Shown: piece after piece, positions 1 to 64,000 of the stretch | Position numbering within the stretch: position 1 is the stretch's first letter | Layout of the letters: the number at the start of each line of letters is the position of its first letter | DNA from: Paucibacter sp. KBW04 | GTDB lineage: Bacteria > Pseudomonadota > Gammaproteobacteria > Burkholderiales > Burkholderiaceae_C | Length of the DNA stretch: 64,000 bases | Assembly: GCF_003852425.1 (NCBI RefSeq) | Contig: NZ_QAJN01000014.1 | Coordinates: forward strand, 1-64,000 | Direction: 5' to 3' | The notes under the pieces: model-generated | What the model saw: only the letters and a program-made list of their open reading frames with translations | Told to the model about the DNA's origin: nothing | The model's database searches: none | Made by a program: the position numbers and the translations under genes

Positions 1-702
1 GAGCATCTCTGTCTTGAGTGAGTCCACCAGCGGCTGTAACTGCACGCCACATGCACCGACCCAGGCGGCCAATGTCGAGCGCGGCAGGCTCACGCCGGAG
101 CGGGCATAGATGCCTTCCTGACGATACAGCGGCTGGTGATCGGCGTACTTGGCGACCAGCACCTGCGCGAGCAGGCCAGCGGTCGGGATGCCCTTGTCGA
201 TCACATGCGCCTCGACCGGCGCTTGCACCAGGCGCTCGCACTTGCCGCAGGCCCACTTGCCACGAATGTGGCGCTCGACGGTGAACACGCCCGGCTCGTA
301 GTCCAGCTTCTCGGCCACATCCTCGCCAATGCGCTTCATTTGGCAGCCGCAGGCGCACAGGGTGTTGTCGGGCTCATGGCGGAACTCGCGACGTGGCAGC
401 TCGGCCGGAAGCGCTTGTCGCTTGGGAGTCTGACGCTCAGGACTGGCAGGCTTGGGGGCGAGTTGCTGCAACTCGCTTTGCACCGCCTCCAGGTCTTCAT
501 CGACCGAGTCTTCGAGCAGGCTGCGCTGATCGCCCTGGAACACCTCGCTGCTGGCGGCGAACTTCATCCGCTTGAGCACTGCATTCTCGTGAGTGAGCTT
601 GTCGATGGTCGCCTGCTTGTGGCGGACCTCGTTCAACAGACGCCCGGTCAACTCGCGCAATTGCGCGGGTGTCAGGTCGTCGAGTTGGGCTTCGTGGATC
701 AC
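1..702 (-). CDS. tnpC: IS66 transposase TnpC, N-terminal part (cut by window edge)
   Basis: This is the DDE transposase of the IS66 element, and 234 codons of its N-terminal part are visible. Read from a GTG at 702, the frame runs open to base 1. It begins with a leucine-rich coiled-coil-like stretch (residues about 10-45). This is followed by the IS66 zinc-finger pattern, with the Cys-x-Cys-Gly-Cys cluster near residue 120 and a CGKC motif near residue 155, and then the start of the catalytic domain (around KYADHQPLYRQE). The catalytic acidic residues lie beyond the window. It follows tnpB with a 57-base gap. No ATG is available in this frame at the proper place, so GTG is the most likely start. 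Confidence 0.85.
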   Translation of the reverse strand, partial: MIHEAQLDDLTPAQLRELTGRLLNEVRHKQATIDKLTHENAVLKRMKFAASSEVFQGDQRSLLEDSVDEDLEAVQSELQQLAPKPASPERQTPKRQALPAELPRREFRHEPDNTLCACGCQMKRIGEDVAEKLDYEPGVFTVERHIRGKWACGKCERLVQAPVEAHVIDKGIPTAGLLAQVLVAKYADHQPLYRQEGIYARSGVSLPRSTLAAWVGACGVQLQPLVDSLKTEML

Positions 703-759
703 GAGAATGCATCTTGCCCACTTCGATGCCCGCAGGCATCGGCACTTCCTGCAATTGCA

Positions 760-1092
760 CTACAGCACGCGGATGACGCCAGCTTCGCCCATCATCTGCC
801 AAGGCAGGCCCAGCACGAGCGCATCGAGTTGAACGCGGCTCAGGCTCAGTGTGCCTTCGACGTGATGAGGCCAGATGAACTTGCCGCGATGCAGCCGCCG
901 GGCGGCCAACCAGATGCCGACGCCATCATGCACCAGCACCTTCATGCGATTGGCGCGTCGGTTGGCAAAGAGGTAGGCGGTGTGCGGGTGAGCGGCGCCA
1001 AAGACCTTGACCACGCGGGCAAGGGCCGACTCGGTGCCGGCGCGCATGTCCAGCGGCTCGACCGCCATCCAAACAGAGTCGATGCGGATCAA
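760..1092 (-). CDS. tnpB: IS66 Orf2 protein TnpB
   Basis: This is the accessory protein of IS66 transposition, 110 residues long, the usual size for the family. It carries the family signature (VWMAVEPLDMRAG near the N-terminus, FANRRANRMKVLVHDGVGIW in the middle). The start is taken as the TTG at 1092, whose last two bases and the next A form the TGA stop of tnpA (TTGA overlap). This suggests translational coupling. A longer frame from 1146 would run deep into tnpA and would put extra residues before the conserved start. The molecular role of TnpB is poorly defined, although IS66 elements need it for efficient transposition. Confidence 0.88.
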   Translation of the reverse strand: MIRIDSVWMAVEPLDMRAGTESALARVVKVFGAAHPHTAYLFANRRANRMKVLVHDGVGIWLAARRLHRGKFIWPHHVEGTLSLSRVQLDALVLGLPWQMMGEAGVIRVL

Positions 1093-1445
1093 CGCAGCAA
1101 CTCGCGAGTCCAGGCGGCGAACTCGGCCGCCGCCGATGTGGGCCATTTGATCGTCATCGCAATAGCGCCACGGCGCAGCTCAACCCGAATGTCGGCGCTG
1201 GCGACGGACTCCGATGGGACAGGCGCCGACGCAAGCGATACCGGGACGAAGCCGCTTGAGAGCGTGGGCAGTGATGGCTTGCCCTCACGCTGTATTTGCC
1301 GCCAGCGGTGCACGACATTGGCATTGATGCCATGGGCCAGGGCCACCTTCGCTACCGAGGTGCCCGGCACTTCGCACTCGGCCATCACCTGCGCCTTCAA
1401 CGCATCGCTGTAGTTCCGTCGCCTCGTGGGCTTGTCGCTTGCCAT
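1089..1445 (-). CDS. tnpA: IS66 Orf1 protein TnpA
   Basis: This is a small helix-turn-helix protein of the IS3/IS66 Orf1 type, expected to bind the element's ends. The HTH region (residues about 10-50) includes the motif SDALKAQVMAECEVPGTSVA and the recognition stretch ANVVHRWR. The ATG at 1445 is preferred over the GTG at 1454, because an AAGGTGGA ribosome-binding site lies just upstream of the ATG. The stop codon is shared with the start of tnpB. It is the promoter-proximal gene of the element and lies closest to the interrupted fecR. Confidence 0.85.
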   Translation of the reverse strand: MASDKPTRRRNYSDALKAQVMAECEVPGTSVAKVALAHGINANVVHRWRQIQREGKPSLPTLSSGFVPVSLASAPVPSESVASADIRVELRRGAIAMTIKWPTSAAAEFAAWTRELLR

Positions 1446-1498
1446 CGTGTCCACCTTGTTCTACGTGGACACGATCCTTCCAGTCGCGACGGGTCAAT

Positions 1499-2467
1499 TC
1501 AAGATGGGATGGCCGGTCGCATACGATTCATCTCAGCCACGGCATCAAGCAGCGAAACATCATCAAACAGCGCCTCACCACGCTTCCAGGCCAACACCTG
1601 CTCCATGCGCGGCCGGTCGACTTGAGCTACAGCCAGGGCAAGCGAACTGCCCTGCTTGCCTGACTCCCCTGCCCCAGTCCGCGAATCAAGCCGCATTCGC
1701 TCTCCCGGCGCCATCACGAGTGGGCTCCGACGCGCAGCCCCCGCGTCACCTGATGAAGCATCACGGACCACCACCTGCCCTTCCACCAAGGTCACGGCGA
1801 GGGCTGCAGCTGCAGCAGGCGAATCACCTGGCGTTAGCCGCACGACAAAGGCCGTGCCGGTGGCCACGACTTCAGTCCCTGCCGCCTGAACAATGAAAGG
1901 CCGGCTCAGATCTTTGGCGACCTCGAACAAGGCCTCACCACCCTCCACGGAGACGGTGCGCTGCGCCCGCCCAAGCTCCACGCGAACCCGCGAGGCGGTG
2001 TTCAGCGACATGCGGGTGCCGTCTTCCAGCATCACCACCTGCTGCTCACCCACCCCAGTCCGAAAGTTCTCTACATTTCGCCAGGGATGCAAGATCACCA
2101 AGCCCGCGAGGAACGAGACAGACAAGGCCAGGGCCCAAGGCACAGGCCTCGTAGGTAGGTGCACTTGGCGAGCCACTGAAGCACCCTCGCCAGAAGCTGA
2201 GCGAGCATAGCTGCTCAGCGTCACGCCCGCCACCTCCTGCCAGATCTCGGTGCAGCGCTCAAAGGCCAGACGATGCGCCGCAGATCGCTCCTGCCAAGCC
2301 AGGCATTCGCGCTCCATGCGTACGGACCGATCCGGCCCATGCAGGCGAGCCACCCACACCGAGGCTTCTGCCGCAATCTCGGGTGTCACCACCGGAGCCG
2401 CCGCCTCACCAAGCCCCCTGCCCTCTTCTTCTCCTGAACCACGCACGCCTACCAACCTTCCATCCAA
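1499..2467 (-). pseudogene. FecR-type anti-sigma factor, 3' end removed by IS66
   Basis: FecR-family proteins span the inner membrane and control a FecI-type sigma factor. The frame shows an N-terminal cytoplasmic part with the WVARLHG...FERCTEIWQ pattern (residues about 30-80), a membrane segment (about residues 108-125, PWALALSVSFLAGLVIL) and a periplasmic FecR domain (GVGEQQVVMLEDGTRMSLNTASRV onward). The family's C-terminal STN-like portion should follow the motif AWKRGEALFDD...LLDAVAEMNR. Here the frame instead runs six to eight residues into the IS66 end and stops. The downstream part and any TonB receptor gene that would normally follow are therefore cut off. The 5' end overlaps the sigma gene by 19 bases, as in intact fecI-fecR pairs. 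A truncated FecR may still bind its sigma factor, so some function is possible. Confidence 0.8.
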
Positions 2468-2934
2468 CCTGTCACCTGCAGTGTCGCCTTGGCAATGTGC
2501 TTCTCCACCGTGCTGGTGCTCAAGCCATGGCGTTCTGCAATCTCCCGATACGTCAGGCCGTCAATGCGGTTGGCCAGGAAGATGTCGCGCGTCTTCTCGT
2601 TCAAACGGTTCAGGCACACGCTCATCCGCGCCATGCGCTCGCGGGCCAGCACCACGGCTTCAATGCCCGGCGCCGTATCCAACAACACCACCTCCTCCAC
2701 CAGCACCTCCTCGCCATGATTGACCCGCGCCCGGTGTGCATCAATCGACAAGTTCAGCGCCGTGCGCATCAAGAACGCCTCGGGCCGCTCCACCGGCACC
2801 GGCTGATCCAACTCATAGCGGGCCAGGCGAATCCAGGCTTCTTGCACCAAATCATCGGCATCGTGGGTTGAGCGGCCTCGGCGCATCAAAGCAGCTCTGA
2901 CACGCGAGAACACCGGGGGCCAGTTCTTGCTCAT
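2449..2934 (-). CDS. FecI-like ECF sigma factor
   Basis: This is an extracytoplasmic-function RNA polymerase sigma factor, 161 residues. Region 2 lies at about residues 10-75 and includes the motif DADDLVQEAWIRLARY. Region 4 lies at about 105-150, with a helix-turn-helix in GLTYREIAERHGLSTSTVEKH. Both are typical of the FecI group that turns on iron-uptake or other TonB-receptor genes. The ATG at 2934 is chosen because a GGGAGAG ribosome-binding site precedes it at good spacing. An upstream ATG at 2949 has none. The gene follows the transposase-like gene by 32 bases and overlaps fecR, so the three are probably cotranscribed. The target genes are not visible. Confidence 0.88.
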   Translation of the reverse strand: MSKNWPPVFSRVRAALMRRGRSTHDADDLVQEAWIRLARYELDQPVPVERPEAFLMRTALNLSIDAHRARVNHGEEVLVEEVVLLDTAPGIEAVVLARERMARMSVCLNRLNEKTRDIFLANRIDGLTYREIAERHGLSTSTVEKHIAKATLQVTGWMEGW

Positions 2935-2966
2935 TTGAATCTCTCCCATTCAAGCGTCTACGCGCC

Positions 2967-3797
2967 TCAGATGAAACCAGCAACTGCAGAACCCAGAGGC
3001 TTGCCAGAGGCTGCCATGCCCAAAGCCCCATAAGGACGAGGAGCCAAAGCAGCAGAAGTAGCAGCACGCTCCAGCCGGCGCTCAGCGCGCAACAACACAG
3101 CGCACACAAACTCCAACGCCTCCGCCGAATCGGCAAAGCTGCCATGCCGAGCAATCGCTCGCTCCAAGCTCCCTTGGATCTCGGCCGCCATGCGGTCTGC
3201 AGCAAGCACCAACCGCCGCGGAGAGGCAGGCAAGTCAAACAGAGGCCGCCAATGCTCCAAGGCCAAGCGCCACAGCGCCACGATCTGCGGGTACTTCTTG
3301 CCCCAAGGCCCAGCTTCAACGTCAGACAAGACATCCGTCGCCGAGCTGCTGCAACTGGCTCCGACCACCGTCTGAAATGCGCCCGCAACAGCTTGCCTAT
3401 GCCGAGGTGCCACCAAGGCAACCGTGACGGCCATGGCCTGTGCGATCGATGGCAATGCCGCCGCGCCAAAGAACTCGACGCCTCGCTCAACGCCCTTCCC
3501 TACCAACGGAGTGCCAACTGAGTAGCGGATGCGCTCAACTCCTCGGTCACCTAAATCCGCAACTAGCTCAGGCGAGAGCGTCACATCGAAGCGGGTCTGA
3601 CACCATGCGCCCAGCAGTTCAAACTCGCCATCCAGCAAACAGCCAAACCCCCAATAAACCGTCACGCAAGAGGCAGGCGAAGCTCTCACAGACACATCGA
3701 CTGATCGAACAACAGCGACCAGGTAGCGGCGACTAAGTAACCGGTATTGCAGACGCAAGCTTTCGGCCCTGCTCTCAACTCGATTCAACGCATCCAT
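2967..3797 (-). CDS. IS256-transposase-like protein lacking catalytic residues
   Basis: This is an intact 276-codon frame. By eye, the stretch from about residue 30 to 240 follows the core of IS256-family transposases almost without gaps. It has a YWGFG...LDGEFELLGAW strand pair where IS256 has a 'valGvd.dG.kevLG.w' pattern, LGDRGVERIRY where IS256 has 'LK.RGv..v', VAPRHRQAVAGAFQTVV, WGKKYPQIVALWRLALEHW, and LFDLPASPRR before GSLERAIARHGSF. The IS256 acidic residues seem to be gone: the first Asp aligns with Arg/Ser, the second with Gly, and TTNAIE is replaced by AADRMA. The N-terminal DNA-binding half of a 400-residue transposase is also mostly absent. An open frame despite dead chemistry suggests a retained, non-transposing function or recent decay. 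The ATG at 3797 has a strong GGGAGGGG site. It heads a probable operon with the sigma and fecR genes, opposite xre. Confidence 0.6.
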   Translation of the reverse strand: MDALNRVESRAESLRLQYRLLSRRYLVAVVRSVDVSVRASPASCVTVYWGFGCLLDGEFELLGAWCQTRFDVTLSPELVADLGDRGVERIRYSVGTPLVGKGVERGVEFFGAAALPSIAQAMAVTVALVAPRHRQAVAGAFQTVVGASCSSSATDVLSDVEAGPWGKKYPQIVALWRLALEHWRPLFDLPASPRRLVLAADRMAAEIQGSLERAIARHGSFADSAEALEFVCAVLLRAERRLERAATSAALAPRPYGALGMAASGKPLGSAVAGFI

Positions 3798-3842
3798 TGC
3801 CCCTCCCAGCATGCCCCTAAGCCTGACGATTTTGCGTCATTA

Positions 3843-3860
3843 CTCCAACTATAGTTGGAG
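3843..3860. promoter_or_regulatory. Perfect 18-bp palindrome, likely XRE operator 1
   Basis: CTCCAACTATAGTTGGAG is perfectly self-complementary. It lies between the divergent starts at 3797 and 3915, and a near copy sits 47 bases away. Paired palindromes beside a small XRE gene are typical autoregulatory operators. That this protein binds them is an inference. Confidence 0.75.
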
Positions 3861-3889
3861 GACAAAATAATATCAAAGCGGCCCAATTT

Positions 3890-3907
3890 CTCCAACCATA
3901 GTTGGAG
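3890..3907. promoter_or_regulatory. Near-perfect 18-bp palindrome, likely XRE operator 2, includes the xre ribosome-binding site
   Basis: CTCCAACCATAGTTGGAG differs from operator 1 by one central base. Its right arm ends in GGAG, which sits seven bases before the TTG start of xre and would serve as the Shine-Dalgarno sequence. Binding here, or an RNA hairpin from the same sequence, could block translation as well as transcription. Confidence 0.7.
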
Positions 3908-3914
3908 AAACTTC

Positions 3915-4142
3915 TTGGACGTCGCAATCAAATTTGGGAAGGTTTTGCGCGACCTGCGCAAGCAAGTCGGCATGACGCAAGAGCAGTTGGGCTTTGAGGC
4001 CGAGCTAGAACGCAACTACATCAGCATGCTTGAGCGAGGAGAACGACAACCAACGCTGACCACGCTAATGAAGCTAGCAAAGCCCTTGCGTTGCAAGGCC
4101 TCGCATATGGTCGCACTGGTCGAATCGACTTCACTCGAGTAG
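3915..4142 (+). CDS. Small XRE-family HTH regulator
   Basis: This is a 75-residue single-domain DNA-binding protein. The Cro/C1-type helix-turn-helix covers about residues 8-65, with the hallmark stretch MTQEQLGFEAELERNYISML and ERGERQPTLTTLMKLA. The frame is open from 3855, but that start would place both operator palindromes inside the gene. The TTG at 3915 has a GGAG site at the right distance and starts directly before the HTH. It is divergent from the transposase-like/sigma operon and likely represses itself and perhaps that operon. Stand-alone regulators of this type also occur as controllers of restriction-modification or toxin genes, but none is next to it here. Confidence 0.8.
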   Translation: MDVAIKFGKVLRDLRKQVGMTQEQLGFEAELERNYISMLERGERQPTLTTLMKLAKPLRCKASHMVALVESTSLE

Positions 4143-4272
4143 ACAGATCAAGACTCGCCGACTAGGAAGCCTGTACTGCATTCAAAGTTGGCCAGCAAAG
4201 TGTGGGACGAATTGCCCTAACCTCCACTGCTCAGTTTTCCATGGGCAGCAAAGTGCAGAGGACGCGATTCGT

Positions 4273-4683
4273 ATGCCTATCAGTTCGGATTTGCTGAACA
4301 GGACCCTGAAGCTCTTGGAGGGACTTGGCCCACTCCGTACGCGCAAGATGTTCGGTGGTGTCTACATCTACTGCGACGACCTGTTCATCGCGACAGTGCA
4401 CGACAAAATTCTCTACTTCAAGGCCAATGCCAGCACAGCACCGGCCTTCCAAGCGAAAAATTTGCCAATCTTCTCGTACCCAAAGGAAGGTGGAGTTGCG
4501 ACCCTCCAGTACTTTCAGGCGCCACCCGAGGTCTTCGACGACCCCGCAGAGATGAAGCTATGGGCAGAAACCGCGTTGAAAGCAGCAAAACAAGATGCAA
4601 CCATAAAGGCTGCCAAACGAGAGTTGGCTCACAGCCGCGCCATATCCAAAAAGGCGGCGCCAAAGCAAGGCTGTGAAGACTAA
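4273..4683 (+). CDS. TfoX N-terminal-domain protein
   Basis: This 136-residue protein matches the TfoX/Sxy N-terminal domain: LLEGLGPLRTRKMFGGVYIYCDDLFIATVHDKILYFKA is the family core (residues about 9-55), followed by a region with TLQYFQAPPEVFDD. In Haemophilus and Vibrio, full-length TfoX switches on competence genes. Single-domain homologues such as this are common in betaproteobacteria and have no established role. The C-terminus is lysine/alanine-rich. It stands alone 130 bases after xre, and a strong terminator follows at 4925. Base composition here is visibly lower in GC than the flanking core genes. Confidence 0.8.
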   Translation: MPISSDLLNRTLKLLEGLGPLRTRKMFGGVYIYCDDLFIATVHDKILYFKANASTAPAFQAKNLPIFSYPKEGGVATLQYFQAPPEVFDDPAEMKLWAETALKAAKQDATIKAAKRELAHSRAISKKAAPKQGCED

Positions 4684-4924
4684 TTTGCGCAATGGGCTAC
4701 CAATCGATTCATGCGTCATTGGCAAGACCTGACCCTCTGAGAATGTCGCCAAAGACGACTACTCGGGTTGACGCGGCGAGCGGCGCCATCGTTCAAAGCC
4801 GACTGAATTGCCGAAGCTTCTTGTTCGCCAGCATCCTGAGCCAGACCGATCGTCGGAATTGCGTGGCTCTCAAAGGCCGCGCAATGGCTGAATCGGTTGG
4901 TAGAACGATTGGTAGATAGAAACG

Positions 4925-4951
4925 AAAAACGGGCCGCTAGGGCCCGTTTTT
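4925..4951. terminator. Bidirectional rho-independent terminator
   Basis: AAAAACGGGCC and GGCCCGTTTTT form an 11-bp perfect stem around a 5-base loop. The runs of A and T make it usable from both sides, ending tRNA-Ser transcription on the minus strand and the tfoX-like gene on the plus strand. The 240 bases between that gene and the hairpin hold no frame I believe in. Confidence 0.85.
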
Positions 4952-4961
4952 ACGTACTACT

Positions 4962-5049
4962 TGGAGGAGAGGGGGGGATTCGAACCCCCGAGACGTTTCC
5001 GTCCGCCTGATTTCGAGTCAGGTACATTCAACCACTCTGCCACCTCTCC
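4962..5049 (-). tRNA. tRNA-Ser (anticodon CGA)
   Basis: Read on the minus strand, the acceptor GGAGAGG pairs with CCTCTCC. The anticodon stem-loop is CCTGA-CTCGAAA-TCAGG with anticodon CGA. There is a long variable arm (CGGACGGAAACGTC region), and the T arm is CGGGGG TTCGAAT CCCCCC. The long variable arm is diagnostic of tRNA-Ser. The discriminator position reads T and an encoded CCA follows. The 3' end faces the accessory region at 1-4.7 kb. Confidence 0.93.
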
Positions 5050-5146
5050 GGGTATTTGGCGCGTCGCTAACAAGATTTAACTTGTCACCGAGTGAAGCCA
5101 TAGATTGTAGCGCAGTTTTTGCAGTGATTGCAAGACTTCAAAAGTC

Positions 5147-5173
5147 TTTATGTTTTCCACTCCCTGCCGATAA
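5147..5173 (+). promoter_or_regulatory. Possible sigma-28 (FliA) promoter of the chemoreceptor gene
   Basis: GCCGATAA at 5166-5173 is an exact match to the flagellar sigma-28 -10 element. At the standard 15-base spacing the -35 reads TTTA against the TAAA consensus, so only half of it matches. It lies 84 bases before the chemoreceptor start, a fitting place for such a gene. Confidence 0.4.
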
Positions 5174-5256
5174 GGCTCAGATGCAGGGATTCCCGCGGGT
5201 CACAAAGGCTGCCATTGAAGCAACCGGCCCGAGGTCGTATGTGGAAGGAATCACTG

Positions 5257-6816
5257 ATGAACATCAGAAACATGAACATTGGGCTGCGCTTGGGCGCAGG
5301 TTTCTGTGTGTTGCTGGGCTTGCTGATTAGCATCGCCTTGACCGGCGTACTCAAAATTCGCTCGACCAACGAGCATGTCGAGTTCTTCGCTGTCAACATC
5401 GTGCCCTCGCTGAAGATCATTGATCAGCTGCGCGGCTCATGCCAGGTTCTGCGTCGCTTGGAAAGCCAACATCTGCTGTTGGCCACCGACAAGGAAATGG
5501 AAGAGATGGAGGCGCGCATTGCCTCGGCACAAAAAGACATCGACACAGCCCTCAAGGGCTACGAGGCCTTGCTGGCCGACGAGACGGACAAGCGCAATCT
5601 GGACAGCACACGCGCCGCCGTGAAGGGCTATCAAGCCATGTGGGAACGCTTGCGCCCCCTCTCCCACCAGTCCGTCGCCGACCCCAGCAAACTCGATCAG
5701 GCCAAAAAATTCTTGTTCGGCGAATCTCGCAGTGCTTTTGATGCGCTGAGCAAGGCACTGGACGATTTGTGGGCTTACAACGATGAGCTGCTGAAGCGCG
5801 GCAGCAAGGACGCCGTCGAGGGCTACCGCAGTGCGGTCTGGTTGGTGTCGGGCCTGAGCCTGGTCGCCGTGGCCTTGGGCGCCGTGGCCGCCATCTGGAT
5901 CACCCGCTCCATCACCCAGCCCATGAATCAGGCCGTGGCCGTGGCCGAGCGCATCGGCGCGGGCGACCTCAGCTCTCGCATCGAGGTCACAGGCCGGGAC
6001 GAGACCGCGCATTTGCTGAGTTCGCTACAGCAGATGAATGCGGGCCTGGTGGACATCGTCAGCCGAGTGCGCAATAGCTCGGACTCGATCGCCACCGGCT
6101 CCGCCGAGATTGCCAACGGCAATGCCGACCTCTCGCAACGCACCGAGGAACAGGCCAGCAATCTGCAGCAAACAGCGGCCTCGATGGAAGAGCTGACGGC
6201 CACCGTCAAGCAAAACGCCGACACCGCCCGCCAGGCGAGTCAGATGGCGACCAGCGCCTCGGCCGTGGCCACTCAGGGTGGCGAGGTGGTTGGCCGGGTG
6301 GTGGCGACGATGGAGCAGATCACCGCCTCCAGCAAGCGCATCAACGACATCATCGGCGTCATCGACGGCATCGCGTTTCAAACCAATATCCTGGCCTTGA
6401 ATGCAGCGGTGGAAGCCGCCCGTGCCGGCGAGCAAGGGCGTGGATTCGCGGTGGTGGCGGGTGAGGTGCGATCCCTGGCCCAGCGTTCGGCCGAGGCCGC
6501 CAAAGAGATCAAGAGCTTGATCAGCGCCAGCGTCGAGAACGTGGAGGCCGGTGCCAAGCTTTGCGATGACGCAGGGCAAACCATGGGCGATATCGTCAAC
6601 CAGGTGAAGCGGGTGACGGATTTGATCGGCGAGATCAGCAGCTCCAGCATGGAGCAAAGCACCGGCATCGGGCAGATTGGCGACGCCGTCAACCAGCTCG
6701 ATCAGGTCACGCAGCAGAACGCGGCCTTGGTCGAGGAGTCGGCCGCCGCCGCTGAAAGCCTGAAACACCAGGCTGCCCACCTGGCCCAGACCGTGGCACA
6801 GTTCAAGCTCAGCTAA
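5257..6816 (+). CDS. Methyl-accepting chemotaxis protein
   Basis: This is an inner-membrane chemoreceptor of 519 residues that passes ligand signals to CheA/CheW. It has a first membrane helix (about residues 7-28), a periplasmic four-helix-bundle-type sensor (about 30-185) and a second membrane helix (about 188-212). These are followed by a HAMP domain and a long cytoplasmic coiled coil with the hairpin tip [20 protein letters not shown]. There is no CheR-binding pentapeptide (NWETF-like) at the C-terminus. The ATG at 5257 is chosen for its AAGGA site seven bases upstream. An open frame reaches back to 5128 but has no signal there. The ligand cannot be told from sequence. A terminator separates it from the convergent serS. 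Confidence 0.93.
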
Positions 6817-6851
6817 GGCCGTCACCCGGCCCGAGCAAGCCCAAGCAAAAA

Positions 6852-6877
6852 GAGCCCGCCGATTCTTCGGCGGGCTC
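6852..6877. terminator. Bidirectional terminator between mcp and serS
   Basis: GAGCCCGCCGA / TCGGCGGGCTC form an 11-bp perfect stem with a TTCT loop. AAAAA lies on one side and ATTTTT on the other. It serves the convergent chemoreceptor and serS genes. Confidence 0.9.
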
Positions 6878-6905
6878 TCTATTTTTCATTTCAGACGCAG
6901 CGGGC

Positions 6906-8267
<1,362 letters not shown>

Positions 8268-8299
8268 TCAAAGCCTGTTTGAGGCATGCAGCGCCAGGT

Positions 8300-9280
8300 T
8301 CAAGATCGAGAGGAATTCACTTCCGCCATGGACTTGTCGCCCAAGCCCAGCGGCAAGGGGAAGCGCACATGCTCCTCCACGCCGGGCAGGCTGCGCACGG
8401 CCGTGGCACCCAGGGCACGCAGGCGGCTGATGACGGCCTGCACCAGCACATCGGGGGCCGAGGCGCCGGCCGTCAGGCCCACTTTGGAACGACCTTCCAG
8501 CCACTCGGCTTGCACTTCGTCTGCGCTGTCCACCATATAGCCCGGCGTGCCCAGACGCTGGGCCAGCTCACGCAGACGGTTGCTATTCGAGCTGGTGGGG
8601 CTGCCCACCACGATCACCACGTCCACCTGGGGGGCCATCACCTTGACGGCGTCCTGGCGGTTCTGGGTGGCATAGCAAATGTCTTGCTTCTTGGGCTCGC
8701 GCACCAGCGGGAAGTGCTTCTTCACGGCGGCCAGGATTTCGGCCGCATCGTCCACGCTCAGCGTGGTCTGCGTCACCACGGCCAGTTTGGCGGGATCCTT
8801 CACGCGCACATGGGCCACGTCTTCCACCTCTTCGACGAGGTAGATGCCCTCGCTGAGCTGGCCCATGGTTCCTTCCACCTCGGGGTGACCCTTGTGGCCG
8901 ATCATGATGAACTCATAGCCTTCGCGGTGCAGCTTGGCCACCTCCACATGCACCTTGGTGACCAGCGGGCAGGTGGCGTCAAAGACCTGGAAGCCGCGCT
9001 CGGCCGCTTCTTGGCGCACGGCCTGGCTAACGCCGTGGGCGCTGAACACCAGGGTGGCGCCGGGCGGCACATCGGACAACTCTTCGATGAAGATGGCGCC
9101 GCGTGCCTTCAAATCGTTCACCACATAGGTGTTGTGCACGATCTCATGGCGCACATAAATGGGCTGGCCGAACTTGAGCAGGGCCCGCTCGACGATTTCG
9201 ATGGCGCGGTCCACACCGGCGCAAAAGCCGCGCGGCTCGGCCAGCAGGACTTCTTGTTGGGCTTGAATAGGCTCGCTCAT
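8300..9280 (-). CDS. ispH: 4-hydroxy-3-methylbut-2-enyl diphosphate reductase
   Basis: This is the last enzyme of the non-mevalonate (MEP) isoprenoid pathway. It is an iron-sulphur protein that reduces HMBPP to isopentenyl and dimethylallyl diphosphate. The 326-residue length is normal. The three cluster-binding cysteines sit in [22 protein letters not shown] and [11 protein letters not shown], and the active-site motifs HEIVHN and TSSNSNRL are present. It starts two bases after the fkpB stop, so the two genes form an operon. This fkpB-ispH order is common in proteobacteria. Confidence 0.97.
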
Positions 9281-9281
9281 C

Positions 9282-9725
9282 TCACAGCACCCCGATCACT
9301 TGCACTTCAAAGCTCACCGGCTGGCCGGCCAGCGGGTGGTTGAAGTCGAACAACAAGGCGTCACCCGACACTTCACGCACCACACCGGCGTAAGAACCTT
9401 GACCATCTGGCGTGGGGAACTGCACCACATCGCCAACGCTGTACTGCTCGTCCGGGTCGCCCAACTCACGCAGCAAGCTCAGGCGCACGCGCTGCAGCAG
9501 CTCGGGGTTGCGATCGCCGAAAGCCTCGCCGGCGGCCAGCTCGAACTGGCTGCGCGTGCCCTCGGCCAGGCCGATCAAGCGCGCCTCGATGGCCGGCGAC
9601 AATTCGCCCGTGCCCAGGGTCAGGGTGGCGGGTTTGTCGGCGAAGGTGTTGATCACGTCACCCCCATCGGGGCCTGCAAGGCGGTAGTGCAGGGTCAGAA
9701 AGGATCCGGCTTGGATGAGATTCAT
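9282..9725 (-). CDS. fkpB: FKBP-type peptidyl-prolyl isomerase, SlpA/FkpB type
   Basis: This cytoplasmic prolyl isomerase/chaperone has 147 residues. It has the SlpA layout: an FKBP core ([12 protein letters not shown] near the N-terminus, [19 protein letters not shown]) with an inserted-flap region ([13 protein letters not shown]) and the closing [19 protein letters not shown]-type strand (here [20 protein letters not shown]). It is the upstream gene of the ispH pair and lies opposite radC. The substrate in this organism is unknown. Confidence 0.92.
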
Positions 9726-9808
9726 GGAGGCAATATTGGCTAGACTGAGCGGATTTTAGAGCCTGGCCGCTGCTGCACCCTGCTTGCACCCCTGAATTCC
9801 CACCCGCC

Positions 9809-10483
9809 ATGCCGCTCAATCAGCTCCCACCCGAGGCCCGCCCGCGCGAAAAGCTGCTGGCACGCGGCCCGCAAGCCCTGGCCGATGCCGAGCTGCTGGC
9901 CCTGCTGCTACGCACCGGCATCCAGGGTCTGCCGGTCTTGCAGCTGGCGCAAGCTTTGCTGGATCAGTTCGGCGGCTGGCATGGGCTCTTGCATGCCAAG
10001 CTGGAAGATCTGGCCAAGGTGAAGGGGCTGGGCCCAGCCAAACGGGCGGAGATCGCTGCGGTACTGGAGATTGCCCGCCGCTCGCTCTTGCAGGAGTTGG
10101 CCCAACGGCCGGTGTTTGATGCGCCCGAAACGGTCAAGAGCTATTTGCGCCTGAAGCTGGCCGGCCTGTCTCACGAAGTATTTGCGGTGCTGTTCCTCGA
10201 CGCCCAGCACCGCCTGATTGCAATGGAAGAAATGTTTCGCGGCACCCTCACCCAAACCTCGGTTTACCCGAGAGAAATCATCAAACGCGGCCTGGACCTC
10301 TCCTGCGCCGCCGTCATCCTGGCCCACAACCACCCCTCCGGCGTGGCCGAGCCCTCACGCGCCGACGAGATGCTGACTCAAGCCCTCAAAACCGCTCTGG
10401 CCCTGGTGGACATGCGGGTGCTAGATCATTTGGTGGTGGGCAGCGGCGAAGTGATCTCGTTCGCCGAGCGAGGCCTGCTGTGA
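9809..10483 (+). CDS. radC: RadC family JAMM-domain protein
   Basis: This 224-residue protein has an N-terminal UPF0758/helix-hairpin-helix part (residues about 1-90, including [13 protein letters not shown]) and a C-terminal JAB/MPN+ metal-binding domain. The HNHPSG motif followed by [11 protein letters not shown] gives the JAMM zinc-site pattern. It was long listed as DNA repair, but a repair role has been disputed and the true function is unsettled. The downstream Smr gene starts within its stop codon, so the two are cotranscribed. Confidence 0.93.
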
Positions 10484-11151
10484 GCCGCAATCCCAAGGCT
10501 GCCTCCCTGCACAGCTTGCAGGACTTGAAGCTGCTGCAACGCGAACTGGCCTTGCAGCGCCGCCTGGCCGAAGAAGCCCGCGAACGCGAGGCTGCGGCCG
10601 CCCGCCTGGCCGAGCAGGAACGGCGCATCTTTGAGCTGAGTGTGGGCCCGGTGACGCCGCTGGTGCACGCCCAGCGCGCCCACCATGCCCTGCCCCGCCC
10701 CTCGGCCCAACCCTTGCAGCGCGAAGCGGACGAGCGCCAGGCCTTGCTGCAAGCCTTGTCGGACGATTTCGATGTGGACTCCTTGCTGGAGACGGACGAG
10801 ACCCTGTCCTTCCGCCGCCCGGAGATTCCGCAAGAAGCCCTCAGCAAGCTGCGCCGCGGCCACTGGGCCTTGCAGGCGCAGCTAGACCTGCACGGCATGC
10901 GCCGCGACCAAGCGAGAGAAGCCCTGGGGAATTTTGTGCAAGACAGTGCCAAGCGCGGCCTGCGCTGCGTGCGGGTGGTACACGGCAAGGGCAATGGCTC
11001 ACCCGGCCGCGAGCCGGTGCTCAAGGCCAAGGTCAGGCGCTGGTTGGTGCAAAAGCAGCAGGTGCTGGCCTTTGTGCAGGCACGGGCCAGTGACGGCGGC
11101 AGCGGCGCGCTGATGGTCTTGCTGCAGCAGGTGCAGAAGAACTCAGACTAA
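10480..11151 (+). CDS. Smr-domain protein, possible nuclease
   Basis: This 223-residue protein has an N-terminal charged, alanine/arginine-rich coiled coil (residues about 15-50) and a C-terminal Smr domain (about 130-215). The family motif [15 protein letters not shown] and [12 protein letters not shown] are visible. Smr domains bind or cut nucleic acid, and some rescue stalled ribosomes. It starts at a GTG that overlaps the radC stop (GTGA), which implies coupled translation. It converges on the globin gene with only one base between the two stops. Confidence 0.88.
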
Positions 11152-11152
11152 A

Positions 11153-11551
11153 TTAGACGTTACGCATCCAGTCTGCCGTGCCCATGAAGGATTCGGTCAG
11201 GCGTGCCTGCAGCGTCGGATCCAACTGGCATTCGCTCATGGCCTGCATCATGCAGGCCATCCACTGGTCGCGCTCCTTGATGCCAATGCGAAAGGGCAGA
11301 TGACGGGCACGCAGACGCGGGTGACCGAAGCGCTCGACATAGTGGTCCGGGCCGCCCAGCCAACCGCACAGAAACCAGTGCAGCTTGTCGCGTGAGCCAT
11401 CGAGAACACTGGGGTGCAGACTGCGCAATTCGGCAAAGCCGGGCTCCAGATCCATCAAATCGTAGAAACGATCGACCAGACCCCGCACCGCGGCCTCACC
11501 CCCCACCCATTCAAACGCCGTGCTGGGCTGGCTGGTTTCCGACTCGCTCAT
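11153..11551 (-). CDS. Truncated haemoglobin, group II-like
   Basis: This is a 132-residue 2-on-2 globin expected to bind haem and O2 or NO in the cytoplasm. Visible features are FEWVGGEAAVRGLVDRFYD at the N-terminus, then WLGGPDHYVERFGHPRLRARHLPF, which carries the proximal histidine region. A DQWMACM segment follows whose tryptophan fits the G8 position of group II globins. The ATG at 11551 overlaps the stop of the FlhG-like gene (ATGA), so it is the last gene of a three-gene operon with a diguanylate cyclase. Oxygen or NO chemistry tied to cyclic-di-GMP control is suggested by position only. Confidence 0.88.
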   Translation of the reverse strand: MSESETSQPSTAFEWVGGEAAVRGLVDRFYDLMDLEPGFAELRSLHPSVLDGSRDKLHWFLCGWLGGPDHYVERFGHPRLRARHLPFRIGIKERDQWMACMMQAMSECQLDPTLQARLTESFMGTADWMRNV

Positions 11552-12387
11552 CGCTCCATCAACTTCAAAGCCAAGGCCTTGATGCCTTGCGCAGCATCCG
11601 AGCCTGGGAAATGCTCCATCACCAACTGGCGTTTGAGCACGGCTTGGCGCACGCTCGTGTCCTGCTTGACCTCGCCCAGCAAGTCCAGTTTGAAGCTGTG
11701 GCCGGGCTTGGCCCCAACAAAGCGTTGCAAAACCTGCTGCAGCTGGCCGCAGATCAGCTTGCCCTCGCCCACCCGGCTGGCTTGGTTGACCAGCAGACCC
11801 ACCTCGCGGCGGTCTTGCTGGGTGGCCAGTACCTTGATGGTGGCGTAAGCGTCGGTCAGCGAGGTGGGCTCGGGTGTGGCCACGACCAGCACCTGGCTGG
11901 CCAGGGAGACGGCGAACAAAACCACGTCCGAAATGCCGGCGCCGGTATCCAGTAACACCCAATCAAAGCGGGGCCTGACCAACTCAACGATGTTCAGGAG
12001 CTTGTCACGCACCTCCGGCGTCAGGCGTGAATACTCCACCATGCCCGAACCGGCCAACAACACATGAAAGCCGCCGGGCGCAGGCAGGATGGCCTGCTCC
12101 AAGCTCGCCTTGTCGGTGAACACATCATGCAGGGTCAGCTTGGGGTGCAGATTCAGCACCACGTCTAGATTTGCCAGGCCTAGGTCGGCGTCCAGCACCA
12201 GCACCCGCTGGCCGCGTGCAGCCAAGGCGGCGGCCAGATTGGCGGTCACAAAAGTCTTGCCCACGCCGCCCTTGCCGCTGGTCACGGCCAGGGTGCGCGC
12301 GCCCCCTTTGGCCGCCATCAGCGGGCGTGTTGCTGCCATCGTCGTAGGGGCGGGGTTCTGTGCAGCAGGATCTGTGGTCGTACTCAT
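11548..12387 (-). CDS. MinD/ParA-family ATPase, FlhG-like
   Basis: This is a 279-residue P-loop ATPase with a deviant Walker A box (SGKGGVGKT, residues about 37-45). It has the DADLGLANLDV switch segment and a second acidic motif (WVLLDTGAG). The sequence is of the FlhG/YlxH type that sets flagellar number and position, with a 30-residue low-complexity head before the ATPase. An MTS-like amphipathic tail is not obvious. ATG 12387 has an AGGAAA site and overlaps the stop of the upstream GGDEF gene. flhF is not adjacent, so MinD-like or other cargo roles remain possible. The nearby cheRDB genes favour a flagellar role. Confidence 0.8.
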   Translation of the reverse strand: MSTTTDPAAQNPAPTTMAATRPLMAAKGGARTLAVTSGKGGVGKTFVTANLAAALAARGQRVLVLDADLGLANLDVVLNLHPKLTLHDVFTDKASLEQAILPAPGGFHVLLAGSGMVEYSRLTPEVRDKLLNIVELVRPRFDWVLLDTGAGISDVVLFAVSLASQVLVVATPEPTSLTDAYATIKVLATQQDRREVGLLVNQASRVGEGKLICGQLQQVLQRFVGAKPGHSFKLDLLGEVKQDTSVRQAVLKRQLVMEHFPGSDAAQGIKALALKLMER

Positions 12388-13106
12388 TCGCTTTCCTGTT
12401 GCGTAACTGCAAACAACATGCCCTTTTCCTCGGCGCTCACCAGGGAATCGACTTGCGTCTCCAGGCAAGCGCGGTTGCGACCCTCAGCCTTGGCGCGATA
12501 CAGCTGCCGGTCGGCTCTTTCCATCCAAAGCAGCGACGACGAACGCACCCACTGCGGCGCAAACGCACCGCCCAGGCTCACCGTCACTGCCAAAATCTGT
12601 CCGGGCGCGACTTCCACGCGCAACTCCGACACGCGTTCGCGCACCCGTTCTGCCACCATCAGGCCATAGCTGGCGGCGCAGCTGGGCAGGACGATGGCGA
12701 ATTCCTCACCACCGACGCGGGCCACGGTGTCCATAGGACGCACGACCTGATTCAAGGCCGCCGCCACCGCTTTGAGCACCAAATCACCGGCCGCATGGCC
12801 GTAGGTGTCGTTGACCGCCTTGAAATGGTCGATGTCCAACATCAGCAGCAAGGCCGACTCGCCGGAGCGGGCCACCCGGTCCACCTCGCGGGACAGGGCC
12901 ATCTCAAAGCTGCGACGGTTGACCAGGCCGGTCAAGGCGTCCTTGCTGGACAAATCGCACAAGGCATCGATCACCGCCTGCAGCCAGTCTTCGCCATAAG
13001 GCTCGGCCTCGGGCAGCAGGGCACCGGCCTGCTGCAAAAGCTGCATGGCCATGTCCAGCCGCAGCCGGCTGGCGTCAATTTGTGCGGTTGTGGGGCTTTT
13101 GTCCAA
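12384..13106 (-). CDS. Diguanylate cyclase (GGDEF)
   Basis: This single-domain diguanylate cyclase makes cyclic-di-GMP from two GTP. From the TTG at 13106 it is 240 residues long. A helical N-terminal part (about 1-55) leads into the GGDEF domain, with SSKDALTGLVNRRSFE, the metal-binding LDIDHFKAVNDTYGH, the active site GGEEF at about 132-136 and an intact inhibitory site RPMD at about 123-126. It is therefore predicted to be active and product-inhibited. It has no membrane or sensor domain. The start is uncertain: the frame is open to a TTG at 13178 and none of the candidates has a clear ribosome-binding site. It heads an operon with the FlhG-like and globin genes by 4-base overlaps. Confidence 0.88.
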   Translation of the reverse strand: MDKSPTTAQIDASRLRLDMAMQLLQQAGALLPEAEPYGEDWLQAVIDALCDLSSKDALTGLVNRRSFEMALSREVDRVARSGESALLLMLDIDHFKAVNDTYGHAAGDLVLKAVAAALNQVVRPMDTVARVGGEEFAIVLPSCAASYGLMVAERVRERVSELRVEVAPGQILAVTVSLGGAFAPQWVRSSSLLWMERADRQLYRAKAEGRNRACLETQVDSLVSAEEKGMLFAVTQQESE

Positions 13107-13291
13107 GATAGTCCAACGCGTTTGCGTCGGCAGTCTAGCAGGGGGCGCAAATATGACAGTTTTGAAACAAAGGGCCAATGCTTGTGTTGTTTGACCTATG
13201 CAGAACGCTAATCGCCCATCACACTGGACGTCGATGCAAAATCAAGTTTTGACCTGCGCATAAGCCCTGACAGACCAACCGAGCTCATCAC

Positions 13292-14143
13292 ATGTCTGCT
13301 GTACCCAGTGCCTCCGGCGCCGAAGTCATTGACCACGAATTCAGTTTTAGCAAGCAAGACTTCGACCGCGTTCGCGAACTCATTTACAAGCACGCCGGTA
13401 TCAGCCTGCACGAAGGCAAGCACGCCATGGTCTACAGCCGCCTGTCCAGGCGCCTGCGCGAGACCGGCCACAAATCCTTCTCCGCCTATCTGCAGTGGCT
13501 GGAGTCCACCACCGGCGCCCAGGCGACCCAGGAGTGGCAGGAGTTCGTCAACTGCTTGACGACCAATCTCACCTCCTTCTTCCGCGAAGAACACCACTTT
13601 CACGCCCTGGCCGAGGACCTCAAGCCCTGGGCCGGCAAGCCGGTGCGCATCTGGTGCTGCGCCGCCTCCACCGGCGAGGAGCCCTACTCCATCGCCATCA
13701 CCTGCAGCGAAGCCCTGGGCAGCAATGCCTCGGTGTCCATCACGGCCAGCGACATCGACACCAATGTGCTGGCCAGCTGCCGGCGCGGTGTCTACAACGC
13801 CGATGCCCGTGGCCTGGATCAAACCCGCTTGCGCAATTTCTTCATGCGCGGCACCGGTGCCAACGCCGGTCGCATCCGCGTCAAGCCCGAGCTGCAGCGC
13901 TGGATTGACTTCCGCACGCTCAATCTGATGGACAACCAGTGGTCCCTAGGCGACCCCTTCCATATGGTGTTCTGCCGCAACGTAATGATCTACTTCGACG
14001 CACCCACACAACGCAAGGTGCTGGAGCGGATTCACCGCGTGATGCGGCCCCAAGGGCTTTTATTCGTCGGACATTCGGAAAATTTCACCGAGTCGCGTGA
14101 TCTATTTCGCCTGCGCGGCAAAACGATTTACGAGCGCGTCTGA
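13292..14143 (+). CDS. cheR: Chemotaxis protein methyltransferase CheR
   Basis: This enzyme transfers methyl groups from S-adenosylmethionine to glutamates of chemoreceptors during adaptation. Its 283 residues match the family. The N-terminal helical domain (FSKQDFDRVRELIYKHAGI) precedes the Rossmann methyltransferase domain, which has TNLTSFFREEHHF, the SAM-binding IWCCAASTGEEPYSIAI and the CheR motif VFCRNVMIYFD. It is followed by cheD and cheB in the same direction. CheR and CheB set opposing methylation levels, so the pair belongs together. It lies divergent from the diguanylate cyclase operon. Confidence 0.97.
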   Translation: MSAVPSASGAEVIDHEFSFSKQDFDRVRELIYKHAGISLHEGKHAMVYSRLSRRLRETGHKSFSAYLQWLESTTGAQATQEWQEFVNCLTTNLTSFFREEHHFHALAEDLKPWAGKPVRIWCCAASTGEEPYSIAITCSEALGSNASVSITASDIDTNVLASCRRGVYNADARGLDQTRLRNFFMRGTGANAGRIRVKPELQRWIDFRTLNLMDNQWSLGDPFHMVFCRNVMIYFDAPTQRKVLERIHRVMRPQGLLFVGHSENFTESRDLFRLRGKTIYERV

Positions 14144-14197
14144 CGCGAGAGCGCAGACTCACCCTAAAGACAGCAGCCTCTAGGCCGATACAAACCC

Positions 14198-14890
14198 ATG
14201 AGCAATCCCTCCGCCTATTCTGGAGTCGGTGCCACCGCAGCTGCGGGCGCGGGCGCGATGTCACCCAGCGGAGCTGGTGCAGCACGCGTGGCGCAGCTGA
14301 AGTCCGTGCAGCGCAAGCAGGGCGAAGCCTCCTTCTTCTTCTACGACGCCCACTTCAAGAACGCCGCCGTCAAGATCCTGCCGGGGGAGTACTTCGTCGA
14401 CAACGAAGACCTCTTGGTCATGACCACCCTGGGCTCCTGCATCGCCGCCTGCCTCTGGGACCGGCACGCCCAGATCGGCGGTATGAACCACTTCATGCTG
14501 CCCGATGGTGCCGGCGATTCCGGCCGTTACGGCTCCTTCGCGATGGAATTGCTGATCAACGAGATGATGAAACGGGGGGCGTCCAAAAGCCGCATGGAAG
14601 CCAAGATCTTTGGCGGCGGCGCCGTCATCGCCGGCATGAACACCATCAATGTGGGTGAGCGCAATACCAACTTCGTCATTGACTACCTCAAGACGGAACG
14701 TATCCCCATTGTTTCCAAGGATGTGCTGGACATCTACCCACGCAAGGTCTGCTTCTTGCCGCACAGCGGCAAGGCCATGGTCAAACGCCTGGCACCGGCC
14801 AATACCGAGGCACTGATCCAGCAGGATCGTGCCGCTGCCCAGAAGGCGCAGCCGGTGGTCGCCACGGGCGGTTCCGTCGATTTGTTCTAA
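14198..14890 (+). CDS. cheD: Chemoreceptor glutamine deamidase CheD
   Basis: CheD converts particular receptor glutamines to glutamates. Of 230 residues, the first 45 are glycine/alanine-rich and variable. The catalytic core includes LGSCIAACLWD, with the nucleophilic cysteine, and GGMNHFMLPD, with the histidine. This is followed by KIFGGGAVIAGMNTINVGERN. It is flanked by cheR (55 bases upstream) and cheB (24 bases downstream), which fits an adaptation operon. An alternative later start would remove the low-complexity head, but no other ATG has better signals. Confidence 0.95.
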   Translation: MSNPSAYSGVGATAAAGAGAMSPSGAGAARVAQLKSVQRKQGEASFFFYDAHFKNAAVKILPGEYFVDNEDLLVMTTLGSCIAACLWDRHAQIGGMNHFMLPDGAGDSGRYGSFAMELLINEMMKRGASKSRMEAKIFGGGAVIAGMNTINVGERNTNFVIDYLKTERIPIVSKDVLDIYPRKVCFLPHSGKAMVKRLAPANTEALIQQDRAAAQKAQPVVATGGSVDLF

Positions 14891-14914
14891 GTCCTGCTCA
14901 GTCAGGAGAAAACG

Positions 14915-16006
14915 ATGCCAAAAATCAAAGTAGTGGTGGTCGACGATTCCGCGCTGGTGCGCAGCATTCTGTCCGAGATCATCAATCGCCAAAGCGATAT
15001 GGAATGCATTGGCGCCGCGGCCGACCCGCTGCTGGCGCGCGAAATGATCCGTTCCCTCAACCCCGATGTCATCACCCTGGACATCGAAATGCCCCGCATG
15101 GACGGGCTGGACTTCCTCTCCCGCCTGATGCGCTTGCGCCCCATGCCGGTGGTGATGGTCTCCACCCTGACCGAACGCGGTGCCGAGGTGACGCTGAAAG
15201 CGCTGGAGCTGGGTGCGGTGGACTTCGTCGCCAAGCCCAAGATCGGCGTGGCCGATGGCATCCGCCAGCTGGCCGACGACATCACCGACAAGATCCGAAT
15301 CGCGGCCAAGGCGCACATCCGCCGCGCCCCGGCCGCACCCGCCGCCCCTGCGCCAGGCACTGCACCGGCCGCCACGGCCAAGCCAGTCACCATGGCCAGC
15401 CTGGGCCGACTCTCGACCGAGAAAATCATCTTCATCGGCGCCTCCACCGGCGGCACCGAGGCCACCAAGGACGTGTTGGTCAATCTGCCCGCCGACTGCC
15501 CGGCCGTGGTCATCACCCAGCACATGCCGCCTGGATTCACCAAGAGCTATGCGGCCCGCCTGGACGGCCTGTGCCGCATCCGCGTCAAGGAAGCCCAGGA
15601 CGGCGAGCGCATCTTGCCCGGCCATGGCTATATCGCCCCGGGCGGCTTCCATCTGAGCGTGGAGCGCTCCGGCGCCAATTACATCGCCCGGGTGCAGGAT
15701 GGCGAGCCCGTCAACCGCCACAAGCCTTCGGTCGAGGTCTTGTTCCACTCCGCCGCGCGGGTGGTAGGCCCCAATGCCCTGGGCATCATGCTGACCGGCA
15801 TGGGTGCCGACGGCGCCAAGGCCATGAAGGTGATGAAGGACGCCGGCTCCTACAACCTGGTGCAGGACGAGGCCAGCTGCGTGGTCTTCGGCATGCCGCG
15901 CGAAGCGATCGCGGCGGGGGCTGCGGACGAAGTGCTGCCCTTGCAGCAAATCGCTGGGCGCCTGATCGAACGCCTGCGCAGCGCGGGCGTCTCCAACCGG
16001 GTTTAA
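14915..16006 (+). CDS. cheB: Chemotaxis response regulator methylesterase CheB
   Basis: CheB removes methyl groups from receptors when phosphorylated by CheA. Its 363 residues include an N-terminal receiver domain (DD at residues 10-11, phosphoacceptor Asp56 in TLDIEMP, Lys in AKPK). An alanine/proline-rich linker (about 130-160) follows, then the esterase domain with the catalytic serine in GASTGGTEA, histidine in TQHMPPGF and aspartate in [10 protein letters not shown] ribosome-binding AGGAG precedes the ATG. It is the last che gene here and ends before an 11-bp repeat cluster and a terminator. Confidence 0.97.
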
Positions 16007-16014
16007 AACCCACC

Positions 16015-16058
16015 AGGCCTTCCGTAGGCCTTCAATAGGCTTTCAACAGGCCTTCAGC
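16015..16058. repeat. Four tandem 11-bp repeats (AGGCCTTCNNN)
   Basis: The units are AGGCCTTCCGT, AGGCCTTCAAT, AGGCTTTCAAC and AGGCCTTCAGC, head to tail with no gaps, between the cheB stop and its terminator. The 11-base period is close to one turn of B-DNA. The function is unknown. It may be a small slippage-made repeat. Confidence 0.9.
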
Positions 16059-16063
16059 AAACA

Positions 16064-16095
16064 CCGTGTGAGTGATTTATTACTCACACGGTTTT
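16064..16095 (+). terminator. Terminator of the cheRDB operon
   Basis: CCGTGTGAGT and ACTCACACGG make a 10-bp perfect stem around GATTTATT, followed by TTTTCATTTTT. It also shows that a frame opening inside this hairpin (GTG at 16068) is not the start of the next gene. Confidence 0.9.
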
Positions 16096-16160
16096 CATTT
16101 TTCCGTGTCAGCGATTTCAGCTTTCGCGACCCTGTCATTCTTGGGCGCGAGCATGTGCCC

Positions 16161-17954
16161 ATGATTACTTTGACCGCGCCCAGCCGCACGCTGGACCGCC
16201 CTGCCCCGCTGCGGGTTCAGACCCTGATCAATGAAGACCTGCTGAGCACCCTGTTTCAGCCCGTCGCCCAGCTGGATTCCGGCCTGATCTACGGCTATGA
16301 AGCCCTGGTGCGCGGTCCCGTGGGAAGCGCCCTGGAGTATCCCGACGCCTTGTTCGCCGCCGGTCGGCGCGAGGGCCTGACGGTGGAGCTGGAAATGCGC
16401 TGCGCCCTGCAAGCCCTGAAGGACTGGAGTGGGCAAAAGCTGGCCGGTAAGCTACTGGTCAATATGAGTGCCGCCGCCCTGGCCAGCGCCGTCGCCCAGG
16501 ACCAAGGCCAGGGCGGCCTAACCATCTGCGAGGCCTTGGGCTTGCGCGCCACCGACATCGTCATCGAGCTGACCGAGCATGAGCGCGTCGCCGATATCGA
16601 CAGCCTGCGGCGCGCCATCTCCTATCTGCGCCGCCAGGGCGTCAGCATCGCGCTGGACGACTTTGGAGACGGCCGATCCTCCCTGCGCCTGTGGTCGGAG
16701 ATCCAGCCCGATCTGGTCAAGATCGACAAATACTTCACCCACGATCTACCCGCCCATGCGGAGAAGCTGCAGACCTTCCGCGCCCTCTTGCAACTGGCCG
16801 AGACCTTTGGCGCCCAGCTGGTGGCCGAGGGCATCGAAAACGCCGAGGAGCTGCGCGTCTTGCGCGATCTGGGCGTGGCCTATGGTCAGGGCTGGTTCCT
16901 CGGGCGCCCCAGCCGCGAGGGCCAGCGCGAGATTCTGGCCGCCGCCCGCGATGTGCTGGCCAGCAATGACATCGCCGTGCTGCCCGAACTCAGGCGCGCG
17001 TCCAGCAATGGGGTGACGGCCGAGCGCCTGATGATGGAAGCCGTGACGGTGGACGAAGAGACCACGCACGAGCAGCTGTTCCGCCTCTTCAACGAGCACG
17101 AACAGCTGCACGCGGTGGCCGTGCTCAACCCCCAGCAGCAACCCGTCGCCCTGGTGGACCGCAGCCAGTTCATCAACCGCTGGGCCAAGCCTTTCTTCAA
17201 CGATCTCTATGGCCGCCGGGCCTGCACCTTGTTCGCCAACCCCACACCGCTGATCGTCGACGCCGATACCGGCATCGAGGCCCTGACCACGGTTCTGACC
17301 TCGGCCGACCAGCGCTATCTGCGCGAGGGCTTCATCATCACCCGTGCAGGCCGCTACCTGGGCTTGGGCACGGGCGAGCAGCTGGTGCGCTCGGTGACCG
17401 AGGCCCGCATCGAGGCGGCCCGCCACGCCAACCCGCTGACGTTTTTGCCCGGCAACATCCCCATCAGCCAGCACATCGGCCGGCTGATTTCCAGCGGGCG
17501 CGAGTTCGTCGCCGCCTATGCCGACCTGAATCACTTCAAGCCCTTCAACGACGAGTACGGCTATTGGCGTGGTGACGAGATGATCCGCCTGGTGGCCCGT
17601 GTGGCCAGCACGCATTGCGACAGCCAGCGCGACTTTTTGGGCCATGTGGGCGGGGACGACTTCGTCATCCTGTTCCAGAGCGACGACTGGGAGCGCCGCT
17701 GCGAGCAGATCGTCGAACGCTTCAACGACCTGGCCCGCAATCTATTCGATGCCGCCGCCTTGGAGGTCGGCGGCATCATGGCCGAGGACCGGCACGGCGA
17801 TCTGCGCTTCCACCCCTGCACCACCTTGAGCATAGGCGCGGTGCGCATCAGCCCGGGCAGCTTGCAGCGGGCCGAGGACGTGGCCACGGCCGCCGCCACC
17901 GCCAAGCGTCATGCCAAGCATGAGCAGCTCAGCATCTATGTGATGGCCAGTTAG
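16161..17954 (+). CDS. EAL-CBS-GGDEF cyclic-di-GMP signalling protein
   Basis: This is a cytoplasmic protein of 597 residues. The EAL phosphodiesterase domain comes first (about 30-265, with YEALVRG, the ELTEHE segment and LDDFGDGRSS). It is followed by a CBS-pair-like region (about 300-430, with LMMEAVTVDEETT and a second repeat LTTVLTSADQRYLREGFII). A C-terminal GGDEF domain (about 440-595) has AYADLNHFKPFNDEYGYWRGDE and the motif GGDDF in place of GGDEF. The EAL catalytic residues look intact, so hydrolysis of cyclic-di-GMP is the best guess. The altered GGDDF and the missing RxxD site suggest the cyclase half is weak or sensory. The ATG at 16161 lies beyond the cheB terminator. No membrane segment is seen, and the CBS region may bind adenine nucleotides. 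Confidence 0.9.
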   Translation: MITLTAPSRTLDRPAPLRVQTLINEDLLSTLFQPVAQLDSGLIYGYEALVRGPVGSALEYPDALFAAGRREGLTVELEMRCALQALKDWSGQKLAGKLLVNMSAAALASAVAQDQGQGGLTICEALGLRATDIVIELTEHERVADIDSLRRAISYLRRQGVSIALDDFGDGRSSLRLWSEIQPDLVKIDKYFTHDLPAHAEKLQTFRALLQLAETFGAQLVAEGIENAEELRVLRDLGVAYGQGWFLGRPSREGQREILAAARDVLASNDIAVLPELRRASSNGVTAERLMMEAVTVDEETTHEQLFRLFNEHEQLHAVAVLNPQQQPVALVDRSQFINRWAKPFFNDLYGRRACTLFANPTPLIVDADTGIEALTTVLTSADQRYLREGFIITRAGRYLGLGTGEQLVRSVTEARIEAARHANPLTFLPGNIPISQHIGRLISSGREFVAAYADLNHFKPFNDEYGYWRGDEMIRLVARVASTHCDSQRDFLGHVGGDDFVILFQSDDWERRCEQIVERFNDLARNLFDAAALEVGGIMAEDRHGDLRFHPCTTLSIGAVRISPGSLQRAEDVATAAATAKRHAKHEQLSIYVMAS

Positions 17955-17971
17955 GCCCCTGCCCGCCGGAC

Positions 17972-18301
17972 TCAGGTGCCCGAAGCATTGGCGGCCGAAG
18001 CCGCCGCCGTGGCACGCGGCTGCGGCAAGGTCTTGCCCTTGGCCTTGAGCAATTGCTGCTCCACTGGCGCCAGGCGCGATTGCGCCACCCGGGTGCACAG
18101 CTCGGCCGCCTGATGAGACTGGGCCTGGGCCTTCAGCTGCTGACGGCAGCTATGAGCCGCTGCGTCGGCGCGACCCATTTCCCGCAACACGGGCTCGCGG
18201 TCCACCCAGGCTTGGGCCGGGCTGAGCAGGAAGAAACTGGCCGCCAGGGCCAGCAGCAGCGGCATCGCGCTGAGGACGAAAGATGCTTGTTTTTTGTTCA
18301 T
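17972..18301 (-). CDS. Small exported protein of unknown function
   Basis: This is a 109-residue protein with a clear Sec signal peptide: lysine-rich start, hydrophobic SAMPLLLALAASFFLL, and a probable cut after AQA near residue 31. The mature part is short, alanine/glutamine-rich and helical, with two cysteines (AHSCRQQL and AELCTRVA) that could form a disulphide. The ATG has an AGAGG site four bases upstream. It is divergent from the lysR-type gene, so it may be its target. I do not recognise a family. Confidence 0.7.
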   Translation of the reverse strand: MNKKQASFVLSAMPLLLALAASFFLLSPAQAWVDREPVLREMGRADAAAHSCRQQLKAQAQSHQAAELCTRVAQSRLAPVEQQLLKAKGKTLPQPRATAAASAANASGT

Positions 18302-18351
18302 AGGACCTCTTTTTTTAAGCCTGGTAATCCTATCAACCCAACAATCGATAG

Positions 18352-18364
18352 ACAAATGCTTTGT
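18352..18364. promoter_or_regulatory. LysR-type operator candidate
   Basis: ACAAATGCTTTGT is a 5-bp inverted repeat about a 3-base centre, in the 94-base gap between the divergent exported-protein and LysR genes. It shows the T-rich/A-rich dyad symmetry expected for a LysR family site. Binding is an inference. Confidence 0.45.
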
Positions 18365-18395
18365 TCTGCACAGTTTGGTTAGAATTTCTTTCCAA

Positions 18396-19364
18396 ATGTC
18401 CGACCTACCTAAGCTCCCCCTGCAATACCTGGCCGCCTTTCGCGCCGCTGCCCAAAGCCAGAACCTGCGGGCCGCGGCCGAGCGCCTGCATCTGACGCAC
18501 AGCGCCGTCAGCCAGCAGATTCGTTCGCTGGAAACCCAGCTGGGCTTCCCTCTCTTCGACCGCATGGGGCGCCGACTCAGCCTCAACGCAGCAGGCCAGA
18601 CCTTGTTGCGTGGGGTGGAGCTGGCCTACGCCGAGCTGGACCAGGCCCTGCGCGCGGCAGCGGCCCAACATGGCAGCGCGGCGCAGAACCTGCGCATTAC
18701 CGTGCTGCCCTCTTTTGCCCAGCGCTGGCTGATGCCCAGGCTGGCTCGCTGGCATGCCCTGCACCCGGAGATCACGCTGGAGCTGCATGCCTCCCAGCAA
18801 ATCATCGATCTGGAGCGCGAGGGCTATCACCTGGCCTTGCGCCACGGTCTGGGGCCCTGGAACGATCTGGTCAACGAGGCCTTGTTCGAACCCACCCTGC
18901 TGCCGGTGGCCGCGCCGGCCCTGGCCCATCGCCTGATCGGCCAACCCTTGGCCGCACTTGCCGACGCCCCCTTGCTGGGCGACCCGGCCGAATGGACTTT
19001 TTGGTTTGAGACCCAGGGCCTACGCGAACGCATCGTGCCCATGGCCACCTTCAACGACAGCGGCCTGATGCTGCAAGCCGCCGAGCAAGGCATGGGCGTG
19101 GCCCTGACCCGTGAACTGATGGCGGCCGACGCCTTGCTGGAAGGCCGCCTGGTGCGGGTGGCGGCCGAGCTGCCGATGGCGACCGAGCAGCGCCGCTATC
19201 ACATCGTCTACCCGCCGGCCCTGCGTGAGATGCCGGCGCTGCGCGCCTTTTGCGATTGGCTGCATGCCGAGATCGCCCGCTCCAGCGCCGATCTGCACGG
19301 CATGAAAACCGCGGCGGCGGCCGCGTCATCAAAGCGCGCGCGCCGCCGCCAAAGCAAGACCTAA
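18396..19364 (+). CDS. LysR-family regulator, GcvA-like
   Basis: This transcription regulator has 322 residues. An N-terminal winged helix-turn-helix (LQYLAAFRAAAQSQNLRAAAERLHLTHSAVSQQI, about 10-65) is followed by a linker helix and a substrate-binding domain (about 95-295). The phrase LPSFAQRWLMPRLARWHALHP and the LALRHGLGPW region are typical of the GcvA/AmpR subgroup. The effector is unknown. The C-terminal tail is alanine/arginine-rich. The ATG at 18396 opens directly before the HTH. The frame runs further upstream but would overlap the neighbour's promoter. Its stop overlaps the stop of the convergent hemW. Confidence 0.9.
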   Translation: MSDLPKLPLQYLAAFRAAAQSQNLRAAAERLHLTHSAVSQQIRSLETQLGFPLFDRMGRRLSLNAAGQTLLRGVELAYAELDQALRAAAAQHGSAAQNLRITVLPSFAQRWLMPRLARWHALHPEITLELHASQQIIDLEREGYHLALRHGLGPWNDLVNEALFEPTLLPVAAPALAHRLIGQPLAALADAPLLGDPAEWTFWFETQGLRERIVPMATFNDSGLMLQAAEQGMGVALTRELMAADALLEGRLVRVAAELPMATEQRRYHIVYPPALREMPALRAFCDWLHAEIARSSADLHGMKTAAAAASSKRARRRQSKT

Positions 19365-20554
19365 TCCGCCAGAAACAGCGACTGCAGATCGCTCAAAAAA
19401 TCGAAGCCCCGTTCGGTCGCAGCGATGCGCGCCGGGTCGGCCTGCAACAAGCCCTTGGCACGCCCCGCCTCCATGGCCTTGGCAATGCTGGAGGGTGGCA
19501 GGCCGGTGCGTTCCAGAAACTGGCTCAGCGGTACACCTTCGCGCAGGCGCAAGGCATTGAGCATGAACTCAAAGGGCAGCTCCGCTCGCGCCACCTCGTT
19601 CTCATTCGACACCGCCGCGCCTTCCAGCGCTTTGCCCATATAGGCCGCTGGCTCACGCCAGCGCACCTGGCGCAAAACCCGGTGCGGGAAGGACAGCTTG
19701 CTATGCGCCCCCGCACCAATGCCCAGATAGTCGCCAAACTGCCAGTAGTTCTGGTTGTGGGCACATCGGTGACCGGCGCGCGCGTAAGCAGAAACTTCGT
19801 AGCGCTCCATGCCCTGCTCGCCGGTGCGCGCGGTGATCAGGTCCAGCATCTCGCTGGCCAGATCGCCGTCCGGCAAATCGCGAGGCGGGGCCACGGCGAA
19901 GCGGGTATTGGGTTCAATCGTCAGGTGATAGACCGAGAGATGCGGCGGCTGGTAAGCCAAAGCCGTCCTCAACTCCTCGTCCAGCTGCGCCAGGCTTTGC
20001 TGGGGCAAGGCATACATCAGGTCGATATTGAAGGTCTCGAAGGCCTGGGCGGCCTCGGCGATCGCGGCCCGCGCCTGCTCACCGCTGTGCACCCGGCCCA
20101 AGGCCTTGAGCTTGCTGTCGTCAAAACTCTGCACGCCGATGGACAAACGCGTCACCCCAGCGGCGCGGAAGCCCTTGAAGCGGTCGCGCTCAAAGGTGCC
20201 GGGGTTGGCCTCCAGCGTGATCTCGCAGCCGGCCTCCAGCGGCAGGCGAGCGCGCAGGTCCGAGATCAGCTCGGCGATCTGCTCCGGTGCGAACAAGCTG
20301 GGGGTGCCGCCGCCGATGAAGATGCTGACCACCGGCCGGCCCCAGATCAGCGGCAAGGCCGCTTCCAGATCGGCGCGAAGCGCGGCCAGATAGGCACGTG
20401 CGGTGTCCACCGGCAGGGATTTTTCGCCACCGCGAATCTCATGCGAGTTGAAGTCGCAGTAAGGGCATTTGCGCAAGCACCAGGGCAGATGCACGTAGAG
20501 CGAGAGCGGCGGCAGGGCCGCCAGCGTAAGCGTGCCCGGGCGCATTAGATGCAT
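19361..20554 (-). CDS. hemW: Radical SAM protein HemW
   Basis: This is a radical-SAM protein of the HemN-like family, now thought to act in haem handling or delivery rather than as coproporphyrinogen dehydrogenase. The cluster motif CLRKCPYCDFN sits near the N-terminus, with GGGTPSLF and the SIGVQSFDD segment after it. A HemN C-terminal domain closes the protein. The ATG at 20554 lies four bases after the rdgB stop. Another ATG at 20545 is equally possible, and no strong ribosome-binding site tells them apart. It is the last gene of the kinase-rph-rdgB operon. Confidence 0.92.
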   Translation of the reverse strand: MHLMRPGTLTLAALPPLSLYVHLPWCLRKCPYCDFNSHEIRGGEKSLPVDTARAYLAALRADLEAALPLIWGRPVVSIFIGGGTPSLFAPEQIAELISDLRARLPLEAGCEITLEANPGTFERDRFKGFRAAGVTRLSIGVQSFDDSKLKALGRVHSGEQARAAIAEAAQAFETFNIDLMYALPQQSLAQLDEELRTALAYQPPHLSVYHLTIEPNTRFAVAPPRDLPDGDLASEMLDLITARTGEQGMERYEVSAYARAGHRCAHNQNYWQFGDYLGIGAGAHSKLSFPHRVLRQVRWREPAAYMGKALEGAAVSNENEVARAELPFEFMLNALRLREGVPLSQFLERTGLPPSSIAKAMEAGRAKGLLQADPARIAATERGFDFLSDLQSLFLAD

Positions 20555-20558
20555 CAGA

Positions 20559-21191
20559 TCAGCCAAGATGCCAGACCTCACGCATTTGCTGCACCAGATC
20601 GGCCGCGGCGAGGGCACGGTGGCTCAGCGCATTCTTCTGCGCCGCACTCAGCTGGGCCACGCTTTGGCCCAAGCTGGGAATAAACATCAACGGGTCGTAG
20701 CCAAAGCCGCCCTCACCCGCCAGCGCAGGCAAGATCTGACCCTGCCAGCGGCCCATGGCGATCAGGGGCTCGGGATCGGTGGCGCTGCGTACAGCCACCA
20801 AGGAACAAACAAAGCGCGCCGCGCGTTGCGCCGGCTCACTCAAATGCGCCATCTGCTCCAGCAAGACGCGGTTGTTGTCGGCATCCGATTTGGGCTGGCC
20901 GAACAGCGTGGCATAACGCGCCGACAGCACGCCCGGCGCACCGCCCAAGGCCTCCACCGCCAGACCCGAGTCATCGGCCAGGGCCGGCAGGCCACTCAGC
21001 TTCGCCGCATGGCGGGCCTTGGTCAGGGAGTTCTCGACAAAGCTGTCGAAGGGCTCCTCGGCCTCGGGAATACCCAGCGAGCCTTGCGTCACCAACTCCA
21101 CGCCCAGGGGCGCAAACAGGGCCTGCAACTCCGCCAATTTCTTAGCATTGTTGGAGGCCAAAACCAATCGTGTCGTCAACATCGCGTCCAA
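20559..21191 (-). CDS. rdgB: dITP/XTP pyrophosphatase (HAM1 family)
   Basis: This enzyme hydrolyses non-canonical purine triphosphates to keep them out of DNA and RNA. Its 210 residues include the HAM1 signatures LASNNAKKLAELQAL at the start, FDSFVENSLTKARHAAKLSGLPALADDSGL in the active site, and GGFGYDPLMFIPSLG. It sits three bases after rph, and hemW follows. This trio is conserved in betaproteobacteria. Confidence 0.96.
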   Translation of the reverse strand: MDAMLTTRLVLASNNAKKLAELQALFAPLGVELVTQGSLGIPEAEEPFDSFVENSLTKARHAAKLSGLPALADDSGLAVEALGGAPGVLSARYATLFGQPKSDADNNRVLLEQMAHLSEPAQRAARFVCSLVAVRSATDPEPLIAMGRWQGQILPALAGEGGFGYDPLMFIPSLGQSVAQLSAAQKNALSHRALAAADLVQQMREVWHLG

Positions 21192-21194
21192 GCT

Positions 21195-21947
21195 TTACAG
21201 CAAACCCAGGGCCTGGCGCTGAGCCCTCAGCAGCTCGCCAATGCCCTTCTCGGCCAGGTCCAGCAAGGCATTCATTTCCTGACGGGTGAAGGCTGCGCCT
21301 TCGGCCGTGCCTTGCAACTCCACCATGCCGCCGGCCGCGGTCATCACCACATTCATATCGGTGTCGCAGCCCGAGTCCTCGGTGTATTCCAGGTCCAGCA
21401 GGGGCACGCCGTTCACGATGCCCACCGAGATGGCGGCCACCGCGTCCTTGATGGGCGTTTGCGCGATCTTGCCCTGGGCCAGCAACCAAGTGACCGCATC
21501 ATGCGCGGCGACAAATGCGCCGGTGATGGCGGCCGTGCGGGTGCCGCCGTCGGCCTGCAAGACATCGCAGTCCAGCGCGATGGTGCGCTCGCCCAGCAGG
21601 CTCAGATCAAACACGCAACGCAGCGAGCGGCCGATCAGGCGCTGAATCTCTTGCGTGCGGCCACTTTGCTTGCCGCGTGCGGCCTCGCGGTCGCTGCGGG
21701 TGTGAGTGGCGCGGGGCAGCATGCCGTACTCGGCCGTCACCCAGCCCTCGCCCGAGCCGCGCTTGTGCGGCGGCACTTTTTCTTCCACCGAGGCGGTGCA
21801 CAAGACCTTGGTACCGCCGAATTCGATCAGCACCGAGCCCTCGGCATGGCAGGTGTAGTTGCGGGTGATGGTCACCGGGCGCAGGGCGTTGGCAGCGCGT
21901 CCAGCCGAACGCTCAAAAGTGTTCGGCAATGTGTTCTCAGCAGTCAT
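21195..21947 (-). CDS. rph: Ribonuclease PH
   Basis: This phosphorolytic 3'-5' exoribonuclease trims tRNA precursors. It has 250 residues with a PNPase-like fold. The sequence shows [23 protein letters not shown], the phosphate-site region ([27 protein letters not shown]) and [20 protein letters not shown]. The ATG at 21947 is used, with GAGGA ten bases upstream, because an earlier start would run into the PP2C gene's stop. Confidence 0.96.
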
Positions 21948-21960
21948 GAATGAAGAATCC

Positions 21961-22959
21961 TCAGGTTTTCTTTTTGCCAACGCGGCTGGACATGATTTCC
22001 TGCAGCCGCGTCGAATCGGGCATGGTCACGGGCGGCGCGACCTCAAGCGGCTCACTCTTGGCCCGGGTCTTGGCCTGGCGTATGGCCTCGTTGATTTCGC
22101 GGACGGAGCGCTCGATCTCGGCCTCGTCCATTTCAAAGCGGCGCTCATTGCCCAGACCCAGGCTTTGAATCGTCGAGGCATAGCCCAGATCTTTCAAATC
22201 CTGGCTGGAGTCGGCATCGGGCTCGCCCGCACTCTCCCACTCCACCGCCAGAGCGGTGACATTGTCGCAGCGTGGGCCGCCATTGCGCAGCGCCTGCTCG
22301 ACCAGCTCGGGCACACCATCGGCAATCGGCCGGGCCGCCAGCAGCGCGGCGATCTCGTCGTCAGCCACGTTGTCCCACAGGCCATCGGAGCACAGCAGCA
22401 GGCGGTCGCCCGTCTCCAGCTGCATGGGGCCAAAGCTGTCGATCATGGGCTTACCCGGGCTGCCCAGGCAGGTGAACAAGACATTGCGATTGAACTGCTC
22501 ACCCGGCTGCGGCAGGCGGCCCAGGGCGGTCTGCAGCTCGCTGTAGGAGTGGTCACGGGTGCGGGCCACCAGGCGGCTGGCTCGCAGCATATAGAGGCGT
22601 GAATCACCGCAATGCGCCCAGTAGGCGGTGCGCCCCTGCAGCACGCAGGCCACGACGGTGGTGCGCGGTGTGTCGCTCATGCCTTTCTCGGCGCCGTAGC
22701 GCAGCAGTTGCTGATGCGCAATCTGGACGGCATCCTGCAAAAATTGGCCGGGATCGGCCAGCGCCGGATTCGCTTCCCGCTGAAACATGGCGGCCAGGGT
22801 TTGCAAGGCCAGCTGCGCGGCGACCTCACCCTCGGGGTGACCTCCCATGCCGTCGGCCAAGGCAAACAAGCCCGCCTCGCGGGTGTAGCAATAGCCCATG
22901 CGGTCTTCGTTTTTCTCGCGCCCGCCTTTGCGACTGACCTGGTAGGTGCTGAACCTCAC
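21961..22959 (-). CDS. PP2C-type protein serine/threonine phosphatase
   Basis: This is a metal-dependent protein phosphatase of 332 residues. PP2C signatures are visible: [10 protein letters not shown] near residue 17, [16 protein letters not shown] (metal-binding Asp and the GMGGH box), [24 protein letters not shown] and [12 protein letters not shown]. The C-terminal 60 residues are charged and variable. Its start overlaps the stop of the protein kinase gene by four bases. The two are almost certainly a kinase/phosphatase pair acting on shared substrates that I cannot name. Confidence 0.94.
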
Positions 22960-23924
22960 GCCTTGGCCCCGGTCTTCAGGTTCTCCAGCTGCAGTTTCAG
23001 GCGCTCGCTAAAGGACAGCTTGGTGTAGCGCCGCTCCGTCTCACGCGACAACTCTTTTTGCAAGGCAAAAACGCTTTGCGGCCTTGAGAGCGGGTCCAGC
23101 GCCATGCACCACTCGGTCACCTCGATGAGGTTGTCGGAATAGACATTGCGCAGGCGCGACAGGCTCAGGGCCAGCCGATCTTTCTCCAGCCGTTGCGGTG
23201 CATCGTTAGGCGGATAGCCCTGCATGCAGGCATAGATGCAGGCGCCGATGGCGTAGATATCGGTCCAGGGCCCCAGAGCGCCATCGCGCCGGTACATCTC
23301 GGGCGCGGCAAAGCCGGGCGTGTACATGGGGCGGATGAAATTGCCTTCCTTGCTCAGCACCTCGCGCGCGGCGCCGAAGTCCAGGAGCACGGCCTTGTTC
23401 TCGTTGGTGATGAAGATATTGGCCGGCTTGATGTCCAGATGCAGCATCTTGTGCTGATGCACGATGCGCAGGCCGCGCAGGATCTCGTCAAACAGGCTGC
23501 GTATGGTGGACTCGCGGAAGACCTTGTCGCGCTTGAGGTCGCGGGCGGTGACGATGAAGTCCTGCAAGGTATCCCCCTGCAGATAGTTCATCACCATGTA
23601 GACGGTTTCGTTCTCGCGAAGAAAGTTCAAGACCGAGACCACGCTGGGATGCGAGATCTGCGCCAGCGAGCGGCCTTCTTCGAAAAAGCTCTTCAGACCC
23701 AGGCGGTAAAGCGGCTGCTTCTCGGGTTTGACACGCGGCGTCAATTCGCCGGGCGAGCGCTCGGCCAGGCTGGAAGGCAAGTATTCCTTCAGAGCAACGA
23801 GATGACGTTCGGGGTCTTCGGCCAGATAAACCACACCGAAGCCACCGGCTGCCAATCGCTTGATGATCTGGTAACCCCCGACCACCGTACCTGCGGGCAG
23901 TGGGGCCGGTTTCGGCTTTGACAT
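22956..23924 (-). CDS. Eukaryotic-like serine/threonine protein kinase
   Basis: This soluble Hanks-type kinase has 322 residues. The glycine-rich loop is LAAGGFGVVY, the ATP lysine lies in VALKEYLP, the catalytic loop is LHLDIKPANIFI (HxDxKPxN), and the DFG motif is in LLDFGAARE. The APE equivalent is in FAAPEMY. The kinase domain fills almost the whole chain, without membrane segment or PASTA repeats. The phrase KEYLPSSLAER is typical of a proteobacterial kinase group found beside PP2C, rph and rdgB. It is the first gene of the operon and lies 31 bases from the divergent yicC. Confidence 0.94.
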   Translation of the reverse strand: MSKPKPAPLPAGTVVGGYQIIKRLAAGGFGVVYLAEDPERHLVALKEYLPSSLAERSPGELTPRVKPEKQPLYRLGLKSFFEEGRSLAQISHPSVVSVLNFLRENETVYMVMNYLQGDTLQDFIVTARDLKRDKVFRESTIRSLFDEILRGLRIVHQHKMLHLDIKPANIFITNENKAVLLDFGAAREVLSKEGNFIRPMYTPGFAAPEMYRRDGALGPWTDIYAIGACIYACMQGYPPNDAPQRLEKDRLALSLSRLRNVYSDNLIEVTEWCMALDPLSRPQSVFALQKELSRETERRYTKLSFSERLKLQLENLKTGAKA

Positions 23925-23955
23925 AATCGACTTTTATTTCCACACCGGACGCTAG

Positions 23956-24879
23956 ATGCCAGTCTACAGCATGACCGGATATGCCAGCGCCAGCTCGCAA
24001 TCCACCCCCCCCAGTGAAAACTCCCCGGCCAGCAGCGGAGGCACGTCCACCGTTTCGGTCGAGATCCGCTCGGTCAACGGGCGTTTTCTGGACCTGGGTT
24101 TTCGCATGCCCGAAGACCTGCGCGGCCTGGAGCCCGCCCTGCGCGAGCTGCTGACGGCCAAGCTCAAGCGCGGCAAGATAGAGCTGCGCATCAATACCCA
24201 GCGCGAGAATGAGAGCAACTGGCCCCAGCCCCAGCCCGAGCAGCTCAACAAGCTGGCCCGCCTGGAGGGCTCGGTGCAGAACTGGTTGCCCAAGGCACAG
24301 CCCCTGTCCGTCCACGAAGCCTTGCAGTGGTGCAAAGGCGGCGGCAATGTCACCGAAAAACTGGACGAGCCCGCCATGGAGGCGGCAAAAGCCTGCGTGC
24401 AAGGCCTGCTGGAAGCGCGTGAGCGCGAAGGCGAGAAGCTGGTCGCCATCCTGATGGAGCGCATCAAGCATCTGCGCAAGCTGGCCGATGCGGCCGAGCC
24501 CATGCTGCCCGCCATCGTGCAGCGCCAGCAGCAGCGCTTTCTGGAGCGCTGGCAAGAAGCCCTGGCCAGCACCGGCGCGGCCCAGACCATCCCGGAGGAA
24601 AACCTGCGCGAGCGCGCCCTCAACGAGGCCGCCGCCTATGCCATCCGCATCGATGTGGCCGAAGAGCTGGGCCGCCTGCGCGCCCACCTGGAAGAGATCG
24701 CCCGCTTGCTCAAAAAGGGCGGCGAGATCGGCAAACGCCTGGACTTCCTGATCCAGGAACTGCACCGCGAGGCCAACACCCTGGGCTCCAAGGCCGCCGC
24801 ACTGGAGCTGACCAATATCTCGGTGGAGATGAAGGTGGCGGTGGAGCAATTGCGCGAGCAGGTACAAAACATCGAGTAA
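23956..24879 (+). CDS. yicC: YicC family endoribonuclease-like protein
   Basis: This is a 307-residue YicC/YloC protein. The N-terminal domain opens with YSMTGYASASS and EIRSVNGRFLDLGFRMPEDLRGLEPALREL, and the DUF1732 C-terminal domain holds EELGRLRAHLEEI and GKRLDFLIQELHREANTLGSKAA. E. coli YicC is an endoribonuclease that degrades the small RNA RyhB. The same activity here is inferred. The family often precedes gmk, but here a double hairpin terminator and an AT-rich region follow. Confidence 0.94.
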   Translation: MPVYSMTGYASASSQSTPPSENSPASSGGTSTVSVEIRSVNGRFLDLGFRMPEDLRGLEPALRELLTAKLKRGKIELRINTQRENESNWPQPQPEQLNKLARLEGSVQNWLPKAQPLSVHEALQWCKGGGNVTEKLDEPAMEAAKACVQGLLEAREREGEKLVAILMERIKHLRKLADAAEPMLPAIVQRQQQRFLERWQEALASTGAAQTIPEENLRERALNEAAAYAIRIDVAEELGRLRAHLEEIARLLKKGGEIGKRLDFLIQELHREANTLGSKAAALELTNISVEMKVAVEQLREQVQNIE

Positions 24880-24906
24880 GCCCCAGCGCAAACCCTTTGA
24901 ATTGCT

Positions 24907-24927
24907 GCGCTGAAACCCTTTCAGCGC
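24907..24927 (+). terminator. Hairpin after yicC
   Basis: GCGCTGAAA and TTTCAGCGC form a perfect 9-bp stem with a CCC loop, 28 bases after yicC. There is no U-run directly after it, so it may act as a 3'-end stabiliser before the true terminator at 24937. Confidence 0.6.
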
Positions 24928-24936
24928 TGAATTTCA

Positions 24937-24977
24937 GGCGACTCTGCCCAATATGGGCCGAGTCGCCTTTTTATTTT
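24937..24977 (+). terminator. Rho-independent terminator of yicC
   Basis: GGCGACTC...GAGTCGCC encloses an inner GCCC/GGGC pairing, followed by TTTTTATTTTG. The long stem and strong T-run make this a confident call. Confidence 0.92.
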
Positions 24978-25388
24978 GTACGCCAAATTCAATAAGCCCA
25001 GGAAACCCCTGCCTTATTCATCGAACACGAATTGATTCGATGTGTTTGAAATCGGCAAATTTGGCAAAAATACTTACCATCCACGCACGTTAAAGCAGCC
25101 CGGTAGCGCCAGGAAACCATGCACGCCACGCCCGGCAAGAGGCAATCCAAGCCCGGCTGACATAGAGAAAAAAGATAACGCCAAAACTCCTAGCACTGTT
25201 TTTCGGGCTCGCGGGCGATGCCTGATCAAACGATGGCTTCAAGACAGAGGAAACCGGCAATATTTCGCAAACCTCGCAATTGTCTCAACTGTTGTTTTTA
25301 TCGATTTAAGCACCTCCAGACGCCAGAATAGTTTTTGCTCCGATTGAAACCAAACCGGGTGCGGCGATTGCGCTGCTCAGGAATAACG
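24978..25388. other. AT-rich intergenic leader before the secretion locus
   Basis: These 411 bases lie between the yicC terminator and the tpsB start. They are much richer in A and T than the rest of the window (e.g. 25000-25070 and 25260-25340). The frames present, including one of 101 codons from 25042, lack codon bias and a ribosome-binding site. The promoter of the two-partner secretion operon is presumably here, but no -35/-10 pair stands out. I looked for cyclic-di-GMP and cobalamin riboswitch motifs and found no convincing match. Confidence 0.6.
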
Positions 25389-27041
25389 ATGATTTCACTG
25401 CGTTCACAGCAAAAACTATGCGGCCTGCTTATTCTGCAAGGGATGAGTTGCGCCTGGGCTCAAAGCGACGCCGGTGCCATCCGGCAACAGATCGAGCAAG
25501 GCATCCCCAGCCCGCGGCCGGAGTCCAGCACGCCGCCGCTGCGGCTGGCGCCCGCGCAGCTGCCCAGCCAGGGCGACACCCGCGTCTTGATCAAGGAATT
25601 CGTGTTGCAGGGCAATCGCCTGCTAAGCGATGCCGACTTACAAGCCCTGCTCTCGCCCTGGCTGAACCAGCGCCTGAGCTTTGGCCAGATGCATCAGGCC
25701 AGCCAGGCGGTGGCCGAGGCCTATGAGCGCGCCGGCTGGCTGGCCCGGGTGCTGCTGCCGGCTCAGGACGTGAGCGAAGGACGGCTGCGGCTGCAAATCG
25801 TCGAGGCGAACTTTGGCACGGCCCATGTGCAGGCCGAGCCCGGCAGTCGCGTCAAGCCGGAGTTGGTCCAGCGCATGCTCATGCAGGCCCAGCCCAGCGG
25901 CTCGCCGCTGAGCCTCGCGGCCCTGGACCGCGCCCTTTTGCTGGCGGGCGACCTGCCCGGTGCCCAGGTCAAAGGCAGCTTGCGAGCCGGCGAACAAGAG
26001 GCGCAGACCGATATCGACATCCAGCTCAGCGCCCAGCCCCTGCTGTTGGGGGATTTGCAGCTGGACAACTATGGCGGCCGATCCACCGGCAACACCCGTC
26101 TGGGCGCCAACCTCCAGCTGCAAAGCCCAGCCCGCCTGGGCGATCAGCTGCTGGCCAGCTTCAGCGCCTCACAAGGCAGCCAGTACGGGCGCCTGGCCTA
26201 TACCTTGCCCTTGGGCAGCCAGGGCTGGCGGGGCGGCGTGAACGCGTCCCTGATGCGCTATCACCTGATCGCCCCCGAGTTCGAGGCCCTGGACGCCAAA
26301 GGGCCCAGCAGCACCCTGGGCCTGGAGGCCAGCTACCCCTTGCTGCGCAGCCGCAACACCAATCTCTACGCCAATCTGAATCTGGACCACAAGTACTTTC
26401 ACAACCAGAGCCTGGGCGCCGACACCTCCAAATACCGGATCGAGGTCGCCAGCCTCTCCTTCAGCGGCAACCGACTGGACAGCTGGGCACGCGGGGGCGC
26501 CAACTCCTTCCGTCTGGGCTTGAGCGGCGGCCATGTGAACCTGAATGGTTCGGCCAATAGCCAAGCCGATGCCCTGACCACACGCACGGCGGGCAAGTAC
26601 CTGAAGCTGAATTGGCAGCTTGCGCGCCAGCAAACACTCAATGAATCCCTGGTCGGCGTCGTCGAGCTGAGCGGCCAGTTCGCCAGCAAAAACCTCGACT
26701 CCTCGGAAAAGTTCTATCTGGGCGGCCCCTACGGTGTGCGCGCCTATCCCGTCAATGAAGGCGCCGGCAGCGCCGGCTTGATGGCAAGGCTGGAGTTGCG
26801 CGCCAGCCTCTCCCCGCAATGGTCGGCCACCGGCTTTGTGGACGCGGGCCGGGTCACCATCAATCAAGACAACCACTTTGAAGGGGCGCCCGCCCTCAAC
26901 AAGGCCAGCCTCAGCGGCATGGGTCTGAGCGCGGCCTACAGCACGGGCAAGGGCCAGCGCCTGCAAGCCACGCTGGCCACCCCCTTTGCCAATAGCGCGC
27001 AAGGCCCGCGCGTCTGGGTCAGTCTGAGCCAAGCGCTCTGA
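25389..27041 (+). CDS. Two-partner secretion outer-membrane transporter (TpsB, FhaC/ShlB type)
   Basis: This protein makes an outer-membrane beta-barrel that exports its TpsA partner. It has 550 residues and a signal peptide (hydrophobic LCGLLILQGMS, cut near AWA-QS). A proline-rich N-terminal helix/linker precedes a POTRA domain (about 60-140, LIKEFVLQGNRLLSDADLQALL) and a second POTRA-like part (VKPELVQRMLMQAQP). The barrel begins near LQLDNYGGRSTGNTRLG, and the L6-loop motif GGPYGVRAYPVNEG lies near residue 455. It ends in a beta-signal-like strand (RVWVSLSQAL). The ATG at 25389 has an AGGA site seven bases away. The giant exoprotein gene follows 49 bases later, so they form one operon. 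Confidence 0.93.
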   Translation: MISLRSQQKLCGLLILQGMSCAWAQSDAGAIRQQIEQGIPSPRPESSTPPLRLAPAQLPSQGDTRVLIKEFVLQGNRLLSDADLQALLSPWLNQRLSFGQMHQASQAVAEAYERAGWLARVLLPAQDVSEGRLRLQIVEANFGTAHVQAEPGSRVKPELVQRMLMQAQPSGSPLSLAALDRALLLAGDLPGAQVKGSLRAGEQEAQTDIDIQLSAQPLLLGDLQLDNYGGRSTGNTRLGANLQLQSPARLGDQLLASFSASQGSQYGRLAYTLPLGSQGWRGGVNASLMRYHLIAPEFEALDAKGPSSTLGLEASYPLLRSRNTNLYANLNLDHKYFHNQSLGADTSKYRIEVASLSFSGNRLDSWARGGANSFRLGLSGGHVNLNGSANSQADALTTRTAGKYLKLNWQLARQQTLNESLVGVVELSGQFASKNLDSSEKFYLGGPYGVRAYPVNEGAGSAGLMARLELRASLSPQWSATGFVDAGRVTINQDNHFEGAPALNKASLSGMGLSAAYSTGKGQRLQATLATPFANSAQGPRVWVSLSQAL

Positions 27042-27090
27042 ACCCGGCACGCCCTCGTCTCAAGAATCAACCAGAAATCAGGACCCCACC

Positions 27091-30000
27091 ATGAATCGCC
27101 ACGGTGCTTTGAATCGCATGTACAGGCTGGTCTGGAGTGACCATCTGCAGACCTATGTTGTGGCCGCCGAGAACGCCCGCTCGCAAGGCAAGGGCTCGAG
27201 CAAGGCCGGCCGTCGGCTGCTGGCCGTGCTGGGTTTCGGTCTGAGCGGCGTGAGCCTGGGCCTGAGCGCTTTTGCCCAGACCGCCCCGCCGCCCAAGGCC
27301 CTGCCCAGCGGCGGCCAGCTGGTGGCCGGCCAGGCCCAGATCGTCAGCAATGCCGGTGCCGGCCAGATGAATATCGTGCAGGGCACGCCAAGAGCCGCGA
27401 TCGATTGGCAGAGCTTCAATGTCGGCGCGCAGGCACAGGTCAACTTCGTTCAGCCCAGCGCCAGTGCTGTGACGCTGAACCGCGTCTTGGGCAGCGACGC
27501 CAGCCAGATTTTTGGACGCATCAGCTCGAACGGCCAGGTCTTCCTGAGCAACCCGAATGGGGTCTATTTCAGCCCTAGCGCCAAGGTGGATGTGGGTGGC
27601 CTGATCGCCACCACACATGCCATCAGCAATGCGGACTTCATGGCTGGCAAAGCATCGTTCGCCCGCGCTGGCTCAAGCGGCGCCGTGGTCAACGACGGTG
27701 AACTGCAAGCCAAGCTGGGCGGCTATATCGCCCTGCTGGCACCCGAGGTGCGCAACGAGGGCGTCATCGTGGCCCAGGCCGGCACGGTAGCCCTGGCCGC
27801 GGGCGAGAGCTTCAGCCTGCAACTCAATGGCAATCGCCTGGCGGCGGTGCAGGTGACGGCGGGCCAGATCAAGACCTTGGTGGACAACCGCCAGGCCGTG
27901 TTGGCGCCGGACGGCCTGATCATCCTCAGCGCCCGCGCGGCCCAAAGCCTGGGTGGCGCCGTCATCAAGCACAGCGGCACCCTGCAGGCCAATAGCCTGC
28001 AGGAGCGCGGCGGACGCATCGTGCTGGAGGCCGACGAGATCCAGCTGGCCAGTGGCGCTAGCGTCCAGGCGCGCGGCGCCAGCGGCGGCGGCACCGTTTT
28101 GATCGGAGGCGACTGGCAAGGCAGTGGCACGGTCTACCAGGCCAGAAAGGTAGAGGCCGAGGCCGGCTCCAGCGTCGACGTCAGCGCCAGCCGCGACGGG
28201 GACGGGGGCAAGGCCGTCTTGTGGAGCAATGCGCATCAGGCCGGCACCACGACCCGGGTGCAAGGCCAGGTCCTGGCCCGGGGCGCGGGCAGCGGATCGG
28301 GCGGGCAGATTGAAACCTCGGGCCATGCCCTCTTGCTCGAAGGCAGCCAGGTCAATGCGGGTGCCGGCGGGCAATGGCTGATCGACCCCTACAACGTCAC
28401 GATTAGCAATGGCAGCACCCAGGCCGGCGGCTCCGGCGTGACGGCGGCCGGCGGCGGCAGCTGGACGCCCAGCGCCTCGGGCTCGACCATCAGCAACAGC
28501 CTGATCAACAGCGCCCTCAACAATGGGCAGAACGTAAGCATCACCACCGCTGGCGCGGGGGCTGAGGCCGGCAATATCGCCGTCAATGGCGCTATCAACA
28601 AAAGCAGCGGCGGCATCGCCAATCTGAGCCTGATCGCCGACGGCAGCATCACCGTCGCGGCCAATATCACCATGGGCAGCAGCAGCGCCAACTCCGGCGC
28701 GGTCTTACTCAAAGCCAAGAGTGGGATCACCCAGAACGCGGTGACCATCAAGACCTTTGGCCAGAACGTGACCTTCTGGAGCAATTCGAGCAATAGCGGC
28801 GAAGGTCGCATCGTCGTCGGCACCGGCGCCAAGATCGACACCGGCACCTCGACCAACTCGGCAGCCGTGGGCGCGGCCACCAGCGGCGGCGGCCGCATCA
28901 CCTTGGGCGGCGGCCTGGACGATGGCGCCAATGGCGGCGTCGCGGGCGACGGCATTCCCGATGGCTATGCCACCAGCGCCACGGCCAATCCTCTGGTGCT
29001 GGGCGTGGCCGCCACACCGGCCGTCAGCCCTGGCCCCGCCCTTTGGTCCGGCGGCGGCAATGTGCAGGTGCGCGGCAAGTCCACCGGCAGCAATAGCGGC
29101 ACCTCGGTGCTGGGCAGCGGCGGTCTGACGATAGACAGCGGCACCGGCAGCATCGAACTGACGGGCCAGACCTTGGTGACCGGCGGCAACGGTCGCGGCG
29201 TCTTGCTCAATGCCTGGGGCGACAGCGCAACGCCCACGGTGATTCGCTCGCTTTCCAGCGCCGCCAATGCCATCAGCATCACCGGCGACTCCTCGGCCTC
29301 CACCGGCTATGTGTCAGGCAATGACCGCACCGGCATCGACATCGGCTTCGGCAACAGCGCTGGCGCCAGCGCCAGCATCTCGGCCCCCAACGGCGGCGGC
29401 ATCGTGATGGTGGGCCGCTCGCCCATTGCCGGCAATAGCGGCATCGACCTGAACTTCGTCGACATCCTGGCTAATAGCGGCGCCATCTCGCTCAACGGCG
29501 GCGTGCAAGGGGTCACGCTGGGCAGCAGCAGCAATTCCAACGTCACCCTGGGCGCCAAAGCAGGCTCGGCCGTCACCAGCAGTAGCAGCGCGATCAGCCT
29601 GACGGGCGACATCATCACCTCAGGCAATGCCACCGCGGTACAAGGCTCGGGCAGCGTCACGCTCAAGCCCTCGACCAACAGCAACACCATCGCCGTCGGC
29701 AACGGTGCACCGGCGCAAAGCCTCAGCAACCTGAATCTGGCCACCAACTTCTTTGACGGCAGCGGGGCGATCAAGAGCGGCTTCAGCCTGGTCACCGTAG
29801 GATCCAGCGCGGGCACCGGCGTCATCAATGTCAACGGCACGAGCAGCGACACGCTGAACTTCGTCAACCCCATGCGCTTCCTAACCGGGGGCACGGCCGA
29901 CATCAATTTGCGCGGCAACAGCGTTTACACCGGTGCTGGCACCCACAGCTCGCTGAGCGTCAATGCGGGCGGCGCAGCCACCCTGAGCGGCGCCATCAGA

Positions 30001-33000
30001 TCCGCCAGCATCGCGCTGGATGTGACTTTGACGGGCAACTTCAACGATGTCCTCAGCAACAACAGCTTGTCGGGACACAACGGTTGGTGCAGTGTTTGCG
30101 TCAACCAGGGTTCGTCCATCCTCAGCAGCGGCGGCAATATCAGCTTGACCGGCGTGGCGCCCAACGCCGCCTCTGGCACCTTCGCTCCCTCCGCCGTGGT
30201 GGTCCAGTCAGCCACACTGGATGCGAGCACGCCGGGCAAGGCCAGCGCTTCGACGATCCAGATCAATGGCAGCTACACCGGCAGCTCGACCAGCCCGGGC
30301 ACGACCTGGGGTGTGACCGGCGTCACGCTGACCGGCAGCAGTTCGGTCTTCAAGGCAGACGGCGCCATCAAGGTCACGGGCGATGCCGGGACGCCTTGGT
30401 ACGGCAGCTCGGGCACCGATCTGGGCGTAGACATTCGCGGCGGCAGCTGGACCGTGGCCCCGGCCAGCGGCAAGGGCAGCATCACGATCACCGGCACGGC
30501 ACGCCAAAGCAGCTATGCCAGCGTCGGCCTCTACTATGGCGACCTGGCCATTGCCGGTGCCGTCGACACCACCATCAACACGGGCGCAGCTTCCACCGCG
30601 AGCACAGGCTTCCTCATTCAATCCGGCCACTCCCTCAGCAGCTCCAGCAGCGGATCCCTCACGATCAGCCCCGTGCAAGGCAATATCAGCATTGCCGGCA
30701 GCCTCTCGAACACGGCGGGCTCGGACGCCTTGCTGAACACCCAGGGCAACAACAATATCTTCGTCACCGGCAGCATCGCAGCGGGCGCAGGCAATCTGAG
30801 CCTGGCCGCCGGCAGCGACCTGGCCCGGGGGGTCAGCAGCGGCGGCAATATCAGCGCCCAGGGCAATATCACCGGCACGGGCCAGCTCTTGTTCTATACC
30901 GGCAGCGTCGCCGGCACGTCCATCAGTTCCCCCATCAACGGCAGCAGCTCATGGCTGGCATCCGGCAGCGGCGACTTCCGCTACAACCGCCAGTACCTCG
31001 ACCCGGTCGGCGCCTTGGCCGTGGGCAATGGCAAGAACTATGTGCTCTACCGCGAACAGCCCACCCTCAGCCTGAGTGGCCTGAGCAATACCAGCAAGGT
31101 CTACGGCAACACCGATCCGGCGGCACCTATGCCCACGGGCGTCAGCGGTGCGCTCAACGGCGACACCCTGGCACAGATCGCCCCCAGCGCCCTGAGCCGC
31201 GTCGCGGGTGAGAACGTGGGCAGCTACCGCTATGGCGGTACGAGTTCACAGCTGGGCTACGCCTTCGCGCCCATCAACGTCGCCTTGAACATCAGCCCGC
31301 GGCCGCTCACGCTGTCGGGCACAAGGGTCTACGACGCCAGCAGCAATATCTCGGGCAATCTGCTGACGGTGACGAATCTGGTGGGCGCTGACGTCTTGCA
31401 ACTCAGCGGGACCGGCCAGCTCAGCCTCAAGGACGTGGGTAGCCGCAGCCTCAGCGACAGCAGCGGCCTCATCCTCGGCGGCAGCGCGGCCAGCAACTAC
31501 ACCTTGACGGGCGCCAGCGGCAGCATCCTCATCACCCCCAAGACCATTGCCAGCACGGCCACGGCGCCCAGCAGCAAGGTCTACGACGGCAGCACGGCAG
31601 CCTACGGCAGCAGCGCCAGCCTGGCCGCCGCCGAGGCACCGGGCAGCGGCACATCCAGCGATCTGCGGCCCTATGCCGGCGACACGCTGAGCCTGAGCGG
31701 CAGCGCCCTGGGCAGCTACAACAGCAAGGACGTGGCCACGGCCAACACCATCACCTTCTCGGGCGCTGGTTTGACCCTGACGGGAGCGAGTGCCGGCAAC
31801 TACATCTTGCAGCAGGCCAGCAATAGCCAGGCCGCCACCATCACGCCCAAGAGCCTGACGCCCACCGGCCTGAGCGCCAATAACAAGGCCTATGACGGCA
31901 GCACGGCAGCCACCCTGAGCGGCACGGCTACCCTATTGGCCAGCGAAGCCGTCGGCACCGGCTCGGCCGTCGATGGCAAGCCCTATGCCGCCGATGCGGT
32001 CGCCCTGAGCGGCACGCCCGTGGGTACCTTCAACAGCGCCAACGTGGCCGGAGCCAACAGCGTGAGCGTCACAGGCCTGAGCCTGAGCGGCGCCCAAGCC
32101 AGCAACTACAGCCTGGCCAGCTACCCGAGCTTGAGCGCCAGCATCGCCCCTGCCCTGCTGACGGTGACGGCCAATGCCGACGCCAAATTCGTCACCACCG
32201 CCGACCTGGCCGGCTTCAACGGCGTCAGCTACGCCGGCTTTGCCAAGGGGGAAAACGCCTCGGTGCTCTCGGGCAGTCTGAGCATCAGCCGCAGCAATCC
32301 CAGCCAAGAGCTGGTCGGCAATTACGCCGGCGTGCTGGTCCCCAGCGGTCTGAGCGCGGCCAATTACGCGATCAACTACGTCAACGGCGACTACCGCATC
32401 ATTCCGGCGGACCAGTTGCTGATCAAGGTCACGAATCAAAACACGGTCTACGGCAGCAGCCCTAGCTACGCCGTCTACAGCGCCCAGTACATGGCGGGCG
32501 GCAACACGCTCACCAATCTGAGCCTGGTCTCGAACAGCGGCAATCAATATCGCTACGCCGATGCCAACGGCGCCGAGACCAGCTTCACCCTGGCCGCCAA
32601 CAACGCCTTGCTCAGCAGCAGCGGCAATCTGCGCGTCGGCAATTACTCGGTGGGCGGCACGGCCACGCAGATTGCCGGGCAATACAGCGCCCTGAACTTC
32701 GTGGGCAATCTCAGCGTCAGCCAAAAAGCGCTGACACCCAGCGTCGCCTCCGGCCTGAGCCGGGTCTATGACGGCACGACCACGATGAGCGGCCTGACCC
32801 TGGCCAGCAGCGACGCCATCGCCGCCGACGCGCTGACCCTCAGCGGGCTGGGCAATTTCAGCGCCCGCAATGTCGGCACGAATCTGGCCTACACGGTTCA
32901 AGCGCTCACGCTGGGCGGCAGCGACGCCGGCAACTACTACCTGGCCAGTGGCAGCAGCTTCAGCGGCAGCAATGGGGTGATCACTGCCCGGCCCCTGTTG

Positions 33001-36000
33001 ATCAGCGCTCCCATCATCAGCAAGGTCTACGACGGCACGACGGCCTATGCCGTCACGGCGGGCGATTTGCTCAGCATGGGAAGCGGCCTGGTGGGCGGCG
33101 ACAGCCTGAGCAATGCGACGCTGAGCTTTGCCAGCAAGATGGCCGGCCTGAACAACCGCACGGTCACGCCCTCTGCCGCTGTCATCGCCGATGGCAATAA
33201 CGGCAATAACTACAGCGTTAGCTATGCCTCGAACGCGCTGAGCAGCATCAGCCCGCTGAACCTCACCCTGGCCGCACCCAGCGTCAACAAGGTCTACGAC
33301 GGCAGCAACGCCGCCAGCGGCCTGGCCAGCCTGGTGGCCGGCGCCTATGTGGCGGGCGACTCCCTGCAGTCCAACAGCCTGGTGTTTGCCAACAGCCATG
33401 CCGGCACGGGCAAGACGGTCAACGTCTCCAACGCCCTCATCTACGACGCCCTGGGCGCGGACATGAGCGGCAACTACACCATCAGCTATCAGGCCAATAC
33501 GAGCAGCAGCATCAGCCCCAAGACCCTCACGGCCACGCTGAACAACGGGCCCGTCAGCAAGGTCTACGACAGCAATAGCGATGCGCCCAGCGGCTTCACG
33601 CCGGGCTGGTCCCTAAGCGGCTTCATCAGCGGGGACAGCAGCGCCCAGCTGAACACGGGCTCGGTGGCCTTCAACAGCAGCCATGTCGCCACAGCCAGCC
33701 AAATCATCGTCAGCGGACTCAGCATCGGCAGCATCAGCGGAAGCAATGGCAGCTTGAGCAGCGACTACCAACTGGGCGCCAGCAGCCAGTCGGTGGCCGC
33801 CAGCATCACGCCCAAGACCCTCAGCGCGAGCCTCAGCAACACCGGCGTGAGCAAGGTCTACGACGCCAGCACCCAGGCGCCTAGCGGCTTCGTTCCGAGC
33901 TTCGCCCTCACCGGCTTGATCGCCGGTGACAGCGCGGCCAGCATCCAGGCCGGCAGCGTCCAGTACAACAGCAAGGACGTGGCCACGGCCAGCCAACTCA
34001 ACGCCAGCGGCCTGACGATAGGCACCATCGGCGGCAGCAATAGCAGCGCCGCCAGCGACTACCAGCTCGCCAGCTCAAGCGCCAGCGTGGCCGCCACGAT
34101 CACGCCCAAGAGCCTGACGCCCTCCGGCTTGTCGGTGGCCGCCAGCAAGGTCTATGACGGCACGACCGGTGTCACGCTGCTGGGCAGGGCTGCACTGGCC
34201 AGCCCCCAGGCCCCGGGCAGCGGCAATGGCAGCGATGGCACGCCCTATAGCGGCGACGCCATCGGCCTCAGCGGCGTGCCCATCGGCACTTACAACAGCG
34301 CCAATGTCGCCGACGCCACCGGCGTGGCCATCAGCAATCTGAGCTTGGTCGGTGCGCAGGCCAGCAACTACAGCCTGGCCAGCTACCCGCTGCTGGCCGC
34401 CAGTATCAGCCGCGCGCCCTTGAGCATCACGGCCAATGCGGACGCCAAGTTCGTCACCACGGCCGACGCTTCCGGCTACAACGGCGTGAACTACACAGGC
34501 TTTGTGCATGGCGAGACTCGCACGGTCTTGAGCGGCACGGCCTCGGTGACGCGCAGCAACAGTGCCGAGGCGGTGGGCAGCTATGCCGGTGTGCTCGTGC
34601 CCAGCGGACAGAGCGCGGCCAACTACGCCATCAGCTTCGTCAACGGCGACTACAAAATCATCCCGGCCGACCAGTTGCTAATCAAGGTTCAGAACCAGAA
34701 CAGCGGCTATGGCACGAGCCCGCTCTACAGCGTGGCCAGCGCCCAGTACATGTTGGGCGGCACGACGCTGACCGATCTGACCCTGCTCTCGCACAGCGGC
34801 AATCAATATGTTTTCGCCGATGCCAATGGCGCCCAAACCGGCTTCACCCTGGCAGCCAGCAATCCGCTGTTCAGCGGCAGCAACCATCTGCGGGTGGGCA
34901 ATTACAGCGTGGCGGGCGTCAACAACAGCATCTCGGGCCAGTACAGCGCCCTGAACTTTGTCGGCAATCTGACGGTGGATCAGGCCGCCCTCAGCCCCTC
35001 GGCCAGCGGCGGCCTGAGCAAGGTTTACGACGGCACGACGGCCATGAACGGCCTCAATCTGAGCATGGGCGGCCAGTTGTCCGGTGATCTGCTCAGCGCC
35101 AATGGCAGCGGCGCCTTCAGTTCCCGCAATGCCGGCAGCCCGGTGGACTACACGGTCTCGAATCTGAGCCTGAGCGGCAGCGATGCGGGCAACTACTACC
35201 TGGCCGGCGATGGCCATAGCTTCAGCGGCCACGATGGCGCGATCACCCCGCGCGCCATCACCTTCACCGCCCCCATCATCAGCAAGGTCTACGACGGCGG
35301 CACGGCCTATACCAGCAGCGCGGCCGATCTGAACGCCATGGCCGGCGTGCTGGTGGGCGGCGACCAGCTCACCGGCATGCAGCTGGAATTCAGCAGCAAG
35401 ATGGCGGGCAGCAATAACCGCAGCGTGAGCGCCTCCCTGGCCCAGATAGCCGATGGCAACCAGGGCCGAAACTACACGGTCAGCTACGCCGGCAACCAAG
35501 CCAGCACAATCACGCCCCTGGCGATCAGCCTGCTGGCGCCCAGCGTGAGCAAGGTCTACGACGGCAGCACCGCCGCCAGTGGCCTGGCCAGTGTGAGCAG
35601 CGGCGCTTTTGTCGGCGGGGACAGCCTGATCGCCGACACCCTGAGCTTTGCCGACGCCCACGCAGGCAGCGGCAAGCAGCTGATCGTCTCCAACGCCCTG
35701 GTGCGCGATGCCCAGGGCGCGGATATGAGCGGCAATTACCAGTTCAGCTATCTGTCCAGCCTGAGCAGCAGCATCACGCCCAAGACCCTGACGGCCAACA
35801 TCGTCAACGGCGGCGTCAGCAAGGTCTACGACGGCAGCAACAGCGCGCCCGGCGGCTACACGCCGACCTGGAGCGTCAGCGGCCTGATCGCAGGAGACAG
35901 CGCGGCCAGCCTGGCCTACACCCAGGCCGGCTACAACAGCAGCCACGTGGCCACGGCCAATCAGCTCACGTTCAGCGGCCTAAGCCTGAGCGGCATCAGC

Positions 36001-39000
36001 GGCAGTAACGGCAGCCTGAGCAGCGACTACCAACTCGGCAGCAATCAAGCCAACACCGCCGCCAGCATCACCCCCGCCACACTCACTGCGCAGCTAGCCA
36101 ACACGGGAGTCGCCAAGGTCTACGACGCCACGACCCAAGCCCCTGCCGGCTTTGGCCCGCTGTGGAGCGTCACCGGCCTGGTCGCGGGCGATAGCGCCGC
36201 CAGCATCAAGGCCGCGACCCTGGCCTACAACAGCAAGGACGTGGCCTATGCCAGCCAGCTCAGGGCCAGCGGCCTGACGATAGGCGCCATCAGCGGCAGC
36301 AATAGCAGCGCGGCCAGCGACTATCAATTGGCGGCCAGCAGCAGCGCGGTCGCCGCCAGCATCACGGCCAAGAGCCTGACGCCCGGCGGCCTGGCCGTGG
36401 GCAGCAAGGTCTATGACGGCACGAACAGCGCGCCCTTGACCGGCACGGCGAGCTTGGCAGGCGCACAAGCCCCGGGCAGCGGCAGCAGCAGCGACGGCAT
36501 TCCCTACGCCGGCGACCAGATCGCCCTGGCCGGCACACCCGTCGGCAGCTTCAATAGCAGCGATGTCGCCAGCGCCAACACGGTCAGCGTCAGCGGCCTC
36601 AGCCTGACGGGCGCACAATCCAGCAACTACAGCCTGGCCAGCTACCCCAGCCTGAGCGGCAGCATCCAGCGCGCCGGCCTGACCATCAGCGCCAACCTCG
36701 ACGCCAAATTCGTCACCACCCCCGATGTGGCCGGCTTCAACGGCGTCCACTATGAGGGCTTTGTGCATGGCGAGACCCCGGCCGTTCTCAGCGGCACGGC
36801 CACGGTCAGCCGCAGCAACACGGATCAAGTGGTGGGCCAGTACGCCGGCGTGCTGGTGCCCTCGGGCCAGACCGCGGCCAACTACAGCATCACCTATGTC
36901 AACGGCGACTATCACATCATCCCCGCCGACCAACTGCTGGTGAAGGTGCGCAATCAAAGCGATGGCTATGGCAGCCCCTCCAGCTACGGCATCGCCAGCG
37001 CCCAGTACATGGCCGGCGGCGTCACCCTGACCGATCTGACCCTGAGCTCACGGGTCGGCGACCGCTTCAGCTTTGTTGATGCCAATAACGATGCCTCGGC
37101 CTTCACCATCACGCCAGGCTCGCCTCAGATGAGCAGCAGCGGCAATCTGCGCGTCGGCAACTACCTGATGAGCGGTGTCGATCAAAGCCTCTCGGGCCAG
37201 TACAAGGCGCTGGAGGTGGTGGGCAATTTGACCGTCACGCCCAAGGCGTTGACGCCCTCGGTCAAAGACGGGCTCAGCAAGGTCTACGACGGCACGACCG
37301 GCATGAACCAGCTGAACCTGAACGCAGGCGGCCAGCTGGCGGGCGATGCGCTCAGCCTCAGCGGCAATGGCGCTTTCGCCAGCCGCAATGCAGGCAGCGG
37401 CCTGGCCTACACGGTCAGTCAACTGAGCCTATCGGGCAGCGATGCCGACAACTACTACCTGGCCAGCGCCAGCAATAGCTTCAGCGGCAATAACGGAACC
37501 ATCACTCCGCGTGCCGTCACGCTGACGGCCCCCGTCATCAGCAAGGTCTACGACGGCGGCACCAGCTATAGCGCCACGGCCACGGATCTCAGCGCCATCG
37601 GCAGCGTGCTGGTGGGCGGCGACAGCTTGAGCAGCATCGATCTCAGCTACACCAGCAAGATGGCTGGCAGCGGCAATCGCAGCGTCAACGCCGCCAATGC
37701 ATCGATTCAAGATGGCAACAACGGCCTCAACTACCTCGTCAGCTATGCCGGCAATGACAGCAGCAGCATCACGCCCCTGAGCATCACCCTGGCCGCCCCG
37801 ACGGTTAGCAAGGTGTACGACGCCAGCCTCACGGCCAACGGCCTGGCCCAGCTGAGCGCGGGCGCGTTTGCCGCCAGCGATGTGCTGAGCAGCAATAGCC
37901 TGGCCTACACCGACAGCCATGCGGGCCTGGGCAAGACGGTGAATGCCTCCAAGGCCTTGATCCTGGACGCCCAGGGCGCGGACATGAGCGGCAACTACAC
38001 GATCAGCTATCTGGCCAATACCAGCAGCAGCATCAGCCCCAAGACCTTGACGGCCACGCTGAACAATGAGGGCACGAGCAAGGTCTATGACGGCAGCACG
38101 GCGGCACCCAGCGGCTGGGCGCCCAGCTGGAGCTGGGCGGGCTTGGTCGGCGGCGACAGCGCCGCCAGCCTGAACTTCCTGAGCGCCAGCTTCAACAGCA
38201 GCCATGTGGCCACGGCCTCGCAAATCAGCGTTGGCGGCCTGAGCCTTGCCGGCATCAGCGGCAGCAATAGCAGCCTGGCCAGCGACTACCAGCTCAGCGC
38301 CAACCAGGCCAGCGTGGCCGCCAGCATCACGCCGGCCAGCCTCAGCGTCAGCCTCAACAACAGCAGCCTCACCAAGGTCTACGACGCCAGCACCCAGGCG
38401 CCGCAAGGCTTCACGCCGATCTTTGGCGTCAGCGGTCTGATCGCGGGCGATAGCGCCGCCAATATCGGCTGGAGCACGGCCTTCTACAACAGCAAAGACG
38501 TCTGGAGCGCCCAGCAGCTCACCGTCCAAGGCCTCAGCCTGAGCGGCATCAGCGGCTCACTAGCCAGCCAGGCCAGCGACTATCAGCTGTCCAATACCAG
38601 CGCCTCGGCAGCCGCCAGCATCAGCGCCAAACGGCTCACGCCCGGCGGGCTCTCGGTCGCACCCTCCAAGGTCTATGACGGCACCCGTGGAGTCAATCTG
38701 CAAGGCCAGGCCAGCTTGGGCGCAGCCGAGGCCGCGGGCACGGGCAATAGCCTGGATGGCCTGGCCTATCTGGGTGACGCCGTCGGCCTGAGCGGTGTGC
38801 CCGTCGGCCTCTACAACAGCGCCGATGTGGCCAGCGCCAACGCGGTCAGCATCAGCCATCTGAGCCTGAGCGGCGCGCAAGCCGGCAACTATGTCTTGGC
38901 CGCCTACCCCAGCCTGGCGGCCAGCATCAGCAAGGCAACCCTGACGGTGACCGCCAATCTCGACGCCAAGTTCGTCACCACTGCCGACGAGGCCGGCTAC

Positions 39001-40662
39001 AACGGCATCAACTACAGCGGCTTCGTCCATGGGCAGAACGATTCGGTGCTGAGCGGCAAGGCCAGCATTGCGCGGATCAACACCGATCAGGCCGTGGGCA
39101 ATTACCGCGGCGTGCTGCAGGTCAGCGGCCTGGATGCCGCCAACTACGAGATCCGCTACGTCAACGGCGACTACCGCATCATTCCCGCCGACCAACTGCT
39201 GGTGAAGGTGCAAAACAATAGCGTGGGCTATGGCGCGCTGCCGAACTATTCGGTGCGGGTGGCGCAGTACATGGCCCATGGCGAGGCGCTCAGCGATCTG
39301 GTGCCCACGGCCATCAATGGCAATCAGTTCAGCTTCCGGGACCGCTCGGGCAATCTGATCGTTTTCACCCTACAGCCCGGTGGCGCCAGCTATAGCAGCG
39401 CGGGCCAATTGCAGGTGGGCAACTACACGATGACGGCCGATCAGGTCAATGTAGGCAGCGCCTACAAGGCCCTGAACATCGTCGGCAATCTGGCGGTGAC
39501 GCCCAAGGCCCTGGACCCCGTGGTGGGTGGCCTCACCAAGGTCTACGACGGCACGAACGCGATGTCCGGCCTCAGCACCGAGCTGAGCGGCAGCTTGCGC
39601 GGCGACCAGATCGCCCTGCAAGGCAGCGGCGCCTTCAGCAGCACTCATGCTGGCACGCAGCTGGGCTATACCGTGTCCAATCTGGGCCTGAGCGGCAGCG
39701 ATGCCCGCAACTACTATCTGAGGGGAGATGGCCAAGCCATCATCGGACAAGACGGCCAGATCACACCTCGCCTGCTGACGCTGGAACTGCTCAACAGCGG
39801 CGTGCAAAAAGTCTACGACGGCAATACCAGCGCGCCACCTAACTTCCAACCGCAGTGGCGTGTCAGCGGCTTTGCCGCCGGCGATAACGCCGCCTTGCTG
39901 AGCTGGCTGCAAGCCCTGTACGACAACCCCAAGGTCGGTCAAGACAAGCGCCTGAGCGTGGACGGCATCCAGCTGGCCGCCCTGCAAGGCAGCCTGGGCA
40001 GCCTGGCCTCGGACTACCGCATCGAGGGCAGCAGTCGCAGCGTGGCGGCCAGCATCACGGCCATCCCCGAGCCCCTGCCCGTGCCTCCGCCACCCTTCAC
40101 GCCCCCGGTCACGCCACCCGATGCCGGCGGCGGCTCGCAAGGTTCCTCGGGCACGCCTTCCTTGCCGGTCGACCCGCAGACCCAGGTGCCCGTGGGCCCG
40201 CGAATCGAGATCGACCCCAGGTCGGCCGAGCCCGAGAAGCACGATGGCGGCGCTGCGGCGAGCAGCGCGAACCAGCCTGTGTCAGCGGCGGCCCTGCTCA
40301 GCCAAACAGCTGCTGATGCTCGCAGCCAGGCCGGCTGCGAGGCCTTGAGCATCGACGTGCTGCGCGCGGCCTCAGCATCAGTCGAGGGGCAAGCCCAAGT
40401 GAGCTTGCCCGACACCTGCTTGGCTGAAGCCGGCCAGGGCTTCAGCATCGACCTGCGCCAGCTCTTGGACGGCGGCCAAGCCGCCGAGGTCCTGTCCATC
40501 CGCAAGAGCGACGGTGGCGCCCTGCCCGCTTGGCTGAGCCATTTTGCCGAGCGCAAGCTCTTGGTGGCCAGCCAAGTACCCTCTGGCGCCCTGCCCTTGA
40601 GCCTGCATATTCAGGGCAAGAACGGTTCGACCCAGCTCCTGATCAAGCGACGCACGAACTAG
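27091..40662 (+). CDS. Giant two-partner secretion exoprotein (TpsA) with YDG/MBG super-repeats
   Basis: This 4523-residue secreted protein is the likely substrate of the adjacent TpsB. It starts with an extended signal peptide (MYRLVWSDHLQTYVVAAEN), with a cut near AFAQ around residue 63. The filamentous-haemagglutinin TPS domain (about 65-330) holds the WQSFNVG, FLSNPNGVYF and LIDPYNV motifs. A glycine/serine/asparagine-rich beta-helix-like region runs to about 1320. One KVYG module (MBG type, about 1327) and two YDG modules follow. About 2740 residues are then made of four super-repeats of some 753 residues, the last truncated. A proline-rich linker (about 4325-4350) leads to a unique 170-residue tail with two cysteines. 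No CdiA-type VENN motif or toxin domain is visible. An adhesin, biofilm or surface-fibre role is the family expectation. Its stop overlaps that of cbbR. Confidence 0.92.
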   Translation: MNRHGALNRMYRLVWSDHLQTYVVAAENARSQGKGSSKAGRRLLAVLGFGLSGVSLGLSAFAQTAPPPKALPSGGQLVAGQAQIVSNAGAGQMNIVQGTPRAAIDWQSFNVGAQAQVNFVQPSASAVTLNRVLGSDASQIFGRISSNGQVFLSNPNGVYFSPSAKVDVGGLIATTHAISNADFMAGKASFARAGSSGAVVNDGELQAKLGGYIALLAPEVRNEGVIVAQAGTVALAAGESFSLQLNGNRLAAVQVTAGQIKTLVDNRQAVLAPDGLIILSARAAQSLGGAVIKHSGTLQANSLQERGGRIVLEADEIQLASGASVQARGASGGGTVLIGGDWQGSGTVYQARKVEAEAGSSVDVSASRDGDGGKAVLWSNAHQAGTTTRVQGQVLARGAGSGSGGQIETSGHALLLEGSQVNAGAGGQWLIDPYNVTISNGSTQAGGSGVTAAGGGSWTPSASGSTISNSLINSALNNGQNVSITTAGAGAEAGNIAVNGAINKSSGGIANLSLIADGSITVAANITMGSSSANSGAVLLKAKSGITQNAVTIKTFGQNVTFWSNSSNSGEGRIVVGTGAKIDTGTSTNSAAVGAATSGGGRITLGGGLDDGANGGVAGDGIPDGYATSATANPLVLGVAATPAVSPGPALWSGGGNVQVRGKSTGSNSGTSVLGSGGLTIDSGTGSIELTGQTLVTGGNGRGVLLNAWGDSATPTVIRSLSSAANAISITGDSSASTGYVSGNDRTGIDIGFGNSAGASASISAPNGGGIVMVGRSPIAGNSGIDLNFVDILANSGAISLNGGVQGVTLGSSSNSNVTLGAKAGSAVTSSSSAISLTGDIITSGNATAVQGSGSVTLKPSTNSNTIAVGNGAPAQSLSNLNLATNFFDGSGAIKSGFSLVTVGSSAGTGVINVNGTSSDTLNFVNPMRFLTGGTADINLRGNSVYTGAGTHSSLSVNAGGAATLSGAIRSASIALDVTLTGNFNDVLSNNSLSGHNGWCSVCVNQGSSILSSGGNISLTGVAPNAASGTFAPSAVVVQSATLDASTPGKASASTIQINGSYTGSSTSPGTTWGVTGVTLTGSSSVFKADGAIKVTGDAGTPWYGSSGTDLGVDIRGGSWTVAPASGKGSITITGTARQSSYASVGLYYGDLAIAGAVDTTINTGAASTASTGFLIQSGHSLSSSSSGSLTISPVQGNISIAGSLSNTAGSDALLNTQGNNNIFVTGSIAAGAGNLSLAAGSDLARGVSSGGNISAQGNITGTGQLLFYTGSVAGTSISSPINGSSSWLASGSGDFRYNRQYLDPVGALAVGNGKNYVLYREQPTLSLSGLSNTSKVYGNTDPAAPMPTGVSGALNGDTLAQIAPSALSRVAGENVGSYRYGGTSSQLGYAFAPINVALNISPRPLTLSGTRVYDASSNISGNLLTVTNLVGADVLQLSGTGQLSLKDVGSRSLSDSSGLILGGSAASNYTLTGASGSILITPKTIASTATAPSSKVYDGSTAAYGSSASLAAAEAPGSGTSSDLRPYAGDTLSLSGSALGSYNSKDVATANTITFSGAGLTLTGASAGNYILQQASNSQAATITPKSLTPTGLSANNKAYDGSTAATLSGTATLLASEAVGTGSAVDGKPYAADAVALSGTPVGTFNSANVAGANSVSVTGLSLSGAQASNYSLASYPSLSASIAPALLTVTANADAKFVTTADLAGFNGVSYAGFAKGENASVLSGSLSISRSNPSQELVGNYAGVLVPSGLSAANYAINYVNGDYRIIPADQLLIKVTNQNTVYGSSPSYAVYSAQYMAGGNTLTNLSLVSNSGNQYRYADANGAETSFTLAANNALLSSSGNLRVGNYSVGGTATQIAGQYSALNFVGNLSVSQKALTPSVASGLSRVYDGTTTMSGLTLASSDAIAADALTLSGLGNFSARNVGTNLAYTVQALTLGGSDAGNYYLASGSSFSGSNGVITARPLLISAPIISKVYDGTTAYAVTAGDLLSMGSGLVGGDSLSNATLSFASKMAGLNNRTVTPSAAVIADGNNGNNYSVSYASNALSSISPLNLTLAAPSVNKVYDGSNAASGLASLVAGAYVAGDSLQSNSLVFANSHAGTGKTVNVSNALIYDALGADMSGNYTISYQANTSSSISPKTLTATLNNGPVSKVYDSNSDAPSGFTPGWSLSGFISGDSSAQLNTGSVAFNSSHVATASQIIVSGLSIGSISGSNGSLSSDYQLGASSQSVAASITPKTLSASLSNTGVSKVYDASTQAPSGFVPSFALTGLIAGDSAASIQAGSVQYNSKDVATASQLNASGLTIGTIGGSNSSAASDYQLASSSASVAATITPKSLTPSGLSVAASKVYDGTTGVTLLGRAALASPQAPGSGNGSDGTPYSGDAIGLSGVPIGTYNSANVADATGVAISNLSLVGAQASNYSLASYPLLAASISRAPLSITANADAKFVTTADASGYNGVNYTGFVHGETRTVLSGTASVTRSNSAEAVGSYAGVLVPSGQSAANYAISFVNGDYKIIPADQLLIKVQNQNSGYGTSPLYSVASAQYMLGGTTLTDLTLLSHSGNQYVFADANGAQTGFTLAASNPLFSGSNHLRVGNYSVAGVNNSISGQYSALNFVGNLTVDQAALSPSASGGLSKVYDGTTAMNGLNLSMGGQLSGDLLSANGSGAFSSRNAGSPVDYTVSNLSLSGSDAGNYYLAGDGHSFSGHDGAITPRAITFTAPIISKVYDGGTAYTSSAADLNAMAGVLVGGDQLTGMQLEFSSKMAGSNNRSVSASLAQIADGNQGRNYTVSYAGNQASTITPLAISLLAPSVSKVYDGSTAASGLASVSSGAFVGGDSLIADTLSFADAHAGSGKQLIVSNALVRDAQGADMSGNYQFSYLSSLSSSITPKTLTANIVNGGVSKVYDGSNSAPGGYTPTWSVSGLIAGDSAASLAYTQAGYNSSHVATANQLTFSGLSLSGISGSNGSLSSDYQLGSNQANTAASITPATLTAQLANTGVAKVYDATTQAPAGFGPLWSVTGLVAGDSAASIKAATLAYNSKDVAYASQLRASGLTIGAISGSNSSAASDYQLAASSSAVAASITAKSLTPGGLAVGSKVYDGTNSAPLTGTASLAGAQAPGSGSSSDGIPYAGDQIALAGTPVGSFNSSDVASANTVSVSGLSLTGAQSSNYSLASYPSLSGSIQRAGLTISANLDAKFVTTPDVAGFNGVHYEGFVHGETPAVLSGTATVSRSNTDQVVGQYAGVLVPSGQTAANYSITYVNGDYHIIPADQLLVKVRNQSDGYGSPSSYGIASAQYMAGGVTLTDLTLSSRVGDRFSFVDANNDASAFTITPGSPQMSSSGNLRVGNYLMSGVDQSLSGQYKALEVVGNLTVTPKALTPSVKDGLSKVYDGTTGMNQLNLNAGGQLAGDALSLSGNGAFASRNAGSGLAYTVSQLSLSGSDADNYYLASASNSFSGNNGTITPRAVTLTAPVISKVYDGGTSYSATATDLSAIGSVLVGGDSLSSIDLSYTSKMAGSGNRSVNAANASIQDGNNGLNYLVSYAGNDSSSITPLSITLAAPTVSKVYDASLTANGLAQLSAGAFAASDVLSSNSLAYTDSHAGLGKTVNASKALILDAQGADMSGNYTISYLANTSSSISPKTLTATLNNEGTSKVYDGSTAAPSGWAPSWSWAGLVGGDSAASLNFLSASFNSSHVATASQISVGGLSLAGISGSNSSLASDYQLSANQASVAASITPASLSVSLNNSSLTKVYDASTQAPQGFTPIFGVSGLIAGDSAANIGWSTAFYNSKDVWSAQQLTVQGLSLSGISGSLASQASDYQLSNTSASAAASISAKRLTPGGLSVAPSKVYDGTRGVNLQGQASLGAAEAAGTGNSLDGLAYLGDAVGLSGVPVGLYNSADVASANAVSISHLSLSGAQAGNYVLAAYPSLAASISKATLTVTANLDAKFVTTADEAGYNGINYSGFVHGQNDSVLSGKASIARINTDQAVGNYRGVLQVSGLDAANYEIRYVNGDYRIIPADQLLVKVQNNSVGYGALPNYSVRVAQYMAHGEALSDLVPTAINGNQFSFRDRSGNLIVFTLQPGGASYSSAGQLQVGNYTMTADQVNVGSAYKALNIVGNLAVTPKALDPVVGGLTKVYDGTNAMSGLSTELSGSLRGDQIALQGSGAFSSTHAGTQLGYTVSNLGLSGSDARNYYLRGDGQAIIGQDGQITPRLLTLELLNSGVQKVYDGNTSAPPNFQPQWRVSGFAAGDNAALLSWLQALYDNPKVGQDKRLSVDGIQLAALQGSLGSLASDYRIEGSSRSVAASITAIPEPLPVPPPPFTPPVTPPDAGGGSQGSSGTPSLPVDPQTQVPVGPRIEIDPRSAEPEKHDGGAAASSANQPVSAAALLSQTAADARSQAGCEALSIDVLRAASASVEGQAQVSLPDTCLAEAGQGFSIDLRQLLDGGQAAEVLSIRKSDGGALPAWLSHFAERKLLVASQVPSGALPLSLHIQGKNGSTQLLIKRRTN
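31852..34110 (+). repeat. Exoprotein super-repeat unit 1 (full)
   Basis: This unit is 2259 bp, 753 codons, eight modules in order. They start with SLTP-YDG, then DAKFVTTAD, PADQLLIKV, a KVYDGTT module after LTPSV, and APIISKVYDG. The last three are APSVNKVYDG, VSKVYDSNS and VSKVYDAST. The next copy begins exactly where this one ends. Confidence 0.88.
34111..36372 (+). repeat. Exoprotein super-repeat unit 2 (full)
   Basis: This unit is 2262 bp and has the same eight modules in the same order as unit 1. Marker motifs: DAKFVTTAD at 34441, PADQLLIKV at about 34666. Codon choices differ from unit 1 at many sites, so this is not a recent exact duplication. Confidence 0.88.
36373..38631 (+). repeat. 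Exoprotein super-repeat unit 3 (full)
   Basis: This unit is 2259 bp with the full eight-module order. Marker motif DAKFVTT is at 36700. The sixth module carries KVYDASL instead of KVYDGS. Confidence 0.88.
38632..40062 (+). repeat. Exoprotein super-repeat unit 4 (shortened)
   Basis: This unit is about 1431 bp. The first four modules are present (DAKFVTTAD at 38962). It then jumps to a single final QKVYDGNTSAPP module, having lost the APIISKVYDG and APSVxKVYDG modules and one of the last two. It ends at the proline-rich linker. Confidence 0.82.
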
Positions 40663-41597
40663 GCCAAGTCCACATGCCGGGCAAACTGCTCGGCCAAGAA
40701 GCTCTCCCCCCGCTCCAGCACGAAGTAACGAAAGGCTTCGGCGGCGGGCGAGAGCATCTTGGACAAGGTGTTGACCACATGCCAGGCCCGCAGCACCGGC
40801 GCGCCCTGCACATCCAGCACGGCGATCAGGCGGTTGTCCAGCTCCAGACCCAGGGTGTGCAGAGACAGAAAACTCAGGCCCATGCCGGCCATCACCGCCT
40901 GCTTGATGGTCTCGTTGCTGGACATCTCCATGGTCACCCGCGGCGTCACATGGGCGTCGGCAAAAAACTTCTCCAGCGCGGTGCGTGTGCCCGAGCCCGG
41001 CTCACGCACGATAAAGCCCTGGTCACGCAATTCCTCGGCCGAGACCTGCTCGGCTCGCACCAGCGGATGATCCACCGCCGCCACGAACACATGGGGGTGG
41101 GCAGCAAAGGGCTCGGCCCGGGTGGCTAACTCCTTGGGTGGGCGGCCCATGATGGCGATGTCCACCTCGCCGCCGTGCAGCATCTTGACCAGTTGTTCGC
41201 GGTTGCCCACGGCCAGGCGTATCTCCACGCCCTCGTGCTCGCGCCGGAACTCGGCCAGCAGGCGCGGCAAAAAATACTCGGCCGTGCTGACCATGCCTAT
41301 GTTCAGCTGCCCCGCCTCCAGCTTTTGCAGGCGCGCCGCGGCGTCCTCCGCATCCTTGAGCGTGGCCAGGATCTTTCTCGCATAGACCAGCATGTACTCG
41401 CCCACCGTGGTCAGCGTCACCTGGCGCCCGCTGCGGTCGAACAAAGGCATGCCCACATGGCCCTCCAGCTCGCGGATCTGCATGGTCACCGCCGGCGGCG
41501 TCAGGTGCAGGCTCTGCGCCGCCTTGGCGAAGCTGAGCTGGCGCGCCACCTCGCTGAACACACGCAGCTGGCGGAAGGTGGCGTTCTTCATCGTCAT
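40659..41597 (-). CDS. cbbR: LysR-type regulator of the Calvin-cycle operon, CbbR
   Basis: This is a 312-residue LysR regulator. The N-terminal HTH (FRQLRVFSEVARQLSFAKAAQSLHLTPPAVTMQI) is followed by an effector domain, with NIGMVSTAEYFLPRLLAEF and the loop REPGSGTRTALEKFF that is common to CbbR proteins. CbbR proteins sense metabolites such as RuBP, phosphoenolpyruvate or NADPH and activate the cbb operon. It is divergent from cbbL across 103 bases. The first of two ATGs (41597) has an AAGGA site. Its stop codon overlaps the stop of the exoprotein gene. Confidence 0.93.
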   Translation of the reverse strand: MTMKNATFRQLRVFSEVARQLSFAKAAQSLHLTPPAVTMQIRELEGHVGMPLFDRSGRQVTLTTVGEYMLVYARKILATLKDAEDAAARLQKLEAGQLNIGMVSTAEYFLPRLLAEFRREHEGVEIRLAVGNREQLVKMLHGGEVDIAIMGRPPKELATRAEPFAAHPHVFVAAVDHPLVRAEQVSAEELRDQGFIVREPGSGTRTALEKFFADAHVTPRVTMEMSSNETIKQAVMAGMGLSFLSLHTLGLELDNRLIAVLDVQGAPVLRAWHVVNTLSKMLSPAAEAFRYFVLERGESFLAEQFARHVDLA

Positions 41598-41604
41598 TCA
41601 GTAA

Positions 41605-43170
<1,566 letters not shown>

Positions 43171-43192
43171 CTTTTAATTGGAGCAGCACACC

Positions 43193-43645
43193 ATGATGAG
43201 CAACCCCACCGGCCTGATCACCCAAGGCCAGTTCAGCTTCCTGCCCCCGCTGACGGACGAAGAAATCGGCCTGCAGATCAGCTACGGCCTGGCCAAGGGC
43301 TATGCCTGGAGCATCGAGTACACCGACGACCCGCACCCCCGCAACACCTACTGGAGCATGTATGGCAACCCCATGTTCGACCTGCATGACGCTGCCGCCG
43401 TGATGATGGAGCTGCAAGCCTGCCGCAAGGCCGTGCCGGGCCAGTACATCCGCCTGATGGCCTTTGACTCCACCCGTGGCGTCGAGACCATCGCCATGAG
43501 CTTCATCGTCAACCGCCCCGAGCGCGAACCCGGCTTCATGCTGGAGCGCCAGGAGGTCAACGGCCGCAGCATCCGCTACAGCACGCGGGGCTATGCCGCC
43601 CATCGGCCCGAAGGCGAGCGCTACGGCAGCCCTAGCAAGACCTGA
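43193..43645 (+). CDS. cbbS: RuBisCO small subunit, red-type
   Basis: This is the small subunit of the L8S8 enzyme, 150 residues long. This is the longer red-type form, with a C-terminal beta-hairpin extension (EVNGRSIRYSTRGYAAHRPEGERY) that lines the central pore. The N-terminal part includes TQGQFSFLPPLTDEEIG and the SMYGNPMFDLHDAA motif. Two ATGs in tandem (43193, 43196) follow a GGAG site, and the first is used. Confidence 0.97.
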   Translation: MMSNPTGLITQGQFSFLPPLTDEEIGLQISYGLAKGYAWSIEYTDDPHPRNTYWSMYGNPMFDLHDAAAVMMELQACRKAVPGQYIRLMAFDSTRGVETIAMSFIVNRPEREPGFMLERQEVNGRSIRYSTRGYAAHRPEGERYGSPSKT

Positions 43646-43678
43646 CCCTCCGCCCAGACCTGCAAGCTCATCACGGCC

Positions 43679-44668
43679 ATGAACGCCCCACGCTTTTTCA
43701 TTCCCGGCAGCAGCATGCCCGGCCCAGCCAGCGCCAGGCCTGAGCCAGACGCCCCGGCCCTGAGCCAAGCCCGCTCGGTGGCGGCGGTGTTGGCCGAGAC
43801 CCAGGTGGAAAGCGTGCTGCAGGAACTGGACGAGGAGCTGGTGGGCCTGGCCAGCGTCAAGGCGCGCATCCGCGATATCGCCGCCCTGCTGGTGATCGCC
43901 AAGCTGCGCCTGAACTTCGGCCTGGCCGCGCAGGCGCCCAGCCTGCATATGTGCTTCACCGGCAACCCAGGCACCGGCAAGACCACGGTGGCCGGCCGCA
44001 TGGCCACCATCCTGCATCGCCTGGGTTACATCCGCAAAGGCCATGTGGTCTCGGTGACCCGGGACGATTTGGTCGGCCAATACATCGGCCACACGGCGCC
44101 CAAGACCCGCGAGGTCATCAAGCGGGCCATGGGCGGCGTGCTCTTCATCGACGAGGCCTACTACCTCTATCGCCCCGAGAACGAGCGCGACTACGGCCAG
44201 GAGGCGATCGAGATCCTCTTGCAGATGATGGAAAACCACCGTGACGATTTGGTCGTCATCCTGGCCGGCTACGAAGACCGCATGGACATCTTTTTCCAGT
44301 CCAACCCCGGCATGCGCTCGCGCATCGCGCATCACCTCGAATTCCCCGACTACTCGGCCGAGGAACTGATGCAGATCGCGCAAACCATGTTGACCGAGGC
44401 CAATTACCGCTTCGGCCCCGGCGCGCAAGAGGCCTTTGCCCAGTACTTGGAGCTGCGCCTCACCCAGCCTCAGTTCGCCAATGCCCGCAGCGTGCGCAAT
44501 GCCTTGGATCGCATGCGCTTGCGTCAGGCCAGCCGGCTCTTCGCCGACCCGCATCGCGAGCTGAGCGCCAGCGAACTCACGACCCTGGCGCCGGCCGACA
44601 TCCTGGCCAGCCGCCTGTTCTCCAACAACAAGGAGGGAGCCTCCCATGCTGCAAGCCCTGGTCTTTGA
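43679..44668 (+). CDS. cbbX: Red-type RuBisCO activase CbbX
   Basis: This is an AAA+ ATPase of 329 residues that pulls on the C-terminus of red-type CbbL to release inhibitory sugar phosphates, and is itself activated by RuBP. The Walker A box is [15 protein letters not shown], Walker B lies in [14 protein letters not shown], and arginine-finger/sensor motifs follow in [12 protein letters not shown] and [17 protein letters not shown]. It has a non-conserved 35-residue N-terminal head. The downstream cbbY starts within its last eight codons. Confidence 0.97.
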
Positions 44669-45407
44669 TGTGGACGGCACCCTGGCCGACACCGAATCCG
44701 CCCATCTCCAAGCCTTCAACAAGGCTTTTGCCCACCTCAAGCTGGGCTGGCACTGGGATCAGCAGCTTTACACCCGCCTGCTCAAAGTGGCAGGTGGACG
44801 TGAGCGCATCGCCCATTTTTGGCAGATGCACGAGCCGGCCACCGCCGGCAGTGAAGAGGTTCAGGTCTGCATTGCAGAGATTCACGCCCTCAAAACCCAG
44901 TTCTACACCGAGGCCTTGGCGCAAAACCGCCTGCCCCTGCGCCCCGGCGTGCTGGACTTATTGGAAGGCGCGGCCCAACTCGGCCTGCCCCTGGCCCTGG
45001 CCACCACGACGACGCCGGCCAATGTCGAGGCCTTGCTGCGGCCCCAGCTGGGCTCGCTGTGGCGGCGCTGGTTCGCGGCCATAGGCGATGGCGCCAGCGC
45101 CACCCGTAAGAAACCCGACCCCTTGGTTTATCAACAGGTGCTGGCCCAGCTGAACCTGCCGGCTGCGGCCTGCCTGGCGATCGAAGACTCCGAGATCGGA
45201 CTGCGCGCCGCCGCTGCTGCCGGCCTGCCCACCTTGGTCTCACCCACGGCCTATACCCGGGGCCAGGATTTCCGCCTGGCCTGGTGGCTGCATGAGGCGG
45301 GTGAGCGCGCCCCGCTGCCCCGCCTGAGCGAATTGCGCCAGCGCTTTGCGCAGGACGGTCTGGCCCGCCGCAGCCCCCACAGCTCAGGCCTTTCCCTGAG
45401 CTGCTGA
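44646..45407 (+). CDS. cbbY: CbbY-type HAD phosphatase
   Basis: This HAD-superfamily phosphatase has 253 residues. CbbY of Rhodobacter dephosphorylates xylulose-1,5-bisphosphate, a RuBisCO inhibitor released by CbbX. The nucleophile motif is [19 protein letters not shown], followed by [12 protein letters not shown], the second HAD motif [16 protein letters not shown], the lysine KKPDPLVY and the DDxx-like motif [16 protein letters not shown]. It overlaps cbbX by 23 bases. These residues favour CbbY over a CbbZ phosphoglycolate phosphatase. The last 25 residues are variable. Confidence 0.9.
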
Positions 45408-45471
45408 GCCGACGCCGCCCGCTGGCCCAGGCCTTGCTCACACCCCATTCAAAACCATTGCGGAGACTGCC

Positions 45472-46557
45472 ATGCCCCTGACCGGACGCCAAACCCTCAC
45501 CCAGTATTTAATCGAGCAACGCCGCCGTTTCCCCGCCGCCAGCGGCAACTTCAACGCCCTGATCCTGGACGTGGCCATGGCCTGCAAAGCGATTGCCCGC
45601 GCCGTGGGCCAGGGCGCTCTGGCGGGCGTACATGGCGCCCATGCCAGCGAACAAGGTGACAAAAGCATCAATGTGCAAGGCGAGACCCAGCAAAAACTCG
45701 ATGTGCTGGCCAACGACTACTTCTTGCGCATCAATGAATGGGGCGGCCACCTGGCCGGCATGGCCTCGGAAGAGCTGGAAGCCCCCTACCCCATTCCTGC
45801 CGCCTATCCCAAGGGCAACTACCTCTTGGTCTTCGACCCGCTGGACGGCTCCAGCAATATCGACGTCAACCTCACCGTGGGCAGCATTTTTTCCATCTTG
45901 CGCGCACCAGCCAAAGACGGTGACTTGACCGAGGCCGACTTTCTGCAGCCCGGCAGCGAGCAGGTGGCCGCTGGTTACGCCCTCTACGGCCCGGCCACCA
46001 TGCTGGTGCTGAGCGTGGGCGACGGCGTGGCGGGATTCACCCTGGACAAAGACCTGGGCGAGTTCATGCTCACCCATCCCAAGATGCAGGTGCCGCCCAG
46101 CACGCAAGAATTTGCCATCAACGCCTCCAACAGCCGCTTCTGGGAGGCGCCGGTCAAGCGCTTTGTGGACGAATGCCTGGCCGGCAAGTCCGGCCCGCGC
46201 GAGAAGGACTTCAATATGCGCTGGATCGCCTCCATGGTGGCCGAGGCCCACCGCATCCTGACCCGGGGCGGCGTCTTCCTCTACCCACGCGACAACAAGG
46301 ACGCCAGCAAGCCCGGCCGTCTGCGCCTGCTCTACGAGGCCAACCCGATCGGCTTTCTGATCGAACAAGCCGGTGGCCGCGCCAGCACTGGCTACAGCCC
46401 GGTGTTGAAGGAAAAGCCCACGCAGCTGCACCAACGCATAGGCCTGGTGTTCGGCTCGCGCCACGAGGTGGAGCGCATCGAGCGCTACCACGCCGAGCCG
46501 CCGGTCAAGATCGAAGACAACCCGCTCTTCAGCGAGCGCAGCCTGTTCCGCGTCTGA
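45472..46557 (+). CDS. cbbF: Fructose-1,6-bisphosphatase, class I
   Basis: This enzyme releases phosphate from fructose-1,6-bisphosphate in the regeneration arm of the Calvin cycle. In many bacteria it also acts on sedoheptulose bisphosphate. It has 361 residues. The metal-site motif [14 protein letters not shown] and [16 protein letters not shown]-type region (here [17 protein letters not shown]) are present, together with [22 protein letters not shown] site precedes the ATG. It lies between cbbY and the phosphoribulokinase gene. Confidence 0.96.
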
Positions 46558-46586
46558 TCAAGAACACAAGAAAAGCGAGCCCCATC

Positions 46587-47482
46587 ATGTCAGTCCGCCA
46601 CCCCATCATCGCCATCACCGGTTCATCCGGCGCCGGCACTACCTCGGTCACCCGCACCTTCGAGAACATCTTCCGCCGCGAGAGCGTCAAAGCCGCCCTG
46701 ATCGAAGGCGACAGCTTTCACCGCTATGACCGCGCCGAGATGAAGATCCGCCAGGCCGAGGCCGAGGCCTCCGGCAACCAGCACTTCAGCCACTTCGGGC
46801 CGGAGAACAATATGTTTGCCGAGCTGGAAGCGCTGTTCAGCGACTACGCCCGCACCGGCCGAGGCCAAAGCCGCAAATACCTGCACGACGAGAAAGAAGC
46901 CGCGCCCTTCAATCAAAAGCCCGGCACCTTCACGCCCTGGCAAGACCTGAGCCCGGACACCGACCTGCTCTTCTACGAAGGCCTGCACGGCGCCGTCGTC
47001 ACACCTGAGCTGAACATCGCGCAATACCCTGACTTACTGATCGGCGTCGTGCCCGTCATCAATCTGGAGTGGATTCAAAAGCTCTACCGCGACAAGTCCA
47101 GCCGCGGCTACAGCACCGAGGCCGTCACCGACACCATCTTGCGCCGCATGCCGGACTATGTGCACTACATCTGCCCGCAGTTCGCTCACACCCATGTGAA
47201 CTTCCAGCGCGTGCCCTGTGTAGACACCTCCAACCCGTTTATTGCACGGGAGATTCCGGCCCCGGATGAAAGCATGGTGGTGATCCGCTTCGCCCAGCCC
47301 AAGGGCATCGACTTTCCCTATCTGCTGAACATGATTCACAACAGCTTTATGTCGCGCGCCAACACCATCGTCGTGCCCGGCGGCAAGATGGAGCTGGCCA
47401 TGCAGCTGATCTTCACCCCCTTTATCTGGCGCATGATGGAGCGGCGCAAAAAGGCCATCTCCAGCGAAGCCGGGAGCATGGC

Positions 47483-47486
<4 letters not shown>
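46587..47486 (+). CDS. cbbP: Phosphoribulokinase
   Basis: This enzyme phosphorylates ribulose-5-phosphate to RuBP, the substrate of RuBisCO, and is specific to the Calvin cycle. Its 299 residues fit the bacterial type. The P-loop [11 protein letters not shown] is near the start, and the [10 protein letters not shown] catalytic segment, [21 protein letters not shown] and the basic [20 protein letters not shown] follow. The ATG at 46587 directly precedes the conserved N-terminus. cbbT starts in its stop codon (ATGA). Confidence 0.97.
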
Positions 47487-49519
<2,033 letters not shown>

Positions 49520-49548
49520 TTCAATATTCAGACAGACAAGGAGTTCTT

Positions 49549-50586
49549 ATGGCACTGGTTTCACTGCGTCAGGTCCTGGACCACGCCGCCGAGCACGGCT
49601 ATGGCGTGCCGGCCTTCAACGTCAACAATCTGGAGCAGATCCAGGCCATTTTGCAGGCCGCCCAGCACTGCATGAGCCCGGTCATTCTGCAGGCCTCGGC
49701 AGGCGCGCGCAGTTATGCGGGCGAGCCTTTCTTGCGCAAGATGATCGAAGCGGCGGTGGAGATGTACCCCGATTTGCCCATCGTCATGCACCAGGACCAT
49801 GGCGCCAGCCCGGCCGTGTGCATGCAGGCGATTCGCTCGGGTTTTTCCAGCGTGATGATGGACGGCTCGCTGCGCGAAGACGCAAAAACCCCGGCCAGCT
49901 ATGAGTACAACGTCGAGGTGAGCCGGCGGGTGGTCGAGATGGCCCATGCGGTGGGCGTCTCGGTCGAGGGCGAGTTGGGTTGCCTGGGCTCACTGGAAAC
50001 CGGCCAGGCCGGCGAGGAAGACGGCGTCGGCGCCGAGGGTCAGCTCAGCCATGAGCAGATGCTCACAGACCCCGAGCAGGCGGCCGATTTCGTCACCAAG
50101 ACCGGGGTGGACGCCCTGGCCATCGCCATCGGCACCAGCCACGGCGCCTACAAATTCAGCCGCCAACCCACCGGCGAGATCCTGGCGATTGCCCGCATCC
50201 AGGCAATCCAAAAACGCCTGCCGCAAACCCATCTGGTCATGCACGGCGCCAGCAGCGTGCCGCAGGAGTGGTTGCAGCTGATCCGTGAATTCGGCGGCGA
50301 TATGCCCCAGACCTATGGCGTGCCGGTCGAGGAAATCCGCCGCGGCATCCAGTTTGGCGTGCGCAAAATCAATATCGACACCGACATCCGCCTGGCCATG
50401 ACGGGCGCCCTGCGCCGCGCCCTGCAGCAAGACAAACGCGAGTTCGACCCGCGCAAATTCCTCAAGGCCGCCACCCAAGCCGCCCGCGAGATCTGTGAGG
50501 CGCGCTATGCCGCATTCGGCTGCCTGGGCATGGCAGCCAAGATCAAGCCGGTGCCGCTGAACGAAATGGTCAAGCGCTACCGCTGA
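49549..50586 (+). CDS. cbbA: Fructose-bisphosphate aldolase, class II
   Basis: This zinc-dependent aldolase joins triose phosphates to fructose- or sedoheptulose-bisphosphate in the cycle. It has 345 residues. The N-terminal [18 protein letters not shown], the zinc ligand segment [28 protein letters not shown] and the phosphate-site stretch [18 protein letters not shown] are visible. An AAGGAG site precedes the ATG. It is the last gene of the cbb operon. The next 282 bases hold no clear terminator or gene. Downstream lies a chemoreceptor gene in the same direction. Confidence 0.96.
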
Positions 50587-50868
50587 ATCGCGCACGCCGC
50601 CCCCGCTCGTCTGTGCCCTGCTGACGACAAATCCCGACGCATGGCCGCCGGCGGTTCAGCAAGCTGCCCGCTCATTTGTCAAGGAACTCACGAAACACCG
50701 GACTGCAAAAAAATTACGTCCCAAATGGGACTCCGACTTGCGCCAGATCAAGTCCAATCGAACACGCCGCGCGCATCGTCCAACTCACCGCAGAAGTGAG
50801 CCATTAGCAAAAGCTCCTCAATAGTCGTGCGGCCAGGGCAGGGATTTCCATCGCAAGCGGAGTCAACC
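50587..50868. other. Intergenic region after the cbb operon
   Basis: These 282 bases have no supportable gene. There is no strong terminator hairpin with a T-run after cbbA, and no sigma-28-type GCCGATAA before the chemoreceptor at 50869. Its promoter could not be placed. Confidence 0.5.
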
Positions 50869-52419
50869 ATGTTTTCCTTCAACGAACTCAGCCTAGGCAA
50901 ACGGCTCGCGCTGGCCTTTTCCTTGATGGTGCTGATCATGCTGGCCTTGCTGCTCACGGCCAGGCTGGGTTTGTCCGAGGTCAAGAAAAACATCGATCTG
51001 ATCAATCACGACCGTTATGTCAAGGTCAAGCTGGTCACCGAGATCAAGGACCACATCAATTTCGAAGCCCGCGCCTCCCGCAATCTGATCATCTTCACCC
51101 GCCCTAGCGAACGCGAGGCCGAGATCAAGGAGATCAACCAGGCCCGTAGCGAGCTGGGGGTGTCCTTCAAGAAAGTCGAGGACTTGCTCAGCAACGAAGA
51201 GGGCAAGCGCCGCTTTGCCTCAGTCCAAGCCGCCCGGCAGACCTTTGTCGACAGCCTCGACAAGTTCGAGAAAATGGTGCACGACGGCGGCGATACCGCG
51301 CAACTTAGCAATTACTTGCATGACAAATTGCGGCCCGAGCAGCTGAAGTACATGCAGGTTCTTGACCAATTCATCAAGTTTGAAGAAGACTTGATGAGCG
51401 CCTCCGGCGAAGACGCCGATGCTGCGGTGAGCAGCACCACCTGGCTGATGAGTTTGATGGGCATCGCCGGCGTCTTGCTGGCAGCTGCCTGCGCCTGGTT
51501 GGTGACGCGCTCCATCGTGCCGCCGATTCGCAATGCCGTCGCCCTGGCCCGCACCGTGGCCTCGGGCAATCTCAGCAGCGATGTTGAGATCACCCGCAAA
51601 GATGAGGTGGGCGAGTTGCAGCAGGCCTTGCAGCAGATGACCTTGCAGCTGCGCGACACCGTCGGCTCGGTCTTGCAGTCCAGCGCACAAATCGCCAGCG
51701 GCGCCTCGCAGATCGCGGGTGGCAATCAAGACCTGTCACAGCGCACCGAAGAGCAGGCCGCCAATCTGGAGCAGACCGCCGCCTCCATGGAGGAACTGAC
51801 CGCCACCGTGCAGAGCAACTCGGCCACCGTGTCCGAGGTGACGCAGCTGGCCCGCTCGGCCGGTGATGTGGCGGCCAAGGGCGGCGTCGTGGTGGAGCGA
51901 GTGGTGCACACCATGAACGAGATCTCGCAGGCCAGCAACAAGATTTCGGACATCATCTCCGTCATCGACGGCATCGCCTTCCAGACCAATATCCTGGCCT
52001 TGAACGCCGCCGTCGAAGCGGCCCGCGCCGGTGAGCAGGGTCGCGGCTTTGCGGTCGTGGCCACCGAGGTGCGCACCCTGGCCCAACGCAGCGCCCTGGC
52101 AGCCAAGGAAATCAAGACCCTGATCTCCGACAGCGTGGAACGCGTCTCCACCGGCAATCAATTGGTGGGCGAGGCCGGCAGCACCATGGCCGCCATCGTC
52201 CAGCAGGTCAATCAACTCAGCGGTCTGATCAACCAGATCGGCAACTCTTCCACCGAGCAAAGCGCCGGCATCGGCCAGGTCAGCACGGCCATCAACCAGC
52301 TCGATCAAGTCACCCAACAAAACGCAGCCCTGGTGGAGGAATCCGCCGTGGCCTCGGCCAGCCTGAGCCGGCAGGCCGCCGACCTGGTACAGGCCATGAG
52401 CGTGTTCCGGGTGCGCTGA
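50869..52419 (+). CDS. Methyl-accepting chemotaxis protein
   Basis: This is a chemoreceptor of 516 residues with the Tsr/Tar-type layout. TM1 is at about residues 13-32, and a helical periplasmic sensor (about 35-195) contains [18 protein letters not shown], suggestive of a four-helix bundle. TM2 is at about 200-220, followed by HAMP and a signalling domain with the tip [27 protein letters not shown]. It lacks a C-terminal CheR-docking pentapeptide. GGAG lies seven bases before the ATG. The cytoplasmic half closely resembles the receptor at 5257, while the sensor half differs, so ligands probably differ too. Confidence 0.93.
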
Positions 52420-52429
52420 ATCGCGGCCC

Positions 52430-53920
52430 TCAAACCAGGGGCAGCTCCAGCAAAAACTCCGCCCCACCCTCCGGCGCATTGCGCACGCTCAGGCGCCCAC
52501 CATGCTGCTCCACCAGGCCGTAGCTGATGGACAGCCCCAGGCCCGTGCCCTTGCCCACCGGCTTGGTGGTGAAAAAAGGCTCGAAGATGCAAGACAGATG
52601 CGGCTCCGGCACGCCGGGGCCGTTGTCGCGCAGGCGCAGCAGCAGGCGTTCCTGGCCGTCCACCTGCAGCTTCTCGGCCGTGATCCAGACCTTGACCGGC
52701 GAGCGCCCCGCCGCCGTTGCCGCGTCCAAGGCGTTCTGCAACAGATTCATCAAGACCTGCTGCAACTGCCCGGCATTGCCCATCACCACGCAGCTGGGGT
52801 CGGGCCGCCAATGCAGCTCGAAATCGGGCGCCGCGCCCTTGCTGATCCAGTGCACCGAGCGCTCGATCACCTCGTGCAAGGGCACGGCCTCGCGCGCGTC
52901 CCGGTCCATGGCCGAGAAACGCTTCAGGCTGCCGACGATGTCGGTGGTGCGCTGGGCGCCTTCCAGCGTGCCCTCGATCAGGGAAGGCAGATCGGCAAGT
53001 AGATGGTCGATGCGCAGCTTGACTCGCAGGGCCGCCTGCGCCTCGGGCGTGGCGCCCTCATGCACCGCGTCCAGATAGCTGCGCAGACGCTGCAGATAGC
53101 GCGCCAAGGCATGAACATTGCCCAGCACAAAGCTGATCGGATTGTTGAGCTCATGCGCCACCCCGGCGACCAGGCGGCCCAGGGAGGCCATTTTTTCGGA
53201 GTGCAGCAGTTGCTGCTGGGCCCGCTTCAAGGCCTCGTGGGCGACCCGCAATTCTTGATATGCGCGCTTGAGCTCGGCCGTGGGCCGGGCCACAAACACC
53301 GTGCCCACCCGTCGGCCATTGGCCGCCACCCGCGGCGTGCAATTGGCATCCACCGAAATACTGTGCTGGGCGGCATCGCGCAGATTGAGCTCCAAGCCCT
53401 CACCGCGCCGCGAGGGGTCGGGCTTGGCCAGCACCAGGCGGGCGCGCTGCACACTGGCCTCGTCGGCCAGCAGGTCGAAGATGGAGGTGCCGCGCAGCTG
53501 GGCGTCGCTGCGGCCCACCAGCTCGCACAGGGCGGCATTGGTTTCCTCGATCAGGCCGCGCTCATTGCAAACCAGCAGCACGTCGGACATGGCCGTCAGC
53601 ACGCTGAAGATGAACTGCTGCGACTGCTCCAGTTCGCTGTTCTTCTTCTCCAGCTCCACCTCGTCGTGAATCAGCTGGGTGTAGACCTCGTCCATCTTGT
53701 GAATCACGTCCATCCAGGTGGACTCATCCACCCCTTCCAGCGGCCCATGCGGCATCAAGGCCTCCAAGCCGGTGGGGCGCGACAGCGTGGGCAGGCTTGC
53801 CGATGCGGGCGCCGATGCGGGGGCCGATGCGGGGTCAGAGGCGGCAGGTTTCAAGAAGGACTCCGAGGCCAGAACGAGGTTTGCGCTGGCGGGCCATGCA
53901 GCGACCCATCCAATGCCCAT
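52430..53920 (-). CDS. PAS-domain sensor histidine kinase
   Basis: This is a cytoplasmic two-component kinase of about 496 residues. It has a low-complexity Ala/Ser/Pro head and a coiled coil (DEVYTQLIHDEVELEKKNSELEQ), then a PAS domain (about 135-255, VLLVCNERGLIEETNAALCELVG). HisKA follows, with the phospho-accepting histidine in GVAHELNNPISFVLGN, and HATPase_c with LLQNALDAA, RDNGPGVP and GKGTGLGLSI. The style resembles HupT/HoxJ-like kinases. The start is uncertain: ATG 53920 is used, but an ATG at 53755 after the repeats is a good alternative. It faces away from the FIST gene and converges on the chemoreceptor, with no adjacent response regulator on its strand. Confidence 0.85.
   Translation of the reverse strand: MGIGWVAAWPASANLVLASESFLKPAASDPASAPASAPASASLPTLSRPTGLEALMPHGPLEGVDESTWMDVIHKMDEVYTQLIHDEVELEKKNSELEQSQQFIFSVLTAMSDVLLVCNERGLIEETNAALCELVGRSDAQLRGTSIFDLLADEASVQRARLVLAKPDPSRRGEGLELNLRDAAQHSISVDANCTPRVAANGRRVGTVFVARPTAELKRAYQELRVAHEALKRAQQQLLHSEKMASLGRLVAGVAHELNNPISFVLGNVHALARYLQRLRSYLDAVHEGATPEAQAALRVKLRIDHLLADLPSLIEGTLEGAQRTTDIVGSLKRFSAMDRDAREAVPLHEVIERSVHWISKGAAPDFELHWRPDPSCVVMGNAGQLQQVLMNLLQNALDAATAAGRSPVKVWITAEKLQVDGQERLLLRLRDNGPGVPEPHLSCIFEPFFTTKPVGKGTGLGLSISYGLVEQHGGRLSVRNAPEGGAEFLLELPLV
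53799..53834. repeat. Three tandem 12-bp repeats in the kinase N-terminus
   Basis: GCCGATGCGGG(C/G) occurs three times without gaps. In the kinase frame (minus strand) it encodes a Pro-Ala-Ser-Ala repeat. The unit length keeps the frame, so copy-number change would alter only the linker length, if this part is translated at all. Confidence 0.85.
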
Positions 53921-54096
53921 TTCACCATAGGCCAGCTGCGGCCAGGAATGCTGGAATCCTGCACGAAATGCAGGGCAAAAGTGGCCCCGAAATGGGGCGC
54001 TGCGGGCCGGGCCCTGATGCACAATGAATCAGTTAGCCAGGGCCCGCGTGAATCCCTGGCGCTTGATCCGCCCACTCAACAGCCAGGGAAGCTGCC

Positions 54097-55251
54097 ATGA
54101 AAGTTGCCCAAGTGATTTTGCGTGAGAGCCAGGACCTCAGAGCCGGGCTGCTGCCTCTGCAAGCCCTCGCGCCCGATCTGCTGCTGGTGTTTGCGCCGGC
54201 CGGGCTTTTGCAGGCCATCAACAGCCCCTTGACCGAACTCTTCCCCCACGCCGCGCGGGCCGGCTGCACCACGGCAGGTGAAATTTCCAACGAGGGTGTC
54301 AGCGACCAAAGCTGTGTGGTCACCGCCCTGCACTTTGAGCAAGGCACGCGGGTGCTGGAGTCCAGCGCCCGCCTGCTGGACATGGCCGACTCCCAGGACG
54401 CTGGCCATCTGATGGGCAGCCAGCTGCCCAAGACCGATCTGCGCGCCGTGCTGGTCTTGGGCCAGGGCGTGGAGATCAACGGCAGCGCCATGATTCAGGG
54501 CCTGACCCAGGCCTTGGGCGCCCACATCCCCCTCGTCGGCGGCCTGGCCGGTGACGCGGCGGCCTTCAAGGAAACCTGGGTGCTGGGCAGCGCCGGTGTG
54601 CGCAAGGACCAGCTGGTCTGCCTGGGTTTTTACGGCCCCCGCCTGAGCTTCTCGCATGGCTCCTTCGGGGGTTGGTCGCCCTTTGGCCCGGCCCGCAAGG
54701 TGACCCGGGCCGAGAACAATGTGCTGTTCGAGCTGGACGGCGAGCCCGCCCTGGAAATCTACAAGCGCTATCTGGGCGACTACGCCAAGGATCTGCCCGC
54801 CTCCGGCCTGCTCTTCCCCTTCGCCATGCTGGGCAGCGACCACAACGAGGTGGGCCTGATCCGTACCATTCTTGGCGTGGACGAGGCGGCCGGCAGCATG
54901 ACGCTGGCCGGCGATATCGACCCCGAAGGCTATCTCCGTTTGATGCATGCCAGTACCGACGCCCTGGTCGAAGGGGCAGAATCGGCGGCCATGGCGGCCC
55001 AGCAGATGGAAACACTGCGCGCCAGCGCGGCCGGGGGCGACAGCCTGGTCTTGCTGGTCAGCTGTGTGGGCCGCAAGCTGGTGATGGGCGGCCGGGTCGA
55101 TGAGGAGGTCGAGGCGGTGGGCGATGTGTTCAAGCAAGGGGCGACCCTGGCCGGTTTCTACTCCTACGGCGAGATCAGCCCCTTTGTGGGCAGCAGCAAC
55201 TGCAAGCTGCATAACCAAACCATGACCATCACCCATCTGGCCGAGACCTGA
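54097..55251 (+). CDS. FIST-domain sensory protein
   Basis: This 384-residue protein covers the whole FIST N and FIST C pair. The N part begins VAQVILRESQDL and holds HAARAGCTTAGEISNEG. The middle has GLTQALGAHIPLVGGLAGDAA and FSHGSFGGWSPFGPARKVTRAENNVLFELDG. The C part ends with LLVSCVGRKLVMG...GFYSYGEISPF. FIST domains are predicted small-ligand sensors, probably for amino acids, found fused to or beside kinases and chemoreceptors. Here it stands immediately before a hybrid kinase in the same direction, 69 bases away, so it may supply that kinase's input. No signal peptide is seen. Confidence 0.9.
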   Translation: MKVAQVILRESQDLRAGLLPLQALAPDLLLVFAPAGLLQAINSPLTELFPHAARAGCTTAGEISNEGVSDQSCVVTALHFEQGTRVLESSARLLDMADSQDAGHLMGSQLPKTDLRAVLVLGQGVEINGSAMIQGLTQALGAHIPLVGGLAGDAAAFKETWVLGSAGVRKDQLVCLGFYGPRLSFSHGSFGGWSPFGPARKVTRAENNVLFELDGEPALEIYKRYLGDYAKDLPASGLLFPFAMLGSDHNEVGLIRTILGVDEAAGSMTLAGDIDPEGYLRLMHASTDALVEGAESAAMAAQQMETLRASAAGGDSLVLLVSCVGRKLVMGGRVDEEVEAVGDVFKQGATLAGFYSYGEISPFVGSSNCKLHNQTMTITHLAET

Positions 55252-55320
55252 ACGCCTGGTGCCCGGCGCTGCTGAGCCGCCTGCCGTGGCCGGGCCGGAC
55301 ATCCCCCCCTGACTCCATCA

Positions 55321-58959
<3,639 letters not shown>

Positions 58960-58970
58960 GCCTCGCCACC

Positions 58971-60044
58971 ATGACCCATCAAGTCCTCATCGTCGACGAC
59001 AACCAGATCAATCTGGTCTTGTTCGAAGCCTTGGTCAAAAAGCTCTACGGCAGCTCGGCCGTCGTCTTCAGCCAGCCCCTGCAAGCCCTGGCCTGGGCCC
59101 AGGTCAATGAGCCGGATCTGATCGTGCTCGACTACATGATGCCCGAGCTCAACGGCATCGACTTCATCACCAAGCTGCGCGCCACGCCGGGCAAACAGAA
59201 CCTGCCCATCCTGATGGTGACGGCCAATGACCAGAAAGAGGTGCGCTACCGCGCCCTCAACGCCGGCGCCAGTGACTTCCTCACCAAGCCGGTGGACCGC
59301 ATCGAGTTCCTGGCCCGCGCCACCAATCTCTTGGCCCTCAACGACGCCCAGCGCCAGCTGGCCATGCGCGCCGACACCCTGGCCGAGGAGGTCAAACGGG
59401 CCACGGCCGACATCCTGGAGCGCGAGCGCGAAACCGTGATCCGCCTGTCCAAAGCGGCCGAGTACCGCGACCCCGAGACCGGCGCCCACATCCTGCGCAT
59501 GGCGCATTACTCACAGCTGATCGCGCGCGGCCTGGGCCTGTCGGTGGACGAGCAAGAACTGCTGCTGCATGCCGCGCCCTTGCATGACATCGGCAAGGTC
59601 GGCATTGCCGACGCCATCCTGCTCAAGCCCGGCCGCCTGACGCCGGCCGAGTTCGAGGTGATGAAAAAGCACGCCAGCTTTGGCTACGAAATTCTCAAGG
59701 ACAGCTCCTCCAGCATCTTGCAGGCCGGCGCCGCCATCGCCCTGGGCCACCACGAGAAGTTCGACGGCAGCGGCTACCCGCAGGGACTCAAGGGCGACGC
59801 GATCCCGCTGTTCAGCCGCATCGTGGCGGTGGCCGATGTGTTCGACGCCCTCACCTCGGCCCGGCCCTACAAGCCGGCCTGGACCCTGGAGGCCTCCAAA
59901 CGCCATATCCAGACCAATGCCGGCCTGCACTTCGACCCCGGCTGCGTCGCCGTCTTCTTCGAGCTTTGGGATCAGGTGCTAGACATCCGCGCCCGTTTCA
60001 AGGACGACGAGGACGACTGGTCCACCATGCTGGCGACTTTTTGA
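58971..60044 (+). CDS. Response regulator with HD-GYP phosphodiesterase output
   Basis: This is a 357-residue regulator. The receiver domain (about 1-120) has DDN, phosphoacceptor Asp in IVLDYMMPELNG and lysine in FLTKPVD. A coiled-coil linker joins it to an HD-GYP domain (about 155-340) with YRDPETGAHILRM, HDIGKVGIADAILLKPG, LGHHEKFDGSGYPQGLKG and the VADVFDALTSARPYK segment. All residues expected for a di-iron cyclic-di-GMP phosphodiesterase appear present. A start further upstream would overlap the kinase gene. The kinase ends in an HPt, whose phosphate likely passes to this receiver. Confidence 0.94.
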   Translation: MTHQVLIVDDNQINLVLFEALVKKLYGSSAVVFSQPLQALAWAQVNEPDLIVLDYMMPELNGIDFITKLRATPGKQNLPILMVTANDQKEVRYRALNAGASDFLTKPVDRIEFLARATNLLALNDAQRQLAMRADTLAEEVKRATADILERERETVIRLSKAAEYRDPETGAHILRMAHYSQLIARGLGLSVDEQELLLHAAPLHDIGKVGIADAILLKPGRLTPAEFEVMKKHASFGYEILKDSSSSILQAGAAIALGHHEKFDGSGYPQGLKGDAIPLFSRIVAVADVFDALTSARPYKPAWTLEASKRHIQTNAGLHFDPGCVAVFFELWDQVLDIRARFKDDEDDWSTMLATF

Positions 60045-60149
60045 GGTGGCGCTCAGGCCTCATGCCCTTACAAAGCCGACAAAAACAGGCTCTGCAATGA
60101 TGCGGGTCGTACCTTTAGCGCATGGGCTATCGAAGCCTCAATCGCATGA

Positions 60150-61631
60150 TCAAGGCTTGACTTTCTGGATGCCAGGGAATGTGCTCAATACAGCCATCTC
60201 CGACTGTCCTTCGGCTGGACCGTAAATGCGCAAGGTGGTCTTGAAGTCCTTAGCACCAGCGGGAGCGGGCAACCAGTTGGACTCAAGGGCTTGGCCGGGG
60301 GATTTCTCCTGAATGTAAATGTCCAGTGAGCCGTCGGCGTTGAACTTGAGCTTGTCTCGGTTGCCGATCTTGAAGCGATTGATGGGGTTCTCAGCGTACT
60401 GGAAACGGTAGGCGTCATACATGGTGAGCGACCAGAAGCCGTTCTTGATCAGCTTGGGAATGTCTTGAGCTTGCAGGTGCAAGACATAGTTGTTGGCGCT
60501 GTTCATCTGCTCGCCCTTGTTGTCGACAAAGGTCTGCAGATAGGTGGCTTCTTCGGCGTCGTTGGACATCAGTCCAACCAAGGCCATCTCGGCGCGCGAC
60601 ACATAGTTGAGACCGTAGCGCCCGCCCTCGGGATTGGTGCGCCAATGGTTGGGAGTTTCGACACCGCGGCTGTAGCGGATGCCGTCAGTGATGGCCGGCA
60701 GGTCTTTCAGCGCGCGCAGCATGCCAGCACGCGCCTGCGGATGCAGGGTCAACGGGTCAAAAGGCTTGCCGGCTTGAATCCCCAGCTGCTTCATGGACTC
60801 GACGGCCGCCGCGTCCTGGGCCAGGGGCGGGTTCTCGGTGAGCAGGTCCACCATGCGGCGGTAATAGGCAAACTCATCGGCATACGCGGGTCGCTTGCGC
60901 AACGCCGGCGGCTTGGGCGTGGTGGCGCCCGGGCCCTTGGCCCAATCGCTAAGCGCGGTGAGACTCATGCGTGACTGGTAGGCGAGCACAGTAGGAAGGT
61001 CTGAATCGTCATCAACCCTGATACGTGGCGCCACCATGACAATATTGGTGTTGGCCCGCAGCGTCTGCATGCCCTCCGGCAGTTTGCCCTGCCAGTTGGG
61101 GCCGACGATGGCCAAAGTGCTGGCCCTGCCGCCATTGGTGCGACTGGATATCTTGTAGGGAAGATTGTCGATGTAAGCATTGGCGATCTGGACGGTAAAA
61201 AAGCGGTCCAGGATGTCGGGCGTTTGCAAAACAATGGGCTGCTCACTGAGGTCCAGCACTGCGCCGCTATAGACCGTGTCGTTATTGGGGCTGACGGGCA
61301 GATTCTTTACTGCGGCAGTCACCAGCCGGCGCATATGGCCGAACTGGTTCAGCGGAGCGACCAAGGGGTTGGCGCCTGCGCCAATGCTGCTGATTTTTTC
61401 TCGCTGAACTCGTTCGCGTTCACTGATGAACAAAGGGTAGCTGAACACGATGGCCTGCACCGCCTGTGCATAGGCCAGGGTTTCCAGGCCTTGGGCTGTC
61501 TGAGCAGGGATGGCTGGCGAAGATGGGGGGCTTGAGTTGACAGGCTGAGCCAATACTGCGGGGAATTGCCACAGGCTGCAGCTCGCGCAGAGAATGCCTG
61601 CGCCGATCAGTTTGAGGGTCAGTTGCTTCAT
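60150..61631 (-). CDS. Exported DUF1254/DUF1214 protein
   Basis: This is a 493-residue protein with an N-terminal signal peptide (hydrophobic LKLIGAGILCASCSLWQF, cut near VLAQ). A DUF1254 domain (about 60-200, QFGHMRRLVTAAVKNLPVSPNNDTVYSGAVLDLSEQP) is followed by a DUF1214 domain (about 340-470, ANNYVLHLQAQDIPKLIKNGFWSLTMYD and NRFKIGNRDKLKFNADGSLDIYIQ). The family is widespread in proteobacteria and its biochemical role is unknown. The ATG at 61631 has a GGAG site six bases upstream, better than the frame's first start at 61664. It lies downstream of the outer-membrane gene and is probably cotranscribed. Confidence 0.88.
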   Translation of the reverse strand: MKQLTLKLIGAGILCASCSLWQFPAVLAQPVNSSPPSSPAIPAQTAQGLETLAYAQAVQAIVFSYPLFISERERVQREKISSIGAGANPLVAPLNQFGHMRRLVTAAVKNLPVSPNNDTVYSGAVLDLSEQPIVLQTPDILDRFFTVQIANAYIDNLPYKISSRTNGGRASTLAIVGPNWQGKLPEGMQTLRANTNIVMVAPRIRVDDDSDLPTVLAYQSRMSLTALSDWAKGPGATTPKPPALRKRPAYADEFAYYRRMVDLLTENPPLAQDAAAVESMKQLGIQAGKPFDPLTLHPQARAGMLRALKDLPAITDGIRYSRGVETPNHWRTNPEGGRYGLNYVSRAEMALVGLMSNDAEEATYLQTFVDNKGEQMNSANNYVLHLQAQDIPKLIKNGFWSLTMYDAYRFQYAENPINRFKIGNRDKLKFNADGSLDIYIQEKSPGQALESNWLPAPAGAKDFKTTLRIYGPAEGQSEMAVLSTFPGIQKVKP

Positions 61632-61707
61632 TCGAAACTCCAGTTTGTTTAGATGTTGACTCATTGCTTGATGGAGGGCCGCTGCCGAGTCGAGCGGCCT
61701 GAGCGCT

Positions 61708-62790
61708 TCAAAGCGCCCGGCTCAGGCGCAGCTGGAGCACATTACTCACGAGAGCATTGCTGGCTTTGACATTGCCCGTATAGGCCAGGGTCAAGCCCAG
61801 CTTGTCGATCCTGGTGGCATAAAAGACGCCTGCGTTGAGGGTCTTGAATCGGTTCGCGCCGTAGCCGCCGGCTTGATTGCCCGACATGCCGCCAGTGTCG
61901 TCTTCATACTGATTGACACCGACCAGCTGAGCGCCGAATACGCCAATCGGCGTCTTGTAGTTGGCCGCAATGTCATAGGCGGCGAAGTTTCCGCTGCGCC
62001 AGTGGTCCACCGTGTTGGTGCTATTGATGCCCAAAGCCAAGCGTGCGCCCAGAGTCAAGCTTTGGGTCAGCTGGTAGCCCAGCGTGGCATTGGGCCGTAC
62101 GGTGAAGAAACGGCCGGCACCGATATTGATGGCAGGAGTGCCCGCGGCCCCGGAGGACAGGCTGTGGAAGTCGCCGGTGGGAAGCACCAAAGAAACGCCA
62201 GTGGCGAACTTCAGGCGGTCCTGGGTATAGATCCACAGCGCGGCGAGGTCGGTGTCACCCACGCCACTGGTACTGGTAGTGTTGGCCTTGGCTTGCGCGT
62301 CCAGGCTGGCCAGATAGGCAGCGCCCGGGCTGACCGAGCTGCCATCGGTGGCTGTCGCTGTGACGATGGGGAACTCCAGCGAACGGCTCGAACGGAAGGT
62401 GTAGGGAAGATTGATACCAAAGGCCAGGCGTCCGCCGCCAAAGGTGTCTTTGCTCACGAAGCCCAGAAACATCTGCGCGACGGTTTGGTTTTGCTGAAAG
62501 TCCACCAAGGCGCGTTGGCTCACGCCCTTGGCGTTGACAACTGCAGGGGTCCAAGCTTGCTTGCCGTCATCGCCGTTCAGGCCGGTGATATGGGTGGAGT
62601 TGATCGCGACGCTGGTCAACCAACCCGGTTTGCTTTCGAAAGCAGCCAGTTCGGGACCCAAAATCCCAACTGTGGGGTAGCGAATCTTGAACCCCTCTGA
62701 GGCCTGAGAGTAGCTGGTCAGACCAAATAGAGCTGCGGCAAGGGCCAGAGCCGTGGTCCTGCCAAAGGGGCAGTGGGTACTAGGTGTCAT
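61708..62790 (-). CDS. Outer-membrane protein of the phenol meta-pathway (COG4313) type
   Basis: This is a 360-residue predicted outer-membrane beta-barrel. It has a signal peptide (ALALAAALFGLTSYSQA, cut before SEGF) and alternating amphipathic strands, with LAFGINLPYTF, GDTDLAALWIYTQDRLKFATGVSLVLPTGDF and a C-terminal strand ending in RLSRAL. Members are named after a gene in phenol/aromatic degradation clusters and are thought to help hydrophobic compounds cross the outer membrane. No aromatic catabolic genes are in view, so the substrate is open. It lies between the two other exported-protein genes. Confidence 0.82.
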   Translation of the reverse strand: MTPSTHCPFGRTTALALAAALFGLTSYSQASEGFKIRYPTVGILGPELAAFESKPGWLTSVAINSTHITGLNGDDGKQAWTPAVVNAKGVSQRALVDFQQNQTVAQMFLGFVSKDTFGGGRLAFGINLPYTFRSSRSLEFPIVTATATDGSSVSPGAAYLASLDAQAKANTTSTSGVGDTDLAALWIYTQDRLKFATGVSLVLPTGDFHSLSSGAAGTPAINIGAGRFFTVRPNATLGYQLTQSLTLGARLALGINSTNTVDHWRSGNFAAYDIAANYKTPIGVFGAQLVGVNQYEDDTGGMSGNQAGGYGANRFKTLNAGVFYATRIDKLGLTLAYTGNVKASNALVSNVLQLRLSRAL

Positions 62791-62885
62791 TGTCTCTTCC
62801 TTTGTTTTTGGGAATGCTGTTGTCTTGGGATGGCCAGTCCCTTGTCTTTGTTTCAGCCCTTAGTCAAATCTATTCAGCGAGGTAT

Positions 62886-64000
62886 TCAACCGGTGGTTGA
62901 ACAGCCGGTGCTCTCAAATTCCTGGACCGATAGATAGCGAGCCGCAGGGAAGAACGGCCCCAAGGCAGCCTGCTCATCACCGGGTTGATGAACTTCGAAA
63001 AGGCTTTGCTTGAAGTCAGGGGCTGGCAGCATCTGTCGGTAGACCAATATGCCGCCCGCCGGGTTACCCAAGCCGTCTCCTTGCGAGCCCCAATCCATCC
63101 AGGCGACGCCACAAGGCTTGTTGGCATTGCGCGGCCTGGCTTGCGGGGTGGAGATCACCAGGGTGTAGCGGCCTTGAGCGTCCACGGGCACTTGCTCATC
63201 GAAAAGGCAACTATCGACCGCGTTGTCATACAAGGATCGGTACTTGCAAAAGGACCAGTAACGCAGATCACCGGTCGGCATGCGATCGGGCCCGGACTGA
63301 GTCGCAGGTACCCGCGGGGCCCGCCCTTGCAACACCAAGACATCACCGAATCGTCGGTCCACCATGGCGGCCATATAAGTGTTGTCCAAGGTGCTGAAGA
63401 ACCCCCCTTGGCGCCGCGCGCTGATCAAGTCCTTTATGGACTCAAATCGGGTACCGGCCAAGTAAGGCAGGACCGCGTAGCTTGGGTTGAAGAAGGCATA
63501 CCAACGCAGTTCCTTCTGCGCAGGATGGAACGCCGAGGTCTGGCTGCGCAAGGTCAGCAGCGTCTGGTTGGCGTCCGCCTCCATGGCGGTTCGGCGCACG
63601 GCGCCCTCCTTGATCACCATCTCGCGGCACAGCGCCTCGCCTTCGAGCACCTTGCCGTCCGCCAGACGCATGCGCGGCTTGGGCAGAGCCACGCCACCCT
63701 TGGCACCGCGGCCTTGGTCGGGCACATAGATCCGCATCCACAGCAGCTGGGGCTTGTCATCGGCCGGCAGGTAGAGGGTGTTGGCCGGGCGCCGGGCATC
63801 CACCGCGGCGATATTCGATCCCGCCTCGATTTGGTCGGCCCGGATCAGGCGCAGCTGGTAAGCCCGTTGCGAGGCTTGCCGGGTAGCGCCCGGCACAAAA
63901 GGATTGATGCCACCGGGCTTGGGCTGAATCATCACGTCGTTGAGCCTGTCCACCGGGCGCGCCTGCTGGTCATAGCTATTGAAAGACAGATGCCTTGCAT
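62886..64000 (-). CDS. Unrecognised protein, 5' end beyond the window
   Basis: The frame is open from base 64000 down to the stop at 62886, giving 371 visible codons. A GTG at 63953 is possible, but the open frame and in-register residues upstream of it (HLSFNSYDQQARPVDRLND) suggest the gene starts outside the window. The sequence has FYMRIYV-like content (LLWMRIYVPDQGRG), ELRWYAFFNPSYAVLPYL and paired cysteines (YRSLYDNAVDSCLFDE, NKPCGVAWMDWG, FESTGCSTTG) that hint at an exported protein. I do not recognise a family. It is upstream of the outer-membrane protein and DUF1254 genes and probably belongs to that operon. Confidence 0.75.
   Translation of the reverse strand, partial: ARHLSFNSYDQQARPVDRLNDVMIQPKPGGINPFVPGATRQASQRAYQLRLIRADQIEAGSNIAAVDARRPANTLYLPADDKPQLLWMRIYVPDQGRGAKGGVALPKPRMRLADGKVLEGEALCREMVIKEGAVRRTAMEADANQTLLTLRSQTSAFHPAQKELRWYAFFNPSYAVLPYLAGTRFESIKDLISARRQGGFFSTLDNTYMAAMVDRRFGDVLVLQGRAPRVPATQSGPDRMPTGDLRYWSFCKYRSLYDNAVDSCLFDEQVPVDAQGRYTLVISTPQARPRNANKPCGVAWMDWGSQGDGLGNPAGGILVYRQMLPAPDFKQSLFEVHQPGDEQAALGPFFPAARYLSVQEFESTGCSTTG

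Follow-up and report, generated by a model that had tools for sequence, protein, structure and literature searches.

Near the start of the window, which is the whole stretch of 64,000 nucleotides analysed here from Paucibacter sp. KBW04, a short gene resembles the core of an IS256-type transposase and stands directly ahead of genes for a sigma factor and its anti-sigma factor. Is it the remnant of an old insertion, or has a transposase fold been recruited into a signalling operon? The first-pass annotation had reported an intact reading frame at 2967..3797 with the strand left unstated; the frame is confirmed and lies on the minus strand, where an ORF of 281 aa covers 2967-3812. Its inner ATG at 3797, which has GGGAGGGGCA directly before it, gives a protein of 277 aa, and the ATG at 3812 is an alternative start. 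The plus strand has five stops across 2967-3797. All motifs quoted earlier for this protein (LDGEFELLGAW, LGDRGVERIRY, WGKKYPQIVALW, LFDLPASPRR and GSLERAIARHGSF) are found in its translation. Based on the ORF, the profile matches and the alignments, it is an intact non-catalytic IS256-derived protein. The name dT is a label coined here for this family of short IS256-derived proteins.

Relationship of dT to IS256 transposases

The window dT matches the Pfam family Transposase_mut with 37.7 bits (cut-off 21; E 1.5e-9), its residues 22-243 being aligned to positions 152-372 of the 379-position profile. The NCBIfam model transpos_IS256 gives 32.3 bits, under its equivalog cut-off of 150. Transposase_mut is matched by 16 of 17 dT members, and in a comparison of HMMs (HHalign) between 17 dTs and 11 transposases the IS256 match reaches 99.8%, with an E of 5e-30 over 232 columns. 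A profile search of the PDB returned 6xg8, a 'Mutator family transposase', as the only strong match (E 2e-19). The AlphaFold single-sequence model of the window dT has a pLDDT of 46.6, and Foldseek found no match to this model at E <= 0.001.

The absence of the N-terminal DNA-binding half, already claimed in the first-pass annotation, agrees with the Pfam match, which begins only at profile position 152 of 379. In ISCth4 TnpA, the DD, NDB and HTH domains are made of the N-terminal residues ~1-165 (PMC7780238, accessible part); by comparison with this transposase (PDB 6xg8/6xgw/6xgx), the whole section is absent from dT. No room is left for these domains either, a XRE gene being present at most 270 bp upstream of dT. 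The insertion-domain stretch of IS256 transposases is retained in most dT members. The CxxH motif, which sits in the insertion domain of IS256-type transposases (same source, accessible part), keeps its C in one of 24 dTs and its H in none. In the shortened dTs (C27, L052, L132, L135 and L149; 210-248 aa), the middle part is gone and the frame is still open.

The catalytic residues have been lost as well. At the aligned DDE columns, all 41 full-length transposases have D-D-E, and 23 of the 24 dTs compared (23 fecI-linked loci plus L052) are without an intact triad. The D, D and E are retained in three, three and seven dTs, respectively, and 15 of the 24 keep none of them; L124 is the sole dT with all three retained, by alignment. 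The window dT has R/T/A at these columns and AADRMA in place of TTNAIE, the latter as first described. Changes specific to dT are a D for the N of TTN (18/24) and an L for an invariant Q (20/24). The residues Y30, W54, G57, E65, G91, L216, F226 and V236 (window numbering) do not vary in the 17-row dT alignment; some of them are common to transposases. Identity to the window dT is 22-45% for the 16 other dTs of this alignment and 22-29% for the full-length transposases among the genus-search matches.

Inverted repeats in 1480-4200 comprise two pairs only: one corresponds to the operator-like palindromes, and the other, of 15 nt, falls within the fecR/fecI genes. No long terminal inverted repeats were found around dT by this search, which very imperfect repeats might escape.

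Genes and sites next to dT

The next two genes, both on the minus strand, code for a fecI-type ECF sigma factor (2449..2949; ORF and Pfam Sigma70_r2/r4_2) and a fecR-type anti-sigma factor (1499..2467; DUF4880 and FecR), and dT does lead a sigma/anti-sigma pair, as had been noted. The fecI gene starts at ATG 2949, or at ATG 2934 preceded by GGGAGAG, 17 or 32 nt past the dT stop. The C-terminal part of FecR is lost at an IS66-type element, the ORFs of which (TnpB_IS66 and HTH_Tnp_1; 760..1454, minus strand) adjoin the cut fecR. The window FecR has 322 aa, whereas the paralogue on contig C28 and the FecR of L048 reach 371 aa, and the homology between the window and C28 stops near 1524, at the IS66 side. 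Signalling in the window may be altered by this truncation at the adjoining element. Contig C6 of the source genome starts with the window, so nothing is visible past the IS66 element.

A XRE/HTH_3 regulator gene is encoded divergently, on the plus strand, at 3915..4142 (ORF 3855-4142), its likely start being the TTG at 3915. Two operator-like 18-bp palindromes are located between it and dT. The palindrome CTCCAACTATAGTTGGAG (3843..3860) covers the -10 element predicted for the dT operon (TATAGT), and CTCCAACCATAGTTGGAG (3890..3907) lies a short way ahead of the TTG at which XRE probably starts. The predicted promoter for dT-fecI-fecR is sigma-70-like by consensus match only (3848..3876, minus strand; TTGATA-17-TATAGT, 10/12); in 3700-4300, two promoter-like sites were found versus 0.4 expected. 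Among 24 loci, the best palindrome is equalled by at most 5 of 100 single-base shuffles in 12, and none stands out in the other 12. The CTCCAACNATAGTTGGAG palindrome recurs in the window, L071 and L213, TGCTATTGACGTCAATAG(CA) in L050, L113, L068 and L231, while ACGGCATATATGCCGT is common to L130 and L149. These palindromes are found with other XREs as well, and also ahead of fecI genes without dT. As L071, L213, L068 and L231 share palindromes but have no dT, the XRE gene and its operator look like an exchangeable unit.

For the wider survey, a six-dT profile was run on 399 genomes of the same family, 62 of which were matched at E <= 1e-12; many of their frames are true transposases of 400+ aa. 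Neighbourhoods were retrieved for 38 frames under about 350 aa, a limit that longer dead copies would escape. In 18 of these 38 loci, fecI is directly downstream on the same strand, with fecR too in 16 of the 18. Together with five loci in the genus, this brings the linked loci to 23, spread over 15 genomes of 11 genera, and fecI is thus a recurring neighbour, present in 23 of the 24 dT-like loci with sequence left downstream. Conversely, matches to the fecI, fecR or XRE HMMs (these and the dT HMM were all built from this study's own loci) are seen in none of 61 control loci of about 3.7 kb each with full-length IS256 transposases, which represent 49 distinct places. In 28 of 29 dT loci (L150 not included), a divergent XRE domain is found no more than 270 bp from dT; without the ten model-building loci, the count is 18 of 19. 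The upstream DNA searched holds no further XRE matches except tandem copies in L116, L127, L128 and L136. In these four loci, all of them receptor-bearing, two or three tandem divergent XRE genes precede dT.

The other 20 short frames are without fecI. Fourteen are fragments retaining transposase residues where covered, and six are dT-like (L122, L123, L137, L140, L148 and L150). In all of the six but L123, the sequence on the fecI side runs out at the end of the contig, and L150 is a dT-like piece with two stops. L123 (6231-7079) is the only dT-like frame with downstream sequence yet neither XRE nor fecI, and is possibly a relic.

The start of fecI can be placed in 14 of the 23 linked loci; a 4-nt overlap with the dT stop is possible in five (L049, L050, L132, L135 and L149). 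Further downstream, a TonB-dependent receptor gene begins 60-78 bp past fecR in seven dT loci (L114-L117, L127, L128 and L136). Four of these receptors were scanned against Pfam: the Plug domain is present in all four and the barrel in three, and the STN domain is above the cut-off in two, just below it in one and not found in one. From their gene content, the seven rows look like complete cell-surface-signalling operons (XRE <> dT-fecI-fecR-receptor). L113 also has a receptor, but it follows a second fecI-fecR pair, next to which stands a LuxR-type gene. No receptor occurs directly past the dT-linked fecR in the retrieved DNA of the remaining dT loci, where the view is cut in the window (IS66, then the contig end), L049 (IS3) and L050 (contig end). 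A general rule of FecI-FecR without receptor, which we had considered, is refuted by the receptors at seven dT loci. With TonB signalling of the FecI-FecR-FecA type, the dT rows have in common the ECF sigma factor, a FecR that contains DUF4880 and, at the seven loci named, a receptor; they differ in being headed by dT and in having a divergent XRE gene.

Selection, spread and mobile setting of the dT family

A single branch splits 27 dTs from 41 transposases (SH-aLRT 100) in a quick unrooted tree with long branches. The source genome has a second dT on C28 (78% identical) and a shortened third on C27, each preceding nearly identical fecI and fecR genes (FecI 96-99%). Three more dTs are found in G001, of the same genus, among them L052, located at a contig end with its fecI side out of view.

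The dN/dS ratio of dT, by the simple NG86 estimator, is 0.31-0.59 in 12 pairs. The window dT and that of L050 are separated by a dS of 1.41 with an omega of 0.33, and their frames are intact. Seven pairs were bootstrapped, and all seven 95% intervals are below 1, with upper bounds of 0.43-0.94; an omega >= 1 was obtained in 0, 0, 9, 0, 1, 0 and 0 of about 1000 draws. For FecI, three pairs give ratios of 0.04, 0.14 and 0.07, and another pair has no non-synonymous change. The dT values are several times those of FecI, which indicates a moderate constraint. The collected homologues are not scattered decaying pseudogenes but one coherent family, on which purifying selection acts. The 'domesticated transposase fold' of the first-pass annotation is thus borne out by the HMM-HMM match, the coherent selected family and the recurring fecI neighbour. 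With its mobility parts lost, its purifying selection and its conserved context, the domestication of dT from an IS256 transposase is well supported. A lone pseudogene had also been considered; the recurring fecI linkage and the selection rule it out.

Exchange has occurred within the module. The DNA of C6 and C28 is 92% identical from window position 3743 down to 1524, and the XRE side is unrelated. Within dT, the first 120 alignment columns are diverged, with a dS of 0.7-1.3, against 0.09-0.16 in the rest. These diverged columns next to a little-changed remainder show a recombination joint inside dT, so that parts of dT have been exchanged along with the XRE gene and its flank. Between L127 and L128, which come from genomes of different genera, dS is 0.15 for dT and 0.03 for FecI; these single-locus values, taken without a genome-wide background, suggest a recent transfer between genera.

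Beyond the family, an order-level search of 399 genomes matched 50, mostly with frames of 400+ aa among the matches listed. A scan of viral contigs gave 16 stretches that fit a pattern, with no relative among them. A scan of genome contigs gave 16 loci, nine of which joined the full-length transposase set, identical copies being dropped. In a tblastn of plasmids with dT (129 records), 23 of the 30 matches listed are annotated as IS256-type transposases, while the other seven have no such gene under the match or no annotation. The same search with FecI returned one Sphingobium record at 40%, with a FecR and a receptor and no transposase among the annotated genes there.

A search of 299 family genomes gave 37 close relatives of the window FecI, distributed over 14 genomes. 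Of these, 26 loci were read, some of them being places already counted: 12 have a dT (XRE in view in 10), nine have no dT but a XRE gene, three likewise lack dT and have a LuxR-type gene, and two show neither. The genus adds five more loci with XRE and without dT, and three with LuxR. In all, XRE<>fecI without dT is found at 14 loci, with fecR in view in 12. The existence of such modules makes dT an optional part, which not every module needs.

Five dT-less fecI-fecR copies of the genus (L068-L072) share about 2.05 kb, from the first fecI codons to one common end, beyond which the DNA is unrelated. Their homology starts inside fecI, by about codon 30 at the latest, and the FecI N-termini differ among them, as at a preferred site of recombination. 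The common end carries a conserved, oriT-like 38-bp site and, between fecR and this site, an 11-bp tandem array (GGTCCGGATAC). The array (5642-5745 in L068; also in L069, L070, L072 and L071) has about 8-10 copies, and about 3 in L071. Its 11-bp spacing suggests putative protein binding on the same face of the DNA. The 38-bp site is located at 5881-5918 in L068, 5896-5933 in L069, 6063-6100 in L070, 5666-5703 in L071 and 5996-6033 in L072. It is also found 0.4-2.5 kb past fecR in three of 24 dT loci (L118 2875-2912, L121 1897-1934 and L129 8730-8767).

In a scan of 250 family genomes, the 38-bp site was found 13 times, in 11 genomes; the reversed pattern occurs 0 times among the matches listed. 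Its reverse strand contains GCCTATCCTGCA, which resembles the nic region of IncP/MOBP plasmids. A PF03432 relaxase lies beside three of the 13 sites (L196, L203 and L204). Beside five other sites there is a small HTH-like protein, assigned by pattern; two were scanned and gave no Pfam match. The site is probably a MOBP-like oriT, as judged from the nic consensus and the relaxases at three of 13 sites. Among the dT loci, relaxase-like genes are present in L049, L052 and L121 and trbE in L050, L115 and L132, that is, in six of 24.

Ten neighbouring proteins were examined with PADLOC. Clear matches are LmuA/LmuB in L067, a LuxR-type module without dT, PD-Lambda-1 in L069, also without dT, and Hp2 in L050, which has one; the others are weaker or give none. 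Some further neighbours were recognized by eye. Polysaccharide genes surround the module of L124, and in L072 a tyrosine recombinase similar to integron integrases (8921-10006) stands beside the XRE/fecI module. A mnmE/trmE-like gene adjoins the dT module of L149 (6935-8302); some genomic islands are known to integrate at mnmE/trmE.

Possible role of dT

The best explanation as a whole, which we hold to be reasonably probable, is that dT is a recruited non-catalytic partner within the dT-fecI-fecR(-TonB receptor) row with its divergent XRE gene. The row would be an operon for TonB-type cell-surface signalling under the control of a XRE switch. The XRE protein would bind the intergenic palindromes and shut the operon promoter; upon its relief, dT, FecI and FecR would be made together. 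FecR would hold or release FecI according to an outer-membrane signal, coming through the module's own receptor in seven loci and elsewhere possibly through a receptor of the host, and the released FecI would drive genes linked to the module. The dT protein would be made just ahead of FecI, possibly with a 4-nt overlap of the genes in some loci. Its role would most likely be that of a protein- or DNA-binding partner without catalysis, tuning FecI or XRE. The DNA- or RNA-binding regulator of the first-pass annotation is a possible role, proposed for a protein from which the DNA-binding N-terminal half is absent.

It is rather unlikely that dT is instead an accessory of mobilisation, which would process island DNA such as the oriT or the 11-bp array and be co-expressed with the sigma factor without regulating it. 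The oriT-like sites 0.4-2.5 kb past fecR in three of 24 dT loci and the relaxase-like and trbE genes of the six loci named above would fit such a function. However, the site and the array (full in four of the five) are present in the five copies without dT, the seven receptor-bearing rows resemble ordinary signalling operons, and the N-terminal DNA-binding half is missing from dT. We give even less credence to an inhibitor of transposition, in which a dead and truncated dT would titrate or poison active IS256-type transposases and thereby shield the operon or island. Truncated transposases are known as inhibitors in other IS families, and catalytic-domain sequence is indeed retained in dT, but the identity to the window dT is 22-45% among the other dTs compared and 22-29% among the full-length transposases, and the linkage to fecI and XRE would be left unexplained. 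Moreover, the region that provides the main dimer interface and the subterminal DNA binding in ISCth4 (PMC7780238, accessible part) is missing from dT, so mixed dimers are not expected.

The weakest of the rival explanations, and in our opinion a very improbable one, is a decaying relic: dT would be the tail left by an ancient IS256 insertion ahead of fecI, open by chance. A moderate dN/dS of up to 0.59, the loss of the middle part in the five shortened dTs, the two stops of L150 and the isolated L123 would fit decay. It would not account for frames that are intact at a dS above 1, for one branch with 27 members, for the changes shared by dTs (D for the N of TTN and L for Q, in 18 and 20 of 24) or for a gene order that is the same across 11 genera.

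A search of the open-access literature, outside which most subscription papers fall, found no IS256-derived protein described in connection with fecI. In their accessible parts, PMC2864759 and PMC3056050 treat IS256 and FecI/FecR in separate sections, and PMC8987985 treats casposase/Cas1 as a transposon exaptation, 'IS256' being absent from its accessible text. TldR, a nuclease-dead protein derived from TnpB, is described as a transposon enzyme exapted into gene regulation (PMC13418256, accessible part). Exaptation of transposon enzymes is already known from bacteria, and TldR is the nearest concept. The likeness is in concept only, both being transposon enzymes recruited with their catalysis dead, and regulation by dT is itself a proposal; dT comes from a DDE transposase, whereas TldR is a RNA-guided repressor and not a DDE transposase. 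Those transposon exaptations that are well studied in bacteria involve other enzymes, namely casposase/Cas1, TnpB and TldR.

A broader proposal, made tentatively, is that dT may represent a new class of DDE-transposase exaptation, in which a dead IS256 core partners an ECF sigma factor or a XRE switch. It might have spread between genera with signalling operons and, in its receptor-less form, with mobilizable islands, helping to control their cargo. If true, classical DDE transposases could be recruited too, and an unexpected component would be added to ECF/TonB signalling. Annotation pipelines probably label such genes as transposase fragments, and the family may have been overlooked for this reason.

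Elsewhere in the window, at 25335-40662, a probable two-partner secretion pair was recognized by eye, made of a 568-aa protein and a 4523-aa protein with many internal repeats.
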